Notes under the pieces: generated by a model
Database searches by the model: none
Told to the model about the DNA's origin: nothing
What the model saw: the letters and a program-made list of their open reading frames with translations, nothing else
Made by a program: the position numbers and the translations under genes
In this document: positions 1 to 64,000 of the stretch, in pieces
How the letters are laid out: every line of letters starts with the position of its first letter
Position numbering within the stretch: position 1 is the stretch's first letter
Source of the DNA: Streptantibioticus rubrisoli
GTDB taxonomy: Bacteria > Actinomycetota > Actinomycetes > Streptomycetales > Streptomycetaceae
DNA: 64,000 nucleotides
Assembly (NCBI RefSeq): GCF_024436055.1
Contig: NZ_JANFNH010000030.1
Coordinates: 1 to 64,000 of the forward strand
Direction: 5' to 3'

Positions 1-2
1 GT

Positions 3-617
3 GGGGATCCCGCGCGAGGGATCGAGACGTGGCACGCCTTCTCGTTCAGCGGCCACTACGACCCGGAGAACGCGTTCTTCGGGTTCCTGATCGCGTGCAA
101 CGAAGAACGCCTCGCCCTCAACGCCGGATTCGCCCAACACCCGCACCGCGACGTGGAGATCGTCACCTGGGTCATCGAGGGCGAGCTGTGCCACGAGGAC
201 GACGCGGGGCACCGCGCCCTCGTCCGTGAAGGCGAGATCCAACGCCTGAGCGCGGGCTCAGGCGTCCTGCACAGCGAGCGCAACGCCTCCGCGGACAAAC
301 CGCTCAGGTTCCTCCAGATGTGGCTGCACCCCGCCGAGTTCGGCACCCCACCCGCGTACGCGATCACCCGCGGTCAGGACGTCAGCCCGCTGCGCCAGCC
401 CGGCGCGCTGCTCGCGGTGCACACCGCGACCGCCCGGCTGCCCGAGGCCCCGTTCGTCTACGTACACGTCGTGCGCGGCCAACTCCGGCTGGAGGCGGAG
501 CAGTTGGGCCCCGGCGATGCGGCGCGGATCAGGGACGCGGCCGGGCTGACCGCCCACTGCGACGGCCCGGCCGAGTACCTGGTCTGGGCGATGCACGGCG
601 AACCGAGTTACGGCTGA
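3..617 (+). CDS. Pirin family protein (5' truncated by window edge)
   Basis: Cupin-fold pirin-family protein. Family members bind a metal and act as quercetinase-like dioxygenases or redox-sensing co-regulators. The reading frame is open from the window edge, so the start lies outside. Visible hallmarks are the N-terminal block ETWHAFSFSGHYDPEN, the metal-binding HPHRD motif, the following EIVTWVIEG and the second histidine/glutamate pair in SGVLHSERN. These match the conserved H-x-H and H-x-E ligands of the family. The C-terminal half is divergent, as is usual in pirins. Assignment is secure; physiological role is not known. Confidence 0.9.
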   Translation, partial: GDPARGIETWHAFSFSGHYDPENAFFGFLIACNEERLALNAGFAQHPHRDVEIVTWVIEGELCHEDDAGHRALVREGEIQRLSAGSGVLHSERNASADKPLRFLQMWLHPAEFGTPPAYAITRGQDVSPLRQPGALLAVHTATARLPEAPFVYVHVVRGQLRLEAEQLGPGDAARIRDAAGLTAHCDGPAEYLVWAMHGEPSYG

Positions 618-657
618 GCGGCTCGGGGCGGGATCCGCTGCGGTTCGGCAGCGCCCG

Positions 658-755
658 TAAAGGGGCGCGGGGCTGTGTTCATGTGCGGCTCCGCCGCGTG
701 GGCGCGACCAGCCACGAGGTGCCGCGGCCGACCTACGGCACATCGCGGCACTTCC
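658..755 (+). repeat. Intergenic repeat, copy A
   Basis: About 98 bp between pirin and the serine hydrolase. It is repeated in inverted orientation at 14835-14931 with only scattered differences. The central segment GGGGCGCGGGGCTGTGTTCA and the following GCGCGACCAGCCACGA are of the kind found scattered in Streptomyces intergenic regions. No ORF is credible here. It could form stable RNA structure at the 3' end of transcripts. Confidence 0.7.
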
Positions 756-765
756 CGCCAAGCGC

Positions 766-1581
766 CTAGCCGCCCAGCTCCGCCAGCACCGCGTCGGTCA
801 GCGCGGGCCACAGCGGATGCGCCCACTCGCCGAAGTCCCGGTCGGTGAGGCAGACGCACGCCGCGTCCGCCACCGGGTCCACCCACAGGAACGTCCCGGA
901 CTGCCCGAAGTGGCCGAAGGTGCGCGGCGAGGACGAACTCCCCGTCCAGTGCGGGGACTTGTGGTCCCGGATCTCGAAACCGAGGCCCCAGTCGTTGGGG
1001 TTCTGGTGCCCGTACCCGGGCAGTACGCCCTTCAGCCCGGGGAAGGCGACCGCCGTCGCCGCCGCGTGCGTCTGCGCCGCGACCAGCCGCGGGGACAGCA
1101 GCTCGGCGGCGAACCGGACCAGGTCGTCCACCGTGGAGACCGCACCCCACGCCGGGGAGGCGGTCAGCTCGGTCGCGGCCATGCCCAGCGGCTCCAGCAC
1201 CGCCTCGCGCAGATAGTCCGCGAACGGGATGTCGGTGGCCTTGGCGATGTGGTCGGCCAGCACCTCGAAGCCCGCGTTGGAGTACAGCCTGCGGGTGCCC
1301 GGCGCGGCCTGTACCTGGTGCTCGTTGAACGCCAGCCCGGAGGCGTGCGCCAGCAGGTGCCGTACCGTCGAGCCCTGCGGGCCCGCGGGCTCGTCCAGCT
1401 CGACCGCGCCCTCCTCGATCGCGACCAGCGCCGCGTAGGCGGTGAGCGGCTTGGTGACCGAGGCCAGCCGGAAGCGGTGCCCCGTCGGACCGTACGATCC
1501 GGCCACCCGGCCGTCCGCCCGGACCACGGCCGCCGCCGCGGTGGGCACCGGCCAGTTCTCCATCAACCGCAGACTCTCCAT
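766..1581 (-). CDS. Serine hydrolase, beta-lactamase (class C)-like family
   Basis: Penicillin-binding-protein-like serine hydrolase. The catalytic SxxK motif is S41-V-T-K44 (context RLASVTKPLTA), the YxN motif is Y100-S-N102 and a C-terminal HFGQSG corresponds to the KTG/HxG triad element. Start chosen at the ATG at 1581 because the upstream in-frame extension runs into the MerR promoter region. No signal peptide is obvious, suggesting a cytoplasmic esterase or peptidase rather than a secreted beta-lactamase. The gene is divergent from the MerR/reductase pair. Substrate unknown. Confidence 0.85.
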   Translation of the reverse strand: MESLRLMENWPVPTAAAAVVRADGRVAGSYGPTGHRFRLASVTKPLTAYAALVAIEEGAVELDEPAGPQGSTVRHLLAHASGLAFNEHQVQAAPGTRRLYSNAGFEVLADHIAKATDIPFADYLREAVLEPLGMAATELTASPAWGAVSTVDDLVRFAAELLSPRLVAAQTHAAATAVAFPGLKGVLPGYGHQNPNDWGLGFEIRDHKSPHWTGSSSSPRTFGHFGQSGTFLWVDPVADAACVCLTDRDFGEWAHPLWPALTDAVLAELGG

Positions 1582-1637
1582 GACGGCGAGCGTACTTGCC
1601 CGTCCCGACCGGCCTCCCAGGGCCCCGGACGGCCGTG

Positions 1638-1672
1638 CTTGCCTAGAGTGCACTCGAACTCTCTAGCGTTGA
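1638..1672 (+). promoter_or_regulatory. MerR-type promoter/operator
   Basis: A -35 box CTTGCC (1638-1643) and a -10 box TAGCGT (1664-1669) are separated by 20 bp, the long spacing typical of MerR-regulated promoters. The spacer carries the dyad TAGAG...CTCTA with an inner GAGTGCACTC palindrome. It lies about 50 bp upstream of the MerR start, so autoregulation of the merR/reductase operon is the likely job. Confidence 0.65.
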
Positions 1673-1719
1673 GGACATCGAGGGACCGAGAAGGCGACAG
1701 CCGGAAGGGGCGGTACGGC

Positions 1720-2172
1720 ATGACGGTCGTGGAAACCGAACGCAGCGCTGTGACCAGCTGTCTTGAAGTGGCGGCCAGGCAGCGCCCACGCGGTCACGAC
1801 CGCTACACCATCAGTGAGGTCGTCGCCTACACCGGGCTGAGCGCCCACACCCTGCGCTGGTACGAGCGGATAGGCCTGATGCCGCACGTCGACCGCTCAC
1901 ACACCGGGCAACGCCGCTACACGGACCGTGACCTGGACTGGCTGGATTTCGTCGGCAAGCTGCGGCTGACCGGTATGCCGGTGGCGGACATGGTCCGCTA
2001 CGCCGAGCTGGTGCGCGAGGGCGACCACACCTACCCCGAGCGGCTGGAGCTGCTGGTGGCGCACCGCGAGGACGTACGCCGCCGGATCACCGAGCTGCGC
2101 GACACCCTCGAGGTTCTCGACTACAAGATCGACTTGTACGCGGGCGCCAAGCCGGCGCCGGAGAGGCACTGA
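1720..2172 (+). CDS. MerR family transcriptional regulator
   Basis: 150-residue MerR-type regulator. The N-terminal winged helix-turn-helix is readable as YTISEVVAYTGLSAHTLRWY followed by ERIGLMPHVDRS and the wing RRYTDRDLDWL. The C-terminal part is the dimerising helix (RRRITELRDTLEVLDYKID). There are no clustered cysteines, so this is a small-molecule or stress sensor rather than a metal sensor. ATG at 1720 is preceded by a GGAAGGGG Shine-Dalgarno. The next gene starts 6 bp after the stop, so they form one operon that the protein probably controls. Confidence 0.9.
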   Translation: MTVVETERSAVTSCLEVAARQRPRGHDRYTISEVVAYTGLSAHTLRWYERIGLMPHVDRSHTGQRRYTDRDLDWLDFVGKLRLTGMPVADMVRYAELVREGDHTYPERLELLVAHREDVRRRITELRDTLEVLDYKIDLYAGAKPAPERH

Positions 2173-2178
2173 GGTTCG

Positions 2179-3195
<1,017 letters not shown>

Positions 3196-3209
3196 TCAAC
3201 TCACGAAAC

Positions 3210-3253
3210 GGCACAGGGGTGTTGGGGAGGTACCTCCCCAACACCCCTGTGCC
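3210..3253. terminator. Bidirectional terminator (perfect 22+22 palindrome)
   Basis: Each arm is 22 bp and there is no unpaired centre; the centre reads GGGGAGGTACCTCCCC. It sits between the convergent aldo/keto reductase and DUF1023 hydrolase genes and would terminate both transcripts. Confidence 0.85.
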
Positions 3254-3263
3254 CGCGCGTCGA

Positions 3264-4604
3264 TCAGGCCGCGGCGGCACCCGCCTTGCACGAGGCGTCG
3301 CTTGTGGCGCAGCTCACCGATCCGTACTCGCCCAACGCTATGTGGGTGAAGTTCTTCAGGCTCTCCGTGCCGGAGGCGAAGTACCCGGTGTGCTGCTGGG
3401 CGCCCGCCGCGGAGATCACCCGGGCGCCGAACGAGCTGGAGACCGGGTCGGTGCCGTGGCCGATACCGGCGACCTCCAGATACGGCACGTCCTGGATCCA
3501 GTCGGTGTCGTCCCGTGCCGCCCACACCCGCGCCCGGGTGTGCAGCCCGGCGACGTTGTCCGCGCGCATACCGGGGCTGCCGTAGACCGTGATGTCCGTC
3601 ACCTTCTGCTGCGGCAGCCGCGCGGCGGCCACCCCGCAGGTCACCGAGCCGTAGGAGTGGCAGAACAACTGGACGCTGGTGTTCTGCGGCAGCGCCCGCA
3701 CCATGTTGTTGAGCCGGACCGCGCCCGCCTCGGCCATGGTGCCGGTGGAGGCGTCCAGGCCGACGCCCTCCGGCGTGGTGTAGTCCGCCCAGGCGATGAC
3801 CGCGGTGCGCGCCGCGGGATCGGCGGCCCGCTCGGCGTTGTAGAGCGCCTCGGCCATCCCGTCCGGGGTGGAGTACGGCTTCACGGACTTCTCGAACGAC
3901 AGGATGTCGGTGTCCACGCCGGGCACCACCACGGAGGTGCGCTGCGCCGTCTCCAGGTCGCCGAAGACCTCGGCCACCCGGCCGCGCCCGCTCGGGTCGA
4001 AGGCGAGGATCTGCCGCCCGGGATCGCGCAGCGAGTCGAAGCGGTGCGCGAGCTGGAGCGCGGACTGGCGGCCCTCGGCGGTAAGGTCCGCGGCCTTCGA
4101 GCGCTCCAGCTGCCAGCTCTCGGCCTCTGTGAGTGCCTGCCGGTTGGCCTGGTAGCGCAGTTGGACCGGGGCGCCGTTGAGGTTGCCGACCACCAGCGGG
4201 TAGCGGTCCGCGAGTTGCCGGGCCTGCGCGTTGCCCAACGAGGCGAAGAACCGGGAGATGGTCGCCGCGCTGGCGGTGTCCGGGTTCGGCAGTCGGCGCC
4301 CGGCCACCGAGCCGTGCAGCCAGGCCGACACCGCGGCGGCGCGTGGATCCTGCGGCGGCTTCTGGTGGCGCATGGCGGTCCAGCCACTCGTCGCCAGCAG
4401 CACGAAGACCACCATCACGGCCAATGCCGCCCGCCCCGGCGAGGTCAGGTCCTGCGCGATGACGCGCAGCCAGTACCAGCCGAGGGATCGAGGGGAGGAG
4501 GGAGCGCCGGCGCGCTCGTCGAAGAGATTCACCGGGGGCCACGATAGGAGAAAGACGCCCCCGACCGTGAATACGGTGACCCAGATCACGTTTATATCGG
4601 TCAC
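3264..4604 (-). CDS. Membrane-anchored alpha/beta hydrolase, DUF1023 type
   Basis: 446-residue protein. Two hydrophobic segments lie near the N terminus (about residues 7-25 and 60-72), then an extracytoplasmic region and a C-terminal alpha/beta-hydrolase domain. The nucleophile elbow reads CHSYGS in place of the common GHSYGS, and VVVPGVDT lies ahead of it. Late residues HIALGEYGS probably supply the catalytic histidine. This matches actinobacterial DUF1023 hydrolases. Start is GTG at 4604. Substrate unknown. The gene is monocistronic, with its own terminator downstream. Confidence 0.8.
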   Translation of the reverse strand: MTDINVIWVTVFTVGGVFLLSWPPVNLFDERAGAPSSPRSLGWYWLRVIAQDLTSPGRAALAVMVVFVLLATSGWTAMRHQKPPQDPRAAAVSAWLHGSVAGRRLPNPDTASAATISRFFASLGNAQARQLADRYPLVVGNLNGAPVQLRYQANRQALTEAESWQLERSKAADLTAEGRQSALQLAHRFDSLRDPGRQILAFDPSGRGRVAEVFGDLETAQRTSVVVPGVDTDILSFEKSVKPYSTPDGMAEALYNAERAADPAARTAVIAWADYTTPEGVGLDASTGTMAEAGAVRLNNMVRALPQNTSVQLFCHSYGSVTCGVAAARLPQQKVTDITVYGSPGMRADNVAGLHTRARVWAARDDTDWIQDVPYLEVAGIGHGTDPVSSSFGARVISAAGAQQHTGYFASGTESLKNFTHIALGEYGSVSCATSDASCKAGAAAA

Positions 4605-4656
4605 AAGGGGCCGTTAGTGGCACATGAGTGACGCTGACTCAGTCAACGGGTGATGC

Positions 4657-4699
4657 TAAGCGGCCTGGGTGACGTGCCTGGCATCCCCGAGGCCGCTTA
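4657..4699. terminator. Terminator-like inverted repeat after TetR gene
   Basis: TAAGCGGCCT (4657-4666) pairs with AGGCCGCTTA (4690-4699) across a 23-base loop. The right arm contains the TetR stop codon. Confidence 0.5.
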
Positions 4700-5368
4700 T
4701 GTGTCCTGGGTGCGCCATCCGCCGATGAGTGCCGCGCCGAGGGTGTTGAGGTGATCTGCGACACTTCGCCGCATCTGCTCGACGCTGTCGTCGGCGCACT
4801 TCCCCCAGTACCCGGACGCCGCCCGGATCACCCCGCCGAACGCCGCCACCAGCACCCGTGGCCGCAGGTCCACCGCCGGATCCAGGCCCTCCCGCCGGGC
4901 GATCTCGGCGCTGATCCGCTGCTCCGTCTCGGCCTGCCGCCGCATGCGGGCGGCCAGTAGCGCGGGTGTGGTCTCGATCACCTGGTACATCCGCATGTAC
5001 AGGTCGAGCGGTACCACCTCGTGGATCGCGGTGTTGACGTCGTCCCAGGTGCCCAGCAGCGCGTTGCGCAGCGCCTCCAACGGCGGTTCCGTGGCGGGCC
5101 GTTCGCGCAGCGCGGCCAGGAAGTGGCCCTCGATCAGCTCCTCGACGGCGAGCGCGGCCTGCTCCTTGTTGCTGAAGTAGCGGAAGAAGGTGCGCTGCGA
5201 GACCTCCACCGACTCGGCGATCTCGTCCACCGTGGTGCGCTCGAACCCGCGGGTGGTGAACAGCTCCATGGCCGCCCGGGTCAGGGCGTCCCGGGTGCGC
5301 TGCTTCTTGCGTTCGCGTAGGCCGGCGGCGCCCGGAGCGGGCTGGGTCGTCGCCGTGGTTCCCGGCAT
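4697..5368 (-). CDS. TetR family transcriptional repressor
   Basis: 223-residue TetR regulator. The N-terminal HTH reads RDALTRAAMELFTTRGFE, then TVDEIAESVEVSQRTFFRYF and SNKEQ, a textbook TetR signature. The C-terminal ligand domain includes GTWDDVNTAIHEVVPLDL and GGVIRAASGYW. Start placed at ATG 5368, with a strong GAGGAGGG Shine-Dalgarno upstream; longer in-frame starts would run into the operator region. It is divergent from the MFS exporter, so it very probably represses that exporter through the operators at 5422-5470. Confidence 0.92.
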   Translation of the reverse strand: MPGTTATTQPAPGAAGLRERKKQRTRDALTRAAMELFTTRGFERTTVDEIAESVEVSQRTFFRYFSNKEQAALAVEELIEGHFLAALRERPATEPPLEALRNALLGTWDDVNTAIHEVVPLDLYMRMYQVIETTPALLAARMRRQAETEQRISAEIARREGLDPAVDLRPRVLVAAFGGVIRAASGYWGKCADDSVEQMRRSVADHLNTLGAALIGGWRTQDT

Positions 5369-5421
5369 CGCGGCCACCCTCCTCGTCGTGTTGCGGCAGG
5401 TCACCATACCCGCGCTGCTTC

Positions 5422-5483
5422 TGTCAGTTACTGGCAGGTGAAGTCGTTTGTCAAATGTCAGCCACTGACATAATCTCGCGCCC
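5422..5483. promoter_or_regulatory. Twin TetR operators and MFS promoter
   Basis: A perfect 15-bp dyad TGTCAGCCACTGACA (5456-5470) and a near copy TGTCAGTTACTGGCA (5422-5436) lie 34 bp apart between the divergent TetR and MFS genes. A promoter can be read as TTGTCA (5448-5453) and CATAAT (5469-5474), so the second operator covers the core promoter. The -10 box ends only 9 bp before the MFS ATG, implying a leaderless exporter mRNA. Confidence 0.75.
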
Positions 5484-7079
5484 ATGAGCCAAGCACCCCT
5501 CGTCACCGACCAGATACCGGACCGGATACCGGCGCCCAGAAGGTCGCTGCGCGGTCATCCCTGGCTGACCCTGTTCTCCGTCGCCATCGGCGTGATGATG
5601 GTGGCCCTGGACGCCACGATCGTCGCGGTCGCCAACCCGGCCATCCAGCAGCACCTGGGCGCCTCGCTCGCCGACGTGCAGTGGATCACCAACGGCTATC
5701 TGCTCGCGCTGGCCGTCGCGCTGATCACCGCGGGCAAGCTCGGTGACCGGTTCGGCCACCGTCAGACGTTCCTGATCGGCATCACCGGATTCGCCCTCAC
5801 CTCGGGCCTGATCGGCCTGTCCAGCAGCGTCGCCATGGTCATCGCGCTGCGCGTCTTCCAGGGCCTGTTCGGCGCGCTGCTCCAGCCCGCCGCGCTCGGC
5901 CTGCTGCGGGCCACCTTCCCGGCGGAGAAGCTGAACACCGCGATCGGCATCTGGGGCGCGGTCATCGGCGCCTCCACCGCCGCCGGGCCGATCATCGGCG
6001 GTCTGCTGGTGGAGCACGTCAACTGGCAGTCCGTGTTCTTCATCAACGTGCCGGTCGGCGCGATCGCGTTGGCGCTCGGCCTGCTGATCCTCAAGGACAT
6101 CCGGGCGGAGAAGGCCCCCAGGTCCTTCGACGTTCCCGGCATCGTGCTGCTGTCGGCCGGGATGTTCTGCCTCATCTGGGGCCTGATCAAGGCTCCCGCC
6201 TGGCACTGGAGCTCGCTGAGCACCTGGGCGTTCATCGGCGGGGCCGTGCTGCTGTTCGTGGTCTTCGCCCTGTGGGAGACCAGGTCGCGTGAACCGCTCA
6301 TCCCGCTGGGGCTGTTCCGCTCGGTACCGCTGTCGGCGGGCACCGTGCTGATGGTGCTGATGGCGTTCGCGTTCATGGGCGGGCTGTTCTTCGTCACCTT
6401 CTACCTGCAGAACGTGCACGGCATGAGCCCGGTCGACAGCGGTGTCCATCTGCTTCCGCTCACGGCGATGATGATCGTCGCCTCCCCGGTGGCCGGTGCG
6501 CTGATCACCCGGTTCGGGCCGCGCATCCCGCTGGTCGGCGGGATGCTGTTCACCACCGCCGCCATGATCGGCATGTCCCGGCTCACCGCGGACAGCGGCA
6601 CCGGCACCACCTCGCTGTGGTTCGCGCTGCTCGGTCTCGGACTCGCGCCGGTGATGGTCGGCGCCACCGAAGTCATCGTCGGCAACGCCCCGTTGGAGCT
6701 GTCCGGGGTGGCCGGTGGCCTTCAGCAGGCCGCCATGCAGGTCGGCGGCTCGCTGGGCACCGCCGTGCTCGGCGCGGTGATGGCGGCCCGGGTGGACAAC
6801 CAACTGCCGGGCCACTGGGCCGCCGCGGGCCTGCCCGCGCTGCCGCCCGAGCAGGCGAAGCAGGCCGCCGACGCGGTGGCGGTCGGCGTGCCGCCCGTGC
6901 CGCGGGGCGTGCCCGCACAGGTCGCCGAGACCATCACCCGGGTCGCGCACGAGACGTTCGTCTCCGGGATGGGCCTGTCCTTCACAGTGGCCGCGGTCGT
7001 CGCGGCGTGCGCCGCGGTGGTGGCGCTGTTCACCAAGCGGGGCGCCAACGCCTCCGAAGGCGGGGGCGTGCACATCTGA
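5484..7079 (+). CDS. MFS drug exporter, DHA2 (EmrB/QacA) family
   Basis: 531-residue major facilitator with about 14 transmembrane helices. Motif A is readable after TM2 (GKLGDRFGHRQTFL), motif D1 is in TM1 (LDATIVAVANPAI) and motif C-like glycine/proline pattern is in TM5 (GASTAAGPIIGG). These assign it to the proton-driven multidrug DHA2 group. It is controlled by the adjacent divergent TetR regulator. Transcript is probably leaderless. Substrate not predictable. Confidence 0.92.
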   Translation: MSQAPLVTDQIPDRIPAPRRSLRGHPWLTLFSVAIGVMMVALDATIVAVANPAIQQHLGASLADVQWITNGYLLALAVALITAGKLGDRFGHRQTFLIGITGFALTSGLIGLSSSVAMVIALRVFQGLFGALLQPAALGLLRATFPAEKLNTAIGIWGAVIGASTAAGPIIGGLLVEHVNWQSVFFINVPVGAIALALGLLILKDIRAEKAPRSFDVPGIVLLSAGMFCLIWGLIKAPAWHWSSLSTWAFIGGAVLLFVVFALWETRSREPLIPLGLFRSVPLSAGTVLMVLMAFAFMGGLFFVTFYLQNVHGMSPVDSGVHLLPLTAMMIVASPVAGALITRFGPRIPLVGGMLFTTAAMIGMSRLTADSGTGTTSLWFALLGLGLAPVMVGATEVIVGNAPLELSGVAGGLQQAAMQVGGSLGTAVLGAVMAARVDNQLPGHWAAAGLPALPPEQAKQAADAVAVGVPPVPRGVPAQVAETITRVAHETFVSGMGLSFTVAAVVAACAAVVALFTKRGANASEGGGVHI

Positions 7080-7108
7080 CCGGTGCGGTCAGGCTGGCGT
7101 TCAAACGA

Positions 7109-7152
7109 ATTCCCGCCCATCCGCCCCTCGAAAGGGGCGGATGGGCGGGAAT
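7109..7152. terminator. Bidirectional terminator between MFS and aceE
   Basis: Perfect 20-bp arms (7109-7128 and 7133-7152) close a CGAA tetraloop. It lies between convergent genes. Confidence 0.9.
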
Positions 7153-7177
7153 CACCGGCTTACCCGCCGTACGGCGG

Positions 7178-9910
7178 TTACGCGTCGCCGCCCGCCGCGC
7201 CGGGGTCGGCCGCGGCCACGTCCAGGAGCTGGTAGCGGTCGATCGCCTGCTTCAGCGCGGAGCGGTCGATCTTGCCCTCCTTGGCCAGCTCGGTCAGCAC
7301 CCCGAGCACCACCGACTGCGCGTCGATGTGGAAGAAGCGGCGCGCCGCACCACGGGTGTCGGCGAAGCCGAAGCCGTCCGCACCCAGCGACTGGTAGGTA
7401 CCCGGAACCCAGCGCGCGATCTGGTCCGGAACCGACCGCATCCAGTCGGAGACGGCCACGAACGGACCCTCGTGACCGGACAGCTTGGTGGTCACGTACG
7501 GAACGCGCTGCTCCTCCTCCGGGTGCAGCAGGTTGTACTCCTCGACGGCCACCGCGTCGCGGCGCAGCTCGTTCCAGGAGGTGGCCGACCACACGTCGGC
7601 CTTGACGTTCCACTCCTCGGCGAGGATCCGCTGCGCCTCGACCGCCCACGGCACCGCGACACCGGAGGCCAGGATCTGCGCCGGGATCGCGCCGCCCTCG
7701 GCGGCCTTGTACCGGTACAGACCCTTGAGGATGCCGTCGACGTCCACGTTCTCCGGCTCGGCGGGCTGCTGGATCGGCTCGTTGTAGACGGTGAGGTAGT
7801 AGAAGACGTCCTCGCTGTCCGGGCCGTACATCCGGCGCAGACCGTCCTTGACGATGTGCGCGATCTCGAAGCCGAAGGCCGGGTCGTACGCGACACACGC
7901 CGGGTTGGTGGAGGCCAGCAGCTGCGAGTGGCCGTCGGCGTGCTGCAGACCCTCACCGGTCAGCGTGGTGCGGCCAGCGGTCGCACCCAGTACGAAACCG
8001 CGCGCGAGCTGGTCGCCCATCTGCCAGAACTGGTCACCGGTGCGCTGGAACCCGAACATCGAGTAGAAGACGTACACCGGGATCATGTGCTCGCCGTGCG
8101 TGGCGTACGCCGAGCCCGCGGCGATCAGCGAGGCGGTGCAGCCCGCCTCGGAGATGCCGTCGTGCAGCATCTGCCCGGTCGGCGACTCCTTGTACGCCAG
8201 CAGCAGCTCGCGGTCGACCGACTCGTAGGTCTGGCCCAGCGGGTTGTAGATCTTGGCGGACGGGAACAGCGAGTCCATGCCGAAGGTGCGGTACTCGTCC
8301 GGCGCGATCGGCACGAAGCGCTTGCCGATCTCCTTGTCCCGCATCAGGTCCTTCAGCAGCCGGACGAACGCCATGGTGGTGGCGATCGACTGCTGGCCGG
8401 AGCCCTTCTTGACGGCCGCGTACGCCTTGTCGTCCGGCAGGTTCAGCGGCTTGGCGCGGACCACGCGGGTGGGCACGTAGCCGCCGCACTCCTTGCGGCG
8501 GTCGTGCATGTACTGGATCTCCTCGGAGTTCCGGCCCGGGTGGTAGTACGGCGGCAGGCCGGACTCCAGCTCCTTGTCGGAGATCGGCAGGTGCAGCCGG
8601 TCGCGGAACCGCTTGAGGTCCTCGACGGTCAGCTTCTTCATCTGGTGGGTCGCGTTGCGGCCCTCGAAGTTCGGGCCGAGCGTCCAGCCCTTGACGGTCT
8701 GCGCCAGGATGACGGTCGGCTGGCCCTTGTGCTCCTTGGCCGCCTTGTACGCCGCGTAGATCTTGCGGTGGTCGTGACCGCCACGGCCCAGGTGCAGGAT
8801 CTGGTCGTCGGTCATGTTCTCGACCATCTTGCGCAGCCGGTGGTCGCCGCCGAAGAAGTGCTCGCGGATGTACGCGCCGGTCTCGGTGGCGTACGTCTGG
8901 AACTGGCCGTCCGGCGTCGAGTTCAGCTTGTTGACCAGCACGCCGTCCCGGTCCTGCGCCAGCAGCGGGTCCCAGCTGCGGTCCCAGACCAGCTTGATGA
9001 CGTTCCAGCCCGCGCCGCGGAACTGCGACTCCAGCTCCTGGATGATCTTGCCGTTGCCGCGCACCGGGCCGTCGAGCCGCTGCAGGTTGCAGTTGACCAC
9101 GAAGGTCAGGTTGTCCAGGCCCTCACGGGCGGCCAGGGACAGCTGGCCGAGCGACTCCGGCTCGTCCATCTCGCCGTCGCCGAGGAAGGCCCATACGTGC
9201 GAGTCGGAGGTGTCGGCGATGCCGCGCGCCTCCAGGTAGCGGTTCATCCGGGCCTGGAAGATCGCGCCGAGCGGGCCGAGGCCCATCGAGACGGTCGGGA
9301 ACTCCCAGAAGTCCGGCATCAGCCGCGGGTGCGGGTAGCTGGACAGACCGTAGGGGGCCTTGGACTTCTCCTGCCGGAACGCGTCCAGTTGCTGCTCGCT
9401 GAGCCGGTCCAGCAGGTAGGCGCGCGCGTAGATGCCGGGGGAGGCGTGCCCCTGGAAGAAGACCTGGTCGCCGCCCTTGCCGTCGTCCTTGCCCCGGAAG
9501 AAGTGGTTGAAGCCCACGTCGTACAGCGAGGCGGAGGAGGCGAAGGTCGCGATGTGGCCGCCGACGCCGATGCCGGGGCGCTGGGCGCGCGACACCATGA
9601 CGGCCGCGTTCCACCGGGTCGCGTTCAGGATCTTGCGCTCGATCTCCTCGTTGCCGGGGAAGAACGGCTCGTCCTTGGTGGCGATGGTGTTGATGTAGTC
9701 CGTGCTACGCATCTCCGGCACGGCCACACGCTTCTCGCGAGCGCGCTCGATGAGCCGCAGCATCAGGTAGCGGGCACGCTCACGGCCGCGTTCGTCGATG
9801 GCCGCGTCGAGCGAGTCGAGCCATTCCGCCGTCTCCTCGGGATCAAAGTCCGGGACCTGGCTGGGAAGGCCGCCAATGATGATCGGGTTGCGATCGGATC
9901 CGGAAGCCAC
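7178..9910 (-). CDS. aceE: Pyruvate dehydrogenase E1 component, homodimeric type
   Basis: 910-residue AceE. It catalyses thiamine-diphosphate-dependent decarboxylation of pyruvate and acetyl transfer to the E2 lipoyl domain. The ThDP-binding motif is [10 protein letters not shown] followed by [16 protein letters not shown]. Further AceE blocks are [45 protein letters not shown], and [16 protein letters not shown]. Full length compared with the family (about 890-915). E2/E3 genes are not in the window, as is usual in Streptomyces. Monocistronic, with a terminator behind it and a possible GntR-type operator upstream (9997-10010). Confidence 0.97.
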
Positions 9911-9996
9911 GCTGTTCCTTCGCTACTAGGTAATGCTCTGTTGTGTCGCGCCGCCTCCATCGTGTACCGCGGCTGGAGATCCGTCATCTCTACTGA

Positions 9997-10010
9997 GTGG
10001 TAACTACCAC
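9997..10010. promoter_or_regulatory. Candidate operator upstream of aceE
   Basis: Perfect 14-bp dyad GTGGTAACTACCAC, extended outwards by ACT/AGT, 87 bp upstream of the aceE start. The inner TGGT-N4-ACCA pattern resembles sites bound by FadR/PdhR-type GntR repressors. The rest of the 500-bp gap between aceE and the DUF3052 gene shows no convincing ORF. Confidence 0.4.
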
Positions 10011-10413
10011 CTAGTGAGACGGGTCGAGACCCGCGACGGTCGGCGCAGTGGCGCGCGAGCGCCTCCGGTACGAGGGTGGGAGGGGGTACCTTCCATGCCC
10101 TCAACGGTGTGGGGGAGTGCGGCGGGCGGGCCAAATCGCAACTCTACGCCCAGTCGGGCAGCGGTCGGACACCCGTACCGGAAGCGCTGTTGCGTTCGGG
10201 CCGCCCAGACCCCCTACGCCGTCCTAATGCCGCAACCCCGGCAAAACGCCGTGACCGGCGTCACAGAGGTGGGTGCGATGTGAGACGACACGTCAACGTT
10301 TGGGCGGGATCGGTAGCTGGGTACTTGCGCGATCCGCCCGCTGCGTGTGGACTACGGCCATCGCCCCGTACACGCGCGGGGCCGACAGACATCCCCAAGT
10401 CAGGAGGCAATCC

Positions 10414-10836
10414 GTGAGCGCGACCGCGGGCCACGCGGAGGAGCGGACCAACCCGGCGAGCCGGTTGGGTTTCGAGCCCGGACAGGTGGTCCAGGAGATC
10501 GGCTACGACGACGACGTCGATCGCGAGCTCCGTGAGGGCATCGAGGCCATCATCGGACAGGACCTTGTCGACGAGGACTACGACGACGTGGCCGACGCCG
10601 TCCTGCTGTGGTTCCGCGACGAGGACGGCGACCTTACGGACGCCCTGGTGGACGCCATCACTCTGCTTGACGACGGCGGTGTGGTGTGGCTGATGACCCC
10701 CAAGACCGGCCGTGACGGTCACATCGAGCCCAGCGACATCAGCGAGGCGGCGCAGACCGCCGGCCTGTCGCAGGGCAAGAGCATCAGCGCCGCCCAGGAC
10801 TGGACCGGCAGCCGACTGGTGGCCCCCAAGCGCTGA
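10414..10836 (+). CDS. DUF3052 family protein
   Basis: 140-residue acidic protein matching the actinobacterial DUF3052 family (RLGFEPGQVVQEIGYDDDVD, then the second half VVWLMTPKTGRDG and LSQGKSISAAQDWTG). GTG at 10414 is preceded by an AGGAGG Shine-Dalgarno 6 bp upstream. Function unknown. Its position between aceE and the AhpE peroxiredoxin is one I recall from other Streptomyces chromosomes. No signal peptide or membrane segment. Confidence 0.85.
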   Translation: MSATAGHAEERTNPASRLGFEPGQVVQEIGYDDDVDRELREGIEAIIGQDLVDEDYDDVADAVLLWFRDEDGDLTDALVDAITLLDDGGVVWLMTPKTGRDGHIEPSDISEAAQTAGLSQGKSISAAQDWTGSRLVAPKR

Positions 10837-10866
10837 GCGCCCCGCACGACCCGACCCGAACATCCC

Positions 10867-10903
10867 GCGCGCCCCCGTCAGCCCACCGCTGACGGGGGCG
10901 CGC
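10867..10903 (+). terminator. Terminator after DUF3052 gene
   Basis: 16-bp perfect arms (10867-10882, 10888-10903) around a five-base loop CCACC, 30 bp after the stop codon. Confidence 0.85.
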
Positions 10904-11008
10904 CCTGTTGCCGACCGCCGACAGTGCGAGACTGTGCGTGCCCGCTGCGCCACGAACGGCGTAGCGGTACCGGTGTGACGCGCAAGCGAGATCGGAAGGG
11001 AAGCACCC

Positions 11009-11467
11009 ATGGCCATTGAGGTCGGCACCAAGGCCCCCGACTTCGAGCTGAAGAACCAGCACGGCGAGCTGGTCAGGCTCTCCGACTACAAGGGCGAGAA
11101 GAACGTCGTCCTGCTGTTCTACCCGTTCGCCTTCACCGGCGTGTGCACCGGCGAGCTGTGCGCCCTGCGCGACGAGCTGCCCAAGTTCGTCAACGACGAC
11201 GTCCAGCTACTCGCGGTCTCCAACGACTCCCCGTTCAGCCTGCGGGTCTTCGCCGAGCAGGAGGGCCTGGAGTACCCGCTGCTGTCCGACTTCTGGCCGC
11301 ACGGTGCCGCCAGCCGTGCCTACGGCGTCTTCGACGAGGAGAAGGGCTGCGCGGTGCGCGGCACCTTCATCATCGACAAGGAGGGCGTGGTCCGCTGGAC
11401 CGTCGTCAACGCGCTGCCGGACGCCCGTGACCTGAACGAGTACACCAAGGCGCTCGCCGAGCTGTGA
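11009..11467 (+). CDS. ahpE: Peroxiredoxin, AhpE type
   Basis: 152-residue AhpC/TSA-family thiol peroxidase that reduces hydroperoxides. The peroxidatic cysteine is C46 in the motif PFAFTGVCTGELC, with a second cysteine at 51. Conserved R/W residues (VRGTFIID, VVRWTVVNA) complete the site. Motif and length fit the one-cysteine AhpE group known from mycobacteria. Its place next to the TerD cluster suggests a shared oxidative/metal-stress role. Confidence 0.9.
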   Translation: MAIEVGTKAPDFELKNQHGELVRLSDYKGEKNVVLLFYPFAFTGVCTGELCALRDELPKFVNDDVQLLAVSNDSPFSLRVFAEQEGLEYPLLSDFWPHGAASRAYGVFDEEKGCAVRGTFIIDKEGVVRWTVVNALPDARDLNEYTKALAEL

Positions 11468-11617
11468 CCCGTTCGCGCGGCGTGCTTCCCGGCGCGCCGC
11501 GTGAGCGCTCCCCAGCCGGGGAACCGGTCACTAGGATCAGGGCGTTGATCCGGTTGTACGTACACGCACCAACGGGGGCACCGCGTTCGACGTCCCCCTC
11601 GGACATTGGGAGGACTC

Positions 11618-12193
11618 GTGGGAGTCAGCCTCAGCAAGGGCGGCAACGTCTCACTCTCCAAGGAGGCGCCGAACCTCACCGCGGTCCAGGTGGGTCTCGG
11701 CTGGGACGCCCGGACGACCACCGGCGCGGACTTCGACCTGGACGCCAGCGCCCTGCTGACGAACGCGGCCGGACGGGTCCTCACCGACCAGCACTTCGTG
11801 TTCTACAACAACCTCAAGAGCCCGGACGGCTCGGTCGAGCACACCGGCGACAACCTCACCGGTGAGGGCGAGGGCGACGACGAGGTCATCAACGTCGACC
11901 TGGCACAGGTGCCGCACGAGGTGGACCGGATCGTCTTCCCGGTCTCGATCTACGACGCCGAGGACCGCCAGCAGAGCTTCGGCCAGGTGCGCAACGCCTA
12001 CATCAGGGTGGTCAACCGCGCGGACAACCGGGAGTTGGCGCGCTACGACCTGACCGAGGACGCCTCCACCGAAACCGCGATGGTCTTCGGCGAGTTGTAC
12101 CGCAACAACGGCGAGTGGAAGTTCCGTGCCATCGGCCAGGGCTACGCGTCCGGCCTGCGCGGCATCGCCCAGGACTTCGGCGTCAACGTCTGA
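11618..12193 (+). CDS. TerD family protein (1)
   Basis: 191-residue TerD-domain protein, a calcium-binding fold used in tellurite and general stress responses. Family blocks: VSLSKGGNVSLSKEAPNL, VGLGWDAR, GADFDLDASALL, FVFYNNLKSPDGSVEHTGDN and GYASGLRGIAQDFGV. GTG start at 11618 follows GGGAGGACTC. A possible -10 TAGGAT is at 11532. About 80% alike by eye to the next gene, a tandem duplication 84 bp apart. Confidence 0.93.
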   Translation: MGVSLSKGGNVSLSKEAPNLTAVQVGLGWDARTTTGADFDLDASALLTNAAGRVLTDQHFVFYNNLKSPDGSVEHTGDNLTGEGEGDDEVINVDLAQVPHEVDRIVFPVSIYDAEDRQQSFGQVRNAYIRVVNRADNRELARYDLTEDASTETAMVFGELYRNNGEWKFRAIGQGYASGLRGIAQDFGVNV

Positions 12194-12277
12194 CGCCGCA
12201 CCGTCCGGCGCCGCGCACCGCGCCACCGCGGCGCCGGACCCGCGGGGACCAAGGAACTTCGGGGAGGAACGAACCAC

Positions 12278-12853
12278 ATGGGTGTCACGCTCGCCAAGGG
12301 GGGCAACGTCTCCCTCAGCAAGGAAGCACCGAACCTCACACACGTCATGATCGGCCTCGGCTGGGAGGCCAGGTCGACCACCGGTGCGGACTTCGACCTG
12401 GACGCCAGCGCCCTGCTGTGCTCGCAGGGCCGGGTGCTGGGCGACGAGTACTTCGTGTTCTACAACAACCTCAAGAGCCCCGAGGGTTCGGTCGAGCACA
12501 CCGGTGACGAACTGGTCGGCGGCAGCGGTGGCGACGACGAGACGATACTCGTGGACCTCACCAAGGTTCCGGACCGCGTGGACAAGGTGGTCTTCCCGGT
12601 CTCGATCTACGACGCCGAGGTCCGCTCACAGGCGTTCGGCCAGGTGCGCAACGCCTACATCAGGGTGGTCAACCAGGCGGACAACCGGGAGTTGGCGCGC
12701 TACGACCTGACCGAGGACGCCTCCACCGAAACCGCGATGATCTTCGGTGAGCTCTACCGGTACGGCGGTGAATGGAAGTTCCGTGCGGTGGGCCAGGGGT
12801 ACGCGTCGGGTCTGCGCGGCATCGCCCTAGACTTTGGGGTCAACGTTTCGTAA
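12278..12853 (+). CDS. TerD family protein (2)
   Basis: 191-residue TerD paralogue of the preceding gene with the same blocks (VTLAKGGNVSLSKEAPNL, GADFDLDASALLCSQGR, YNNLKSPEGSVEHTGDE, GYASGLRGIALDFGV). ATG at 12278 with GGGGAGG Shine-Dalgarno. Cytosolic, with calcium-ligand acidic loops. Forms an operon with the flanking ter genes. Confidence 0.93.
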   Translation: MGVTLAKGGNVSLSKEAPNLTHVMIGLGWEARSTTGADFDLDASALLCSQGRVLGDEYFVFYNNLKSPEGSVEHTGDELVGGSGGDDETILVDLTKVPDRVDKVVFPVSIYDAEVRSQAFGQVRNAYIRVVNQADNRELARYDLTEDASTETAMIFGELYRYGGEWKFRAVGQGYASGLRGIALDFGVNVS

Positions 12854-12900
12854 AAACGCGGCAGCCGCCGCACCAGGGACCACCAAGGATTGGATCGCCA

Positions 12901-14052
12901 GTGCTCGTCAGAACGTTCGGCTGGTCATTCGCCATAACCGTCGCCGGACTTGCGTTCGCGGGTGTCCTGTGGGGGTGGCAAGGCCTCGCGGTGGTCGCGA
13001 TCCTTTCGGTGCTGGAGATCTCGCTCTCCTTCGACAACGCGGTGATCAACGCGGGCATCCTGCGGAAGTTGAACGCCTTCTGGCAGAAGATCTTCCTGAC
13101 CGTGGGCGTGCTGATCGCCGTCTTCGGCATGCGGCTGGTCTTCCCGGTCGTCATCGTGGCCATCACCGCCAAGATCGGGCCGATCGAAGCGGTCAAGGTG
13201 GCGGTGAACGACCCGGACCGCTATCAGCACCTGGTCACCAGCGCCCATCCGGCGATCGCCGCGTTCGGCGGGGTGTTCCTGCTGATGATCTTCCTCGACT
13301 TCCTCTTCGAGGACCGGGACCTCCACTGGCTGGCCTGGCTGGAGCGGCCGCTCGCCAAGGTCGGCAAGCTCGACACCCTCTCGGTGATCGTCGCCCTGGT
13401 CGCACTGCTGGTCACCGCGACCACGGTGGCCACCTCGGTCCCGCTGCAGGGCGGCGGTACCGCCGACAAGTCGGCGACGGTGCTGCTGGCCGGGGTCGCC
13501 GGACTGGTGACGTACCTCGTGGTGGGCGGCGTCTCCGGATTCTTCGAGGGGCGCCTTGAGGAGGACGGCGACGAGGCCGCGGCCGATGCGGACGGCGCCG
13601 AAGAGACCGCCCCCGCGCGCAGGGGCGGTGCCTCGGCGCTCGGTCTGGCCGGTAAGGCCGCCTTCTTCATGTTCCTCTACCTGGAGGTCATCGACGCCTC
13701 GTTCTCCTTCGACGGCGTCATCGGCGCGTTCGCCATCACCAACGACATCTTCATGATGGCGCTCGGCCTCGGCATCGGCGCGATGTACATCCGCTCGCTC
13801 ACCGTCTTCCTGGTCCGCAAGGGGACGTTGGACGACTACGTGTACCTGGAGCACGGGGCGCACTACGCGATCGGCGCGCTCGCCGTCATCCTGCTCGTCA
13901 CCATCAAGCACGAGGTCAACGAGGTCGTCACCGGTCTGGTCGGCGTCGTACTGATCCTCGCCTCGTTCCTTTCCTCCGTGGTACGCAACCGTCGACTCGG
14001 GGAAGGCTCCGAGCAGTTGGAGGAGCAGGCGGAGATACCCTCGGGTGTCTGA
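12901..14052 (+). CDS. TerC-like integral membrane protein, DUF475
   Basis: 383-residue multi-pass membrane protein (about nine hydrophobic segments). It has two repeats of the TerC-type acidic signature: LEISLSFDNAVINAGIL near the N terminus and LEVIDASFSFDGVIGAF in the second half. These acidic in-membrane residues suggest metal-ion transport or binding. A charged, acidic cytosolic loop (about residues 220-245) divides the halves. GTG at 12901 fits the frame and removes an unlikely extension overlapping TerD2. It is the membrane partner of the ter module. Confidence 0.88.
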   Translation: MLVRTFGWSFAITVAGLAFAGVLWGWQGLAVVAILSVLEISLSFDNAVINAGILRKLNAFWQKIFLTVGVLIAVFGMRLVFPVVIVAITAKIGPIEAVKVAVNDPDRYQHLVTSAHPAIAAFGGVFLLMIFLDFLFEDRDLHWLAWLERPLAKVGKLDTLSVIVALVALLVTATTVATSVPLQGGGTADKSATVLLAGVAGLVTYLVVGGVSGFFEGRLEEDGDEAAADADGAEETAPARRGGASALGLAGKAAFFMFLYLEVIDASFSFDGVIGAFAITNDIFMMALGLGIGAMYIRSLTVFLVRKGTLDDYVYLEHGAHYAIGALAVILLVTIKHEVNEVVTGLVGVVLILASFLSSVVRNRRLGEGSEQLEEQAEIPSGV

Positions 14053-14085
14053 GCCTGGACGTTGGCCGCGGCAGGGGAGGGCTAC

Positions 14086-14823
14086 ATGGCTGGCGTATGG
14101 CAGTTCTTGCGGGGCGGGAACAGCTCACCCCAGTTCGACATGGGCATCGCCCACACGGTCACCCTGACCAAGAGGAACCAGGTCGTCTCGCTCAACCACC
14201 AGGGCTCGGCGCACGGCAACCTGCGGGTCAACCTCACCTGGTCGATGCGCACTTCGGACTTCAGCGATCCGAACCGCGACCGGGGCGGTCTGTTCCGCAG
14301 GCCCTTCGGTCTGTTCAAGCCGGAACTCGTGCAGGCGCAGGGGCCCGCGATGGTCAACGTCGACCTCGACCTCGCCTGTATGTACGAACTGGCCGACGGC
14401 AAGAAGGGAGTCGTCCAGCCGCTGGGCAACTTCCTGGGGTCGTTCAACGAGGAGCCGTATATCCAACTCAGCGGTGACGACCGGTTCGGCTCGGGCTCCG
14501 GCGAGACGATATACATCAACCTCGACCACAAGGAGCAGTTCCGCAGGCTGCTGGTGTTCGTCTACATCTACGACGGCACCCCGGCGTTCGACCGTACCCA
14601 CGCGGTCGTCACGCTCTACCCCAGCGCTGGCCCCGCCATCGAGATCGCCCTCACCGAGCGTGCCCCGGAGGCCCGTTCGTGCGCGGTGGTGCTGATCGAG
14701 AACAACAAGGGCGAGCTGACCGTGCGGCGCGAGGTGAAGTACGTCTACGGCTTCCAGTCCGAACTGGACCGGCTCTACGGCTGGGGCCTGCAGTGGGGAC
14801 GGGGCTACAAGTCCAAGGCGTGA
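14086..14823 (+). CDS. TerD/TerA-related stress protein
   Basis: 245-residue protein related to the TerD superfamily. It opens with a short unique region (MAGVWQFLRGGNS), carries a long basic insertion (PNRDRGGLFRRPFGLFKPE) and ends with the TerD-like strands VNVDLDLACMYELADGKKG, YINLDHKEQFRRLLVFVYIY and KYVYGFQSELDRLYGWGLQW. ATG 14086 has GGGGAGGG upstream. It is most like proteins annotated as tellurium-resistance TerA/TerD in Streptomyces; the exact subfamily is uncertain. Confidence 0.75.
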   Translation: MAGVWQFLRGGNSSPQFDMGIAHTVTLTKRNQVVSLNHQGSAHGNLRVNLTWSMRTSDFSDPNRDRGGLFRRPFGLFKPELVQAQGPAMVNVDLDLACMYELADGKKGVVQPLGNFLGSFNEEPYIQLSGDDRFGSGSGETIYINLDHKEQFRRLLVFVYIYDGTPAFDRTHAVVTLYPSAGPAIEIALTERAPEARSCAVVLIENNKGELTVRREVKYVYGFQSELDRLYGWGLQWGRGYKSKA

Positions 14824-14834
14824 GCGCTCCGCTC

Positions 14835-14931
14835 GAAGTGCCGCGATATGCCGTCGAGCGGCTGCGGCACCGTCGTGGCTGGTCGCGCCCACGCGGCGGA
14901 GCCGCACATGAACACAGCCCCGCGCCCCTTA
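14835..14931 (-). repeat. Intergenic repeat, copy B (inverted)
   Basis: Reverse-complement copy of 658-755, directly after the TerD-related gene. The best-conserved part is 14876-14931. The two copies bracket about 14 kb in opposite orientation. Confidence 0.7.
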
Positions 14932-14956
14932 GGGTCGCTAGCGGGAGTCGGGCGGG

Positions 14957-16021
14957 CTACCGCCCGTGCTGGAACTGCGGCCCCTGCGGCGGCAGGGTGA
15001 TCGCCGGGACGGTGGGTGCGGCCGCCTGCTGAGTGGCGGTGGCCGGCTGCGGATATCCGTATGCCGGGTGCGGCGGGTAGCCGTATCCGCTCTGCTGTGT
15101 GGTGGGCACGGGCGCGGCGGGAGGCGGGAAGCCATAGCCGCCGGGCTGTTGCGGATAGCCGTATGACGGTTGCTGCGGATATCCGTAGCTGCTGGCCGTC
15201 AGTTGCTGCGGATAGCCGTACGCGGGCTGGGAGTTCGGCACGGGCGGCACCGCGGGCGGCGGCGGAACGCTGGGCGGCGGGGTCACCGAAGCGGGCGTCG
15301 AAGGGGCCACCGAAGCGGGCGCCGGAGCAGACGCCGAAGGGGCCACCGGAGCAGGCGCCGAAGGAGCCACCGGTGCGGCCACCGAAGCGGGCTCCGGGGT
15401 CACCGGTGCGGCCACCGAAGCGGGTACCGGCTCAGGCTCGGCGGCGGCCACCGTCGGCTCGGGTGCCTGAGCCTCCGCGTCGTCCACCGCGATGCCGAAC
15501 TCCGTTGCCAGCCCCACCAGTCCGCTGGCGTACCCCTGCCCCAGCGCACGGAACTTCCACCCGGTACCGCGCCGGTAGAGCTCGCCGCAGATCATCGCGG
15601 TCTCTTCGCCGGTGTCCGGTGTGATGTCGAAGGTGGCGACCGGCTCCGAGTCGTCCCCCGCCGCGAGGTCAAGGAGCAGCAACCGCAGCTCGGGAACGCT
15701 GCCGAACGCCCCACCGTCCGCGGAGGCGGCCAGCACCACCCGGTCCACCGAGGGCTCCAGCGCGCCTAGTTCGATGTCCAGGCTGTCCGTGAGCCCCCGT
15801 CCGTCACGCCGCTTGGGACGGTGCCGGACCCGGCCGGAGGGGTGCCGCGGCTGGTTGTAGAAGACGAAGTCCGAGTCCGAGCGCACCCGTCCGTCACCGC
15901 CCAGCAGCAGCGCCGAGGCGTCCACATCGGGCACCCCGGCGCCCGTGTTCCACCGCAGTACCGCGCGGACCGCGGATGCCCGCAGCGGGATGTTGGACCC
16001 CTTCACCATCACGTGCGTCAT
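14957..16021 (-). CDS. TerD-domain protein with Pro/Ala-rich and YGYPQ-repeat tail
   Basis: 354 residues. An N-terminal TerD domain (about 1-180; [43 protein letters not shown]) is followed by a low-complexity alanine/proline/valine stretch. The tail has repeated YGYPQQ-like motifs. Such disordered tyrosine/proline tails often mediate assembly or protein contacts. ATG 16021 starts [13 protein letters not shown]; an upstream in-frame ATG at 16078 would add residues without homology. Divergent from the phosphoribosyltransferase gene. Confidence 0.88.
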
Positions 16022-16217
16022 GACGGTAATCCTGCCCTCCCGCCCCCCGGCCGGACAACGCAGGGGTGCGGGCGACATCGATCCGATGGCCGATCACCAA
16101 CTGATGCCGATCTGACGCCTGATGGTCAAGACTTCATCAAGAGACCGCGTGCGATGATCACCGATGCCTGCCAGGGCGAAGATCCGCGAACCACCGCACA
16201 CCACTACCGGGAGCCGT

Positions 16218-16307
16218 ATGCACCACCTTGGACCCGCCGTGCCACCGGCGCGGAACGCCCTGTTCCGCAACGTGCCCGCGAACGTCTCCGGGACCGGCCC
16301 CGCATGA
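16218..16307 (+). CDS. Possible 29-residue upstream ORF coupled to phosphoribosyltransferase gene
   Basis: ATG at 16218 has a GGGAG Shine-Dalgarno 4 bp upstream and opens a 29-codon frame beginning MHHLGPAVPP. Its TGA overlaps the ATG of the next gene (ATGA at 16304-16307), the layout of translational coupling. No family recognised. It may be a leader peptide or chance. Confidence 0.3.
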   Translation: MHHLGPAVPPARNALFRNVPANVSGTGPA

Positions 16308-18802
16308 GCACCGGCACCGCCGTCTGGACCGGTCAGTGGGCCGCCGACCACCTCGGCGTCACGCTCACCGGCTCGCCGGAACTGCCCCGGCTGCTCGGCC
16401 TCGCGGTACGGGAGAACGACAAGCGCGCGCACCTGCTGGTCTCCAACGTCCTGGGCAAGTACGTACCGCAGCGCCCGCACATCGTCCACCAGACCGGACT
16501 GGCCCTCGGCCGCAGGGTGCTGGCACTGCTGGGCGAGGCCGCCGCCCGTGCCGTGGTGCTCGGCTACGCGGAGGCCGCGGCCGGGCTCGGCCAGTGCGTG
16601 GCCGACGGCCTGGGGCGCGCACCGTATCTGCACTCGACGCGCCGCCCGGTGCCCTCGGTACCGCCCGTGGCCCGGTTCGAGGAGGAGCACAGCCACGCCG
16701 CCCACCATCTGCTGCTGCCCGCCGACCCCGAACTGCTCGCAGGCGGCGGCCCGTTGGTGCTGGTGGATGACGAACTGTCCACCGGCAACACCCTGCTGAA
16801 CACCGTACGGGCGCTGCACACCCGCTATCCGCGCGACCACTACGTGGTGGCGGCGCTGGCCGACCTGCGTGGCCCACTGGACCGCGCCCGGCTGACGGCG
16901 TGCGCGGCCGAACTCGGCGCCCGCGTGGACGTACTGGCCCTGGCCGCCGGTGAAGTACGGGTCCCGCCCGATGTGTTGACCCGCGGCGCCCACCTGGTAC
17001 GCCGCTACGGCACGGCCGCACCGCCGCACCCGCCCGCGCCGAGGCGGGGCGCCGTGTCCCGCGTCGACCTCGGCTGGCCGCCCGAACTGCCCGACGGCGC
17101 ACGGCACGGCTTCACCCCTGGGCACCGCACGCGCCTGGAAGCGGCGCTGCCGGGCATGGTGAACCGGCTGGGCAGCGCACTGCCGCCCGGCGCGCGCCGC
17201 GTCCTGGTGCTGGGCTGCGAGGAGTTGATGTACGCGCCACTGCGGCTGGCGGCGGCGCTCGACGCCGAAGCCGACGGCATCGAGGTGTACTTCTCGTCCA
17301 CCACACGGTCCCCGGCACTCGCCCTCGACGACCCCGGCTACCCGCTGCACACCCGTATCGCCTTCCCCACCCACGACAACCCGTTGGACGGTGCGGGTGA
17401 ACGTTATGCCTACAACGTGGCGCCGAGCGCCCACGGTATGCGACGCTTCGACGCGATCGCCGTCGTCGTGGACTCCGCGGGCGACACCCCTCGTCTGACG
17501 GCGCCCGACGGACTGCTGGCCCGGCTCGCCGCCCACACCGACCGGCTGCTGGTCGCCGCCATCCCCTCGTACGTACCCGAACCGCAGAACCACCCCCACC
17601 GGCACTCCACCTTCCCACGGCAGTACAACCCCAACGGCAGGACCGGAACCATGCCTTGTGAACCCCTGCGCGGACCGGCGTTCTCCAGCTACGCCCCGGA
17701 CGAGGTCGGCTGGCTGCTCAAGGACCTCTCGGAGGTGGCCCTTGAGCAGCCGATCGAGGAGCGCGAGGAGGCGGTGCAAAACGGTGCGCACTACGCCGAG
17801 TCACTGCCCGTCGAGTACCAGCCGAGCGCCGAGTACCGGCGGTTGTTCCGCACCGCGCTCGCGCGGTCCGCGCGACGCCTGGCCCGGGCCGTCGGCATCG
17901 TCACCGAAACCGTGCTGAGCGAGCGCTCACCGGCGCCGGTGCTGGTCTCACTGGCCCGCGCCGGAACGCCCGTCGGGGTGTTGATGCGCCGCTGGGCGCA
18001 GCAGGCGCACGGCCTGGAACTGGCGCACTACACGGTGTCGATCGTGCGTGGCCGGGGCATCGACACCACGGCGCTGCGCTGGATCGCGCAGCGGCACGAT
18101 CCGTCCGACGTGGTCTTCGTCGACGGCTGGACCGGCAAGGGCGCCATCTGCCGCGAACTGCGCGCCGCACTCGCGCCGTTCCGGCAGATGGGATTCGACC
18201 CACGGCTCGCGGTGCTCGCCGACCCGGGCTCCTGCGTGGACACCTTCGGCACCCGCGAGGACTTCCTGATCCCCTCGGCCTGTCTGAACTCCACGGTGAC
18301 CGGGCTGGTCTCACGCACAGTGCTGCGGCCGGACCTGATCGGTCCCGGCGAGTTCCACGGTGCCAAGTTCTACCGGGAGTTGGCGGAAGCGGACGTCTCC
18401 GGGGTCTTCGTCGACACCGTGACGAAGTGCTTCGGAGACGTGGTGGACACCGTCGCCACCGAGGTCAAGGAGGCCCGCGCGCAGGACCGCATCCCGACCT
18501 GGGCGGGCTGGGCCGCCGTTGAGCAGATCAGCGCCGAGTACGGGATCGGCGAGGCCAACCTGGTCAAGCCCGGCGTCGGGGAGGCCACCCGGGTGCTGCT
18601 GCGCCGGGTGCCCTGGCGGATCCTGGTGCACCGGGGCGCCGGACCGGAGTTGGACCACGTACGGCTGCTCGCCGACCAGCGCGGTGTCCTGGTCGAGGAG
18701 GTGGACGACGTGCTCGGCCCGTACCGCTGCGTCGGTCTTGTGCATCCGAGGTTCACCGCGGGGGCGATCGGCGCGGACGGCAGGGCGGTGGTGCGCGGAT
18801 GA
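16304..18802 (+). CDS. Fused phosphoribosyltransferase-TRSP-phosphoribosyltransferase (StiP-like), Ter-associated
   Basis: 832 residues. Residues 1-240 form a phosphoribosyltransferase with PRPP loop LVLVDDELSTGNTLL (151-165). A TRSP domain follows (about 245-440), named after the motif visible in FSSTTRSPALALDDPGY. The last 370 residues are a second PRTase-like/'cysteine protease StiP' domain (AFSSYAPDEVGWLLKDLS, VSLARAGTPVGVLMRRW, DVVFVDGWTGKGAI, ending in the PELOTA-like tail LLADQRGVLVEEVDDVLG). These domains occur as separate neighbouring genes in described ter operons that are proposed to make a nucleoside-like metabolite. Start: ATG 16304; a longer frame exists. Confidence 0.8.
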   Translation: MSTGTAVWTGQWAADHLGVTLTGSPELPRLLGLAVRENDKRAHLLVSNVLGKYVPQRPHIVHQTGLALGRRVLALLGEAAARAVVLGYAEAAAGLGQCVADGLGRAPYLHSTRRPVPSVPPVARFEEEHSHAAHHLLLPADPELLAGGGPLVLVDDELSTGNTLLNTVRALHTRYPRDHYVVAALADLRGPLDRARLTACAAELGARVDVLALAAGEVRVPPDVLTRGAHLVRRYGTAAPPHPPAPRRGAVSRVDLGWPPELPDGARHGFTPGHRTRLEAALPGMVNRLGSALPPGARRVLVLGCEELMYAPLRLAAALDAEADGIEVYFSSTTRSPALALDDPGYPLHTRIAFPTHDNPLDGAGERYAYNVAPSAHGMRRFDAIAVVVDSAGDTPRLTAPDGLLARLAAHTDRLLVAAIPSYVPEPQNHPHRHSTFPRQYNPNGRTGTMPCEPLRGPAFSSYAPDEVGWLLKDLSEVALEQPIEEREEAVQNGAHYAESLPVEYQPSAEYRRLFRTALARSARRLARAVGIVTETVLSERSPAPVLVSLARAGTPVGVLMRRWAQQAHGLELAHYTVSIVRGRGIDTTALRWIAQRHDPSDVVFVDGWTGKGAICRELRAALAPFRQMGFDPRLAVLADPGSCVDTFGTREDFLIPSACLNSTVTGLVSRTVLRPDLIGPGEFHGAKFYRELAEADVSGVFVDTVTKCFGDVVDTVATEVKEARAQDRIPTWAGWAAVEQISAEYGIGEANLVKPGVGEATRVLLRRVPWRILVHRGAGPELDHVRLLADQRGVLVEEVDDVLGPYRCVGLVHPRFTAGAIGADGRAVVRG

Positions 18803-19629
18803 CATACGCGTCCGGCGGTACGTTGATCGCGGCGGACCTCGACCGCACCCTCATCTACTCGGCGCAGGCCCTCGCCCTGGCCATGCCCGACGAACAGGCG
18901 CCGCGGTTGCTGTGCGTGGAGGTGTGCCACGGCAGGCCGCTGAGCTTCCTCACCGAGCGGGCGGCGGCGCTGCTGGCGGAGTTGGCCGCGGTCACCGAGT
19001 TCGTACCCGTCACCACCCGCACCCGGCAGCAGTACCGCCGGGTCCATCTGCCGGGCGGCGAACCGCGGTTCGCGATCTGCGCCAACGGCGGCCACATCCT
19101 CGTCGACGGGCGTACCGACCGGGACTGGCACCACGAGGTGCGGCGCTCACTGGACTCGTCGTCCGCGCCGCTCGGCGAGGTACTGGACGAGCTGACGCGG
19201 GCGGCCGAGCGCGACTGGCTGCACGCCGCCCGGGTGGCCGAGGACCTGTTCGTGTACCTGGTGGTGGACCGGCAGCGGCTGCCGGAGGGCTGGTTGAAGG
19301 AACTGTCCGGCTGGACCGAGGCCCGCGGCTGGACGGTCTCGCTCCAGGGGCGCAAGCTCTACGCGGTGCCCAAACAGCTCACCAAGAGCGCCGCCCTGGC
19401 CGAGGTGGTACGGCGCACCGGCGCGGCCCGGGTACTGGCCGCCGGGGACTCGCTGCTCGACACGGATCTGCTGCTCGCCGCCGACAAGGGCTGGCGCCCC
19501 GGCCACGGCGAACTGGCCGACACCGGCTGGCACGCCCCGCACATCACCGCCCTGGACACGGTGGGCGCCGCAGCGGGCGAGGGCATCCTGCGGCGGATGG
19601 CGGCGTGGGTGGAGGGCACGGTGTTATGA
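18799..19629 (+). CDS. HAD superfamily phosphatase, Ter-associated
   Basis: 276-residue HAD hydrolase. Catalytic DxD is D13/D15 in AADLDRTLIY; motif II is VTTR, a lysine lies in PKQLTKSAAL and the acidic motif is AAGDSLLDTDLLL. It has a Cof-like cap. It overlaps the previous gene by 4 bp (ATGA), so it is translationally coupled to the fused PRTase, consistent with acting on that enzyme's phosphorylated product. No ATP-grasp or aldolase-like ter partner is in the window. Confidence 0.85.
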   Translation: MTYASGGTLIAADLDRTLIYSAQALALAMPDEQAPRLLCVEVCHGRPLSFLTERAAALLAELAAVTEFVPVTTRTRQQYRRVHLPGGEPRFAICANGGHILVDGRTDRDWHHEVRRSLDSSSAPLGEVLDELTRAAERDWLHAARVAEDLFVYLVVDRQRLPEGWLKELSGWTEARGWTVSLQGRKLYAVPKQLTKSAALAEVVRRTGAARVLAAGDSLLDTDLLLAADKGWRPGHGELADTGWHAPHITALDTVGAAAGEGILRRMAAWVEGTVL

Positions 19630-19721
19630 GGCGGCCGGGGCCGAAGGGAGTTCGGGACCTACCGCCACCAAAGTCCCGCCGGGCAGCGGGGTTTGGGGGC
19701 TCGCCCCCAGGCCCGCAGGGC

Positions 19722-20360
19722 CTACCCCCGTACCACCCGCGAGCAGTTGGCCCTGCACCGTTCCACCCGCTCCGCGTTACCCCGCTCGCTCCCGGCGATG
19801 AACGCCAACGCCTGATCCCGCGTGCGCCCACCGCGCACATGCCTGCGCAGCAACCGCTCCTCGCGCACCCCGCGAGGAGTGTCCACGTACCACAGCGCGT
19901 CCAGCAGCCCACGCACCTCACGCCAGCCGTCGCCGTCGTCCGCGAGGTAGTTGCCCTCGGTGATCACCAGCCGGACCGTCGGCGGCACCACCAGACCGGC
20001 CGCCACCGGCTCCTCCAGCCGACGGTCAAAATCGGGTACGTAGACCGGATGTTCCGGCACGCTCCGCAGCCGCCGCAGCAGGTGCACATAGCCATGGACA
20101 TCAAAGGTGTCCGCGGCCCCCTTGCGGTCGCGCCGTCCCAGCAGATCCAACTGCGCGGTGGACAGATGGAACCCATCCATCGGGACATACCCCACCGAAT
20201 CCGCACCCAGTCGTTGTCCGACGCCCCGCACCAGCCGTCGGGCCAGCGTCGACTTGCCCGCCGCCGGCGCACCCGCCAGCCCCAACAGCACCCTGCGGCC
20301 TGCGATGCTGGGCACCAGAGCCACCGCCGCGTCGATCAAGCTGTCAGAAACGGTCGACAT
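19722..20360 (-). CDS. P-loop nucleoside/pantothenate-type kinase
   Basis: 212-residue kinase with Walker A GAPAAGKST (about residues 30-38), the acceptor/lid motif VPMDGFHLS typical of the uridine/pantothenate kinase group, and Walker B-like VRLVITEGNYL. The late segment RDQALAFIAGSERGNAERV is conserved in 'nucleoside/nucleotide kinase family' proteins. Substrate unclear (uridine, ribosylnicotinamide or fructose-type). Between it and the HAD gene lies about 90 bp of G-rich intergenic DNA with no gene. Confidence 0.82.
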   Translation of the reverse strand: MSTVSDSLIDAAVALVPSIAGRRVLLGLAGAPAAGKSTLARRLVRGVGQRLGADSVGYVPMDGFHLSTAQLDLLGRRDRKGAADTFDVHGYVHLLRRLRSVPEHPVYVPDFDRRLEEPVAAGLVVPPTVRLVITEGNYLADDGDGWREVRGLLDALWYVDTPRGVREERLLRRHVRGGRTRDQALAFIAGSERGNAERVERCRANCSRVVRG

Positions 20361-20412
20361 GGCGTAACCCTACGCAACGGTAACCACCACGTGAACCACT
20401 GAGGAGCGTCCG

Positions 20413-21081
20413 GTGACCGAGACCAAGAGCCCGCCGCTAACGCCGGAACTCTACGCATACGTACGGGAGCACAACCCGCCGCTCGACCCGGTCCAGCGCG
20501 AACTGGTCGACATTACCCACACCCGGTTCGCGGAATCCGCCGGACTGCAGATCGCCCAGGAACAAGGTCCGCTGCTGAGCTTCCTGGTACGGCTGATCGG
20601 CGCCCGGCAGATCGTGGAGGTCGGCACCTTCACCGGCTTCTCGACGCTGTCGATGGCCCGGGCGCTGCCCGAGGACGGCCGGATCATCGCCTGTGACATC
20701 TCCGAGGAGTGGACCTCCGTGGGCCGCGAGGCCTGGGCCAAGGCGGGCGTCGCGGACCGCATCGACCTGCGGATCGCCCCCGCGCTGGACACGCTGCGCG
20801 CGCTGCCGGACGACGAGCCGTGGATCGACCTGTCGTTCCTCGACGCCGACAAGGGCAACTACCCGCTGTACTGGGAGGAGTTGGTGCGCCGCACCCGGCC
20901 CGGCGGCCTGCTGGTGGTGGACAACACGCTGATGCACGGCGGGGTGACCGACCCGAACGCCACGGGCTCCCCGGCCGCCATCCGGGCCTTCAACGACCTG
21001 GTACTGGCCGACGAACGCGTCGAGGCGGTACTGCTCACTGTTGCGGACGGAGTGACGTTGGCCCGGAGGGTCGACGCCTGA
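20413..21081 (+). CDS. Class I SAM-dependent O-methyltransferase
   Basis: 222-residue methyltransferase of the caffeoyl-CoA/catechol O-methyltransferase type. SAM motif I is VEVGTFTGFSTLSMA; further motifs are GRIIACDISEEW, FLDADKGNYPLYWE (metal-binding aspartate) and GGLLVVDNTLMHG. GTG at 20413 with GAGGAGC upstream. Its 3' end overlaps the convergent DUF4383 gene by 47 bp. Small-molecule catechol substrate likely, not predictable further. Confidence 0.9.
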   Translation: MTETKSPPLTPELYAYVREHNPPLDPVQRELVDITHTRFAESAGLQIAQEQGPLLSFLVRLIGARQIVEVGTFTGFSTLSMARALPEDGRIIACDISEEWTSVGREAWAKAGVADRIDLRIAPALDTLRALPDDEPWIDLSFLDADKGNYPLYWEELVRRTRPGGLLVVDNTLMHGGVTDPNATGSPAAIRAFNDLVLADERVEAVLLTVADGVTLARRVDA

Positions 21082-21574
21082 CCTCCCGGCGCGCCGCCTC
21101 CTCACGGGCGGCGCGCTCCGGGTTGCGCTGCTTCCAGTACGGGTTGTCGTGTGGCAGGTGGCTGTGCACCCGCCCGTACATCCCGAACGTCATCAGCACC
21201 AGCCCGAAGACAAAGCTGAACAGCACGTTCGGCATGCGGAACGCCAGGAAGTTGGCGTTGGTGTCCAGCAGAGCGAGGTTCACGAAGCCGCTGAGCACGA
21301 ACAGCACGCCGAGCACCATGTTGAGCGTGGACGCGAAGTTGCGGCCGATGACCATCCCCACGAACAGCAGCGCCCCGATCACGATGGACAGCACACTGAG
21401 CGCGCCGTTCGAGCTCAGCCCCGCGACCCGCTGGCCGTGCAGCGAGAAGAACCCCACGTGGTTGAGCAGCCCCAGAATCCCGAAGGCCACCAGCACGAGG
21501 CCCATCAGCCCCGCACCGACCCGGTACACCTGGCTGAGTCGGTGGTCCACCGGCAGATGTTCGTCCAGTTTCAT
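21035..21574 (-). CDS. DUF4383 membrane protein
   Basis: 179-residue protein with four hydrophobic helices (GAGLMGLVLVAFGILGLL, LSIVIGALLFVGMVIG, MVLGVLFVLSGFVNLALL, VLFSFVFGLVLMTFGMYG). DUF4383 pattern is typical of actinobacteria. ATG at 21574 (MKLDEHLPVDHRLSQVYR) has GGAGCC upstream. Basic C-terminal tail. Function unknown. Confidence 0.85.
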   Translation of the reverse strand: MKLDEHLPVDHRLSQVYRVGAGLMGLVLVAFGILGLLNHVGFFSLHGQRVAGLSSNGALSVLSIVIGALLFVGMVIGRNFASTLNMVLGVLFVLSGFVNLALLDTNANFLAFRMPNVLFSFVFGLVLMTFGMYGRVHSHLPHDNPYWKQRNPERAAREEAARREVRRRPSGPTSLRPQQ

Positions 21575-21680
21575 GGCCCGGCTCCTTGGAGGATACGGTT
21601 GCCAGCTGCGCTTGCCCGGTTTCCCGGCTTCGCATTCGCGCCGGTTTCCAGCATCCGCCCATCCGGCCGGTGCGGCCAGC

Positions 21681-21899
21681 TCAGCCGCAGCAGCCGCCTC
21701 CGCAGCAGCCGCCACCCCCGCCACCGGGCGGCGTGGCAGCGGCGGCACCGGCGGTACCGGTCACGGCGACGGTGGAGAGCAGCTTGACGGTGTCCTTATG
21801 CCCGTCCGGGCAGCTCGCGGGCGCGGAGGACTCGGCCATCGGCCGGTTCAGCTCGAACGTGGTGCCACAGGCACGGCAGCGGTACTCATAACGAGGCAT
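21681..21899 (-). CDS. FmdB family zinc-ribbon protein
   Basis: 72-residue FmdB-like protein with ribbon ligands C8-x2-C11 and C30/H34 (YEYRCRACG, SCPDGH). The tail is an unusual run of glycines and cysteines (GGGGGGCCGGGCCG). Such tails recur in Streptomyces FmdB proteins. Probable regulatory or metal-binding role. Confidence 0.85.
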   Translation of the reverse strand: MPRYEYRCRACGTTFELNRPMAESSAPASCPDGHKDTVKLLSTVAVTGTAGAAAATPPGGGGGGCCGGGCCG

Positions 21900-21941
21900 G
21901 CCCGCAGGATAATCGGGCGGCCGGGCGGGAAGAACCGTCGT

Positions 21942-23186
21942 TCAGCGGGGACGGGCCCGCTCTTCGCGGATGTTGGCGACGACGCGCTCGGCCGTCTGCC
22001 GGACCGCCGCCATCTCGGTGAGAAAGGCCCAGTAGTCCGGATGCCGCCCGGTGAGCGCGTCGACCGCGCGGTCCACCCGCCCCACCGCCTCGTCCAGCGG
22101 CCGGGCGTGCCGGGGCTCGGGCGTCGTACGACCCTGCATCGCCAGCCGCTGCGCGTCCCGCAGCGCGAACCGCGTCCGGTCGATCTCCGCCCGGGGGTCC
22201 CGGCTGACCTCGTTGAGCCGCCGCAGCCGGTCACCGGCCGCGGCGACCGCCGCGTCGGACTCGCCCAGCAGGTCCCGTAGCGCGCTCAGCGCGGCGGTCG
22301 CCTCCGGCCACCGCTGCTCGCTGCGCGCGGCCTGCGCCTCGGCCAGCTTCCGCTCGGCCCGGGCGACCGCGTCCGCCGCCTGGTCGGGCACCCGCTGCAG
22401 GTCCTGCCAGCAGGCGGCGCTGAACCTGCGGCGCAGCTCGCTCAGCGTGGGCCCGACCTGCTCGGCCCGGGTGGCCAGCGCCTGCGCCCGGGTACGCAGG
22501 GAGACCAGCCGCTTGTCGATCTCCGCCGCGCGCTGCGGCAACCGCTCCGCCTCGGCACGGATCTCCTCGGCGGCGCGCCGGGTCTCGTCGGCCCGCCGGA
22601 TGGTCTCCGGCACGCCGTGCGCCGCCGCGCCCTGGTTGAGCTTGGTCAACTCCGGCCCCAGCGCGGCCAGTCGGGCGGCGAGGTCGTCCGCGGCCAGGCC
22701 CGAGGCGCGCACCGCGTCCAGCGCGTTGGTCGCCGCCAGCAGCGACTGCCGGGCCCGCTCCACGGCGGGCGCGAGCCGGGCCAGCTCGTTCTCCGCGCGG
22801 GTCAGCATGCCGCTCAGGCCGCGCGCGAACCGTTCCAGCTCGGCGCGGGTCTTCAGGATGTCGTCCCTGGCCAGCGTGAACGCGTTGCGCGCCCGGGTCG
22901 CGGTGGCCAGGTCGAGGTCGACGGCGTCCAGGTCGTGCGCGTCGACCGCCGCGATGTACCCGCTGCTGACCTGGTCGATCCGGTGTCCCAGCGACTCGAA
23001 GTCGGCGGCGGCCTTGCGCCCGGCCGGGGTGTGGTCGACCGCGGTGATCGTCTCGATGGCGAGGCGCAGCTCGCGCTGGGCGGTGTCCAGCTCGTAGAAC
23101 GCCTCGGCCGCGGCCTCCTTGGCCGCCTGCGCCTCGGCGCGATGGTTGTCCTCCCCGCGCCGCCACCACGAACGTGCCGTCGTCAC
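21942..23186 (-). CDS. Long alpha-helical/coiled-coil protein, function unknown
   Basis: 414 residues, nearly all alanine/arginine/glutamate-rich helix with heptad patterns and almost no glycine or proline. No enzymatic motif. No signal peptide. It resembles hypothetical coiled-coil proteins that flank ter clusters in Streptomyces. GTG start at 23186. It could be a structural or phage-shock-like stress factor; that is only a guess from composition. Confidence 0.65.
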   Translation of the reverse strand: MTTARSWWRRGEDNHRAEAQAAKEAAAEAFYELDTAQRELRLAIETITAVDHTPAGRKAAADFESLGHRIDQVSSGYIAAVDAHDLDAVDLDLATATRARNAFTLARDDILKTRAELERFARGLSGMLTRAENELARLAPAVERARQSLLAATNALDAVRASGLAADDLAARLAALGPELTKLNQGAAAHGVPETIRRADETRRAAEEIRAEAERLPQRAAEIDKRLVSLRTRAQALATRAEQVGPTLSELRRRFSAACWQDLQRVPDQAADAVARAERKLAEAQAARSEQRWPEATAALSALRDLLGESDAAVAAAGDRLRRLNEVSRDPRAEIDRTRFALRDAQRLAMQGRTTPEPRHARPLDEAVGRVDRAVDALTGRHPDYWAFLTEMAAVRQTAERVVANIREERARPR

Positions 23187-23257
23187 ATCCCTCTCCCGCT
23201 GGTCCGGCCGGGCTCATCCTCCCACTCGGAACCGGCGGACACAGCGCCCGGGGCGGC

Positions 23258-23700
23258 TCAGCTCGTGCCGCTCACCACGACGGGGCAGTTGCCGCTGTGC
23301 GCGGTGACGACGTGCCCGCTGTGCGCGGTGACGACGTGCCCGCTGTGCGCGGTGACCACGTGGCCGCTGCGCGTCTCCCGCGGCATGTCGACGCGGGTGC
23401 GGCCGTTGCCGGTCTCGGCGGTCACCTTGTAGGGGGCGCAGGGCAGGTCGACGGTGCCCGAGCCGTTGCGCGAGACGCCGTCCACCCGGTCGGGGACGGT
23501 GGTGAGGCCCATCCGCCCCTGCGGGGCCTTCGGGGCGGGGCCTTCAGGCCGGTCCCGGTGATCTGACCGTTGCCGCTGCTCAGGGCGAGGCCGCCGGTGG
23601 CGTCGGCGACGGAGACCATGCCGTTGCCACTGCTGATCTTCAGCGGGGCAGCCGAAGCTGGAGGCCTCCACGGCCCCGTCGTTGTCGTCGATGATCAGCG
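23258..23700 (-). pseudogene. Broken DUF4097 (adhesin-like beta-repeat) gene
   Basis: Pieces of a DUF4097-type beta-solenoid protein lie in two frames. One carries VPDRVDGVSRNGSGTVDL, YKVTAETGNGRTRVDMPRE and three copies of GHVVTAHS. The other carries MVSVADATGGLALSSGNGQI. A frameshift near 23530-23620 splits them. The 3' end also contains the 24-bp tandem repeat. Not translatable as one protein. Confidence 0.55.
23292..23363 (-). repeat. Three tandem 24-bp units
   Basis: Three head-to-tail units starting at 23292, 23316 and 23340; the first two are identical, the third differs at the end. They encode the repeated GHVVTAHS in the broken DUF4097 gene. A partial fourth unit follows. Confidence 0.85.
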
Positions 23701-23856
23701 CCTTCCCACCCAGCGCGAAGACCCGACGCCTGGTCCCGCCGCCACTCGACGCGCCGCCCCGCCCCACAACCCCGGGTGGGGTTTCCCCCGCCCCCGGATT
23801 TGTCGACCAGGGCCCCGCACAGGGTAACCTGTCCATCCCGCGCCCTTGAGGCGCGA

Positions 23857-23931
23857 GGGCGCATAGCTCAGCGGTAGAGCGCTGCTCTTACAAAGCAGAT
23901 GTCGGCGGTTCGAATCCGTCTGTGCCCACCA
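23857..23931 (+). tRNA. tRNA-Val (anticodon UAC), AICE integration target
   Basis: 75-nt cloverleaf. Acceptor GGGCGCA pairs with TGTGCCC, the anticodon stem-loop is CTGCT-CTTACAA-AGCAG (anticodon TAC) and the T-arm is GGCGG-TTCGAAT-CCGTC. CCA is encoded (23929-23931). From 23887 the gene is also the attL core of element 1, so the 3' part, including CCA, is supplied by the element. Confidence 0.95.
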
Positions 23932-23933
23932 GC
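23887..23933 (+). other. attL of AICE element 1 (core repeat 1)
   Basis: 47 bp identical to 45813-45859 and, over its first 43 bp, to 58584-58626. It starts in the anticodon loop and runs through the tRNA 3' end. Confidence 0.95.
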
Positions 23934-23936
23934 CAA

Positions 23937-23969
23937 AACGCCCCCGCAGCTCAGCGCTGCGGGGGCGTT
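23937..23969. terminator. Bidirectional terminator between tRNA-Val and int1
   Basis: 14-bp perfect arms (23937-23950, 23956-23969) with five-base loop TCAGC. It can end both the tRNA transcript and the convergent int/xis operon. Confidence 0.85.
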
Positions 23970-23993
23970 GACGGTAGGACTTGACGGCAACCG
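23969..23993 (+). promoter_or_regulatory. Integrase arm-type sites, left end of element 1
   Basis: Direct repeats TGACGGTAG (23969) and TGACGGCAAC (23982), 13 bp apart, starting 36 bp after the core. The same motif and spacing recur at the right end (45695, 45708). Interpreted as binding sites for the N-terminal domain of Int1. Confidence 0.6.
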
Positions 23994-23995
23994 GG

Positions 23996-25141
23996 TCAGT
24001 CGGTGCGCCGCCGCCGCTTGAGCAGCCTGTCCATATGGCCCATCGCTTCACGGCGGTTGCTGTCCGACACGTGGGTGTAGATGTTCATGGTCACCGCGAT
24101 CTGCGAGTGCCCGAGGATCTCCATCACCACCCGTGGCGGTACTCCTGCCGCGAACAGAAGCGTCGCGCATCCGTGCCGTGTGTCGTGCAGTCGGATCCTC
24201 GGGAGGCCGGACGCGTCCGTGATCCGCTCGAAAGATCGACTGATGTTCCGCGGCTCGACAGGGCGACCGGTCCGCGTCGTGAAGACGTAGCCGCCCTCCT
24301 GCCATCGACTGTCGGCGAGGGTCCGCTGCTCGTGTTGGCGGAGACGCTGCCAGCGCAGGGGAGCAATGCACATGAGAGGCAGCGGGATGGAGCGGGTACG
24401 CCGGTTCTTCGTGTTGTCCTCGTACAACTCCTTCTGTACGCGTTGGAGTTGATTCCGAACGGTCAACGTCCGGCGCTCCAGGTCGATATCGGTCCAGCGC
24501 AAGCCGAGAATCTCACCGCGCCGCATGCCAAGGGCGACGGCCAGCACAAATGCCGTGTAAAGAGGATCTGCCCGTGCTGCCTCCAGGAACGTCAGAGTCT
24601 CGTCCAAAGTCCACGGCTTGAGTTCGCGCGGCTGCACGCGGGGCGCTGGCACCAACTGCACGACATTGCGGTTGATCAGTTCCTCCCGGCACGCGGCTGA
24701 AAGGGCGCTTCTCAGAACTCGGTGTGATTCCTTCGCTGTTGCTGGCGACGCCTGCGCGGACACGGACGTGATCATTCGCCGCACGTCCGGAACACCCAGC
24801 GACTCAAGGCGCTTCGCCCCCAGCAAGGGGACGAGGTAACGGCGAACGTGCGTCTCGTACTTCGCGTACGTGGTCTTCTTACGCTCTGGCCTGACGAACT
24901 CCTCAAGCCAGTAGGGGAGCCACTCGGAGAGCTTCGCTGAACGGGTAGGGGTGGGGATCCCCTGCCGGTCGCGCCTGACCAACTCCTGGCGCTTCGTGTC
25001 GCATTCATCCCAGGTGGCGCCGTAGACGGTCTTACGCTTACGGGTGCCATCGGGCTGGGGGACGTAGACGCGAGCTTCGTACCGGCCGTCCTTGCGCAGC
25101 CAGATGCTTCCTGAGCCGTTGGGGTTCTTCCTACGGGCCAT
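23996..25141 (-). CDS. int: AICE tyrosine integrase 1
   Basis: 381 residues. N-terminal arm-binding domain of the AP2-like type (GSGSIWLRKDGRYEARVYV), central SAM-like core-binding domain (KTTYAKYETHVRRYLVP), C-terminal catalytic domain. Catalytic residues are visible: Arg in ALGMRRGEILGLRW, His-x-x-Arg in LHDTRHGCATLL, His in ILGHSQIAVT and the nucleophile Tyr in NIYTHVSD. Faces the tRNA, as in other AICEs. Start ATG overlaps the xis stop (TGATG), so translation is coupled. Closely related to Int2 at 45939 by eye. Confidence 0.95.
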   Translation of the reverse strand: MARRKNPNGSGSIWLRKDGRYEARVYVPQPDGTRKRKTVYGATWDECDTKRQELVRRDRQGIPTPTRSAKLSEWLPYWLEEFVRPERKKTTYAKYETHVRRYLVPLLGAKRLESLGVPDVRRMITSVSAQASPATAKESHRVLRSALSAACREELINRNVVQLVPAPRVQPRELKPWTLDETLTFLEAARADPLYTAFVLAVALGMRRGEILGLRWTDIDLERRTLTVRNQLQRVQKELYEDNTKNRRTRSIPLPLMCIAPLRWQRLRQHEQRTLADSRWQEGGYVFTTRTGRPVEPRNISRSFERITDASGLPRIRLHDTRHGCATLLFAAGVPPRVVMEILGHSQIAVTMNIYTHVSDSNRREAMGHMDRLLKRRRRTD

Positions 25142-25326
25142 CAGGCGGCGTTCTCCTCAATCTGCTTGTCGCGGTAGGCCCGCAGGCTCTCGGGGGCGAT
25201 GCGGCGGCATCGGCGGACTTTGAAGCTTTCGAGTTCACGGGAACGAATGAGGTCGTAGACGGTGCTGCGGCTGAGGCGCAGCGCGGCCATTACCTCTGGA
25301 ACGGTCAGTCCTTCGGGTACGGACAT
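25141..25326 (-). CDS. xis: Excisionase (MerR/AlpA-like HTH)
   Basis: 61-residue winged HTH of the excisionase class (LTVPEVMAALRLSRSTVYDL, IRSRELESFKVRRCRRI). Recombination directionality factor for Int1. ATG 25326 preceded by GAAGGGACG. Overlaps int by 1 bp. Confidence 0.92.
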   Translation of the reverse strand: MSVPEGLTVPEVMAALRLSRSTVYDLIRSRELESFKVRRCRRIAPESLRAYRDKQIEENAA

Positions 25327-25457
25327 GGGCGTCCCTTCACGGGCGGTGTGGGTAGGTAAGAGCGCGCATGGCGGGGGCTTCGTCGTGGTTCGCAGGGAGG
25401 GGCCCGCCGCAGCCGGGCGGCCTGGCACAGACGACGCTGTACGGGCCCCTGCCGGGG

Positions 25458-25708
25458 ATCCGCAACATCCGCCACGCCGCAACATTGCTGGTCAGCGGCT
25501 TGAATCTGTGGCGGATAGCGGTTCTGTTGCGGATAGGTGCCGCCTCGCGTGTGCGGGGCGGCACCGGCGCCGATTGGCTGGTCAGCCAGCCACACGCAGG
25601 GGTCGTGTGGCGGCTTCCGGCTGCGTGTGGCGGATGCCCGGGAGGGGATCCGCCACACTTTCACCCCCGCTGACCTGCGGTGTGGCGGCTGTTGCGGCTG
25701 TTGCGGAT
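25458..25708. repeat. Iteron-like cluster TGTKGCGGMT, candidate replication origin
   Basis: At least ten copies of TG(T)(G/T)GCGG(A/C)T in both orientations: 25458, 25467 and 25476 (minus), 25507, 25525, 25606, 25626, 25648 (minus), 25681, 25690 and 25699. The last three are head-to-tail with 9-bp period. The region spans the gap between xis and the DUF3631 gene and that gene's last codons. Placement beside the replication genes suggests oriV. Confidence 0.55.
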
Positions 25709-26835
25709 TCTCCGGGGGGAGGGGGACAGTAGCGGGCCCACGCGTCGGTGAGGTCTTCGGCGTAGTAGCCCTTCGGTGTGCCGGAGGCGGTGCGGATCCC
25801 GCGGGGCCGGATCGGCTTGTTGGCCGGTGTGACGTACTGGCCGAGCAGCTTGGCCAGGGTGCGGGAGTTGATGGGCTTGTCGTCGAGGTCGCCCCACGGC
25901 GCATCGTCCATGCCCAAAAGGCATTCGATGATGACGGCGGTGGGCACCCGGTCGGCTCCGCAGAAGACCTTGTCGCGCAGGTCGGTCAGCAGCCTGACCC
26001 CGAGCGATGCCTGTTCGTTGTCCTGCTCCGCCCGGATCAGTTCGAGGCAGGCGGCGCGGGCCCGCTCCGGCCAGTGCCCTCCGGCGGCGTCAGCCACGGC
26101 GAGCAGGGGTTCCCACACGTCGGCGGGGCGGTCGTTGACGCCTTCGGGCATCTCCGGCCAGGCGTCGGCGATGTCGTCGCGGACGGTGTCGGCCCACTTG
26201 GCGAGTCGATCGCGCAGGGCGTTGCCCTGCCTCTCGTGGACGCGGCGGCGGTAGGACTCCACCTTCTCGTTCGGGGCGCGCTTGCGCATGCGGATGATCA
26301 CCGAGCGGGACAGGATCGTGTCCGGCAGCGAGCCGAGCCCGGCCATGCCCACGGCACAGAAGGAATCGAAGAACCCTGCGGTCTGGTTCGAGCCGTCCCC
26401 GACGCACCGCAGCGACTTGCCGCCGCGCCGGTAGCCGGAGTTGAGGAAGCCGCGCACGGCCTCGTCGCCTCCGGCCTTTGGACCGAAGACGGTGTCGATC
26501 TCGTCGAAGAGGAGGGTCGGGGGCCCCTCGGGGGCGTCAACGAGCCGGAACAGCCCATTGGCGGATGCGTTGACCGTGGTCACGGCACGTGGGGTGAGGG
26601 TCTCGATGATCTCCAGGGCGCGGGACTTGCCCGAGCCCGGTTCGGGGGAGAGGAAGGCGATGCGTGCGGTGCCGTCGAACGCGTCCATGAGGTGTGCGTG
26701 GGCGTCCCACAAGGTGACGGCGACGTACGCGGCCTCTCGCGGAAAGATGTTGAAGCGCCGGTGGAACGCTTCGACTTCGTCCAGCAGTGCTGCGCCGTCG
26801 ATGGCTGGTGCTGTGGGCGGGGTGTTGCTGGTCAT
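25582..26835 (-). CDS. DUF3631 P-loop ATPase, replication helicase candidate
   Basis: 417 residues. Walker A is LSPEPGSGKSRALEI, Walker B LLFDEIDTVFG, with a sensor region SRSVIIRMRKRAPNE. DUF3631 domains are usually fused to or encoded near primases in actinobacterial plasmids and phages and act as the replicative ATPase. ATG 26835 has GAACGC upstream and overlaps the previous gene's TGA (ATGA). With the downstream iterons and the Prim-Pol gene it makes a Prim-Pol-type AICE replication module. The low-complexity Ala/Thr tail is encoded by part of the iteron DNA. Confidence 0.82.
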   Translation of the reverse strand: MTSNTPPTAPAIDGAALLDEVEAFHRRFNIFPREAAYVAVTLWDAHAHLMDAFDGTARIAFLSPEPGSGKSRALEIIETLTPRAVTTVNASANGLFRLVDAPEGPPTLLFDEIDTVFGPKAGGDEAVRGFLNSGYRRGGKSLRCVGDGSNQTAGFFDSFCAVGMAGLGSLPDTILSRSVIIRMRKRAPNEKVESYRRRVHERQGNALRDRLAKWADTVRDDIADAWPEMPEGVNDRPADVWEPLLAVADAAGGHWPERARAACLELIRAEQDNEQASLGVRLLTDLRDKVFCGADRVPTAVIIECLLGMDDAPWGDLDDKPINSRTLAKLLGQYVTPANKPIRPRGIRTASGTPKGYYAEDLTDAWARYCPPPPGESATAATAATPQVSGGESVADPLPGIRHTQPEAATRPLRVAG

Positions 26836-27185
26836 GCGGCGTTCCTGCTTTCGGTGGTGCGGAGCGGGCATGCGTCGCGGTGGCCGTCGTGGTCTTCGAC
26901 CAGCTGGAGCACGTCGGTGCGGCCGGTGGCGGTGCGGTACCGGCCGCACTGGCACCACGAGGTAGCCGACGGGATCGCGCGCCAGTCGGGTGGTGCGGTG
27001 ACGTGCAGCCAGGCGACCGGGGCGCGTCCGTCGCCGGGCGGGGCCGAGACGGGCGGCTGCGGTCGGGGGCGAAAAGATGAAAGGACGCCCTTACGGGCGG
27101 CCTTTTTCTGGCCGCGCAGCGGAGCCGATCTGGCGGTGTGGTCGGCGTGGTTGGGTGCCTGCGGGCTGGTGAGGCGCCGGGTCAT
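26832..27185 (-). CDS. Small putative zinc-binding replication-associated protein
   Basis: 117 residues, basic N-terminal half, and a C-terminal cluster of possible metal ligands (WCQCGRYRT, EDHDGHRDACPL). Sits between Prim-Pol and DUF3631 with 4-bp overlaps on both sides, so all three are co-translated. No family recognised. Probably a DNA-binding accessory of the replication module. Confidence 0.6.
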   Translation of the reverse strand: MTRRLTSPQAPNHADHTARSAPLRGQKKAARKGVLSSFRPRPQPPVSAPPGDGRAPVAWLHVTAPPDWRAIPSATSWCQCGRYRTATGRTDVLQLVEDHDGHRDACPLRTTESRNAA

Positions 27186-28096
27186 TGGGAGCCCCGGACA
27201 CCGGCGTTGAGCCCATTGGCCACGGCTCGTTGGGCGTATGCCTCGGGTACGCCGACGGCGACGGCGGCGTTGATGATCTGCTGGGCGATGCCGTCCAGGT
27301 CGCACGGTCCAGGGCAGTGGGTGTGCTGGGCTGCCAGGAAGCGGGCCACCCCGAACGCCTGGGATCCGGCGCCGGATTGGGTGTGGCTGCTTACCTTGGC
27401 CAGCCCGCGTGCCAGGCCGGTGTGGATGTAGGCCTCGGTGTGGCGGCACCCGGTGGCCACGGTCCGGTCCCAGGTGGCGCGCGCTAGGGACGAAGAGGCC
27501 ACCGGCCCGCGGGCGGGGGTGGCCTCTTCTTTCACGATCAGCGCGCGGACAGCGGATGGCAGGTCCACGATGGTGCCCGTGCCGTGCCCGAGCCAGCGGG
27601 CGTAGTTCATGCGCGACTTGATGTCGACCCCGGGTCGGACCGAGTTGGCCGACGGCATGGTGCCTCGGTAGATCCAGTGTTCCCCGCGGGTTGTCTGGAC
27701 AGTGTGGGTGGGCGGCAGGGTCTGGCGGGCCCAGGCAACGGCCTCGGGGTCGTCCAGGTCCACCACGGTCAGCCCGGCTCCGGCGGGGTGGTAGGCCACG
27801 GCGGCGGCCTGCCGCCAGGCCCGAGCCCACGCGCGGGAGGTGATCACATGGGTGTCGGTGGTGGCCGCTGCCCAGGCGTGGCACACGTCAGGGCAGCGGC
27901 AGGTGCCAGCGTTCTTCATGTTGGGCCGCCCGCCGCACGCACACCCCGCGCAGGCGCGGCAGTTGCCGAACGGCCCCTTCCCTTCCCGCAAGGGCAGCAC
28001 CGGCACATTGGCCGCTGCCAGTTCCAGCGCGGTCTGAAGGTGGCCGGTGCCTGGATCCATGCCGCGCGCCAGCGCGGAGGAATGGTCGGGTGTCAT
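27182..28096 (-). CDS. Bifunctional DNA primase/polymerase (Prim-Pol)
   Basis: 304 residues of the archaeo-eukaryotic primase type used by one class of AICEs. An N-terminal cysteine cluster (NCRACAGCACGGRP, GTCRCPDVCHAW) likely binds zinc. The metal motif is in LTVVDLDDPEAVAW and a conserved basic/aromatic strand in GEHWIYRGTMPSA; PGVDIKSRMNYARWLG is characteristic. Expected to synthesise primers for extrachromosomal replication after excision. An intercistronic hairpin lies just upstream (28118-28175). Confidence 0.85.
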   Translation of the reverse strand: MTPDHSSALARGMDPGTGHLQTALELAAANVPVLPLREGKGPFGNCRACAGCACGGRPNMKNAGTCRCPDVCHAWAAATTDTHVITSRAWARAWRQAAAVAYHPAGAGLTVVDLDDPEAVAWARQTLPPTHTVQTTRGEHWIYRGTMPSANSVRPGVDIKSRMNYARWLGHGTGTIVDLPSAVRALIVKEEATPARGPVASSSLARATWDRTVATGCRHTEAYIHTGLARGLAKVSSHTQSGAGSQAFGVARFLAAQHTHCPGPCDLDGIAQQIINAAVAVGVPEAYAQRAVANGLNAGVRGSQ

Positions 28097-28117
28097 GCTG
28101 GGGGTGCTCCTGTTCTG

Positions 28118-28175
28118 TCGAAGGGACGGAGAGCCGGGGCGGTCGCGGTCTTTGGCGAGAGGCGACCGCCCCGGG
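28118..28175. repeat. Intercistronic hairpin repeat, copy 1
   Basis: Nearly identical to 36419-36478. Both begin TCGAAGGGACG and carry arms CCGGGGCGGTCG / CGACCGCCCCGG (12 bp) around a loop containing CGGTCTTTGGCGAGAG. It lies between ssb and the Prim-Pol gene. It may attenuate transcription or protect mRNA ends. Confidence 0.8.
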
Positions 28176-28180
28176 CGGCG

Positions 28181-28639
28181 TTAGAACGGCGGCGCGTCGG
28201 AGCCCTGCTGAGCCGCCGGGGAAGCACCCCCGACCTGCCAGGCATCGCCGGAAGCGGCCGGGGCGGAGCTGCGGTTGACGCGCTGGACCTGGGCGGTGGC
28301 GAACAGCAGGCTGGGGCCGATGTCATCGACTTCCAGCGCGAGCATGGAGCGCTTCTCGTCGTTGTCGGTGGTCCAGTCGAACTGCCGCAGACGGCCGGTG
28401 ACCACGACGCGGGTTCCCTTGTGCAGCGTCTCCGTGACGTGTTCGGCGAGCGCGCGCCAGGCGGTGCAGCGCATGAACATCGACGTGCCGTCGCGCCATT
28501 GGCCGCTGGTCTTGTCGTAGGCGCGGGGGGTGGAGGCGACGGTGAACTTCACCATGGCGGCGCCGCTGGGCGTGAAGCGCAGTTCGGGATCGTCGGTCAG
28601 GTTGCCGACGATCGTGAGTGGGGTCTCTCCAGCAGACAT
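28181..28639 (-). CDS. ssb: Single-stranded DNA-binding protein
   Basis: 152-residue OB-fold SSB (TIVGNLTDDPELRFTPSG, VKFTVASTPRAYDK, VVVTGRLRQFDW) with a Gly/Ser-rich linker and the acidic partner-binding tip DAPPF. Element-encoded SSB that would coat single-stranded replication intermediates. Head of the replication operon. Confidence 0.93.
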   Translation of the reverse strand: MSAGETPLTIVGNLTDDPELRFTPSGAAMVKFTVASTPRAYDKTSGQWRDGTSMFMRCTAWRALAEHVTETLHKGTRVVVTGRLRQFDWTTDNDEKRSMLALEVDDIGPSLLFATAQVQRVNRSSAPAASGDAWQVGGASPAAQQGSDAPPF

Positions 28640-28701
28640 GCGGGACCTGCCCTTTCTCGAATGAGTTCAGTGCGAAGCGGGGTGTGACGGGGCCGGTGAG
28701 G

Positions 28702-29076
28702 TCAGCGGTTCGTGCGGGCGGCTGCGGCGTCTTGGTGGGCCATGCTGAACAGGGGGCTTGCGGCCTGGTGCAGGGCGTTGGACAGTTCCGCCAGGCAGCC
28801 CGTGGCGGTGGCGAGAGCGGCCAGGGCTGTGGAGACGGGCTTGGCGGGGTGTTCGCCGGTGTCCATGCAGATCTCGTCCTGTCGGGCGCGCTGGTCCAGC
28901 TGGTCGGCGAGTTGGAGCAGGGTCTGGGGCATCCGGTCGGTGAGGGCGGTGAGGGCTTGCACGGTGCTGCTGATCTGCGGTGCGGTGAGCTTGCCGTTCA
29001 GAGTGATGTGGTTGAGGGTGCGGATCGCTTCGGCGGCGGCCTGGGCCTTATTCGCGGGGTCCGGCTTGGTGGGCAT
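28702..29076 (-). CDS. AICE hypothetical protein, helical
   Basis: 124 residues, predicted helical (LTAPQISSTVQALTALTDR, LLQLADQLDQRARQDE). No cysteine ligands, membrane segment or HTH recognised. Conserved in style with small tra-operon proteins of Streptomyces elements. Function unknown. ATG 29076. Confidence 0.6.
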   Translation of the reverse strand: MPTKPDPANKAQAAAEAIRTLNHITLNGKLTAPQISSTVQALTALTDRMPQTLLQLADQLDQRARQDEICMDTGEHPAKPVSTALAALATATGCLAELSNALHQAASPLFSMAHQDAAAARTNR

Positions 29077-29142
29077 GCGGTTCTCCAGCTCTGTCAGTGC
29101 TCCGGGGTAGGGGCGTTTAGCCCCCGGACGGCGACGTGCAGC

Positions 29143-29331
29143 TCAGCGGCGGTTTGGGTCGCATACCTCGCAGATGTGAAAAGCGTCGGTGGACTCGTGG
29201 CAGCGGTCGACACAGCGACGGCACCACGGGGTGTCTCCGTGTCGGGCTGACCCGTCGAATCGGGTGTCGCTGGGGTTGAAGGGCTTGCGGCAGCGCCCGC
29301 ATGTTGGGGCTGGGGTGTGGGTGGCGGTCAT
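29143..29331 (-). CDS. Small zinc-ribbon/treble-clef protein
   Basis: 62 residues with four cysteine pairs or ligands (CGRCRKPF, WCRRCVDRC, HICEVCDPNRR). ATG 29331 has AAAGGA 7 bp upstream. Likely structural zinc; possibly DNA-binding. Hidden as the tail of a long spurious frame. Confidence 0.65.
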   Translation of the reverse strand: MTATHTPAPTCGRCRKPFNPSDTRFDGSARHGDTPWCRRCVDRCHESTDAFHICEVCDPNRR

Positions 29332-29345
29332 GAACTCGTGTCCTT

Positions 29346-29843
29346 TCAGAAGCGGTTGGTGAGTCGGTTGTTGCGGCCCCGGACGGTTTGGCGGCCGACG
29401 GTGGTGTGCCGGGTGGTGTTGAACACGCTGAAGCTGGTCGTGCCGCCGGTACGGCTCCGAACCTTGGCGACGAAGACACCGGCGACCACGACGGCGACGA
29501 AGATGACCGCCCACTTCAGACACTCGACCGCCTCCGGCAGCACGGGGTGGGCCTGGCGTAGCGCCGCGGCGGCGATCCAGAACGCGCCGGAGGCTGCGAG
29601 TGCGGTGATCGAGCCGAGGACGACGACCTGGCCGACGATCGGCGGCAGCGCGGCCGGGCGTTCCGGCGGTGTTGTCGAGACTGGGCCACCCGTCGCCGCG
29701 TTGGCGGGCTGGTCGGGGGCGGTGGGGATGGCGACGATGCGGCCGATGTGGTCGAGGGCGGCGATGTAGCCCGGTGGCAGGGTGACCGTGTCCGGCGTCA
29801 GCGTGGGCGGCGGTTGGTCGGTGCGGGGCGGGTACGGCTCCAT
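29346..29843 (-). CDS. Membrane protein of transfer operon (Spd-like)
   Basis: 165 residues: proline-rich cytosolic N-terminus, two transmembrane helices (VVVLGSITALAASGAFWI and WAVIFVAVVVAGVFVAK) and a basic tail. Size and location resemble Streptomyces spread (Spd) proteins that help distribute plasmid DNA between mycelial compartments. Assignment by context. Confidence 0.6.
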   Translation of the reverse strand: MEPYPPRTDQPPPTLTPDTVTLPPGYIAALDHIGRIVAIPTAPDQPANAATGGPVSTTPPERPAALPPIVGQVVVLGSITALAASGAFWIAAAALRQAHPVLPEAVECLKWAVIFVAVVVAGVFVAKVRSRTGGTTSFSVFNTTRHTTVGRQTVRGRNNRLTNRF

Positions 29844-29864
29844 AGGAGTGCTCCCGAACGGTGG

Positions 29865-30059
29865 TTAGCGGACGGCGGAGTTGGCCCAGTCGATGACGCT
29901 GGCGACGGCGTGGTTGACGGTGGGCGCGATGCCGGTGGAGGCGAGGAAGAACCCGAACAGCACGCACACGAGGGCGGATCCGAAGCGGACGTACCCGGAG
30001 CGCAAGAGCATCAGGAGCAGGATCAGCAGGAGGACCATGAGGGAGACGGTCACGGCCAT
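29865..30059 (-). CDS. Small two-TM transfer-operon protein
   Basis: 64 residues, almost entirely membrane-embedded (LMVLLLILLLMLLRSGYV, ALVCVLFGFFLASTGIAP). It corresponds in length and pattern to 49015-49209 of element 2 (there ALFGFYLAHSFLAPAI), so it is a conserved AICE backbone gene. Confidence 0.7.
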   Translation of the reverse strand: MAVTVSLMVLLLILLLMLLRSGYVRFGSALVCVLFGFFLASTGIAPTVNHAVASVIDWANSAVR

Positions 30060-30169
30060 GAGGCATCTCCGTGGGGTGGAGTGGATGTGGCAGCACGCAG
30101 TGAGAGCGGCCCCGGGTAGTGGGGGCCGCTCTCGCGTTGGTGACGTTGTGTGGTTGTACTGGAGTGCGG

Positions 30170-30290
30170 TTACTGGGTAGTGGGTAGTGGGGTCCCCAGT
30201 AGAAATCCCTGGAAGAGGGCTGGTTTTCGGGCTACTGGGGTGTCTACTGGGTAGTGGGGTAGCGCCCCACTACCCGCTACCCGGTAGCTG
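30170..30290. repeat. Repeat cluster at traB 3' end, candidate clt
   Basis: Repeated TACTGGGTAG/TAGTGGGG octamer-like units: 30171, 30181, 30233, 30245 and 30252, plus an 11-bp perfect dyad (30249-30259 with 30265-30275). In Streptomyces conjugation TraB binds short repeats in a cis locus of transfer that often lies beside traB. Location fits; sequence specificity untested. May also terminate traB mRNA. Confidence 0.45.
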
Positions 30291-30301
30291 ACAGTGACGG
30301 T

Positions 30302-32398
30302 TCAGGCGTGGTCGGGGTGGAGGTAGACCGAGTGCGGGCCATTGTCCCGGTAGACCAACTGGCCTCGCTCGACTGCTGCTTGGAGGGCGGCGCGGACGGT
30401 TTTGCGATCCTTGCCGACCAAGTCCGCGACCGCGGACGGCTTCATGCCCTCTGCCCCCATGGCCTTGATCGCGTCTAGGGCTGTGGGCAGCCATGCCGGG
30501 CCCTGCTCGCGTTCGCCGCGCAGTGCGGACAGGTTCAGCCCCGGCACGTCGTCGCTGGGTTCGTTGTCGCGGGCGGGTTCGGGTGTGGTGCCGAACCGTT
30601 CGTCGATCTCGCGCATGAACCGCTTGGCGAGCTGGTCGGCCTCCTCCTCATAGGCCCCTTGGTCGCGCAGGGCCCGAAGGTTCAGTCCGCCACCGATGGA
30701 CGGGTGCCGGCCAGCGTCCTTGGCGAGGCTCGGCGGTAGTTGCTCGACGGGGTGAGCGTCGCGCATCCACGCGATGCGCTCGGCATCCCAGCGCTGGGCG
30801 TAGGCGTCTCCAGCAGCCGATCCGGAGACGGCGTCCAACGTCGGGTGCCTGGTGGAGGTAGCGGCCACGATGTCCCGAATCTGGTTCGGAAGGATCCGCC
30901 ACGCCTTGAACAGCGCGGCTGGGGACTCCGGGGTGCCCATGAACCCGGACCCCTTGTAAGGGGCCTGGTCGACACGCAGCCCCCGGCGGCCGGGGAACAT
31001 CTTGCCCAGGTCCATCCCCTCGGTCTCACCGCCGGTCAGGGCGACGCGCACTTTGGCTTCGCGGCGGATCATCAGGTTGCCCAGCACACTGCCGGTCGCG
31101 CCAAGTGCGGTCAGGATGGTGCGGATGCCCATGGCACGCAGCATGCGAATGACTTCCAGGATTTTCGCGGCGAGTTGCTTCATCTGCCGGTCGGTGCTGG
31201 TCAGGATCTCCGCGCCTTCATCGATGACCAGGAGGATTTGGGGGATGTCGGGGCTGATCGGGAGCAGGTCGGTGTTCTTCTTCGCCAGTAAACCCTGGTA
31301 GGCCTTCTTGCGGTGCAGGCCGATGGCCAGCGCCGTATCGAGCATCACCATGGCTTCCTCGTGGGAGGCGGCCAGCCAGTCGATGCCGGGCCGAACGGGC
31401 TGGTCGTCCTCCCGCTCGATCTCGCCGTTCAGGGCGGGCAGGACCCAGGGCAGCCCGGCTGACCCGGCGTTGAGGTCGATGACCCAGGTCAACGCGTCCT
31501 GGGCGCGGGCGAACCCGGCCAGGATCGTGTGGACCATGTTGGTCTTGCCCGAACCGGTCGGGCCCACGACCAGGGCGCACTGTTCGCGCAGGTAGGCGTT
31601 CACGATGTCCGCGTTGGTGCGCACGCCCCACGGGATGCCGGTCAGCACCGACAAGGGCCCGTAGTCGTCAGGGTAGAAACAGTCCTCTTTCAGGACGTTG
31701 ACGGTGGTCACGTCCAGAATGGTCCGGCCCTGGTGGATGCCGGGGGAGGCGGTGGCGGTGCAGCCGTGGGGGAGTTTGGCGTCCGCGGACAGGGCTACGG
31801 AGTACTGGGCGATGCGGTCGTAGGTGATCCCGCCCTGCGGTTCCAGGTCCAGGGAGTACCCGGCCCCGGTCTGCCACTTCTCCACGGCCAGCACCCGTAC
31901 GGTGATGTTGCAGATGCGCTGGATCCGCTCCACCCATTCCGCGGCGATGGCCCGGCGCTCCGCGGACAACTCCCGCGCGATCTGCCGCTGCTGGGCGGCG
32001 ATCGCTTCCTCTTCGCGGGCCTCCTCATACAAGGCGGTAGAGCGGGCGGCGGCGCCGATGCCGACGCCGATGGTGGCCAGCGATCCGAGCGCGGCCCAGG
32101 TCAGCGGTCCGTGGGTGATGGCCCACGTGGTCCACCCGGCTCCGATGAGCCAGGAGGCGGCGCGGGTGGCCAGGGTGCGTCCGGCGTTGCGGACTCGCAG
32201 CCCGGCGACGGTGTGGCCGATGGCGCCCGCGGCGCCGACGGCCAGGGCCCAGCCGGGCGGCATGCCGGTTGCGGCGCCGGTGGTGGCGACGGCGAAGGCT
32301 CCGGTGGTGGCGGACAGGGCGCCGGTCACGGGTCCGTGACCGGCGGCCCAGTCCAGCACCGGGCCACTGCTGTTATTCGCGGTGGCGGTGCTGCTCAT
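30302..32398 (-). CDS. FtsK/SpoIIIE-type DNA translocase (TraB-like)
   Basis: 698 residues. N-terminal membrane region (residues 20-125, several helices), then a RecA-like motor with Walker A VVGPTGSGKTNMVH, Walker B ILLVIDEGAEIL and arginine-finger region IRTILTALGATGSVLGN. The C-terminal winged helix (GMKPSAVADLVGKDRKTVRA) is like the TraB/FtsK gamma domain that reads clt/KOPS repeats. It is the sole translocase expected to move double-stranded AICE DNA between hyphae. Starts one base after the upstream stop. Confidence 0.92.
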   Translation of the reverse strand: MSSTATANNSSGPVLDWAAGHGPVTGALSATTGAFAVATTGAATGMPPGWALAVGAAGAIGHTVAGLRVRNAGRTLATRAASWLIGAGWTTWAITHGPLTWAALGSLATIGVGIGAAARSTALYEEAREEEAIAAQQRQIARELSAERRAIAAEWVERIQRICNITVRVLAVEKWQTGAGYSLDLEPQGGITYDRIAQYSVALSADAKLPHGCTATASPGIHQGRTILDVTTVNVLKEDCFYPDDYGPLSVLTGIPWGVRTNADIVNAYLREQCALVVGPTGSGKTNMVHTILAGFARAQDALTWVIDLNAGSAGLPWVLPALNGEIEREDDQPVRPGIDWLAASHEEAMVMLDTALAIGLHRKKAYQGLLAKKNTDLLPISPDIPQILLVIDEGAEILTSTDRQMKQLAAKILEVIRMLRAMGIRTILTALGATGSVLGNLMIRREAKVRVALTGGETEGMDLGKMFPGRRGLRVDQAPYKGSGFMGTPESPAALFKAWRILPNQIRDIVAATSTRHPTLDAVSGSAAGDAYAQRWDAERIAWMRDAHPVEQLPPSLAKDAGRHPSIGGGLNLRALRDQGAYEEEADQLAKRFMREIDERFGTTPEPARDNEPSDDVPGLNLSALRGEREQGPAWLPTALDAIKAMGAEGMKPSAVADLVGKDRKTVRAALQAAVERGQLVYRDNGPHSVYLHPDHA

Positions 32399-32399
32399 C

Positions 32400-33974
32400 T
32401 CAGACGTTCCATCCCTTCTCGGCGTCGGGGCCGTTGCGGGGGTCCTCGTGGCGGGCGATGTCCTGGGCGTGTACCTGCCGAAACAGCGGGCCCATGTCCT
32501 CCGCGACGGCGACGGCGCTCATCAGGGCGCCGAAGATGTCGTTGAAGCCGTCGGCGATCTCCTTCTCCAGCGGGAACTCGCCATCGGAGCGCTCGGCGAG
32601 GGTCTTCATCACGTTCGCCACGCTGGTCAGCGCGGCGGGCAGCCCCTCCACCATGGCCAAAATCTCCATGGCGTTCTCGGGCTCGTAGGAGTTGGCGGCC
32701 TGCTCCATCTCGGACGCGGCCTCTTCAAACTGGAATCCGGACACGTGCTCTCCTTCACTCACCTCAAGTGCGGTACTGGCAGGGATCCCGACGGCCGGGC
32801 GCTCGATGCCTTCGCCCGGCCCCTCCGAACCGTCCGTAGCGGCCTCGGCATCCGCCGCGGCCTCCTGCTCCGCCTGTTCCTCGCGGATTGCCTCGTCCCG
32901 CTCCGCGCGCTGCTCGGCAGCCGTGCGGACCAGACGCCGATACAGGCGGCGGCCGGGGTACATCAGCCACGGGATACCGAACTTGCGCCCGATCCACGTG
33001 GTCAGGCAGCCGAGCAGGCCGACGGGCAGCGCGAGCAGCGCGGCGAGCAGGCGACGACCGTGGAAACGAGCCGCGGACCGGCGCAGAGCCTTCCGCGCCG
33101 CCTTGCGCGCCGGGCCCTTGCGAACCGCGGCACGTTGCGCGGCCACCGTGGCGCCGGTCTTGGCATCGCGCTTGGCGCGGTTCTTGGTAATCGCCGCATC
33201 TCGCCCGGCGCGGGCCTTGCGGCTGGCACCACCGAGCAGGCGCCTCCGGAGGCTGTTGCGCTGGCCCGAACCGGCGTTGCTGCCTGCGGGCCTGGTGTTG
33301 CGGCGTGCGTCGGCCACCGCGCGACGAGCGGCGGTCGTCAGCCCCCGTTGACCGGCCCGCGACCCGGCCGCTGCCCGCTGCGCGGACCGCAGGGCCCTTA
33401 CCTGCCCTACCCGGTCCGCGGCCTTTCCCGCAGCGGCGGTCGCGCGGTTGTACGCGCTCCGACCCGCCTTGGTCTGGGTCTTCCCGCCCGTGGCGGTGCT
33501 GCCATGCCGAGCGGCCGGGCCGGTCCCGCGACGGCGCTGGCCTGGCACGCTGCCCGACCGGCGACCGCCGCGGCTCGAGCGGGAGCCAAGCGAACGGCTC
33601 CCTCCTATCCCCGCACTGCGCAGGCCCGCCCTGCGAGCGGCACCACGGCCAGCGGCGCGCGCTGCGGCGCGTCGGGCCTGGCGGCGTGCGCTGGGCTTGC
33701 GGCCGCGTGTGGCAGCCACCGTGCCCAGGACAACAACTCCCGTAGCAGCCACCATGGCGGCGATCGGGCCACCGGCCAGGGAGGTGGCGGCGACCATGCC
33801 CACGGTCGTATTCGCACCCGATACAGCGAGTGGGACGACCGGCCAACCACCGGGCGTGTGCTCCACCTCGGCCACGGCCGGGCCCTGTGCCGTCTCGGTC
33901 GGGGCGGACACCGGTGGCGGCGGTGTTGTGGGGGCAGCCTCGACGGCTACCGGCTCTGCGCTGAGTTCGGTCAT
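32400..33974 (-). CDS. Large Ala/Arg-rich spread protein (SpdB-like)
   Basis: 524 residues. A short hydrophobic segment pair (ANTTVGMVAATSLAGGPIA, VAATGVVVLGTVAAT) precedes a very basic Arg/Ala region (about 110-300). Then come a third hydrophobic segment (RRLLAALLALPVGLLGCL), a coiled-coil with repeated EQ/EA and a helical tail. Such basic membrane proteins next to traB in Streptomyces plasmids are SpdB-type partners. ATG 33974 with GAGGAG upstream. The basic centre probably binds DNA non-specifically. Confidence 0.7.
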   Translation of the reverse strand: MTELSAEPVAVEAAPTTPPPPVSAPTETAQGPAVAEVEHTPGGWPVVPLAVSGANTTVGMVAATSLAGGPIAAMVAATGVVVLGTVAATRGRKPSARRQARRAAARAAGRGAARRAGLRSAGIGGSRSLGSRSSRGGRRSGSVPGQRRRGTGPAARHGSTATGGKTQTKAGRSAYNRATAAAGKAADRVGQVRALRSAQRAAAGSRAGQRGLTTAARRAVADARRNTRPAGSNAGSGQRNSLRRRLLGGASRKARAGRDAAITKNRAKRDAKTGATVAAQRAAVRKGPARKAARKALRRSAARFHGRRLLAALLALPVGLLGCLTTWIGRKFGIPWLMYPGRRLYRRLVRTAAEQRAERDEAIREEQAEQEAAADAEAATDGSEGPGEGIERPAVGIPASTALEVSEGEHVSGFQFEEAASEMEQAANSYEPENAMEILAMVEGLPAALTSVANVMKTLAERSDGEFPLEKEIADGFNDIFGALMSAVAVAEDMGPLFRQVHAQDIARHEDPRNGPDAEKGWNV

Positions 33975-34134
33975 GCTGGTGCACTCCTCTCTGTGAGGGG
34001 TAGGGCCCGGCCGGGGCCGTGGAACGTGCCGGCCGGGCCCGCCAACGGGGTTCAAGCCCTTGCAGGGCGAGGCGGAAGGGGTAGGTGGGGATGCCGTACT
34101 TCGCGCCGGTGGGGTCGTAGAACCGCACGGCGGA

Positions 34135-34974
34135 TCAACTGGCGATGGATGCGGGGAAGCTGGCGAGGTACGGCTCGCGGTTCTTGACCCGGCCGCGGGC
34201 GGTACGGGCCGTCGACTCCGACGCGCCCAGCCCTGCCGCGGCCATGGCGGCCGTCATCTGGCTCGTCGTCGGATGAGCGCCCAGCGTCCCGAACAAGGCC
34301 CGCACCAGCCCGTCCACGCGGTTGGCGTAGACGACCGGCGAGCACAGGTCGACGGCCGTCGACCCGGCCTCGACGGCAGGCGCGGACGGCGGCAACTCCG
34401 GCACCGGCGCAGACTCGACGGGCTCCGGCGCGGTGTCCACAACCTGTGGGCGGTCGACGGTCGCGGTGGTGGGCGTCGACGGGTGCTCGACGGGCGTCAC
34501 CACCCGCCGGGCCAGGTAAGCGTGGACCTGCCGCATCAGCGCACCGAAGGCCAGCAGAGCGGCGACTGGTGGGACGGCGGCCACCACGTAGTCCATAGGC
34601 TGGGCCTGTGCTCCCACGCCCGCCACGTTCAACGCGATGGAACCCCCGGAACCAATGCTGGCCAGGGCAACCGCCCACCCGTCCACCCGGCGGGCCAACG
34701 ACGCACGCAGGATGAGCAGTTCACCGATGACGATGAACAGGTCGACGGTGGCGGGCCACGCCCACGACCGCACAGCGGCATCCCCCATGCCATGACGGGC
34801 GGCGACCTCTTGCAGATGCTCGTAGCTCAGCCAGAACGCTGCGGCCGTCAACACCACGGTGAGCGCCCCTGCCAAACCGGTGATCGCGCCCTCGACGGTG
34901 ACGGGCGTCGACGCCCCGTCGACCCCCGTCGACCGCACCCGACACCGGCTCGTCTTCGAACGGTCGGCGACCAT
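34135..34974 (-). CDS. DUF2637 (Spd-type) membrane protein
   Basis: 280 residues. Four transmembrane helices in the first half (ITGLAGALTVVLTAAAFWLS, ATVDLFIVIGELLILRA), matching DUF2637 proteins of actinobacterial transfer operons. A proline-rich linker and a C-terminal small HTH-like domain follow (TTSQMTAAMAAAGLGASEST). Start overlaps the GGDEF stop (TGATG). Element 2 has the counterpart at 49425. Confidence 0.78.
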   Translation of the reverse strand: MVADRSKTSRCRVRSTGVDGASTPVTVEGAITGLAGALTVVLTAAAFWLSYEHLQEVAARHGMGDAAVRSWAWPATVDLFIVIGELLILRASLARRVDGWAVALASIGSGGSIALNVAGVGAQAQPMDYVVAAVPPVAALLAFGALMRQVHAYLARRVVTPVEHPSTPTTATVDRPQVVDTAPEPVESAPVPELPPSAPAVEAGSTAVDLCSPVVYANRVDGLVRALFGTLGAHPTTSQMTAAMAAAGLGASESTARTARGRVKNREPYLASFPASIAS

Positions 34975-35618
34975 CACGCGCCTCCTTCAACGTGACGGGT
35001 GTCGTGGGTGCCGGGCCGTCCGGCGCGACGGCCGTTGACGGTCGCGGCCATCGGGCCGTCGGCGATGAACCAGCCCCCACCGGAACGCTTCGCCCGGTAC
35101 ATCGCCTCATCCGCCCGCCGCAGCGCCAGGTCGAACCGAGCCTCGGGAATGTCCTCGCGGGGGCAGGCGCCAAGCGAGGCGCCCACCGGCAGCTCCTCGC
35201 GCTCGTAGGGCACTGGCTCGGTCAGCGCTTGGTGGATGTTGTGTAGGTCGAACGGCAGATCACCGGGGACCTGTGGGGTGATGATGGCGGCGAACTCATC
35301 GCCCCCGAGCCGTCCGGCTACCCCGTTGAGGACCGCGCACCAGGTCGACAATCGCTGTGCGGCGGTCATGAGCACGGTGTCCCCGGCCGCGTGGCCGTGC
35401 GTGTCGTTGAGGTCCTTGAAGCCATCCATGTCCACCAGCAGCACCACCGCACCCTCCTTGCGGAGCAGGCGGCGGGCCCGGGCGGTGAAGGTTTCGCGGG
35501 TCCACAGGCGGGTCAGCGGGTCGCGATGGGCGGCATGGAGCCGGTGCCGCATCCAGGCGGCCTGTCCCGACCAGCCGACCGCCCCCGCAGCAGCCAACGC
35601 AGTAGTGACGACGCTCAT
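34974..35618 (-). CDS. GGDEF diguanylate cyclase on AICE
   Basis: 214 residues. One N-terminal hydrophobic helix (VVTTALAAAGAVGW), then a complete GGDEF domain: DPLTRLWTRETF, metal-binding VVLLVDMDGFKDLND, the active-site loop AGRLGGDEFAAII and the closing ADEAMYRAKRSG. The GGDEF motif is canonical, so it should make cyclic di-GMP from GTP. No RxxD inhibitory site precedes it, suggesting lack of product feedback. Overlaps both neighbours by 1-4 bp within the transfer operon. In Streptomyces c-di-GMP holds BldD active and delays sporulation. Confidence 0.9.
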   Translation of the reverse strand: MSVVTTALAAAGAVGWSGQAAWMRHRLHAAHRDPLTRLWTRETFTARARRLLRKEGAVVLLVDMDGFKDLNDTHGHAAGDTVLMTAAQRLSTWCAVLNGVAGRLGGDEFAAIITPQVPGDLPFDLHNIHQALTEPVPYEREELPVGASLGACPREDIPEARFDLALRRADEAMYRAKRSGGGWFIADGPMAATVNGRRAGRPGTHDTRHVEGGA

Positions 35619-36130
35619 GACGCACCGCCCTGACCGGTAGGGGCGTAGTACCGCAGGCCGGTGCGCTCGAACCGACCCAGAACACCCTCGCGGGTGAGCG
35701 TGGCGAGCGAGGACTGGCATGCCGCGCGGGTGATCGGCACACACAGGCGGTGGAAGAGAGCAAGCACCCTGCCGGTGGTCCACACGCCGCCCTTGGCGGC
35801 AACTGCCTCACGCAGCAGCCCTACCCGGTCGGGAGCTCCATGGCTCATGCCGCGTCCCCCCACAACGGTGGACGGCCGTACGGCGACGGTGGCGATCAGT
35901 TCGACCGGCGAGGTGGGGTCGTCCAGGTCGCGGCTGGTCTCGCACCACTCCCATTCGACGCCCGGCAGCACCTCGTACCCCAACGTGCTCACGCACTCGG
36001 CGCGTTGGACCGGTGTGGGGATCGGCTCACCAGTGCGCCAGCGACGTTCGGGCCACCGCGATGCGCTCACGTCGTACAGCACGATGTACAGCACCCAGGC
36101 GCCGCTGGTGTTCGTCATCTGCGCTTTCAT
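35615..36130 (-). CDS. DUF6303-like protein fused to winged-helix-like domain
   Basis: 171 residues. The first half (GAWVLYIVLYDVSASRWP) looks like the small DUF6303 proteins of Streptomyces elements. The second (VGLLREAVAAKGGVWTTGRV) resembles a winged helix that is elsewhere a separate gene. An internal ATG with GGGGGA upstream at the junction means the second domain could also be translated alone. Overlaps GGDEF start (ATGA). Confidence 0.55.
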   Translation of the reverse strand: MKAQMTNTSGAWVLYIVLYDVSASRWPERRWRTGEPIPTPVQRAECVSTLGYEVLPGVEWEWCETSRDLDDPTSPVELIATVAVRPSTVVGGRGMSHGAPDRVGLLREAVAAKGGVWTTGRVLALFHRLCVPITRAACQSSLATLTREGVLGRFERTGLRYYAPTGQGGAS

Positions 36131-36402
36131 GCGGCGGCCACCTCCGCGCGCTGGATGCGGCGGTGGAGGCTGACCACCTTGGGCAGCGCCGGGGAGGTGA
36201 TCAGTTCCGGGACGAGGTGGGTGACGCGGTCGAACAACTCCGGGTCGTCGGTGAGGATGTCGCGGGCCGCGTCCAGGCGGGCCGCGCGCTCCTCGGGGCT
36301 CTCGTCGTCCTCGCCGAGCCAGAGCTCCGGGACGATGCCGACGGCCAGTTCGATGAACTCCGAGGCGCTGATGGTCTCGTGGTACGCGATGAACGTACGC
36401 AT
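36127..36402 (-). CDS. AICE hypothetical, 91 residues
   Basis: Acidic helical protein (YHETISASEFIELAVGIVPE, ERAARLDAARDILTDDPE). ATG 36402 has GGAGAG upstream; its stop overlaps the next start (ATGA). No family recognised. Member of the transfer operon. Confidence 0.65.
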   Translation of the reverse strand: MRTFIAYHETISASEFIELAVGIVPELWLGEDDESPEERAARLDAARDILTDDPELFDRVTHLVPELITSPALPKVVSLHRRIQRAEVAAA

Positions 36403-36418
36403 AGGGACTCTCCAGAAG

Positions 36419-36478
36419 TCGAAGGGACGAAGTAGCCCGGGGCGGTCGCGGTCTTTGGCGAGAGACGACCGCCCCGGG
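36419..36478. repeat. Intercistronic hairpin repeat, copy 2
   Basis: Second copy of the 28118-28175 element with the same 12-bp arms and loop. It precedes the 91-residue gene. Confidence 0.8.
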
Positions 36479-36493
36479 AGAGTTGGGCGCTGG

Positions 36494-36649
36494 TTACCCG
36501 ATCCGGTGCGTGTGGATCCGGGTAGCCACCGCGAGTGCGGCGGCGTGGCGGGCTTCCGCCTCCGCCCTCAACTGCTCCGCCTGGTGCGGATGGGGCCGCG
36601 GAAGGCGGACGGGCAACGGCTCGCGTTCGTCGCGCTCGTGCTCACTCAC
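36494..36649 (-). CDS. Small AICE protein, 51 residues
   Basis: GTG 36649 opens VSEHERDEREPLPVRL and ends with a helical, alanine/histidine-rich tail. It overlaps the stop of the upstream ORF by 4 bp (GTGA), which is the main support. Function unknown. Confidence 0.5.
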   Translation of the reverse strand: MSEHERDEREPLPVRLPRPHPHQAEQLRAEAEARHAAALAVATRIHTHRIG

Positions 36650-36753
36650 CGACGACCACCCCTCGCGCTGGCGTCGTCCTCGCTGCGCTTGTTGGCGTCG
36701 GCGACCTTGCGGGCCAGCGCTTCGCGCTCTTGATCTGTCAGACTGGTGATCAC
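36646..36753 (-). CDS. Very small AICE protein, 35 residues, operon head
   Basis: GTG 36753 follows GGAGGACCT. The peptide begins VITSLTDQEREALARKV and is charged and helical. Short coupled ORFs like this commonly start AICE transfer operons. First gene of the leftward operon. Confidence 0.5.
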   Translation of the reverse strand: MITSLTDQEREALARKVADANKRSEDDASARGGRR

Positions 36754-36781
36754 AGGTCCTCCGATTCAGGTGCCTGTATCG

Positions 36782-36813
36782 CGGCGCTCAGGGGGCCTAA
36801 GCCCTGGGCGCCG
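36782..36813. promoter_or_regulatory. Leader hairpin upstream of leftward operon
   Basis: CGGCGC...GCGCCG and CAGGG...CCCTG pair with a one/two-base bulge. It lies about 30 bp before the first GTG and could act as a leader attenuator. The remaining 36814-37304 stretch is intergenic control DNA with no convincing gene. Confidence 0.4.
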
Positions 36814-37304
36814 CTTGCGTGTTGACTACTCGGGGCGAGCAGCCACGGCCCTCGACAACACCCGACGGCGTTGCCGGGGACCGTGCGCGCTCGCGCAACC
36901 TGCCGGTGAAGCCGCCGTTTACGGCTGGGTTGATCTCACCGGGATGACTCATGCGGGATCGCTGCCGTGCCGGTCCAACACGACGGCCCCTATCGATATC
37001 GTTGGTGCACTGGTCCGCCTTTCATCCAGTGGCGGCAGCGGCATGGAGTCCGATGTCGCCTCTCTTGGGTTTGCACTGCAAGGGGGACCGAGTCCCCACT
37101 CTCCGGCCGTTGCTCGCGGTCGCCGGGCCACCTCGCCAGTCGGGCCGAAGCCCATTGCGTCCTACCTGGCCTTTAGCGGGATTGCAGCGTCCCCGCCCTC
37201 TGCTTCACCCGGGTTGCCCGGGCCTCGAACCACCGGCGCCTCCGACAGCGCATAACCCCAGGTCAGGGGCCGCGTCTCTACGGGGCACGCCGATGCGGCA
37301 AGCA

Positions 37305-37413
37305 AGCTACCTAGGTAGCTTTGCTGTTGGTCATGAAGCTACCTAGGTAGCTCTCGCGGCGTCAAGCCGCCGCGAGCACGAAGGAGAAATGACCTAGGTT
37401 GGATACGCTCTAG
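37305..37413 (+). promoter_or_regulatory. GntR operators and promoter
   Basis: Two identical perfect palindromes AGCTACCTAGGTAGCT (37305-37320, 37337-37352), 32 bp apart. A promoter TTGCTG (37321-37326) and TAGGTA (37344-37349) with 17-bp spacing fits exactly so operator 2 covers the -10. A third half-like CCTAGG lies at 37393. A 9-bp hairpin (37353-37376) and AAGGAG follow. Likely the autoregulated KorSA-type control point of element 1. Confidence 0.7.
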
Positions 37414-37415
37414 GT

Positions 37416-37799
37416 ATGAACTGGAGCCCCGAGAACCCCCCGACGGCCAAGGAGATCGCCGCCAAGTTCCGCAGCGACATCGTTGATGGGGTGTACGGCC
37501 CCGGCGCCCGGTTGCCCGGCGCCAAGGGCATCGCCAAGAAGCTGGGCGTGGGGCTCATGACGGTGCAGAGCGCGTACAAGCAACTGGCGGCAGACGGGCT
37601 GGTCGTTGGCCGTCCGGGGAGCGGGACGTACGTGATCGACCCGGTGAAGGGCGAGCCCACGGCGCAACAGGCAGCTGCGGGCCTGCGTGATCTTCAGGAC
37701 CAGTTGAAGCATGTCACCTCCCAACTCAGCGATCTCTTGGAGCGCGTGGCGCGGTTGGAGAGCGAGCGGCGACCTGACCGCACTGCCAATAGCAGGTAG
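37416..37799 (+). CDS. GntR family repressor (KorSA-like)
   Basis: 127 residues. GntR winged helix (AKEIAAKFRSDIVDGVYGPG, GVGLMTVQSAYKQLAADGLV, GRPGSGTYVI) plus a C-terminal coiled coil (LRDLQDQLKHVTSQLSDLLE). In pSAM2 the GntR protein KorSA represses transfer and replication genes; this gene holds the same place. Divergent from the transfer operon, with its operators immediately upstream. Confidence 0.85.
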   Translation: MNWSPENPPTAKEIAAKFRSDIVDGVYGPGARLPGAKGIAKKLGVGLMTVQSAYKQLAADGLVVGRPGSGTYVIDPVKGEPTAQQAAAGLRDLQDQLKHVTSQLSDLLERVARLESERRPDRTANSR

Positions 37800-38194
37800 T
37801 TCGTGCCCGGTTCACTACTCACCATCCGTGCGCTGTAGTCGCGGCGCCTCGTGTGGACACAGGGCTTCGACATTGGCTGTGTCACGGCCTCCTCCTTTCA
37901 GTGATGGGACGTTGGGGTGAGGTTCTGCCTCCGGCCCTGCCCCTGCGGCTCAGCCGACCCGCTGCTGCTCCGTTGACGAGAACACTGCCGGGATTTTTCG
38001 GTGCTGTGGCTGGTCGGATGCTGCGGTAACGCTGCGGAGGCCGAGCCGAAGAGAGGAAGATCTATTGCGCCCTTGGAGCCGCCTCGGGCCTCGGTGTGGC
38101 GGCGGTGCTGCGGGCTTGCTGCGGAGTGCGCGCGTGATCGCGTGTCGCATCACCGCTGGTTGTTAGCTTCGGAGAGTCGGTCGAGGGGGTCTCG
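37800..38194. other. Intergenic region before cargo
   Basis: 395 bp with no convincing ORF. It separates the AICE backbone (ending with GntR) from cargo. A possible promoter feeds the STAND gene but no strong -35/-10 pair was identified. Confidence 0.5.
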
Positions 38195-41100
38195 GTGGGC
38201 ACAGTGCAGCGCTGGACAGGAAGGGAATCGCGCGCATTACGGGAAGCCAAGCGCCTTTCGGTGCGGGCGTTCGCAGCTCACGTGGGAGTCGGAAGCCGAA
38301 CAGTGTCCGACTGGGAGTCGCCTTCTAAGCCGAAGGCGATCAGCAAGGCCATCCAGGAGGCACTGGACACGACCTTGGAGCGAAGCAGCCCGGCAGAGCA
38401 GGAGCGGTTCTGGGAAGCCCTCGGCGATGCGCCGAGTGACACCGGACGTTCTGAGACACCGCCAGGCAGCTTCCTCCCCATTCCGAATGCAGAGGCCAGT
38501 CTGGTGCGCAGGGACAACGACTTTGAGGGCCTGATCTCGGTCCTGGAGGAAGCCCGGGATGCCGATGGGATCGCGACCGTGGCGGTTGCCGGTCCGGGCG
38601 GCTTCGGCAAGACGACCATCGCAACGCAGCTGGTCAACGACGAACGCGTCCGCGACCTCTACCCGGAGATTCTCTGGGTGGAGACCGGCGAGGGCTGCAC
38701 CCCGGCCCGAGTTGTGGAGCTGATCTCGGACATCTGCGTCCACCTCAGCGGATCCCGGCCTGCCCTCACCGACCCGGAGCAAGCCGGATTTCATCTCGCG
38801 CGACTGCTCCAGGACCGACGGGCGCTGCTCGTTGTCGACAATGTTTGGAGCGCTGCCGACCTGAGCCCGTTCCTGCTCGGCGGTGAGAAGTGCGTCCGTC
38901 TGGTCACGACGCGGAACGTCCGGGTATGCCCATCGAACGCGCGGGTCGTGCGGCTCGGACCCATGACCGCGAGCGAGATCAGCGAGATGCTCACGCGCAA
39001 CGTGGCGTCCCTGGACCGCACCGAGGCCCAGCAGCTCGCGGAGTCGCTCGGCGGTTGGCCGCTGCTCGCGCAGATCGTCGGCTCCAATGTGGGTCAGGAC
39101 GTGGCCGCGGGCGCCGTGTCGCGGCGCGTGGTGGCTGAAGCATCGGAGACCATCCGCGAGTACGGACCGCAGGCGTTCGACGTGCTGGACGCCGATCAGC
39201 GCCGCAGCGCCATCGGTCAGGCGATCGCTTCGAGCCTGGACGGCTTGGAAGAGAGCATCGTCCTGAACGGCGCGTCAGACTTGCGGGCCCGCTACCTGTC
39301 GTTGGCGGTCTTCCCGGCGGCAACCCCAATTCCTGTGCCCGTGCTCGTGCACTGGTGGAAGACGGCCTTCGGCTGGTCCCCGCAGGCTGTCCGTCAGTTC
39401 TGCCGCGTGCTCGCAGACCGCTCCTTGGTCAGTAGCTACCGAGCCGACACCGAGACGATCACGCTTCACGACGTATTCCGCTCCTACCTGCGCCACCTGG
39501 CAGCGGACGACTGGAAGCAGCTCCACACGTCGCTACTCGACAGCTACCGCGAGGACATCGCGGGGCAGTGGGCGGAACTCGATCCCGAGCATGGGTACTT
39601 GTGGCGCCACCTGCCCCACCACCTTCGCGAAGCAGGGCTTGAGGCCGAACTGGTCTCCCTGCTGTCCTCGCCGGCCTACGTCGTGCGCAAGATCGTGCTG
39701 GTGGGCGAGCAGTCCTTGGTAGCCGACGCGGCTGTGCTCGACGCCCTGCCGCGTTCGAGGCGCACGGAGGCTTGGACCGCTGCACGCGTGATGGCGGTGT
39801 CCGGCTACCTGCTCACCGGGCTTTCGGAACCGGCCGACGTGGCGGCCACGCTGTCGATCGCGCTGCGCCGATCTTCGGCCCCGATACCGCCAGCGGTGCT
39901 CACTGAGGCTTCCTCGCTCAGCGCCGCATTTCGAGCCGGTTGGGTCCGACGCAACCCCGCGCTGGACGCCAAGGACGCAGGTCACGTCGGTGCCGTCGTC
40001 AGCGTGGCCACGGAAGCCGGGCTTGTCGCCACCGGTGGTGAGGACGGCACTGTCCGGCTGTGGGACCTGGCAACTCGCCAGACCTTGCGGGTCTTCCGCG
40101 CGCATACGGGTTGGGTGTACGCCACTGCGCTGTCCCCGGCGGGGGATCTTGTGGCCTCCGCTGGCGACGACGGCCTGATCCGGCTGTGCCGCACCGATTC
40201 CGGAGCCCCGGTCGGTGTCCTCGCGGGGCACTCGCGGCGCATCCGGACCCTTGCGTTCGCCGCTGACGGCAAGCTGCTGGTCTCGGGTGCCGAAGACGGC
40301 GCCGTATGCGTGTGGGACGCCGAGCGGCTGCTGTTGGTCCGTCGGATGCAGACCACGGGGACGCCGGTATGGTCGGTTGCTGTCTCGGGCGGCGAAGAAC
40401 CCGTCGTTGCGGCGAGCGGCGAAGACGAGTTTGTGCGCCTGTTCGATCTCGCTTCCGGGCGGTTGCTCGATGAGAAGGCGCAGCACCGCGACTGGGTGCG
40501 GTCCGTGGCCTTTGCTGCCGAATCGGGGCTGCTCGCCTCGGGATCTGGTGACGGATCGGTCGTGGTGTGGACGACGAAGGGCGGCGTGCTCACCCCGGTG
40601 CGGCGCACGACGGATCTACCGAGTCGGGTCCGCAGCGTCATCGCGTCCGCGGATGGCGCTCTGGTCATCGCCGCGACGGAAAAGCCGACGATTCACGCGC
40701 TGACCGTGGACGGTGAGGCCGGGGTGACGGCACTGCCGCCGGGCGTCGACTGGGTTCGCTCCCTTGCCCGCAGCAGCGACGGCACCGTCGTTGCGGGCTG
40801 CGAGGACGGTGCGGTGCGCCTTTGGCCAGCCCACGGCGGCCCGGTGGAAACGCTCGCGAGCGGGTCGAACACGACGTGGTCGACGGCGTTCTCGCGCACC
40901 GGAGATGCGGTGCTGATCGGCGACGGCGCCGGGACGGTCGACGTGGCGAACGCTGCTGATTCCACGATGCTGCGGACGCTTCCCGCCGGGTATGGGCGCG
41001 TCTGGTCGCTCGCCTCCGGAGCGGACCTTGTGGCTGGCGCTTGCGGCGACGGCGCTGTGCGGGTCTGGTCCCTCACTGACGACGTGTGGGAACTGACCCT

Positions 41101-41719
41101 CAACCAGGACACGAACCGGTCGTGGGCAGTCGCGCTGGCGCGCACCGCGCCGCGTCTGGCGGCCAGCACCGGGGACGGTCACATCCGCTGTTGGGACCTG
41201 CCGAGTGGTGAGCTGCTGTGGTCGCAGGATGTCCACGCCGGCCGACTCCGCTCGATCGCGTTCAACGGCGACGGCCAGGTGCTCGCCGCCTGCGGCGGTG
41301 ACGGATCTGTCCGCGTCTGGCAGGTGGCGAGCGGCGAGTTCGTCTCCCGTTTCGCCTGCCCGAATGGGTGGGCCCGCGCCGTCACGCTGGACGATCAGGG
41401 CACCCGCGCGGCGGTGGGTGCCGGGACCGGCGACATCGCCGTCCGGGACCTGACCGGCGACCGCTTCACCGCCCAGTTGAGCGGCCATTCCGGACGCATC
41501 CTGATGGTGGCCTTCACCGAGAATCCGAATCAGCTGGTCTCCGCAGCCGCTGATGGCACCGTGCGGCTTTGGTCGCTCTCCGAGCAGCAGCAGCTCGCCG
41601 AAGTTCGCATCGATGGCAGTCTCAACTGTGCCGCCTACGATCCTTTCCAGGGCCGCATCCTCGTCGGCAGTGCCGCCGGCGTGGTCGCCCTCGATCTGAC
41701 CCCGCTTCGAGAGGGATAG
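38195..41719 (+). CDS. STAND NTPase: HTH + NB-ARC + about 14 WD40 repeats
   Basis: 1174 residues. An N-terminal XRE-like HTH (LSVRAFAAHVGVGSRTVSDW) comes first. The NB-ARC ATPase has Walker A GPGGFGKTT (133-141), Walker B ALLVVDNVW, sensor VRLVTTRN and an MHD-like ITLHDVFRSYL. From about residue 600 run some 14 WD40 repeats (for example GGEDGTVRLWDLA), enough for two seven-bladed propellers. STAND proteins switch on when the repeat domain senses a ligand, as in plant NLRs and bacterial Avs. GTG 38195 follows GAGGGGG. The stop is 3 bp before the DUF89 phosphatase, so the two are one operon. Confidence 0.92.
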   Translation: MGTVQRWTGRESRALREAKRLSVRAFAAHVGVGSRTVSDWESPSKPKAISKAIQEALDTTLERSSPAEQERFWEALGDAPSDTGRSETPPGSFLPIPNAEASLVRRDNDFEGLISVLEEARDADGIATVAVAGPGGFGKTTIATQLVNDERVRDLYPEILWVETGEGCTPARVVELISDICVHLSGSRPALTDPEQAGFHLARLLQDRRALLVVDNVWSAADLSPFLLGGEKCVRLVTTRNVRVCPSNARVVRLGPMTASEISEMLTRNVASLDRTEAQQLAESLGGWPLLAQIVGSNVGQDVAAGAVSRRVVAEASETIREYGPQAFDVLDADQRRSAIGQAIASSLDGLEESIVLNGASDLRARYLSLAVFPAATPIPVPVLVHWWKTAFGWSPQAVRQFCRVLADRSLVSSYRADTETITLHDVFRSYLRHLAADDWKQLHTSLLDSYREDIAGQWAELDPEHGYLWRHLPHHLREAGLEAELVSLLSSPAYVVRKIVLVGEQSLVADAAVLDALPRSRRTEAWTAARVMAVSGYLLTGLSEPADVAATLSIALRRSSAPIPPAVLTEASSLSAAFRAGWVRRNPALDAKDAGHVGAVVSVATEAGLVATGGEDGTVRLWDLATRQTLRVFRAHTGWVYATALSPAGDLVASAGDDGLIRLCRTDSGAPVGVLAGHSRRIRTLAFAADGKLLVSGAEDGAVCVWDAERLLLVRRMQTTGTPVWSVAVSGGEEPVVAASGEDEFVRLFDLASGRLLDEKAQHRDWVRSVAFAAESGLLASGSGDGSVVVWTTKGGVLTPVRRTTDLPSRVRSVIASADGALVIAATEKPTIHALTVDGEAGVTALPPGVDWVRSLARSSDGTVVAGCEDGAVRLWPAHGGPVETLASGSNTTWSTAFSRTGDAVLIGDGAGTVDVANAADSTMLRTLPAGYGRVWSLASGADLVAGACGDGAVRVWSLTDDVWELTLNQDTNRSWAVALARTAPRLAASTGDGHIRCWDLPSGELLWSQDVHAGRLRSIAFNGDGQVLAACGGDGSVRVWQVASGEFVSRFACPNGWARAVTLDDQGTRAAVGAGTGDIAVRDLTGDRFTAQLSGHSGRILMVAFTENPNQLVSAAADGTVRLWSLSEQQQLAEVRIDGSLNCAAYDPFQGRILVGSAAGVVALDLTPLREG

Positions 41720-41722
41720 CCG

Positions 41723-42874
41723 ATGACCGACCAGGCCCCGGCGATCATTTCGACTGACTCGCCGTTCGCCACGGACGTGTTCGTAAAGCGCCACCCCGCA
41801 CTCATAGAACGGATCCTCGGGGCTTGGCCGCTCGATCCGGAGCAGCAGCGTGCTTTGAGGGCGCTGGCAGACGAGAACGTCGACGGGGTCATGGAGCCCC
41901 TGCCCGCTGACGCGCCGGGGGCAGATCAGTGGCAAGCATGGGGACGCGCCTATTACGGCAAGCCGTGGACAGCGGCGCCGTTCTTGTGGGCGGAATCCTT
42001 CTTCTACCGGCGGCTGCTGGGTGCCGTGGGCTACTTCGATGACGGGCTCTGGCAGGGAGTCGACATCTTCGCGCCGTTCAAGCAGGCAGAGCTAGCGGGC
42101 GAAGTGGTCGCCGCCGAGGTTGGCGCGCTGGACCATATTGCGGAACTGGCCGAGGACGATCGCGGCCAGGCGCTCTTGCTGTCGAGCCTCTGGGGCAACC
42201 GCGCGGACCTCGGGTTTCAGATCACAGCCGGTCGCGGCTCGGAGACCTCGGGCTTGGTGGCCGACGACAGCGACCAGCTCTGGAAGCTGCTCCAGTCCGC
42301 TCGCGGCGGCAGCGTGGCGATCGTCGCCGACAACGCGGGCAGCGAGATGATCGCCGATCTCGTCTTGATCGACCACTTGATCACCTCCGGCACGCTCGGC
42401 GAAGTGGTCCTCTACGTGAAGCCCGCCCCGTACTACGTCTCGGACGCGACTATCAGGGATGTCGGCGATTGCCTGCGCAGGTTGTTGGCAGCCGATGGCG
42501 CCGCCCGAGGCGTGGGAGAGCGGCTGCGGGGTGCGGCGGCGGACGGGCGACTGCGCGTGTGGACAGACGCGTTTTTCTGCGCGCCGTTCGACTTCACCGC
42601 CATGCCAGACAACCTGCGGGCGCAGTTCGCGTCGGTGTCCGCCACCATCCTCAAGGGCGATCTCAACTACCGGCGGCTTGTGGGGGATCGCTGGTGGGAT
42701 CCCACCGTCCCGTTCGGTGAGGTGACCAGTTACTTCCCAGGCCCGGTTGCGGCTCTCCGCACTCTGAAGTCGGACGTCGTGGTCGGGCTGGAGCCGGGCA
42801 CCCTGGCCACGCTGGGGGACTCGGGGACCGCATGGCGGACCGCAGGCACTCACGCACTCATCCAGGCGTCCTAG
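41723..42874 (+). CDS. ARMT1-like DUF89 metal-dependent phosphatase
   Basis: 383 residues, DUF89 damage-control phosphatase closest in motif to eukaryotic ARMT1/YMR027W. Visible blocks: SLWGNRADLGF (155-165), VADNAGSEMIADL (201-213; metal-binding D203/N204), YVKPAPYYVSDATI and ILKGDLNYRRLVGDRWW (309-325). The C-terminal TLKSDVVVGLEPGT also matches. The family removes phosphate from reactive or toxic sugar phosphates and related metabolites. Tightly coupled to the STAND gene, so it may be its effector or a safeguard. All key motifs intact. Confidence 0.88.
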   Translation: MTDQAPAIISTDSPFATDVFVKRHPALIERILGAWPLDPEQQRALRALADENVDGVMEPLPADAPGADQWQAWGRAYYGKPWTAAPFLWAESFFYRRLLGAVGYFDDGLWQGVDIFAPFKQAELAGEVVAAEVGALDHIAELAEDDRGQALLLSSLWGNRADLGFQITAGRGSETSGLVADDSDQLWKLLQSARGGSVAIVADNAGSEMIADLVLIDHLITSGTLGEVVLYVKPAPYYVSDATIRDVGDCLRRLLAADGAARGVGERLRGAAADGRLRVWTDAFFCAPFDFTAMPDNLRAQFASVSATILKGDLNYRRLVGDRWWDPTVPFGEVTSYFPGPVAALRTLKSDVVVGLEPGTLATLGDSGTAWRTAGTHALIQAS

Positions 42875-42886
42875 GTCCACCTGTCC

Positions 42887-42958
42887 GAGCTGTCCAGGTG
42901 TCACAGTGTCCCAGCAGGGCGGGTGACCTGCTGATATACCGGGGACAGCTCTGGGACA
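42887..42958 (+). terminator. Nested hairpin after DUF89 gene
   Basis: Outer stem GAGCTGTCC (42887-42895) with GGACAGCTC (42943-42951); inner stem CAGCAGG (42912-42918) with CCTGCTG (42926-42932). A competing stem TGTCCCAG/CTGGGACA (42907, 42951) is also possible. Likely terminator; the alternative folds are unusual. 42959-43184 holds no gene that I can support. Confidence 0.5.
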
Positions 42959-43184
42959 GGGGAAGTTCAGCAGTCAGTCGGTGCTACGCCGACGAGCCCG
43001 GTCAGCACCTCTCGCGTAAGGAGATCGTCGGTTCGCCGAAGCCGCGTGCCAGATCGTGTCCATCATCTACTGACGACACTGGCCTCACCGGTTTCCACCG
43101 TGCCTGACACCAACAGCGCAGGGCACCGACATCACGCATTCAACTTCAGTAGCGACGAGAGGGCGCGGAAGCTCAACTTTGGAT

Positions 43185-43814
43185 CTACTTCGAGGAAAGC
43201 CGCGATCGCGAGGTGATCACTGCGTGGACAAGTATGGCCACGATGGAGGCGGCTGCAATGAGACGGATAACACTCCAGGTCATCGCGGCGGTCGGCCCTT
43301 GCAGCGGAGCATCCAATTGGAGTCTCTGTGACGTATCAATGATGGCGATCACCGGAACCACTATGCGGAAGGGAAGGTTGCGAAGCCTTCCATTTCTCGC
43401 CAGATTCCCTGCGAAGCCCAGAAGGGGGCCAAGAATGCAGGCTGCTACGCACCAGACTGCCATCTTTGAAAGAAAGTCGAACCAGTTAATGTAGGTCGTT
43501 TTCCCGGAAGGGTCGTTTAGGTCTGCGGCCAGGAAGTTTCCCTGTCCAAGCTTTGTTACGTAGTAAGCAACCACGGCAATGACCAGCGAGGCGATTGCCA
43601 GGAGCGCCGACCTTTTCTTGGAAGGTTGCGAGAAGCCGGCACAGAAAGCAAGTGCCGCCCAGGACCATCCAGCCGCCAGGACGAGGTCTGCCACCCGGGC
43701 CGACGTACCTCCGACCGCGCCAATTAGGGGAGCCAGTACCCCGAGTGCCCCGCCTGCTAACAGCGCAGTCGTAGATGTCAGAGCCTGGGAAGGCGAGAAT
43801 GGCACGGCGATCAA
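43185..43814 (-). CDS. Six-TM membrane protein of unknown function
   Basis: 209 residues with about six hydrophobic helices (TALLAGGALGVLAPLIGAVG, ALLAIASLVIAVVAYYV, VVPVIAIIDTS between them, LIAAASIVAILVHAVI). Composition resembles DUF6518-type Streptomyces proteins. The gene and its flank are lower in G+C than the backbone, a sign of separate acquisition. An AT-rich promoter region (TAAATA) lies upstream at about 43850. Confidence 0.65.
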   Translation of the reverse strand: MIAVPFSPSQALTSTTALLAGGALGVLAPLIGAVGGTSARVADLVLAAGWSWAALAFCAGFSQPSKKRSALLAIASLVIAVVAYYVTKLGQGNFLAADLNDPSGKTTYINWFDFLSKMAVWCVAACILGPLLGFAGNLARNGRLRNLPFRIVVPVIAIIDTSQRLQLDAPLQGPTAAMTWSVIRLIAAASIVAILVHAVITSRSRLSSK

Positions 43815-44102
43815 GCCCCTTTGTGTGACCAGATGGAAGGTCTAGTATTTATCCTTACCTTTAGCTTAGCCCCTATGATAGCCGATTCCCGTAAACCTGC
43901 GGCGATGCTGGCATGACCTGCCAGTAAATGGCCGAAGGTAAGCGGGTGTTGAGCTGATCGGCCAGCGCCGAAGGGGTCCTTCATCGCCTAATTACGAGTT
44001 TGTAAATGAAGACCTGGGAGTCGGCAGATCCGGCCACTCCATGATTACTCGAGGATGTGGCCGGAGCTGCTTTGAAGGAAGAACTGAAGCCCATGGTCGA
44101 GG

Positions 44103-44420
44103 GTTACCAAACGAGACACCCCCCACCGCGGCTGGCACTTCAAGCCTCAGCGCCTGCACGCCGACAAGGCGTATGACATCCCCTACCTGCGCAAATGGTT
44201 ACGCGGCAAGCGCATCGGCGTGCGTATCGCCCGTAAAGGCGTCGAGTCCAGCGAACGGTTGGGCCACCGAAGGTGGGTGATCGAGCGGACGATGTCGTGG
44301 CTGTCCGGCTACCGCCGACTCAGCCCCAGCTACGAACGCGATCCCCGGAACTACCCGGCCTTTCTTGGCCTCGCCGCCGCCCTGTGCTGCTACAAGCGAC
44401 TCATCCGCCTCACCACATAG
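44103..44420 (+). pseudogene. IS5-family DDE transposase, C-terminal fragment
   Basis: About 105 residues: HADKAYDIPYLRKWLRG (one catalytic Asp), RIARKGVESSERLGHRRWV, then the catalytic Glu in VIERTMSWLSGYRRL and LAAALCCYKRLIRL. The N-terminal two thirds are missing. An imperfect inverted repeat TCCGGCCAC/GTGGCCGGA lies just upstream. It contains TTA codons. Remnant only. Confidence 0.8.
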
Positions 44421-44429
44421 GACACGGTC

Positions 44430-44888
44430 TTAGTAGTTAGACCAGTATGCGTGGCACGTGGAGCCCCAGTTGCCGTCCACGTTGGCGTTCGCCCAGGAGC
44501 CAGCATTCGCGTACTCCTTGTCGTTCGCGTTTCCGAGGACTGCTGTCGCCGAGTGGGACGATGACGGATTTTCATAATCCGAATAGCACAGCTTCCACCC
44601 ACTACTGTCCGTGCCGGAGCCGTAACTCCACGTCCCGCCGCCAACATTGATGACGTCCATCGGGTGCATCTTCGATCCACTCCCGATGTGGAAGGTGACC
44701 ATTCCCCATTCCTTGGGGTGCCCCAGGAAGGCGGGAGGCATGTGGCCTGGTCTGGTGGCCCACGGGTTGCTCGGCGCTGCGGCGGTCGGCGTCCTCTCGA
44801 CCGCTGCGCTGGCCGAGGAAGTGAGAGCCCCAGCCGTTAATGCTGCGCTCATTGCGACAAGTGCAGCAGTCTTACCGAGGGAATTCAT
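44430..44888 (-). CDS. Lactococcin-972-like secreted bacteriocin
   Basis: 152 residues. Sec signal peptide (TAALVAMSAALTAGALTSSA, cleavage near ASA-AV), linker, then a lactococcin-972-type domain: INVGGGTWSYGSGTD, CYSDYENPSSSHSATAVLG, GSWANANVDGNW and the terminal CHAYWSNY. The original lactococcin 972 inhibits septum formation via lipid II. ATG 44888 follows AAGGAG at 11 bp. No adjacent immunity ABC transporter was found; the nearby six-TM protein is the only candidate partner. Confidence 0.8.
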   Translation of the reverse strand: MNSLGKTAALVAMSAALTAGALTSSASAAVERTPTAAAPSNPWATRPGHMPPAFLGHPKEWGMVTFHIGSGSKMHPMDVINVGGGTWSYGSGTDSSGWKLCYSDYENPSSSHSATAVLGNANDKEYANAGSWANANVDGNWGSTCHAYWSNY

Positions 44889-45157
44889 GAGACGTCATGC
44901 TCCTTGTAATCCAGCTTGTTGGAGTCTTCCGCTGATCTGGATCTTGCTAGCGACAGCCGAACAGGTTCGAGCTGCCGGGCTTGCACTCCCAGAGCCTGCC
45001 ATACGAGTCCAGACATGACAAGCGCAATATGCCATTACCTAAATTGGACTGTCTCCTTCTAAAGAACCGGCCGACCGGATTTAGTGGATCCCGCCGATCC
45101 GGAAGGACACGCTAAAGAGCCGTCCCCAAAACGTCATTCCGTAACGGGACTTGTGAT

Positions 45158-45574
45158 ATGGCGACGCGAAGGCGAGCCGCCGCCTCGGAGCCGCAGCCCG
45201 ACCGGGACTTGTCCACTTCTCGGGGACGTCTGGTGGCCCACGGCGACATGGCCGGCGCCGCCGCCTACGAGGCCGCCCGCATCGAAGCCGCGCAGCACGC
45301 CATCGCCAGCGAACGCGCCGTCGCTCACGAGCGGCTGCTGGCCGACTATGTGGAGGATGCGGCCGGTGCTGCCGCCGCCTTCGGCGACCTGCTGACTCAC
45401 CAAGAGCGACTGCTGGGGCGGACCCCCCTTCACCCTCGCCAGCCGGAACCACCTGGCCCGTTGGCGGAAAAAGCGGGACGGCGCGGGGCCTCCGGAGCCG
45501 TTGCAGTACAGCAGCGGAGTACAGCAACCTCCCCGACCGCAGCCGGCCTGAGCCACCCGGCAGCGACCGAGTGA
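45158..45574 (+). CDS. AICE right-end hypothetical protein
   Basis: 138 residues, alanine-rich and helical (GAAAYEAARIEAAQHAIASE, LLADYVEDAAGAAAAFGDLL), with a basic disordered tail. The start has only a weak GGGAC ahead of it. No family recognised. Last ORF before attR. Confidence 0.5.
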   Translation: MATRRRAAASEPQPDRDLSTSRGRLVAHGDMAGAAAYEAARIEAAQHAIASERAVAHERLLADYVEDAAGAAAAFGDLLTHQERLLGRTPLHPRQPEPPGPLAEKAGRRGASGAVAVQQRSTATSPTAAGLSHPAATE

Positions 45575-45694
45575 CAGCCTGTATGACTGCCAATGACCGA
45601 TCCATCTAGAGCTATGGATCAGAAGGCGACACGGACCGTTGAAACCCGGCTGTCTCGGGTCTCCCTATTCGACGACGGGTTCCCAGCGCATGGC

Positions 45695-45720
45695 TGACGG
45701 CAGCGGGTGACGGCAACGTC
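45695..45720 (+). promoter_or_regulatory. Integrase arm-type sites, right end of element 1
   Basis: TGACGGCAG (45695) and TGACGGCAACG (45708), 13 bp apart, 118 and 105 bp before the core at 45813. A further TTGACGG is at 45749. Confidence 0.6.
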
Positions 45721-45812
45721 ATCGGACGCGGGCAGTCTTTGGCTGACCTTGACGGAGGCGCGAGCGTCCTCGGTGGGTGGTCCATGCCTACTCCTGCCCT
45801 GTCTCGGACGAA

Positions 45813-45859
45813 CTTACAAAGCAGATGTCGGCGGTTCGAATCCGTCTGTGCCCACCAGC
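45813..45859 (+). other. Shared att site: attR of element 1 / attL of element 2
   Basis: 47-bp exact copy of the tRNA-Val 3' part. It lacks the 5' half of the tRNA, so it is not a tRNA gene. Confidence 0.95.
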
Positions 45860-45863
45860 AGAT

Positions 45864-45896
45864 AAGCCCCGAAGCGATCAAGCTTCGGGGCTTTTG
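45864..45896. terminator. Terminator of int2
   Basis: AAGCCCCGAAGC (45864-45875) pairs with GCTTCGGGGCTT (45882-45893), followed by T residues on the plus strand. Confidence 0.85.
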
Positions 45897-45920
45897 ACAT
45901 CCGCGTTTGACATCAACGCC
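45895..45920 (+). promoter_or_regulatory. Integrase arm-type sites, left end of element 2
   Basis: TGACATCCG (45895) and TGACATCAACG (45908), 13 bp apart, starting 36 bp after the core, exactly as in element 1 but with AT in place of GG. Confidence 0.6.
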
Positions 45921-45938
45921 GGTGGCCAGGGGCGATCG

Positions 45939-47084
45939 TTAGCGCTGGCGACGACCCAGCATCCGGTCCATGTGGGCCACGGCTTCCCGCTTCAACGCGT
46001 CCGGCACGTGAGTGTAGATGTCCATGGTCACGCTGATCTTGCTGTGCCCGAGGATCTCCATGGCCACGCGGGGATGGACGTTTCCGGCGGCGAGTAGGGT
46101 CGCCGCACCGTGCCGGGCGTCGTGGATCCGGATCCGGGGGAGCCCGGCCTTGGCGGTCAGCCGGTGGAACGAGCGCAGGACGTTGCTGCCCTCGACCGGG
46201 TGACCGGTCCGGGTGGTGAACACCAGGTCTGTCTCCTGCCAGTTGGCTCCCGCCTTTGCACGCATGGCCTGTTGCCGCATCCGTTGCCATCGCAGCGGAG
46301 CAACGCACAGGGCGGGCAGAGGGAGGGTTCGCTTACGACGGTTCTTCGTGTCGTCCTCGTAGTTCTCCCCGCCGACGCGTTGACGCTGCTTCAGTACCTT
46401 GAGCGTGCGGCCGTCCAGGTCGATGTCCTGCCAGCGTAGGCCGACGAGTTCGCCCCGACGTAGGCCGAGCCCAACGGCGAGCATGAAGGCCGCGTACAGC
46501 GGATCCCGGCGTGCGGCCAAGATGAAGGCCAACGTCTCCTCCAGCGTCCACAGTTGACCTTCGTAGGTGTCCACCTTCGGAGCCTCAACGAGCTTCACGA
46601 CGTTCCGCGTGATCAGTTCTTCTCGACAGGCCGCCGACAGAGCTGACCGCAGAACCCGGTGCGATTCCCTGGCGGTTGCCTCAGTGGTGGCTTTGGCGAT
46701 CTGTGTCAACGCCGTCCGAACATCCCGCACGCTCAGCTTCTCCAGCGTCTTCTTGCCCAGCTGGGGGACCAGGTAGAGCCGTACGTGAGTCTCGTACTTG
46801 GCGTATGTGGTGCGCTTCCGGCGAGGCTTGACGATCTGCTCCAGCCAGTACGGCAGCCATTCGGCGACCTTGGCCGAGCGAGTGGGTACCGGTACGCCGC
46901 TGTCGACCTTCTCCAGCAGTTCACGGCGCTTGGCGTCGCACTCGGCCCAGGTCTTGCCGTAGGCGAACTTGCGGGCGCGGGTGCCGTCGGGCTGGAGCAC
47001 GTAGACGGCGGCTTGGTACCGGCCGTCCTTGCGGCAGGTGATGGTGCCCGCGCCGTTGGGGTTGCGCTTGCGTTGGGTGGCCAT
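45939..47084 (-). CDS. int: AICE tyrosine integrase 2
   Basis: 381 residues, same length and architecture as Int1. AP2-like N-terminal domain (GAGTITCRKDGRYQAAVYV), core-binding domain (RTTYAKYETHVRLYLVPQ), catalytic Arg (GLGLRRGELVGLRW), HxxR (IHDARHGAATLL), His (ILGHSKISVT) and Tyr (DIYTHVPD). ATG at 47084 overlaps the xis stop. All catalytic residues are present, so it may still excise element 2. Its N-terminal domain differs from Int1 where arm DNA would be read. Confidence 0.95.
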   Translation of the reverse strand: MATQRKRNPNGAGTITCRKDGRYQAAVYVLQPDGTRARKFAYGKTWAECDAKRRELLEKVDSGVPVPTRSAKVAEWLPYWLEQIVKPRRKRTTYAKYETHVRLYLVPQLGKKTLEKLSVRDVRTALTQIAKATTEATARESHRVLRSALSAACREELITRNVVKLVEAPKVDTYEGQLWTLEETLAFILAARRDPLYAAFMLAVGLGLRRGELVGLRWQDIDLDGRTLKVLKQRQRVGGENYEDDTKNRRKRTLPLPALCVAPLRWQRMRQQAMRAKAGANWQETDLVFTTRTGHPVEGSNVLRSFHRLTAKAGLPRIRIHDARHGAATLLAAGNVHPRVAMEILGHSKISVTMDIYTHVPDALKREAVAHMDRMLGRRQR

Positions 47085-47266
47085 CAGGCAGCCGCCTCCA
47101 GTTGGTTCGTGAGGTATTCGCGGACGGCGCGGGCCGGGATGCGGCGAAGGCGGCCGATGGTGATGGAGGGCAGGCGGCGGGACCTGATCAGGTCGTAGAC
47201 CGTCGAGCGGCCGACTCGCAGCCATGCCATGACCTCTGGCACGGTCAGCAGTGCGTCGTCAGGCAT
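47084..47266 (-). CDS. xis: Excisionase 2
   Basis: 60-residue HTH (LTVPEVMAWLRVGRSTVYDL, RLPSITIGRLRRIP), homologous to Xis1. ATG 47266 preceded by GGAGAGCC. It overlaps the 3' end of the rep gene by 8 bp. Confidence 0.92.
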   Translation of the reverse strand: MPDDALLTVPEVMAWLRVGRSTVYDLIRSRRLPSITIGRLRRIPARAVREYLTNQLEAAA

Positions 47267-48584
47267 GGGTGGGCTCTCCTTCCGTTCCGGAAGCGGGTGT
47301 GAGGGTGGCGGCCAGCCATTCCTCGCCGCGGGTGAGGCCGGTTCCGGCGAAGGTCCAGTGGGCGAGGACGAGCGTCGTCTCGCCGGTTTCGGCGTCCGTT
47401 GGGCGGTTGTCGGCCTCGTTGCGAGCGGTGATGGCTTGGAGGCGTCGCCATTCGGCGCGGGCGGTGCGGAGGGCGCCGAGGGTGGTGGAGTAGCGGCGGG
47501 TCTTGGTGGAGAAGTGGCCGCGGAAGCCGAGCATGTGTGCCCAGGCCCGGAGCCGGAGGTCCTCCAATTCCCGGCGTCCGCCGAGCGCCCAGGCGGTGCG
47601 GATCATGCGTCGGGCGTGGTCGCTGATGGAGAGGCGGGCCAGCTCGGCGAGGAACTTGATCGGCCGGTCAAGGGTGCCCGTCGCTGTCTCGGCGCCCTTG
47701 GTCGCGTACTTGGCGATGTAGGCGGCGACCGCGCGATCGGTCAGCTCGGTGTGGCCGTCGAAGTCGGCGCTGCGGATGGTGCGTACGTCGAGCTGGCGAC
47801 CGAAGGCGAAGACGTGTTGCCGTCCGTCGACGTCCGGGCCGGTGATGTGGGCGGTGGTGGCGGCGCGGATGGCGTCGGTCAGCAGCTCGGCGGTTGCCCA
47901 GGCCGGGGGTGGGGTGGTGGCGCCGTCGGGGCCGTCGATGCGGATGACGGCGTGGAAGTGGACCAGGCCGCGCCGCTGGTACTCGGCGACCTTCGCGAAG
48001 CTGACCCGCGCGAACCGGCGGAAGGCACGTTGGGCCAGCCCTGCCCGCTTGGCGATCTCGCGGCGCAGGTAGATGGAGAAGCGCCGCCAGAGAGCTCACG
48101 CGTGTGCGTTCCAGAGCACCGCGGCTTCGTAGTCGTAGGAGTCGGGGTCGAGTGGCGTCCCCAACTCCGGCGCGTCGGCGGGGTGCACGGCTCCGCAGCG
48201 GCAGCGGCCGGAGTCGGGGCGGTTGTGGACCGGGCCGAAGCTGGGGGCGGTGAAGGTGGCGAAGACGCGCGGGTGCGTGGCGACTTGCTCCGGGGTGCCT
48301 TTGCCGCCGCGTAGTCCGGCGGTGATGAGCTGGTAGGTGTCGCGGCGGTAGACCTCGGCGCAGGCCGGGCAGCGGGTGGTGCGGCGGTTGTTGCAGCGGA
48401 CCAGGAGGTGACCGGCGGGAAGCTGATCCGAGGTGATGTGGTGGACAAGTGGACCGATCTCGCCGGTGGCGGTGTCCAACGCGTACTCGGAGCGGTGACC
48501 GTCAAGGCGGATCGGGTTGGTGCAGCCGCCCAGGCCGGAGAGTTGGCGCAGCAGCGCGGGCATGGTGCCGAGCGAGGCCAACAT
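47259..48584 (-). pseudogene. RepSA-type replication initiator interrupted by in-frame TGA
   Basis: A 441-codon frame is open throughout except for TGA at 48098-48096. N-terminal part: cysteine ligands (CNNRRTTRCPACAEVY, GRCRCGAVH) and VLWNAHA just before the stop. C-terminal part: WRRFSIYLRREIAKRAGL, the HUH-like GLVHFHAVIR and the candidate catalytic tyrosine region VAAYIAKYATKG. RepSA starts rolling-circle replication in pSAM2-like elements. The catalytic half lies after the stop, so the protein is inactive unless the stop is read through. An upstream AAAGGAG points to an ATC codon, so the true start is unclear. Confidence 0.85.
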
Positions 48585-48716
48585 GCCGAGTTCCGGCAGC
48601 GGGGGCGGGGTGGCCCGGGTGATGATGGTTGTCTCCTTTGCGGCTTAGGTCGTGAAGGGTGGGCTGCCGGGGCGGTGGATGCTTGGCGGTATCTGGGCCG
48701 CCCCGGCAGTTGTTGA

Positions 48717-49001
48717 TCAGCGGTGACGGGTGGTGCCGAGCAGGGAGCGCAGGACCACGGCGGCGACCGCCACGGACACGGCCCCGACCGCGACGGCGGT
48801 CAGCAGGGCGGTGAGCACGATGCCGACCAGGACCACGGCGGCGACCGCACCGGCGCCGAGCCCGACGGCGGGGGCCATCCGGCGGACCGGAGGCGCCGGG
48901 GTATGGGCGCAGCAGCAAGCCGACTCGGGACCGGGCGCCACGGCGGGTGGCGTGTGGGTGCGCGGCTCGGGCAGTTCGGGGTAGGTGGGGCGGATCAGCA
49001 T
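48717..49001 (-). CDS. SpdD-like spread protein
   Basis: 94 residues: proline/histidine/cysteine-bearing N-terminus (ACCCAHTPAPPVRR) then a long hydrophobic region (GAVAAVVLVGIVLTALLTAV, VSVAVAAVVLRSLL). Typical SpdD-like protein of Streptomyces elements. ATG 49001 with AAAGGA upstream. Confidence 0.8.
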   Translation of the reverse strand: MLIRPTYPELPEPRTHTPPAVAPGPESACCCAHTPAPPVRRMAPAVGLGAGAVAAVVLVGIVLTALLTAVAVGAVSVAVAAVVLRSLLGTTRHR

Positions 49002-49014
49002 GGCGCTGGTCCTT

Positions 49015-49209
49015 TCAGCGGTGGTTGCCGTTGACGACGCCGACGCCCGTGCGGGTGCCGCTGTCGATGGCGGGGGCAAGGAAGCTGTGGGCGAGGTAGA
49101 AGCCGAAGAGGGCGATGACGACGGCGACCCACAGGCGGATGTTCATGAACTTGATCGCGGCCCAGGCGACGACGCCGAGGACGACGACCAGGGGCAGGCT
49201 GACGGTCAA
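49015..49209 (-). CDS. Small two-TM transfer protein
   Basis: 64 residues, TTG start at 49209 with GAAAGG 8 bp upstream. Two hydrophobic stretches (LVVVLGVVAWAAIKF, VVIALFGFYLAHSFLAPAI). Counterpart of 29865-30059. Confidence 0.7.
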   Translation of the reverse strand: MTVSLPLVVVLGVVAWAAIKFMNIRLWVAVVIALFGFYLAHSFLAPAIDSGTRTGVGVVNGNHR

Positions 49210-49220
49210 GGTTCGGCCTT

Positions 49221-49412
49221 TCAGCGGACGGGGCAGCGGTGGGTACGGGCCGCCAACTCGGCGGCGGCGCGGGAGTCGTAGTCGCTGGAGAAGCCACAGC
49301 GCGGCGTGGTACAGGCGGCGGTGTGCTTCTCACGGCCGCGGTTGTCGTAGGCGGTGCCGACCTGGACCGGGCCGATGCGGGTGACGTTGCGGAAGCGACG
49401 GTTCGCGGACAC
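49221..49412 (-). CDS. Mobile-element transfer protein (small, Cys-containing)
   Basis: 63 residues. Motif VTRIGPVQVGTAYDNRGRE and CTTPRCGFSSDYDSRAAAEL match the small protein often annotated 'mobile element transfer protein' in Streptomyces. Three cysteines and two histidines could bind zinc. GTG start. Confidence 0.75.
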   Translation of the reverse strand: MSANRRFRNVTRIGPVQVGTAYDNRGREKHTAACTTPRCGFSSDYDSRAAAELAARTHRCPVR

Positions 49413-49424
49413 GGCGATCTCCTT

Positions 49425-50075
49425 TCAGAGCTGGGCGGCGATGGCTTCGGCGAGCGGCGCGGGGACGCCGAGCTGGGCGCGCAGGGTCGGGGTGTCGATG
49501 GACCGCCCGGTGCGTTCCTGGTGGGCGGTCGCGAGCTTGCGGGCGTGCTCGACCAGGGCAGCGGGTACCGGCGCAGCGCTGCGCTGTTCGATCGGTTCCG
49601 GCGGTGCCGGAGGGGGAGCGCCGCCGTCCGCCTCGGTGCGAAAGGGCGTTTCTTCCTCGTCGGCCAGGTCCAACTCGACCGACGTGACGGACGATTGGAC
49701 AGGCGGGGGCACTGTGGCGCTGTGCGCCAGGAGCGTGCCACCGAGGAAGGCGACCGCGGGCCATCCGGCGACCAGGATGCGCAACCAGGCCGGGACGGCG
49801 CCCAGGTCGAGCAGTCCGGCGGTGGCCACGTTCGCCCCGAGCGAGGCGGCGAGCGCGATCACGAACCAGCACCACCCGGCCGCCTTGGCCGTCCCGGTTC
49901 GAAGCCGTCGCCAGGCCGCGACGAGCAGCAGATCGACCGAGATCGGGTAGGCCCAGGCTTTCCAGCCGTTCTGTCCGGCCGCCGAGGCGATGTCGTGCAG
50001 GTGGGCGAAGGACAGCGCGGCGGCGATGACCGCCTGGACGAGCACCGCGTCGACACGGGCCAGATACGCGCGCAT
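49425..50075 (-). CDS. DUF2637 membrane protein
   Basis: 216 residues with four membrane helices in the first 115 (VLVQAVIAAALSFAHL, YPISVDLLLVAAW, FVIALAASLGANVATAG) and a cytosolic proline-rich tail with an HTH-like end (TPTLRAQLGVPAPLAEAI). Counterpart of element 1's 34135 gene. Confidence 0.8.
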   Translation of the reverse strand: MRAYLARVDAVLVQAVIAAALSFAHLHDIASAAGQNGWKAWAYPISVDLLLVAAWRRLRTGTAKAAGWCWFVIALAASLGANVATAGLLDLGAVPAWLRILVAGWPAVAFLGGTLLAHSATVPPPVQSSVTSVELDLADEEETPFRTEADGGAPPPAPPEPIEQRSAAPVPAALVEHARKLATAHQERTGRSIDTPTLRAQLGVPAPLAEAIAAQL

Positions 50076-50159
50076 GGCGCGGCCTCCTTCCTGAAGCAGG
50101 CATGGCGGGGGTAGGGACGTGGCGTGATGCGGACACGCCGACCGATGGAGGGGAACGGG

Positions 50160-51536
50160 TTAGTCGGTCACCGGCAGCGGCTTGACCAGCGACACCGGGC
50201 GGTCAACAGGCACGGCGGGCACGGCGGGCCGGAACGGATCGAGCATGGGAACGTCCGGGACGAGGTGAGCCGTCTCAGCGCAGACCGCCGCAGCGTCGCC
50301 GAGCGACAGGTACGGGGTGCGGATGCGAGACCAACCGCCGGAGGTATCCCCGACCACGGCCAGGCCAGGCATTTCGGGGGCGATGGCACAAGCCGCGCCG
50401 ACCGCTTCGGGTGCGATGTCGCCCAGCGCCATCTTCGCGGAGGCTTCGTCGTTCACGCGGTGGCAGACCCGGCCGGTGAGTTGGGCGCGGAGCATCGTGG
50501 CGCCCTTGCCCAGCTCGGCCCCGAACTGCTGACCACACACCTCCAGATAGATGCCTGCGGCGCGGCCGAGTTGGGCGAGCCGGATGAGTTGGGTGACCAT
50601 CTCATCGCGCCGTTCCTCGTCTTTCTTCGTGGCGACCAGGAACAGCTCGGCCACCTCATCCACCAACAGCACGACGGGAACGGGCCGTTCAGTCTCGGGC
50701 AGGCCCCAGATGTCCGAGGTGATCTCCTCATCCGGGGTACCCGGGGCGATGCCCTGCCGGGCCTTGATCAGGTCGTACCGGTTCTCCATCAACGAGACCA
50801 GCACCGGCAGCAGTTCAGCAGCCTGTTCCGGATCGGTCGCCAGCGCCGACAGCCGAGGAGCGAACGGGGCCAGTTCCACGCCCCGCTTGCAGTCGATCCC
50901 CACCAGGGCCACCGGTTGTGGTGCGAGCCCGGCGACCAGATGCCGCAGGAACATCGACTTACCCGACAGCGTGGCGCCCAGGGTGAGCTGGTGGGGTATC
51001 GCCCGGTAGTCCCGCACGAACGCCGTCGCATCCTCCCGCAACGCCACCGGCACCCTCAGGAAGCCGCCGCCGGTCTTGCGCGGCATGCGCACTTTCCGCA
51101 GCACATCGAAGCCGACCAGCCGCAACTCGACCACGCCCGGTTTGACCACGGTGACATACACGGCGTGAACACCCCAGGCATGCCGCAGCCGTTCCGCCGA
51201 GGCAGCCACGTCCGCCGGTTCCTGCCCCGGGGCCAGGCGCAGCCGAAGCCGCATCCCGGTCGCGGTCGGCCGAATGATCCCGCGCCGTGGAGGGACCGGC
51301 CGCACCTCCCGGCGAGTGGTCGCCTGAACCAGCAGGGCCCGAAGCCTGGACGGCTGGACGGTCAGACCGCAGGCGTCCATGGTCGAGCCGTACGAGCCCA
51401 ACAGCTTCGCCGCCGAGACGGGCAAGCCCAGCGTGCACCAGTAGGCGGCCGGGTGCCGGGCCCGGAGGTAGGCAGCCCCGCCACCTAATGCGGCGACCGG
51501 ACCACCCACCTCCATCAACGTCATCAGATCCGACAC
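50160..51536 (-). CDS. FtsK/SpoIIIE-type DNA translocase (TraB)
   Basis: 458 residues. Short N-terminal hydrophobic region, Walker A LGATLSGKSMFLRH, Walker B VVLLVDEVAELFLV and a distal GLAVVGDTSGGWSRIRT. Shorter than element 1's protein, lacking the clear winged-helix tail. GTG 51536 begins 2 bp after the upstream stop. No GGGTAG-type repeat cluster lies at its 3' end, unlike element 1. Confidence 0.9.
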   Translation of the reverse strand: MSDLMTLMEVGGPVAALGGGAAYLRARHPAAYWCTLGLPVSAAKLLGSYGSTMDACGLTVQPSRLRALLVQATTRREVRPVPPRRGIIRPTATGMRLRLRLAPGQEPADVAASAERLRHAWGVHAVYVTVVKPGVVELRLVGFDVLRKVRMPRKTGGGFLRVPVALREDATAFVRDYRAIPHQLTLGATLSGKSMFLRHLVAGLAPQPVALVGIDCKRGVELAPFAPRLSALATDPEQAAELLPVLVSLMENRYDLIKARQGIAPGTPDEEITSDIWGLPETERPVPVVLLVDEVAELFLVATKKDEERRDEMVTQLIRLAQLGRAAGIYLEVCGQQFGAELGKGATMLRAQLTGRVCHRVNDEASAKMALGDIAPEAVGAACAIAPEMPGLAVVGDTSGGWSRIRTPYLSLGDAAAVCAETAHLVPDVPMLDPFRPAVPAVPVDRPVSLVKPLPVTD

Positions 51537-51538
51537 GG

Positions 51539-51889
51539 TCAGGCCCCCACCTCGGCAGGGAAGGCCGCCGGAGCCACCACCTCGGCCCGGTAGGCGATCC
51601 CGTGCCGCTGCTGACCGTTGAACGTCGACTCCCACGGCCGCGCCACCAGACCCACCAGCGAGACCGGAGCCCCGACCGCCAGACCCTCGGTAATGCCCCG
51701 CTCCGGCACGGTGACCTTGATCAGCGAGGACTCGCCACCCTCGATGTAGACCACGCCGAGCGTCATCAACGTCTCGCCGGTGACCGCGTCGGTGGCGATC
51801 TCGCCCGACTGCCGGTCCTTGACCTTCTTCTCCGGAGCCTCGGTCAACAGGATCGTCGCCGCCGAGGTCTCAACACGGATGGAACGCAC
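51539..51889 (-). CDS. SCO3933-family regulatory protein
   Basis: 116 residues, all-beta, OB-like (TLGVVYIEGGESSLIKVTVP, VGLVARPWESTFNGQQRHGI). Matches the small protein that precedes traB in Streptomyces elements and is annotated SCO3933 family. First gene of the transfer operon. A 7-bp dyad GCCCCTC/GAGGGGC (51910-51928) sits in its leader. Confidence 0.75.
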   Translation of the reverse strand: MRSIRVETSAATILLTEAPEKKVKDRQSGEIATDAVTGETLMTLGVVYIEGGESSLIKVTVPERGITEGLAVGAPVSLVGLVARPWESTFNGQQRHGIAYRAEVVAPAAFPAEVGA

Positions 51890-51961
51890 AGAACTACTCC
51901 CTTGCGTTCGCCCCTCGTCATGAGGGGCGCAATTGCTGACGAATGCCTACGCAACGGGAGG

Positions 51962-52050
51962 TTGACCGCATACGGACTGGGCGCGATACGCTCTAGGAGC
52001 GTTGTGCCAACGACGCGCCCGGCCTGAGTGGGCTGCCTCCCGCTCAGGCC
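51962..52050 (+). ncRNA. Candidate small RNA antisense-side of transfer operon leader
   Basis: Plus-strand promoter TTGACC (51962-51967), 19-bp spacer and TACGCT (51987-51992), followed about 30 bp later by a 12-bp hairpin (52021-52032 with 52039-52050). No ORF between. A short transcript of about 50 nt would result, opposite to the tra operon leader. Confidence 0.35.
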
Positions 52051-52181
52051 ACATTCATGTCTGTGGCCCTGTCGCTCGCGCCCCGATGCAGGTCTGCCTT
52101 CCTGCTCCGGCGCGTTCGCATGCCCGCGTCACCCGCTCCGCCGGATGCGGAGGAGTCTGCCGACACTCACCACAGTAACCC

Positions 52182-52232
52182 GTACTCCAAGTACTGTCTA
52201 GTACTTCATGTACTAGTCCGCACTTCCTGTAC
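52182..52232. promoter_or_regulatory. Triple 13-mer operator
   Basis: GTACTCCAAGTAC, GTACTTCATGTAC and GCACTTCCTGTAC start at 52182, 52201 and 52220, exactly 19 bp apart. A fourth copy is at 53862. They overlap the XRE gene's 3' end and lie upstream of the tra operon. Likely binding sites for the XRE regulator. Confidence 0.6.
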
Positions 52233-53432
52233 GCCCAACTCGCTTGCAAGCGACCGCAACTGATCCGACGGCGGCTGACTCATGGTCAGCAGGTCCATCA
52301 CGAGCTGCTTCACACTCGGCATGGCGCGGACCATCTCAGGCGAGAGCTGGCGGGCCATCAGTAGCGCGGAGACAGCGCTGTCGACTTGCCGACGTTGGGC
52401 ATGCGCACGCGCGATGTCGATCTGGAAGCGTGTCTGTCGCTCGGAGGAGAGCACCGACGCGTCGATGCTCTCCGCGGCCCTGAGAGCCACTCCGGCGTCA
52501 CCGAGGTCGACGGCGACCGAGACCTCATGAAGCCCGACGTTGGTGGGACCGAACTCGGTGTTGTAATCGTTGCGCCCGGAGCCAACCTGCTCGGCCATGC
52601 CCCGGGCGTCCCGCAGGTACGCGTACGCGGTCTCGGCGTCGTTCGCCTTGGCTGCGGCTACTGCCCGCTGCAAGGTCAGTGCCCCGCGCAGGGCGACAGC
52701 TTCGATCTGCCCCGACTCCGCCAGCGGGCGGAGTGCGTCAGCGGCAGTGCCGGAGGCTTGGGCGGCCTGGTCGAAGTGGCGCGCACCGAGGAAGACGATG
52801 GACAGCCGGAACTCACCGGCCGCCATCAGCAACGGATCGTTGGCCCGTTCGGCGGCGACCACCGAGCGGTCGACGGCGATCCAGGCCGCCTCGGGCTCTC
52901 CCATGTTGGCCAGGGCGCCACTGCACGTGTGGTAGGTGGCCGCCAGCAGCCGGAAGAGTCCGGGGCGTTGCTCCTCTGGCGCCGAGCGCGCGGCTGCTTC
53001 GAGCCGGGGAACCAGCCGTTCCAACAGGTCGGCCAAGTCGGCGTACTTGCCCTGGTGAGTCAGGTCCCATGCTCGGTCGACCTCGGACCGCAGCGCGGGT
53101 ACGTCCGGCGGCTCATGGTGGCCGAGGATCGCCTTCAGGGAGTGCGCGGAACTCAGCACCAGGCGTAGGCGGCTCGCCCCGGGCGGCTCACCTTCAGCCA
53201 CCGATGCCACGATCGGCGCTTCCGCTGCCAGCTCCGCCAAGGGAAGTTCGAGGACTTCGGCGACCTTCTCCAGCACCGTCATGCGGTCGATGCGGCGTAC
53301 GCCCCGCTCTACCTGGGACACCCAGGCTTCAGAGCGGTTCAACAGGCGGGCGAACTCCTTCTGTGAGAGCCCGCGTCGCTTGCGGTTGAAGGCGATCTTG
53401 CGACCGAGCGCCTTCTCATAGTCAGTGCTCAA
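52206..53432 (-). CDS. XRE regulator with TPR-like domain
   Basis: 408 residues. N-terminal Cro/CI HTH (LSQKEFARLLNRSEAWVSQV, ERGVRRIDRMTVLEKVAEVL) then helical repeats of TPR type (DLTHQGKYADLADLLERLVP). TTG at 53432 has AAGGG 8 bp upstream and overlaps the preceding gene by 11 bp; a GTG at 53441 is the alternative. Likely a peptide- or signal-controlled regulator of element 2 transfer, acting at the GTAC-N5-GTAC sites. Confidence 0.85.
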   Translation of the reverse strand: MSTDYEKALGRKIAFNRKRRGLSQKEFARLLNRSEAWVSQVERGVRRIDRMTVLEKVAEVLELPLAELAAEAPIVASVAEGEPPGASRLRLVLSSAHSLKAILGHHEPPDVPALRSEVDRAWDLTHQGKYADLADLLERLVPRLEAAARSAPEEQRPGLFRLLAATYHTCSGALANMGEPEAAWIAVDRSVVAAERANDPLLMAAGEFRLSIVFLGARHFDQAAQASGTAADALRPLAESGQIEAVALRGALTLQRAVAAAKANDAETAYAYLRDARGMAEQVGSGRNDYNTEFGPTNVGLHEVSVAVDLGDAGVALRAAESIDASVLSSERQTRFQIDIARAHAQRRQVDSAVSALLMARQLSPEMVRAMPSVKQLVMDLLTMSQPPSDQLRSLASELGVQEVRTST

Positions 53433-53736
53433 CGTCCACACCCTTGCCGGACACGAAGTCCAAGCGATCGACCTCGGTTGAGGCAAGGTACTGCTCGCGC
53501 GCGGAGAGGAAGGCCTTCACGTAGTCCTTCGACTCGTGAGCTTCGAAGGCGTCCCGGTCCCGGTAGAGCTCGTAGAAGATGCGTTCCAGCGGGCGACCGT
53601 CAACCCGGTGCACCGTGTAGATCACCGTCCCGGGCTCGTTCGCACGGATCTGTTCACCGGTCCGCGCCACCAAGGAATCGAACTCGGCAGCCGCCGACTC
53701 GTCCTTGCACGTGAAACGCACCATCAGCCCGAACAT
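53422..53736 (-). CDS. Antibiotic biosynthesis monooxygenase (ABM) fold protein
   Basis: 104-residue dimeric ferredoxin-like ABM protein (VRFTCKDESAAAEFDSLVAR, GTVIYTVHRVDG, FYELYRDRDAFEAHESKDYV). ATG 53736 with GAGGGGA upstream. Co-transcribed with the XRE regulator; may be its small-molecule enzyme. Function unknown. Confidence 0.8.
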   Translation of the reverse strand: MFGLMVRFTCKDESAAAEFDSLVARTGEQIRANEPGTVIYTVHRVDGRPLERIFYELYRDRDAFEAHESKDYVKAFLSAREQYLASTEVDRLDFVSGKGVDVEH

Positions 53737-53861
53737 CCGGTTCCCCTCTCGATCGACTCTCGGCTCAGCACCACACCTCGGCGTGAACGCTATGCGCCAG
53801 GCGACCCGCACGAAAAGTGCGATCCCGCACTCGGAGTACCCGCACACTCGGTACGGTGCTA

Positions 53862-53896
53862 GTACTAATTGTACGGCTCGCTGCGATCCGCGTCAG
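53862..53896 (-). promoter_or_regulatory. ABM/XRE promoter with overlapping operator
   Basis: On the minus strand CTGACG and TACAAT are 17 bp apart. The 13-mer GTACTAATTGTAC (53862-53874) covers the -10. Fits autorepression by the XRE protein. Confidence 0.6.
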
Positions 53897-53950
53897 CAGG
53901 ACGAGGCAGTTGGCGCAGAAAGCCGCAGGTCACCGAGACGGAGGCGGTCC

Positions 53951-54358
53951 ATGCCCACGTACCGACGCACCTTCCCCGGGCGACCAGAAGAGATCCGCAA
54001 TGCCCGCCACTGGACCCGCGACAGTCTTAACGGCAGTTCGCGTGTCGAGGACGCCGCTCTGATCGTGACCGAGCTCGGCTCCAACGCCCTTCTTCACACC
54101 GCGAGCGGCGACGAGACCGGCACCTTCCAGGTCTCGCTCACAACGTCCGGCGCGGGCATCACGATCTCAGTCGCCGACCTCGGGAGTGCGAAGACCGAGC
54201 CAAGCATCGAGCACGCCGCCGAGGAGGACCTTCACGGCCGCGGGCTCGGTCTGGTCAGCGTTCTGGCTCAGCGCGTCGAGATCGATGGCGACGACAACGG
54301 CCGCACGATCACCGCCTACCTAACCCAGATGCCAGCCAGGCCGGTGATCGCATGCTGA
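53951..54358 (+). CDS. ATP-binding (anti-sigma RsbW-like) protein
   Basis: 135-residue HATPase domain: VTELGSNALLHTASGDE (N box), ISVADLGS (G1-like DxG replaced by DLG) and LHGRGLGLVSVLAQRVE (G2). Single-domain kinases/anti-sigma factors of this sort abound in Streptomyces. ATG 53951 follows GGAGGCGGTCC. First of a three-gene operon with 4-7 bp overlaps. Confidence 0.82.
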   Translation: MPTYRRTFPGRPEEIRNARHWTRDSLNGSSRVEDAALIVTELGSNALLHTASGDETGTFQVSLTTSGAGITISVADLGSAKTEPSIEHAAEEDLHGRGLGLVSVLAQRVEIDGDDNGRTITAYLTQMPARPVIAC

Positions 54359-54663
54359 CGCTCTTCAACTACTGGTGCGAAGCCGTCGCCCGTGTCGAGG
54401 AGAGCGGACACACCCACCTGCTGAGCACGCAACCGGCCAGCACACCGCGCCTGGCGCTGCGATGGCTCCGCGGTCGCGTAAGGGATGTCGCCGAGCAACT
54501 CGACCCGGCGCCCGCTCAACCGGCCAGTTACTGGCTCGACGACCAGCTCGAGCATGAACGCGCCTTATCCGCGCTAGCCGCAGGCGAGGCATACGCCTTC
54601 GTCCTCGCCGACGACACCACTCGATACGTCCTGTCAGTCCGCCCCATAGGAACCGAACGATGA
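54352..54663 (+). CDS. Hypothetical protein, paired with next gene
   Basis: 103 residues, Trp-rich (LFNYWCEAVARVEE, RLALRWLRGRVRDVAEQLDP, ASYWLDDQLEHERAL). Overlaps the ATPase gene by 7 bp and the next by 4 bp. Looks distantly related to the following gene in layout (N-terminal WCE, central WLRG, late YxF). Function unknown. Confidence 0.65.
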   Translation: MLTLFNYWCEAVARVEESGHTHLLSTQPASTPRLALRWLRGRVRDVAEQLDPAPAQPASYWLDDQLEHERALSALAAGEAYAFVLADDTTRYVLSVRPIGTER

Positions 54664-55046
54664 AGAGCCTGGACCCCAACACCCGTCGCGGCTATTGGTG
54701 CGAGTGCTGGACCGCGAGCCCCGTAACTAGCAGCGCTCCTGAACTGTTTGCTTCGTTCGAAGCGGTCACCGCCACGCAGGCTGTGCGCTGGATCTGTGGG
54801 GTCCTACGGACGATCGCCTCAGCGCTCGAACCCGACGCAGCCGATCGAGCCTGGACCTGGTTGACCAGCGGCTACGTAGCTGCCCTCGACCACTTGGAGC
54901 GCGCCCAGCCATGCGCCTTCACCGTCACCCACGCCAGCACCCGTATCGAGTGGACCGCCCGCCCAGTGCTCTTCCTGGCGCTGGCCCACCGCCAAGGAGT
55001 CAACCTGCCAGACTGCACAGAGCGGTTCTGCAGCCATTTCAGGTGA
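54660..55046 (+). CDS. Hypothetical protein, paired with preceding gene
   Basis: 128 residues (RRGYWCECWTASPVTSS, TQAVRWICGVLRTIASALEP, WTWLTSGYVAALDHLERAQP). Same pattern as the preceding protein, suggesting a duplicated family. Third gene of the ATPase operon. Confidence 0.65.
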   Translation: MKSLDPNTRRGYWCECWTASPVTSSAPELFASFEAVTATQAVRWICGVLRTIASALEPDAADRAWTWLTSGYVAALDHLERAQPCAFTVTHASTRIEWTARPVLFLALAHRQGVNLPDCTERFCSHFR

Positions 55047-55107
55047 TGCCGCACTTGGCTCGCACCTACGGTGAAACGACCAGCCAGCCGAGGAGGAACC
55101 GACGACC

Positions 55108-55539
55108 GTGAGTATCCAACGCCCGCACTCTGTAAGCGTCGCCGGAGTCATCGTGGACGATTAGGACCGGGCTCTCCTCATACGGCGTCGGGACAACGGC
55201 CATTGGGAACCACCCGGCGGAGTCCTGGAGGCCGGAGAGAGGATCCCAGAAGCCCTACGACGTGAAGTGCTGGAGGAGACCGGCATCACGATCGAACTCC
55301 CGGCAACGCTCACGGGTGTCTACAAGAACATGACCGCCTTGGTCGTCGCTCTCGTCTTCCGTTGCAAGGCCATTGGCGGCAGTCCCACGACTGGAGCAGA
55401 GACTCGGGCACTGCGCTGGGCCACTCGCGAGGAGGTACGCCAACTCGCCGACGAGGCATACGCGATCCGTGTCCTGGACGCACTCGACGCGGCATCGCCG
55501 CCCGCCGTACGTGCGCATGACGGCGTGAAGCTCGTCTAG
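55108..55539 (+). pseudogene. Nudix hydrolase with in-frame amber stop
   Basis: GTG 55108 with GGAGGAACC upstream; 144 codons. TAG at 55162-55164 (after VAGVIVDD) interrupts an otherwise intact frame. The Nudix box is complete downstream: [20 protein letters not shown] then ETGI. No good internal start follows the stop. Either recent loss, sequencing error or amber readthrough. Confidence 0.85.
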
Positions 55540-55620
55540 TGCTGTGACCGGGATGGTCCACCATGATCGGAAGGCGGCTCGCGGGACGAGCGCACGCGCA
55601 ACGGCTGGTATTACTGGGGC

Positions 55621-55998
55621 ATGCAGGAAGAGACGGCACGCTCCGCGATCGACACGTTCATCTCCGCGTTTAACGCCTCGGACGACAGCTATGTGACTGC
55701 CCTGCTCTCCCAGGCCCTGACCTCAGACGTGGTCTTCTGGGGGCCGTTGGGTCGCAGCGAAGGAATCGCGGCGGTCGAGCGGTTCGTGCTGGACATCCGG
55801 CGCCACCCGGCGGGGACCGGCACGATGGTGCGCTGCTCAGCGGTGGACATGCCGGATGAGTGGGCCCGGTACCAGTGGGTCTTCACCACGCCGGATGGAG
55901 GCCCCCGCCTGGCGGGAACGGACGTCGTCCATCTGCGGCGGAGCCTCATCGACCAGGTCATCGTCTTTGCGGGGGAGATCGAGCCGTCCGCCTCCTGA
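55621..55998 (+). CDS. SnoaL-like/NTF2-fold protein
   Basis: 125 residues of alpha+beta-cone fold (ARSAIDTFISAFNASDDSYV, WARYQWVFTTPDGG, GTDVVHLRRSLIDQVIVFAG). Such proteins are small isomerases, hydrolases or carriers. The conserved ending IDQVIVFAGE supports the family. Substrate unknown. Confidence 0.75.
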   Translation: MQEETARSAIDTFISAFNASDDSYVTALLSQALTSDVVFWGPLGRSEGIAAVERFVLDIRRHPAGTGTMVRCSAVDMPDEWARYQWVFTTPDGGPRLAGTDVVHLRRSLIDQVIVFAGEIEPSAS

Positions 55999-56070
55999 GT
56001 CGTCCTTCTGTCGCTGTCCTTCTCGTGAACTTGGCCCTTTCGGTACTCCGGGGCTGCGGTTCGCGATCGG

Positions 56071-56230
56071 TCAGGCTGCGGCGTTGAGGGGGGCGTCCGC
56101 CCCAGCGGATGCCCTTCTCGCTGCGGATGCGGGCGCGTTCCTTGCGTTGGGCGGCAAGTACGTCCGGGGTGGCGGGCGTTGGCGTTGCGCCAGCGCAGGT
56201 AGCGGTGCAATGCCTGGGTCACAGCACTAG
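56071..56230 (-). pseudogene. IS630-family transposase C-terminal remnant
   Basis: Minus-strand pieces LHRYLRWRNANARHP and DVLAAQRKERARIRSEKG in adjacent frames, joined by a one-base insertion near 56170. They match the conserved C-terminus of Streptomyces IS630-type transposases. The rest is absent. 56231-56395 holds only gene debris. Confidence 0.65.
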
Positions 56231-56395
56231 CGCTGGTTCGCCAGCCCCGGGCAGTGCCGGCAGGTCCACTACCTACCCGACGCGCACTGCGAGATCGTGT
56301 ACGAGATCCCGGTCAACCGCTAGAAGTGTGGGGCAGTCACGGGCACCATGTGTGTCGGACTCCTGAGCATGAGCGGCCCGGATAGCGTTGAGGTT

Positions 56396-56839
56396 ATGGC
56401 CGTCGATGTCCTCACCGAGACCGTGATCGCCCGTCCCTGTGCGGAGGTCTCCGCCTACGCCGGGGATCCGACCAACGCGCCACACTGGTACGCCAACATC
56501 GTCTCGGTTCGTTGGCGGACCTCGCCGCCGCTCGCCGTGGGCTCGAAGCTCGACTTCGTCGCCCGCTTTCTCGGGCGCACCCTGACCTACACGTACGAGG
56601 TCGTCGAGTACTCCTCCGAACGACTCGTGATGCGCACTGCGCAGGGGTCGTTCCCCATGGAGACGACCTACACCTGGCAGGCGGTGGACGCTGACCATAC
56701 CCGGATGACGCTGCGCAACCGCGGCGAGCCATCCGGCCTTGCCAAAGTGAGCGCTCCGATGATGGCTGCTGCCGTGCGGCGGGCAAACGTCAAGGACCTG
56801 GCTGCGTTGAAAGAACTGCTGGAAGGCGCCAACGCCTAA
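56396..56839 (+). CDS. SRPBCC family protein
   Basis: 147 residues: START/Bet v1-like helix-grip fold (VLTETVIARPCAEVSAYAGD, PHWYANIVSVRW, GRTLTYTYEVVEYSSERL, TRMTLRNRGEPSGL). Binds hydrophobic ligands. ATG 56396 preferred over 56348 because homology begins there. Confidence 0.82.
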   Translation: MAVDVLTETVIARPCAEVSAYAGDPTNAPHWYANIVSVRWRTSPPLAVGSKLDFVARFLGRTLTYTYEVVEYSSERLVMRTAQGSFPMETTYTWQAVDADHTRMTLRNRGEPSGLAKVSAPMMAAAVRRANVKDLAALKELLEGANA

Positions 56840-56870
56840 CGACTCCAACCGACGCTCAGCGGCCGACTTC

Positions 56871-57025
56871 CGACATCCACGGCTGACATCAACGAGGCCG
56901 GACGGCAGCACACAGCAGCGCCCCTACACGATCGTCGGACCAGTCACCGACGGCGCCAGGGGCGGGTGTAGATCGAACCCTAAAGCGGGTGTCGCAGGTT
57001 GCAATCCTTGCCGGTGGCACCCACC
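56871..57025 (+). other. Relic AICE right end: arm sites plus decayed tRNA-like core
   Basis: Arm-like CGACATCCACG (56871) and TGACATCAACG (56884), 13 bp apart, match element 2's arms. 94 bp after the second arm a core-like stretch begins GATCGAAC (56971), as at attR2 (58577), then shows the diverged tRNA 3' pattern GTCGCAGGTTGCAATCC and GGCACCCACC. Probably a degraded att of a related element that used another tRNA. Confidence 0.5.
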
Positions 57026-57149
57026 CAGGGCACCGCGTCGACGCAGGCCGTACCACCCGCCAGCTCTGCCAACGCACTCTGTTACTGGGCTACTTGCCCA
57101 ACCATCGCTATCGTTTGAGGGCTGTCGTGCAGTCGATTCGGGGGAAGCC

Positions 57150-58247
57150 GTGTCCCAACAGTCCGCAGCAGACATATCGAATTGGGGAGCACCGAGGGAG
57201 GCGGTAAGACCGCCAGCATGGCGTCGTCTGCTCGCCTGGTTGCTCGACTTCGCCATCGTTCTCGCCGTGGCTGTGCTGCTCGGCAGCTTTACCTTCCACC
57301 GGATCTCCGGCCAGGTGACGGACCTTGGCATGGTCGGGGAGAGCGTCTGGCGGATCCTCGGCTCTCGCGGGAACCTTCCTGGGACGGCCGCGGGCGTCGG
57401 CTCGTCGATATGGGACACCGCCGTCCTCGATGTCGAGGAGGCATTCGCCGCGCTGGTGCTCTTCGCCTTCGTTTACCAGTTCCTGGCTCTTGTCTGGACA
57501 CGCCGCACAGTGGGCAAGGCACTGACAGGTCTGCGCGTAGTGCCGAACGGGCAAGAGGTGTCAGGTCCATTGGGACGACGGCGTGCAGCCGTCCGTGCCA
57601 TGGTCGCCGCTGTGACCGATGTTGCCTGCTACGCCGCGGCCTGCTGCCTTCTGCTTGATGGCGACTTCGTGCTCTCCGTGCTGTGCTGGGTGATTGCGGT
57701 CGTCATCTTCTGGATCAATGCCCTTCCAACACTGCTCGGTACCGGCCGCTCCCTGGCCGACCGCTTGGCCGGAACCTCGGTCACCGGTGTGCAGTTGTTC
57801 CGCACCGTCGCGTACGCCGCTGCCGACAGGAGCCAAGCTGTGTGGCAAGGGGGCCGCCAGGTCGCCCAACAGGTCGTGGACCAGGAACGGGTACGCCAGA
57901 TCACGGAGTCGGGGTCGGGCCAGGCCCGCCGAATAGCCGACCTTGGTCGCGCCGCCGCTCGTGGCGGTAGGAGTGCTTGGGAGGGGACTCGCCAAGGAGC
58001 CCAAGAAGGTGCACAGCGGGCAACGGAGCGCGTCCGCCAGATCTCTGAGTCTGACCTCGGACGTGCAACTACCGAAAAAGGTCGCGCCGCTCTCATCCGA
58101 GCCAGATCGGCCGTCCGCATCCGGCGGCCCAAGCCAGAGCAGCACCCTCTGCCTCCGCCCCCGTCTGGCAGCTTCGGCCCCCCTCCGCCTTCTGACTTCG
58201 GCCCACTTCCGGACTCGCCCCCACCCGGCGCGCGGCGAGAGCAGTGA
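57150..58247 (+). CDS. RDD family membrane protein with disordered tail
   Basis: 365 residues. RDD domain with about four membrane helices (RRLLAWLLDFAIVLAVAVLL containing the Arg/Asp signature, AALVLFAFVYQFLALVW, RTVGKALTGLRVVP, SLADRLAGTSVTGVQLF). Then comes a helical Gln/Arg-rich region with two similar segments (RVRQITESGSGQARRI, RVRQISESDLGRATTE) and a proline-rich end. GTG 57150 with GGGGGAA upstream. Possibly a transporter or stress protein. Confidence 0.82.
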   Translation: MSQQSAADISNWGAPREAVRPPAWRRLLAWLLDFAIVLAVAVLLGSFTFHRISGQVTDLGMVGESVWRILGSRGNLPGTAAGVGSSIWDTAVLDVEEAFAALVLFAFVYQFLALVWTRRTVGKALTGLRVVPNGQEVSGPLGRRRAAVRAMVAAVTDVACYAAACCLLLDGDFVLSVLCWVIAVVIFWINALPTLLGTGRSLADRLAGTSVTGVQLFRTVAYAAADRSQAVWQGGRQVAQQVVDQERVRQITESGSGQARRIADLGRAAARGGRSAWEGTRQGAQEGAQRATERVRQISESDLGRATTEKGRAALIRARSAVRIRRPKPEQHPLPPPPSGSFGPPPPSDFGPLPDSPPPGARREQ

Positions 58248-58465
58248 CAGTGAACGACCACCTTGCTGCTGGGCAGGACGACGGTGAGGTGACGCCGCAG
58301 CGGGCGGTCGGGGGCCAGCACCTCGAACATGCCGCTGACCTGCATGGATGCCAAGCGTGAAGGCTCACACTCAGTCCAACTGGGTGTGGACGACCGCGGC
58401 CCCAGCCACCTTGCCTTCCTCCCCCCAGGCAGTGATCCGAAGCGGATCCTTCTCTCATCACAAGC

Positions 58466-58491
58466 TGACATCCACGAGTGACATCAACGGC
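58466..58491 (+). promoter_or_regulatory. Integrase arm-type sites, right end of element 2
   Basis: TGACATCCACG (58466) and TGACATCAACG (58479), 118 and 105 bp before the core at 58584; the same distances as in element 1. Confidence 0.6.
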
Positions 58492-58583
58492 GGCGTACAG
58501 CGAGGGATAGGGACGTACGCCGACGGCTGTCGCCTCACAGGCCCAGGAGCCTCTGGCAGGGGAGAGTCAGCTCCGGGATCGAA

Positions 58584-58626
58584 CTTACAAAGCAGATGTC
58601 GGCGGTTCGAATCCGTCTGTGCCCAC
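58584..58626 (+). other. attR of element 2 (chromosomal right junction)
   Basis: 43 bp identical to the core. It then reads CCCACAAAACGG in place of CCCACCAGC, so the resident tRNA gene before integration did not encode CCA. Confidence 0.93.
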
Positions 58627-58649
58627 AAAACGGAATTTGATCAGGTAGA

Positions 58650-58682
58650 AGGCCCGGTACTCCCCAGCGGAGGACCGGGCCT
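58650..58682 (+). terminator. Stranded native tRNA-Val terminator
   Basis: AGGCCCGGT (58650-58658) pairs with ACCGGGCCT (58674-58682), 24 bp after the attR core. Probably the original tRNA terminator, now 34.7 kb away. 58683-58825 holds no gene that I can support. Confidence 0.6.
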
Positions 58683-58825
58683 GACTGTTAGTTGGATCTT
58701 GAGGGTCCACATAGAGTCCACAACCCGGAACGATCATGAACTCTGTGCCCGTCACTTAGGAGAGTGACCGCGCCGCACGCGGTCTTGGCGAGCCCTCATC
58801 CATGCGAGCTATTCGATTGCCTAGC

Positions 58826-59005
58826 TCACTTGCTGCCCTTGAACGCGTCCTTGATCTTCTCTCCCGCTTGCTTTACGTCGGCCTCGACCTGGTCGCCCTT
58901 ACCGCGGGCCTTCAGTTCCTCGTCGTCTGTGGCGTGGCCAGCTGCTTCCTTGGCCTTGCCGCGCAGCTTGTCGCCGAGGTTGCGGGCCTTGTCTTCCGTA
59001 CCCAT
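58826..59005 (-). CDS. CsbD family stress protein
   Basis: 59 residues, fully charged and helical (EDKARNLGDKLRGKAKEAAG, ADVKQAGEKIKDAFKG). Matches CsbD, a small sigma-B-type stress protein. ATG 59005 follows GGAGGAG. Confidence 0.93.
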   Translation of the reverse strand: MGTEDKARNLGDKLRGKAKEAAGHATDDEELKARGKGDQVEADVKQAGEKIKDAFKGSK

Positions 59006-59248
59006 GGAAAACTCCTCCGCTCATGCGATGGCTTGGGTCTCGCCGCGCCTGCCCTGGTCGGGTCTGGATACACGCCCGACCTGGACGCCGGCATACGGCG
59101 TTGATCGCCGGTGCACCGGCCGGTGGGCACAGGGTGCGGCCACGGGCCGGCGCGCACATCCGGGTACAACCACGCCTGCCCTACGGTCCTAGGCGCACAC
59201 ATCCGCAGCCCGCATGCGTCGGCGGCCAGTGGGGCGCAGTCTGGGGGT

Positions 59249-59461
59249 GTGGGTGATCGGAATCCGCATCCGCCCGTGGTGGTGCACTCGCCCGGTCTGG
59301 CAGGTCGACGGGTGACGATCAACGGTGAGTACGCGGGACGGGCACATCGGCCAGGGGAACTGCGTGCTCTGCTGCGTCGTAAAGGCGTGGTCGGGGCGCA
59401 TCTCGACGATCACTCGCTGATCGAGTGGCGAGGCGGCGGCCCGGAAGTATGGGCCGACTAG
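59249..59461 (+). CDS. Small Streptomyces hypothetical protein
   Basis: 70 residues from GTG 59249 (PPVVVHSPGLAGRRVTINGE, YAGRAHRPGELRALLRRKGV). Upstream extension to 59111 is low-complexity. Resembles small DNA-binding-like hypothetical proteins. Its stop overlaps that of the convergent lysine-rich ORF. Confidence 0.6.
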   Translation: MGDRNPHPPVVVHSPGLAGRRVTINGEYAGRAHRPGELRALLRRKGVVGAHLDDHSLIEWRGGGPEVWAD

Positions 59462-59604
59462 GCGGAACGTGGCGGCTTCCTGCTGCTGGCCTTCTTGGCC
59501 GTCGTCTTCTTCGCGGCGGCCTTCTTCGCGGCGGCCTTCTTCTTCGGCTCGTCAGCCGGGACCTTCTTGCCTCGGCGCTCGATCGAGGCCTGGAACGCGG
59601 CCAT
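59458..59604 (-). pseudogene. Lysine/alanine-rich tail, possible Ku remnant
   Basis: 48 codons from ATG 59604: LMAAFQASIERRGKK, then (KK)AAAKK-type repeats. This resembles the C-terminal tail of actinobacterial Ku (DLMAAL..S). The frame upstream (ASAAEGVGD) soon hits a stop, so no Ku core is present. Confidence 0.4.
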
Positions 59605-60064
59605 GAGGTCGCCGACGCCCTCCGCAGCCGAGGCAGCTCCTGTTCTCGCAGGTCAGCGACCAAACCGGCGGCAAATGATCGCAACTTCCCAAGCTGAGGG
59701 CTCCGGCGCCGTGGTCACGCACCGGCTGTCGCGGCTTGCTCTGGTCGACGGCATCCGAAGGTCGGCCCCATCAAAGGAACTTCGTTGTACGGCCCTTCGG
59801 GCCGCTACCGGCAGTGCCGCGCTCGGCCGCCGCCCGCGCCATGACGCCGCCGTCTTCTGGTGCGCCGCCGTACCCGCGCGGAAGTCGCCGCCCGCGAACG
59901 CGGCTTTTCCGTCTCCGTGTTCCCGGTGGAGATCCGGCTCTTCCGTTCATACTCGTCGTCAATCGTGGCGCTGGGCCTGTTCTTCGTTGCGCCATCGCGG
60001 AGTGACGGTACGGCAGGCATCGAAAGCAGGTGCTGGCGTGAGTGTGTGACGTTACGATCCCGCC
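59605..60064. other. Region without an intact gene
   Basis: Frames are short and basic on both strands. It may hold debris of a Ku/LigD-like locus but nothing I can assign. Confidence 0.5.
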
Positions 60065-60745
60065 ATGTTGACCGCCGTTCTTGCGTTCGCTGGTGTCGCC
60101 GCTGTGATCAACGTGACGCCGGGGCTGGACACGCTCCTGGTACTGCGGACCTCCGTTTCCCAGGGCAAGACTGCGGGCCTTAGCGCGGCGCTTGGGATTG
60201 TCATGGGGTGCCTGGCATGGGGGCTGGCGGCTGCGGTCGGTCTGACCGCTCTGCTCACTGCTTCCCACGTGGCCTACGACACGATGCGCATCGCTGGCGC
60301 TGTCTATCTGACCTGGCTGGGTGTTTCAGCTCTATGGCGGTCCAGGCGTCGACACACGACTCGGGCGACAACTGGCCCGAACCACCTGGCCAGGCAGGCG
60401 TGCCCTGACGCCGTGGCTGAGCAGACCGCTGCGGAGAGTCCGCGTGGGCGTTTTGCCGCTTTCCGTTCTGGTATCGGAACCAACCTTCTCAACCCCAAGG
60501 CCGGTGTCTTCTACATGAGCCTGGTTCCGCAGTTCATCCCCCATGGAGAGCCGGTTTTCAGCTCCACGGTCCTGTTCACGGTGATCGATGTCGTCGAGTT
60601 GTCGATTTGGTTCTGGGTGGTTTCCGGCGCCGCTTCCGCGCTGGGCGAGCGCATCAGGCGCCCGGCCTTCCGCCGCCGGACGGAGCAGGCCAGCGGAATC
60701 GCGTTCATCGGCTTTGCCGCGAGCCTCCTTACCGAACACTCGTGA
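60065..60745 (+). CDS. LysE family amino-acid exporter
   Basis: 226 residues, six membrane helices. LysE signature INVTPGLDTLLVLRTSVSQG near the start and GTNLLNPKAGVFYMSLVPQF later. Proton-driven export of amino acids or homoserine-like compounds. Linker between halves is longer and basic (SRRRHTTRATTG). Confidence 0.9.
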   Translation: MLTAVLAFAGVAAVINVTPGLDTLLVLRTSVSQGKTAGLSAALGIVMGCLAWGLAAAVGLTALLTASHVAYDTMRIAGAVYLTWLGVSALWRSRRRHTTRATTGPNHLARQACPDAVAEQTAAESPRGRFAAFRSGIGTNLLNPKAGVFYMSLVPQFIPHGEPVFSSTVLFTVIDVVELSIWFWVVSGAASALGERIRRPAFRRRTEQASGIAFIGFAASLLTEHS

Positions 60746-60894
60746 GGCCTGCCTCCTGCACTGCCCCCAGCCACACCGCCGAAGGCTGCGGCCCGCAGCA
60801 TCTCCACCTCGTCCTCGACGCGGCGCGCACAGTGAGACCGGAGTGATCGAGGCGGCCGGATCGGAATATTCCAACCCTCGGACGCCCGGGCGAG

Positions 60895-61113
60895 TTGTCA
60901 GACCGACCGCCTACGATTGTCCACATGTTCTCCACACCTGAGACCCGAGTGTCACCTGCGCCACATGTGGCGCGCATGGCACGGGCTCAGCAGGAGATCC
61001 GTCGTCTCACCAGCCGAGGCCGCCTATCCCCGCAGCAGCGCCTGGAGTTGGCCCGATGGCAGCGGGAATGGGTTGTCGCCTGGCGGGAGGGCCAGTACGC
61101 CATCGCGGCGTAG
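60895..61113 (+). CDS. Small basic hypothetical protein
   Basis: 72 residues from GTG 60895, or 62 from ATG 60925 (MFSTPETRVSPAPHVARM). C-terminal helix RARQQ-like (LELARWQREWVVAWREGQY). No convincing Shine-Dalgarno; may be leaderless. Confidence 0.5.
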   Translation: MSDRPPTIVHMFSTPETRVSPAPHVARMARAQQEIRRLTSRGRLSPQQRLELARWQREWVVAWREGQYAIAA

Positions 61114-61393
61114 CGCAAGCACCCTTCCGCGCCCGCATCGCGCGAACGAATGGCGCGCCCCGAGCAGCGAGCAGCCAACTACCCACGCTACGTCCGGGTC
61201 TGACAGCAGTGCGCAGCACCACCTCCAGCGCCGGGCGCGTTCCAGATGCCTGCGGCGGACTGTAGGGAGCGAATGGGGTTGGCGGGCCGACCGGGGTTGG
61301 CCCGGGCGGTGACGGACAATCGCCTTGTCCGCTTGGTGATCACGGGGTTAAGGTCCCCGGGCACGTATCGGGGGATCACGCCAGGCGGGGGAC

Positions 61394-62095
61394 ATGGCAG
61401 ACGAAATCGACGTGCCCAATAGGGGCGCGGGCGCGTGGGGGCAGGCCGTCGCCGCCGTGGCACTCGTAGGGGTGCTGGTTGTCGGTCTGTGGGCGTTCGG
61501 GAAGGCGCCGTCCCCGGGCAGCGAACCGCGGCCTGCCACATGCCCCGGCGGGGAGTCCGAGAAGGCGCAAAGGCAGGCGCCTCGGCACGTCTCGGGGGCG
61601 CAACTGTGCGAGGCGCTGAACCGCGCCGACCTCGCCGAACTGCTGGGCACGCCGGGGGAGACCGCCAAGACCGCCGACGGCGGCGGAGGCACCGTCAAGC
61701 TTGCCGGCGGCGAGGAGATCGACACCCCCTCGGCCCGGGTCGAGTTCGCGACCTACACCGTGACCCTGTCGGCCAGCTACGACCGTCTTCCCGTAGGCGG
61801 GTCCGCCGCGCTCCTGGGGGACGGCGCACGCCAGCAGACGGTCCTGGGCCGCCCGGCGGTGCTCGACTCGGACCGCACCATAAGCCTCAGATTCCGCCTC
61901 GACGGGAGCGACGCCAGCAGCGGCCCCGGCGTCCCAGCCCGCACCCTCACCGTGGCCCGGGACGCAAAGGACAGCGGCGGCTCCTTCGAGCTGGCCCTGT
62001 GGCGGGCGGACGGCGGGGTGCCGGACGACGCGGTACTGCTCCGCGTCGCCGAGGAGGTGCTGCCGACGGTCCAGGGGTGGGCCACTTACGACTGA
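61394..62095 (+). CDS. DUF6215-like membrane-anchored protein
   Basis: 233 residues. One N-terminal membrane helix (AVAAVALVGVLVVGLWAFG) after AWGQ, then an extracytoplasmic domain (GAQLCEALNRADLAELLGTP, ARVEFATYTVTLSASYD). Architecture matches Streptomyces DUF6215 proteins. Function unknown. Confidence 0.75.
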   Translation: MADEIDVPNRGAGAWGQAVAAVALVGVLVVGLWAFGKAPSPGSEPRPATCPGGESEKAQRQAPRHVSGAQLCEALNRADLAELLGTPGETAKTADGGGGTVKLAGGEEIDTPSARVEFATYTVTLSASYDRLPVGGSAALLGDGARQQTVLGRPAVLDSDRTISLRFRLDGSDASSGPGVPARTLTVARDAKDSGGSFELALWRADGGVPDDAVLLRVAEEVLPTVQGWATYD

Positions 62096-62133
62096 GGGGA
62101 CTGACAGCGCGTCGGCTGCGGCGGTCTCACAGA

Positions 62134-62187
62134 GTCTTTCCGCCGCCCGGCGCGCTCCCCGTCTTTCCGCCGCCCGGCGTGCTCCCC
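62134..62187. repeat. 27-bp tandem duplication
   Basis: Two copies of GTCTTTCCGCCGCCCGGCG plus 8 bp, starting at 62134 and 62161, in the intergenic region. One base differs. Confidence 0.9.
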
Positions 62188-62239
62188 AACTCGCACCGGC
62201 AGCCCGTGGTGGCGGGACGTTGTCCGAGCGGCACGAGTG

Positions 62240-62764
62240 TCAGCGGTAGTCCTCCGGATGGGACTGCATCCAGGTGTTGATCTTGTCGCGGGTGCCGGTC
62301 AACAGGGCTTGGTTCTTCCTGAGGTTGGGGAAGGAGGAATCGCCAGCCAGGGTCGACCGCATCTGGTTGATCCAGGCGAGGGGTTGTTTGAAGTGGGCCG
62401 GTCCCTCGGAGCTGGCCTTCATCGAGGCGTCGAGGGCGTTGAGGTTGTCCAGCACTCGCTTCAGGAAGTACTCGCAGTTTCCCTCGGACGCGGCGCAGCC
62501 GGGGTCGGTGTAGGTGGCCTGGAGTACGGCGAAGGAGTCGCGTACCTTCGCGACCGGGACAGCCGGGCCATCCGGGGCGGCCAGGACAGCCGGGACAGCC
62601 GATTCCGTGGCGGACGGGCTGGCGGCAGCGGTCGCGGAGGTGGGCGGAGTGCCGGGAGCCGTCGCGGCGGCGGATGGCCGACTCGTACCGGAGGAGCAGG
62701 CGACGAGTGCTCCTACCAGGAGGATTGATGGCGCCGTGAGTCTGGCAAGTCGCTTGATGCGCAT
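62240..62764 (-). CDS. Putative lipoprotein
   Basis: 174 residues. Lipobox LVGALVAC with Cys23 after a basic N-terminus (MRIKRLARLTAPS). Ser/Thr/Ala linker, then a helical domain (VAKVRDSFAVLQATYTDPGC, NCEYFLKRVLDNLNALDASM). Extracytoplasmic. Function unknown. Confidence 0.8.
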   Translation of the reverse strand: MRIKRLARLTAPSILLVGALVACSSGTSRPSAAATAPGTPPTSATAAASPSATESAVPAVLAAPDGPAVPVAKVRDSFAVLQATYTDPGCAASEGNCEYFLKRVLDNLNALDASMKASSEGPAHFKQPLAWINQMRSTLAGDSSFPNLRKNQALLTGTRDKINTWMQSHPEDYR

Positions 62765-63086
62765 GTGATCCCCCTGTGGGTACCGCTGAAGTACCGGGAT
62801 CATAGAGGGGGTTGGGGGCGCTCGGCCCCGGGCAGGCCAGCGCGGCTGCGGCCGGGTTGGAGCAGGTCGCCGCGCGGGTCGGGCGGACCGCTCGCTAGCC
62901 TGCCGCCATGCCCGCAGTGAACGCCGCGCCATTCTGTCCCGACCGCGCGCGGTCCATGAGGCACGTGGCCAGGGTGATGATGCGCCGGGAAAGCGATGGC
63001 AAGCGCATGTGTCGAACTGTCTGGCGCTGTTCCGCGGATCACCTTTGGTGGCGGTGGGCGGATGACTCTGGCGGTGGCTGGGAGGC

Positions 63087-63830
63087 GTGCCCGCACGCCG
63101 GGCGGTTTTCGTGAGCGGTGGGTATCTCGCGTACCGCGAGTTCGCGCTGGAATTCCCGGCCGATCTGCGGCTTGGGCTCAATCTTGGTTTCTACCGCACA
63201 TTTGCCGTGCCGAGTATCGCGGCCGTTCTCGCCGGGACGGGAAAGATGGTCGCGCGGCCGAAGGAGCGGGCCAAGGCTACCGGCACCCTGATGTTCACGT
63301 TGATCGAGCGCGGGATGGACGGGCCCGACGGGCGGCTGGCGGTGGCGCAGTTGAAGCGGACGCATGCCCGACTCGCCGTGGGGAACGACGAGTTCGTCTA
63401 TGTGCTGGCGGCGTTCTGCGTAACGCCCGTGCGGTGGATCGACGCTCATGGGCGGCGGAAGACCACGGTGGGCGAGAAGCGCGCGGCCCACGGCTTCTAC
63501 GCGGAACTGGGCGCCAGGATGGGCATTGAAGGAGTGCCCGATTCGTTCGACGCCTTGGCCGACTGGATGGATGACTTCGAGCGGCGGGCGTTCGCCGTAA
63601 CGCCGGAGGGGCGCGCACTGTGGGGTGCCACGCGGGGGCTGCTGGCCGGGCGGTTTCCCAGGCCGTTGGCTCCGTTGGTGCGGGCGGCGGCTGATGCGCT
63701 GCTTGACGATCGGCTGCGCGACGCGCTCGCAACTCCCCGGCCCTCGGCCGCCGTTCGGATGCTGCTGGCCACCGTGCTGGCGGCCCGTGCCCGGTGGTGG
63801 CGGCTCATCGCCAGTGGGCGGGGCGGCTGA
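63087..63830 (+). CDS. Oxygenase MpaB family (DUF2236)
   Basis: 247 residues. DUF2236 features: ADLRLGLNLGFYRTFAVPS, THARLAVGNDEFVYVLAAF, WIDAHGRRKTT and FYAELGARMGIEGVP. Members are haem-dependent oxygenases (latex-clearing-protein-like). GTG 63087; GTG 63111 is an alternative start. Confidence 0.82.
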   Translation: MPARRAVFVSGGYLAYREFALEFPADLRLGLNLGFYRTFAVPSIAAVLAGTGKMVARPKERAKATGTLMFTLIERGMDGPDGRLAVAQLKRTHARLAVGNDEFVYVLAAFCVTPVRWIDAHGRRKTTVGEKRAAHGFYAELGARMGIEGVPDSFDALADWMDDFERRAFAVTPEGRALWGATRGLLAGRFPRPLAPLVRAAADALLDDRLRDALATPRPSAAVRMLLATVLAARARWWRLIASGRGG

Positions 63831-64000
63831 CCGTCACCGGAAGTTTTGTGCTGGCGTCGCCCTTGGCGGCGTTGAGTTGGGGCTGGGTCAGGAAGATACT
63901 TCCGGTCAGGTCGGCGCCGTGCAGGCTGGCGTCACGGAAGTCCGCGCCGATGAGGTCGGCGGTCCTCAGGTCAGCGCCGGTCAGGTCGGCGGCTATCAGG
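63805..64000 (-). CDS. Pentapeptide-repeat protein (5' end outside window)
   Basis: 65 C-terminal codons, open to the window edge. Repeats ADLTG, ADLRT, ADLIG, ADFRD and ASLHG are A(D/N)LxX units of a right-handed beta-helix. Overlaps the convergent MpaB gene by 26 bp. Confidence 0.9.
   Translation of the reverse strand, partial: LIAADLTGADLRTADLIGADFRDASLHGADLTGSIFLTQPQLNAAKGDASTKLPVTVSRPAHWR

What the first reader, a model, noticed from the sequence alone, without database searches (positions are those of the whole stretch)
34974..35618. Diguanylate cyclase encoded within a conjugation operon
A canonical GGDEF enzyme with no inhibitory RxxD site is overlapped with DUF2637 and DUF6303-like genes. 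In Streptomyces c-di-GMP blocks development through BldD, so the element could hold its host in vegetative hyphae, the stage at which conjugation happens.
Basis: partly seen in the sequence, partly recalled or inferred. Interest (0 to 1): 0.65.

Follow-up and report, generated by a model that had tools for sequence, protein, structure and literature searches.

The report
Mobile-element enzyme that makes c-di-GMP
A self-transferring DNA element in a streptomycete-like bacterium carries a small enzyme predicted to make the signal c-di-GMP, which delays spore formation in Streptomyces; relatives sit on many such elements, so the elements may slow their host's development while they spread.

Summary
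Window 34974-35618, minus strand, encodes an intact 214-aa GGDEF enzyme without the RxxD feedback site. It overlaps a DUF6303 and a DUF2637 gene by 4 nt each, inside a 21.9-kb conjugative element integrated at tRNA-Val.

It is not a one-off. 115 of 297 genomes of the same family match this short type at E<=1e-50. Regions inspected show at least four settings: AICEs like this one, RepSA/pSAM2-type AICEs, AICEs with another gene order, and linear plasmids. On the catalytic core alone, 57 sequences of this type separate from 14 chromosomal ones (support 98); 36 of the 57 have an integrase, replication or transfer gene in the stretch held. Catalytic residues are kept in 57 of 57, RxxD in none. A GRRxGRxG tail marks most branches.

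The Streptomyces cyclase CdgD (SCO5345) falls, by its gene number, in S. coelicolor's pSAM2-like island SCO5327-5350; I saw no paper that says so. Overexpression of its S. ghanaensis orthologue blocks development; deletion has no morphological phenotype.

The host has a c-di-GMP-binding-type BldD. The developmental-brake idea is plausible, unproven and testable: these enzymes may cause the delay seen as 'pocks'.

The parts
34974..35618 (-). GGDEF diguanylate cyclase, 214 aa
   Evidence: Pfam GGDEF 105.7 bits; residues; model
35529..35612 (-). N-terminal helix of the cyclase, residues 3-30; hydrophobic start, possible membrane anchor
   Evidence: AlphaFold model helix 3-30; mean hydropathy up to 1.12 over 19 residues, modest
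35292..35306 (-). GGDEF motif, residues 105-109
35010..35036 (-). C-terminal tail motif NGRRAGRPG, residues 195-203, low-confidence (disordered) in the model
   Evidence: GRRxG in 45 of 45 proteins of groups A, D and P; pLDDT under 50
34135..34977 (-). DUF2637 membrane-type gene, 280 aa, 4-nt overlap with the cyclase
   Evidence: 46.1 bits
35615..36130 (-). DUF6303 gene, 171 aa, 4-nt overlap with the cyclase
   Evidence: 98.6 bits
36127..36402 (-). x91, 91-aa protein of unknown family; relatives overlap the cyclase gene directly in 18 of 23 loci
32400..33974 (-). 524-aa basic protein, no family match
30302..32398 (-). TraB/FtsK-like P-loop translocase candidate, 698 aa
   Evidence: weak FtsK_SpoIIIE, 16.1 bits under cut-off 24; relatives
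28181..28639 (-). SSB
   Evidence: 91.1 bits
27182..28096 (-). Prim-Pol replication protein
   Evidence: 39.5 bits
25582..26958 (-). DUF3631 protein
   Evidence: 210.1 bits
25141..25485 (-). HTH_17 protein, probable xis (start may be 25326)
   Evidence: 47.1 bits
23996..25141 (-). tyrosine integrase
   Evidence: 103 bits
37416..37799 (+). GntR-family regulator, divergent from the operon
   Evidence: 63.1 bits
37305..37352 (.). two perfect copies of AGCTACCTAGGTAGCT (37305-37320, 37337-37352), probable operator
   Evidence: none in 100 shuffles; that the GntR protein binds them is inferred
23896..23933 (+). att copy at the tRNA-Val 3' end
45822..45859 (+). att copy at the far end of the element, identical

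Best explanation
The gene encodes a member of a family of conjugative-element diguanylate cyclases. Shown by sequence: it is intact, lacks the feedback site, and is chained by overlaps to transfer-operon genes in a tRNA-integrated AICE; relatives recur in several conjugative backbones. Inferred: when the element's repressor is relieved for transfer, the cyclase is made together with the membrane (DUF2637) and translocase (TraB-like) proteins and raises c-di-GMP. c-di-GMP loads the host BldD (and probably RsiG, recalled, not tested) and keeps the mycelium in vegetative growth while the element transfers and spreads. This would supply the developmental delay that is visible as a 'pock'.
For: Intact enzyme: Pfam, fold, catalytic residues 57 of 57. 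RxxD in 0 of 57 proteins of this type against 7 of 14 chromosomal ones (Fisher p 2.6e-6, not corrected for relatedness). Coupling: 4-nt overlap with a downstream ORF of 45 or more codons in 29 of 33 genes; x91 overlaps the cyclase in 18 of 23 loci. Recurrence: 115 of 297 family genomes, 11 of 17 genera at E<=1e-50; an integrase, replication or transfer gene in the stretch held for 36 of 57; RepSA (502 bits) and FtsK (109 bits) in L240; six annotated plasmid regions. One lineage on the core domain: 57 versus 14, support 98. Host BldD. SCO5345 = cdgD, inside the span of island SCO5327-5350. cdgDgh overexpression gives bald colonies. [quoted passage not shown]
Against: Deletion of cdgD gives no morphological phenotype. 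In S. venezuelae cdgD was transcribed in all stages, not only in transfer, and CdgD-FLAG was hardly detected. In-vitro activity of CdgDgh could not be shown. 92 of 111 TraB-like loci have no such cyclase within 12 kb, so transfer does not need it. A pIJ101 derivative forms pocks; as I recall it has no GGDEF gene. No BldD consensus site (written from recall) in the window. No expression data; operator and repressor roles are inferred. Homology of CdgD itself to this protein rests on island position, length and gene order. 9 of 57 proteins of this type have no element marker in the stretch held (two of them are on plasmid records).
Confidence: 0.45

Rival explanations
1. Local signalling: the cyclase is held at the membrane and feeds c-di-GMP to, or switches by contact, the element's own proteins (x91, DUF2637, TraB-like), so that transfer or spread is timed; host development is not the target.
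For: Hydrophobic N-terminal helix; conserved disordered GRRxGRxG tail in branches A, D and P; direct overlap with x91 in 18 of 23 loci and DUF2637 as a frequent neighbour (13 of 20 selected proteins). PMC7911125 speculates on a local c-di-GMP micro-compartment for CdgDgh.
Against: Partners are not constant: branch C has neither x91 nor the tail as a rule, and plasmid versions have other neighbours. No known c-di-GMP receptor domain was found in the window neighbours by Pfam. Overexpression has global effects.
Confidence: 0.25
2. Accessory cargo: a cyclase that alters host physiology (for example antibiotic output) in the integrated state, with no role in transfer; it lies in the operon by history.
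For: Most TraB-like loci lack it (92 of 111). Deletion of cdgDgh raises moenomycin output without morphological change. Transcribed in all stages in S. venezuelae. SXT/R391 ICEs carry cyclases in a variable hotspot.
Against: Found inside overlapping gene chains with operon neighbours in 29 of 33 genes, in several backbones, rather than in the cargo end of the element.
Confidence: 0.15
3. The protein is not made or not active under any natural condition: an evolutionary remnant.
For: CdgD-FLAG hardly detected; CdgDgh activity not shown in vitro.
Against: Catalytic residues kept in 57 of 57 proteins that are often only about 50% identical; open frames.
Confidence: 0.1

Closest known systems
CdgD (SCO5345 of S. 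coelicolor; ssfg_02343 of S. ghanaensis; sven3999/vnz19760 of S. venezuelae)
   Same: Stand-alone GGDEF protein, 204 aa in S. ghanaensis, no RxxD, in an operon with genes of unknown function. SCO5345 lies, by its number, in the pSAM2-like island SCO5327-5350. In branch C found here, L244 has the order int - xis - 471 aa - 61 aa - GGDEF, as expected from SCO5349 down to SCO5345, and 4 of 10 branch C members have open frames of 205 codons.
   Different: The window protein is of branch A, with the GRRxGRxG tail and a Prim-Pol/DUF2637 backbone; branch C proteins lack the tail.
pCdgG of S. venezuelae (pvnz37430) and other Streptomyces plasmid cyclases
   Same: Plasmid-borne stand-alone GGDEF (PMC6205966 Table 1); six plasmid regions inspected here carry such a gene.
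   Different: WhiB and/or Lsr2 genes are nearby in 4 of the 6 regions, and no DUF2637 gene is annotated there. I did not see pCdgG's sequence.
Cyclases of SXT/R391 ICEs (DgcK/DgcL, names recalled) and of a Vibrio genomic island
   Same: Diguanylate cyclases on integrative elements: three SXT/R391 ICEs (PMC2791158 passages); island cyclases that change biofilm and motility of new hosts (PMC10672970 abstract).
   Different: Gammaproteobacterial; in the SXT/R391 case in a variable hotspot. No sequence comparison was made.
pSAM2- and SLP1-type AICEs
   Same: tRNA integration, tyrosine integrase, Prim-Pol or RepSA replication, FtsK-like transfer.
   Different: The two AICE surveys looked at do not use the word GGDEF: 0 hits in PMC3218068 and in PMC9513070.

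Membership tests
diguanylate cyclase (GGDEF) | GGDEF domain above the curated cut-off | tested here: met
   Pfam 105.7 bits, cut-off 23.8; TIGR00254 96 bits, cut-off 37.4
diguanylate cyclase (GGDEF) | metal- and GTP-binding residues (PleD D327, N335, D344, GG(D/E)EF; quoted in PMC7911125) | tested here: met
   D63, N71, D80, GGDEF 105-109
diguanylate cyclase (GGDEF) | fold | tested here: met
   model pLDDT 88.3; the 50 PDB matches listed are GGDEF proteins, best E 1.7e-13
diguanylate cyclase (GGDEF) | makes c-di-GMP | not testable with these tools
   needs an assay; D80 (PleD D344) is kept, which from recall argues against hybrid GMP-AMP cyclases
CdgD-type element cyclases | stand-alone GGDEF of about 200-215 aa without RxxD | tested here: met
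   214 aa, no RxxD
CdgD-type element cyclases | groups with branch C (RepSA AICEs) apart from chromosomal cyclases | tested here: met
   support 98 on 159 core columns, quick method, 14 chromosomal rows
CdgD-type element cyclases | sequence homology to S. coelicolor CdgD itself | not tested
   sequence not obtained; link by island span, length and gene order
AICE | site-specific integration in a tRNA gene with att repeats | tested here: met
AICE | AICE-type replication protein | tested here: met
   Prim-Pol; Prim-Pol in AICE SLP1 per PMC3218068
AICE | FtsK/TraB-type translocase | tested here: inconclusive
   FtsK_SpoIIIE 16.1 bits, cut-off 24; 8 of 18 relatives match at E<=0.01
AICE | excision, transfer and pock formation | not testable with these tools
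   needs mating experiments
Spd (spread) protein | inactivation reduces pock size | not testable with these tools
   definition from PMC4170104

The most novel reading that the evidence does not exclude
Conjugative elements of the streptomycete family recruited, once, a diguanylate cyclase without feedback control that spread through AICEs and linear plasmids. It is the enzymatic cause of the developmental delay (pock) in mycelium being invaded by these elements: a mobile element commandeers the host's c-di-GMP/BldD checkpoint to keep hyphae in the state in which DNA can spread. The GRRxGRxG tail is a docking motif that targets the enzyme to the transfer apparatus or to DNA. CdgD, treated as an odd chromosomal cyclase, is one of these.
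Probability: 0.25. Interest if true: 0.8.

Novelty: new variant of a known kind. Interest (0 to 1): 0.6.

Why it matters
[quoted passage not shown] A transfer-operon gene with a known kind of enzymatic activity that acts on the master developmental switch makes that question testable with one point mutation. It would also reinterpret CdgD: a cyclase described as the least conserved of its genus and without developmental phenotype is easier to understand if it belongs to a mobile element. It adds a development-directed case in a mycelial Gram-positive to the few known cyclases on conjugative elements.

Tried and rejected
1. The tail codons form a perfect 7-bp stem in the window, so I tested whether the motif is an RNA or DNA hairpin (for example a clt-like site). 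Codons vary synonymously and the predicted structures change across 30 sequences; rejected.

2. A c-di-GMP riboswitch or other known RNA in the window at gathering thresholds: only the tRNA was found.

3. A BldD consensus site (written from recall) in the window: 0 matches, 0.68 expected.

5. x91 was folded for a clue: pLDDT 67.1, too low for a fold search. No x91 match in plasmids at E<=1e-5.

6. Pock literature: one search was useless; one search gave the two papers looked at.

7. The frame that I first took for the gene below DUF2637 (454 aa, 'g454') was wrong; hits to it are ignored. The gene is 32400-33974.

Two facts against my reading, cdgD transcription in all stages and no in-vitro activity of CdgDgh, were added, and confidence in the best explanation was lowered from 0.5 to 0.45 for them.

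Rows dropped or circular: A3 used 30 cyclases; L030, L033 and L035 (divergent) and L027, L039 and L040 (missed by the script) were left out of A3, but all six are in the tree. L245, L257 and L258 were duplicates. A1 left out the L048 neighbour, a DNA-methylase-like protein. The tree left out L003, L004 and L008 (partial domains). One search counts some genes twice (L009-L038 and L041-L060 overlap). The TraB profile A2 was built from 18 cyclase-bearing loci; 7 of the 19 co-located loci are among them, 12 are not. The DUF2637 and x91 profiles used also come from such loci. L027 has x91 but no cyclase coordinates and is not in the 18 of 23.

Full report
Observation. The finding gives no strand; the gene is on the minus strand at exactly 34974-35618. 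The 214-aa product matches Pfam GGDEF with 105.7 bits. Its start overlaps the stop of a DUF6303 gene (ATGA) and its stop overlaps the start of a DUF2637 gene (GTGA). Above DUF6303 a further overlapping small gene, x91 (36127-36402), has no family match in Pfam or NCBIfam. Thus four genes, x91 - DUF6303 - cyclase - DUF2637, are chained by 4-nt overlaps.

The element. It is a 21.9-kb insertion at the 3' end of tRNA-Val, with identical 38-bp att copies at 23896 and 45822. It has an integrase, an HTH xis, DUF3631, Prim-Pol and SSB proteins, a P-loop protein with weak FtsK similarity, and a divergent GntR regulator. Two perfect 16-bp dyads lie just upstream of the GntR gene. A third att copy at 58593 (3 mismatches) and a second integrase-like ORF at 45939 indicate a second element in tandem. 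That these are AICE features follows from PMC3218068 (passages).

The enzyme. Metal, GTP and catalytic positions are present. The AlphaFold model (pLDDT 88.3) is a GGDEF domain behind one N-terminal helix, with a low-confidence tail; the 50 PDB matches listed are GGDEF proteins. There is no RxxD. The activity itself is inferred, not shown.

It is a family. In 297 genomes of the same taxonomic family, 115 genomes in 11 of 17 genera have a match at E<=1e-50 to a profile of 30 such cyclases; I inspected the surroundings of 40 regions, not of all matches. In a class-wide sample of 148 genomes, 15 match at E<=1e-40; five of these are in the window's own family and have best scores above 185 bits, and the ten outside it score at most 146.2 bits in open frames of 506-808 aa. 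The family name is not given by the tools; the host BldD and the named Streptomyces loci and plasmids make Streptomycetaceae very likely (inference).

Contexts. (A) x91 - cyclase - DUF2637 - TraB-like AICEs (13 of 20 selected neighbour proteins match DUF2637). (C) RepSA AICEs: L240 has int, xis, RepSA (502 bits), small genes, the cyclase and further on FtsK (109 bits). (D) DUF2637 before the cyclase, then TraB (L257-L259). (P) Linear plasmids: in six annotated regions, WhiB and/or Lsr2 genes are nearby in 4 and FtsK/TraB genes in 2. Of the 57 tree rows, 36 have an integrase, replication or transfer gene in the stretch held (21 of 30 in A, 5 of 5 in D, 10 of 10 in C, 0 of 2 unplaced, and 1 of 10 in P, which includes two plasmid records); 48 have at least one element marker; 9 have none. 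In 101 genomes, 19 of 111 TraB-like matches have a cyclase within 12 kb, and 9 of the 15 that score 1000 bits or more; about 0.17 co-locations are expected by chance. The TraB profile was built partly from such loci, but 12 of the 19 are not among them. None of the six other GGDEF proteins of the window's own genome lies on a contig with a TraB match. The association is real, but most TraB-like loci lack the cyclase.

One lineage. On the catalytic core (N-terminal helix and tail left out), 57 sequences of this type separate from 14 chromosomal ones with SH-aLRT support 98 (quick method, one long-branched chromosomal row). Catalytic residues are kept in 57 of 57; RxxD is in 0 of 57 against 7 of 14 (p 2.6e-6 without correction for relatedness). 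GRRxG in the tail is present in 45 of 45 proteins of groups A, D and P and in 1 of 2 unplaced ones; the branch C proteins printed in full lack it, and so do the six other GGDEF proteins of the host genome. Tail codons vary synonymously, so it is a protein motif. The cyclase gene overlaps a downstream ORF by 4 nt in 29 of 33 genes, and x91 overlaps it by 1-4 nt in 18 of 23.

Link to known biology. PMC7911125 (passages; section 16) lists cdgDgh, a 204-aa stand-alone GGDEF without RxxD, in an operon with three unknown genes, with sco5345 (cdgD) as orthologue; it could not show activity of CdgDgh in vitro but cites Liu 2019 for CdgD as an active cyclase. PMC1934918 (passages) lists island SCO5327-5350, 21.3 kb, tRNA-Arg, 114-bp repeats, 'pSAM2 integration'; PMC3017869 (passage) calls SCO5336-5349 an integrated plasmid similar to pSAM2; PMC3218068 names the AICE Sco5349 (passages). 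By its number CdgD lies in this island. PMC6205966 (passages; Discussion read whole) calls CdgD the least conserved such protein, without effect on development in S. venezuelae; its transcript was present in all stages while the protein was hardly detected; the words 'mobile' and 'conjugative' do not occur in it. In searches of the held library (only listed rows and abstract starts seen, apart from the papers named) I saw no paper that places CdgD or a GGDEF gene in an AICE transfer operon; most subscription journals are not held.

Mechanism. Shown elsewhere: c-di-GMP makes BldD a dimer that represses sporulation genes, through an RXD-X8-RXXD signature (PMC4151990 passages). The window's host has one BldD-type protein (131.5 bits to PF21179) with RGD-x8-RQDD, nearly identical to solved BldD C-terminal domains. 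Overexpressed cdgDgh gives bald colonies; its deletion has no morphological effect. AICE spread delays development and sporulation of the recipient, seen as pocks (PMC9513070 passages); pocks depend on spd genes of unknown function (PMC4170104 passages). Inferred: the cyclase is made with the transfer genes, raises c-di-GMP without feedback, and holds the invaded mycelium in vegetative growth. The missing deletion phenotype in cultures without mating agrees with this, but equally with no function; transcription of cdgD in all stages speaks against transfer-only expression. A local role at the transfer machinery remains a serious rival because of the N-terminal helix, the conserved tail and the coupling to x91.

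Verdict. New here are the breadth and apparent common origin of conjugative-element cyclases, their uniform lack of the feedback site, the tail motif, and the placement of CdgD inside an AICE.

Noticed in passing
window 45813-58630: A second integrative element stands in tandem: integrase-like ORF (45939-47084, minus), xis-like ORF, a DUF2637-like ORF by eye at 49425-50075 (not tested) and an FtsK/SpoIIIE protein at 50160-51536 (113.6 bits), ended by a third att copy at 58593. No GGDEF match there.
   Followed up: partly
window 28134-28175 and 36437-36478: A 42-nt hairpin, 98% identical in two copies, lies about 35-38 nt upstream of the Prim-Pol gene and of x91; similar cores occur in L047, L051, L052 and L053. 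Possible shared 5'-UTR control of replication and transfer operons.
   Followed up: partly
window 38195-42874: Cargo pair: a 1174-aa NB-ARC plus WD40-repeat protein (PADLOC HEAT-ARM_XIII, 80.4 bits, over the WD40 part) followed by an ARMT1-like protein; possibly a defence or signalling module.
   Followed up: partly
L041 (G000:C7:46801-66800): The same genome carries a second AICE of this type with its own cyclase, 65% identical.
   Followed up: partly
L260:3337-3828 and L262:2961-3425: On two Streptomyces linear plasmids a gene annotated as Pycsar effector lies 1-2 kb upstream of the cyclase gene (the L260 copy matches PycTM): possibly nucleotide-signalling defence.
   Followed up: no
L039, L040, L261, L262: Plasmid cyclase genes have WhiB (L039, L040, L261) and/or Lsr2 (L039, L040, L262) genes shortly downstream, in 4 of 6 inspected regions: further developmental or silencing regulators on the same elements.
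   Followed up: partly
L041 11095 and 11120; L044 10751 and 10775; L049 8871 and 8895: Three AICEs share a paired perfect dyad CTGGTGCGCACCAG, 24-25 nt apart, near the cyclase operon: probable operators of another repressor.
   Followed up: no
window 23292-23373: Three direct repeats of a 34-nt stretch at 24-nt spacing just outside the tRNA-Val gene.
   Followed up: no
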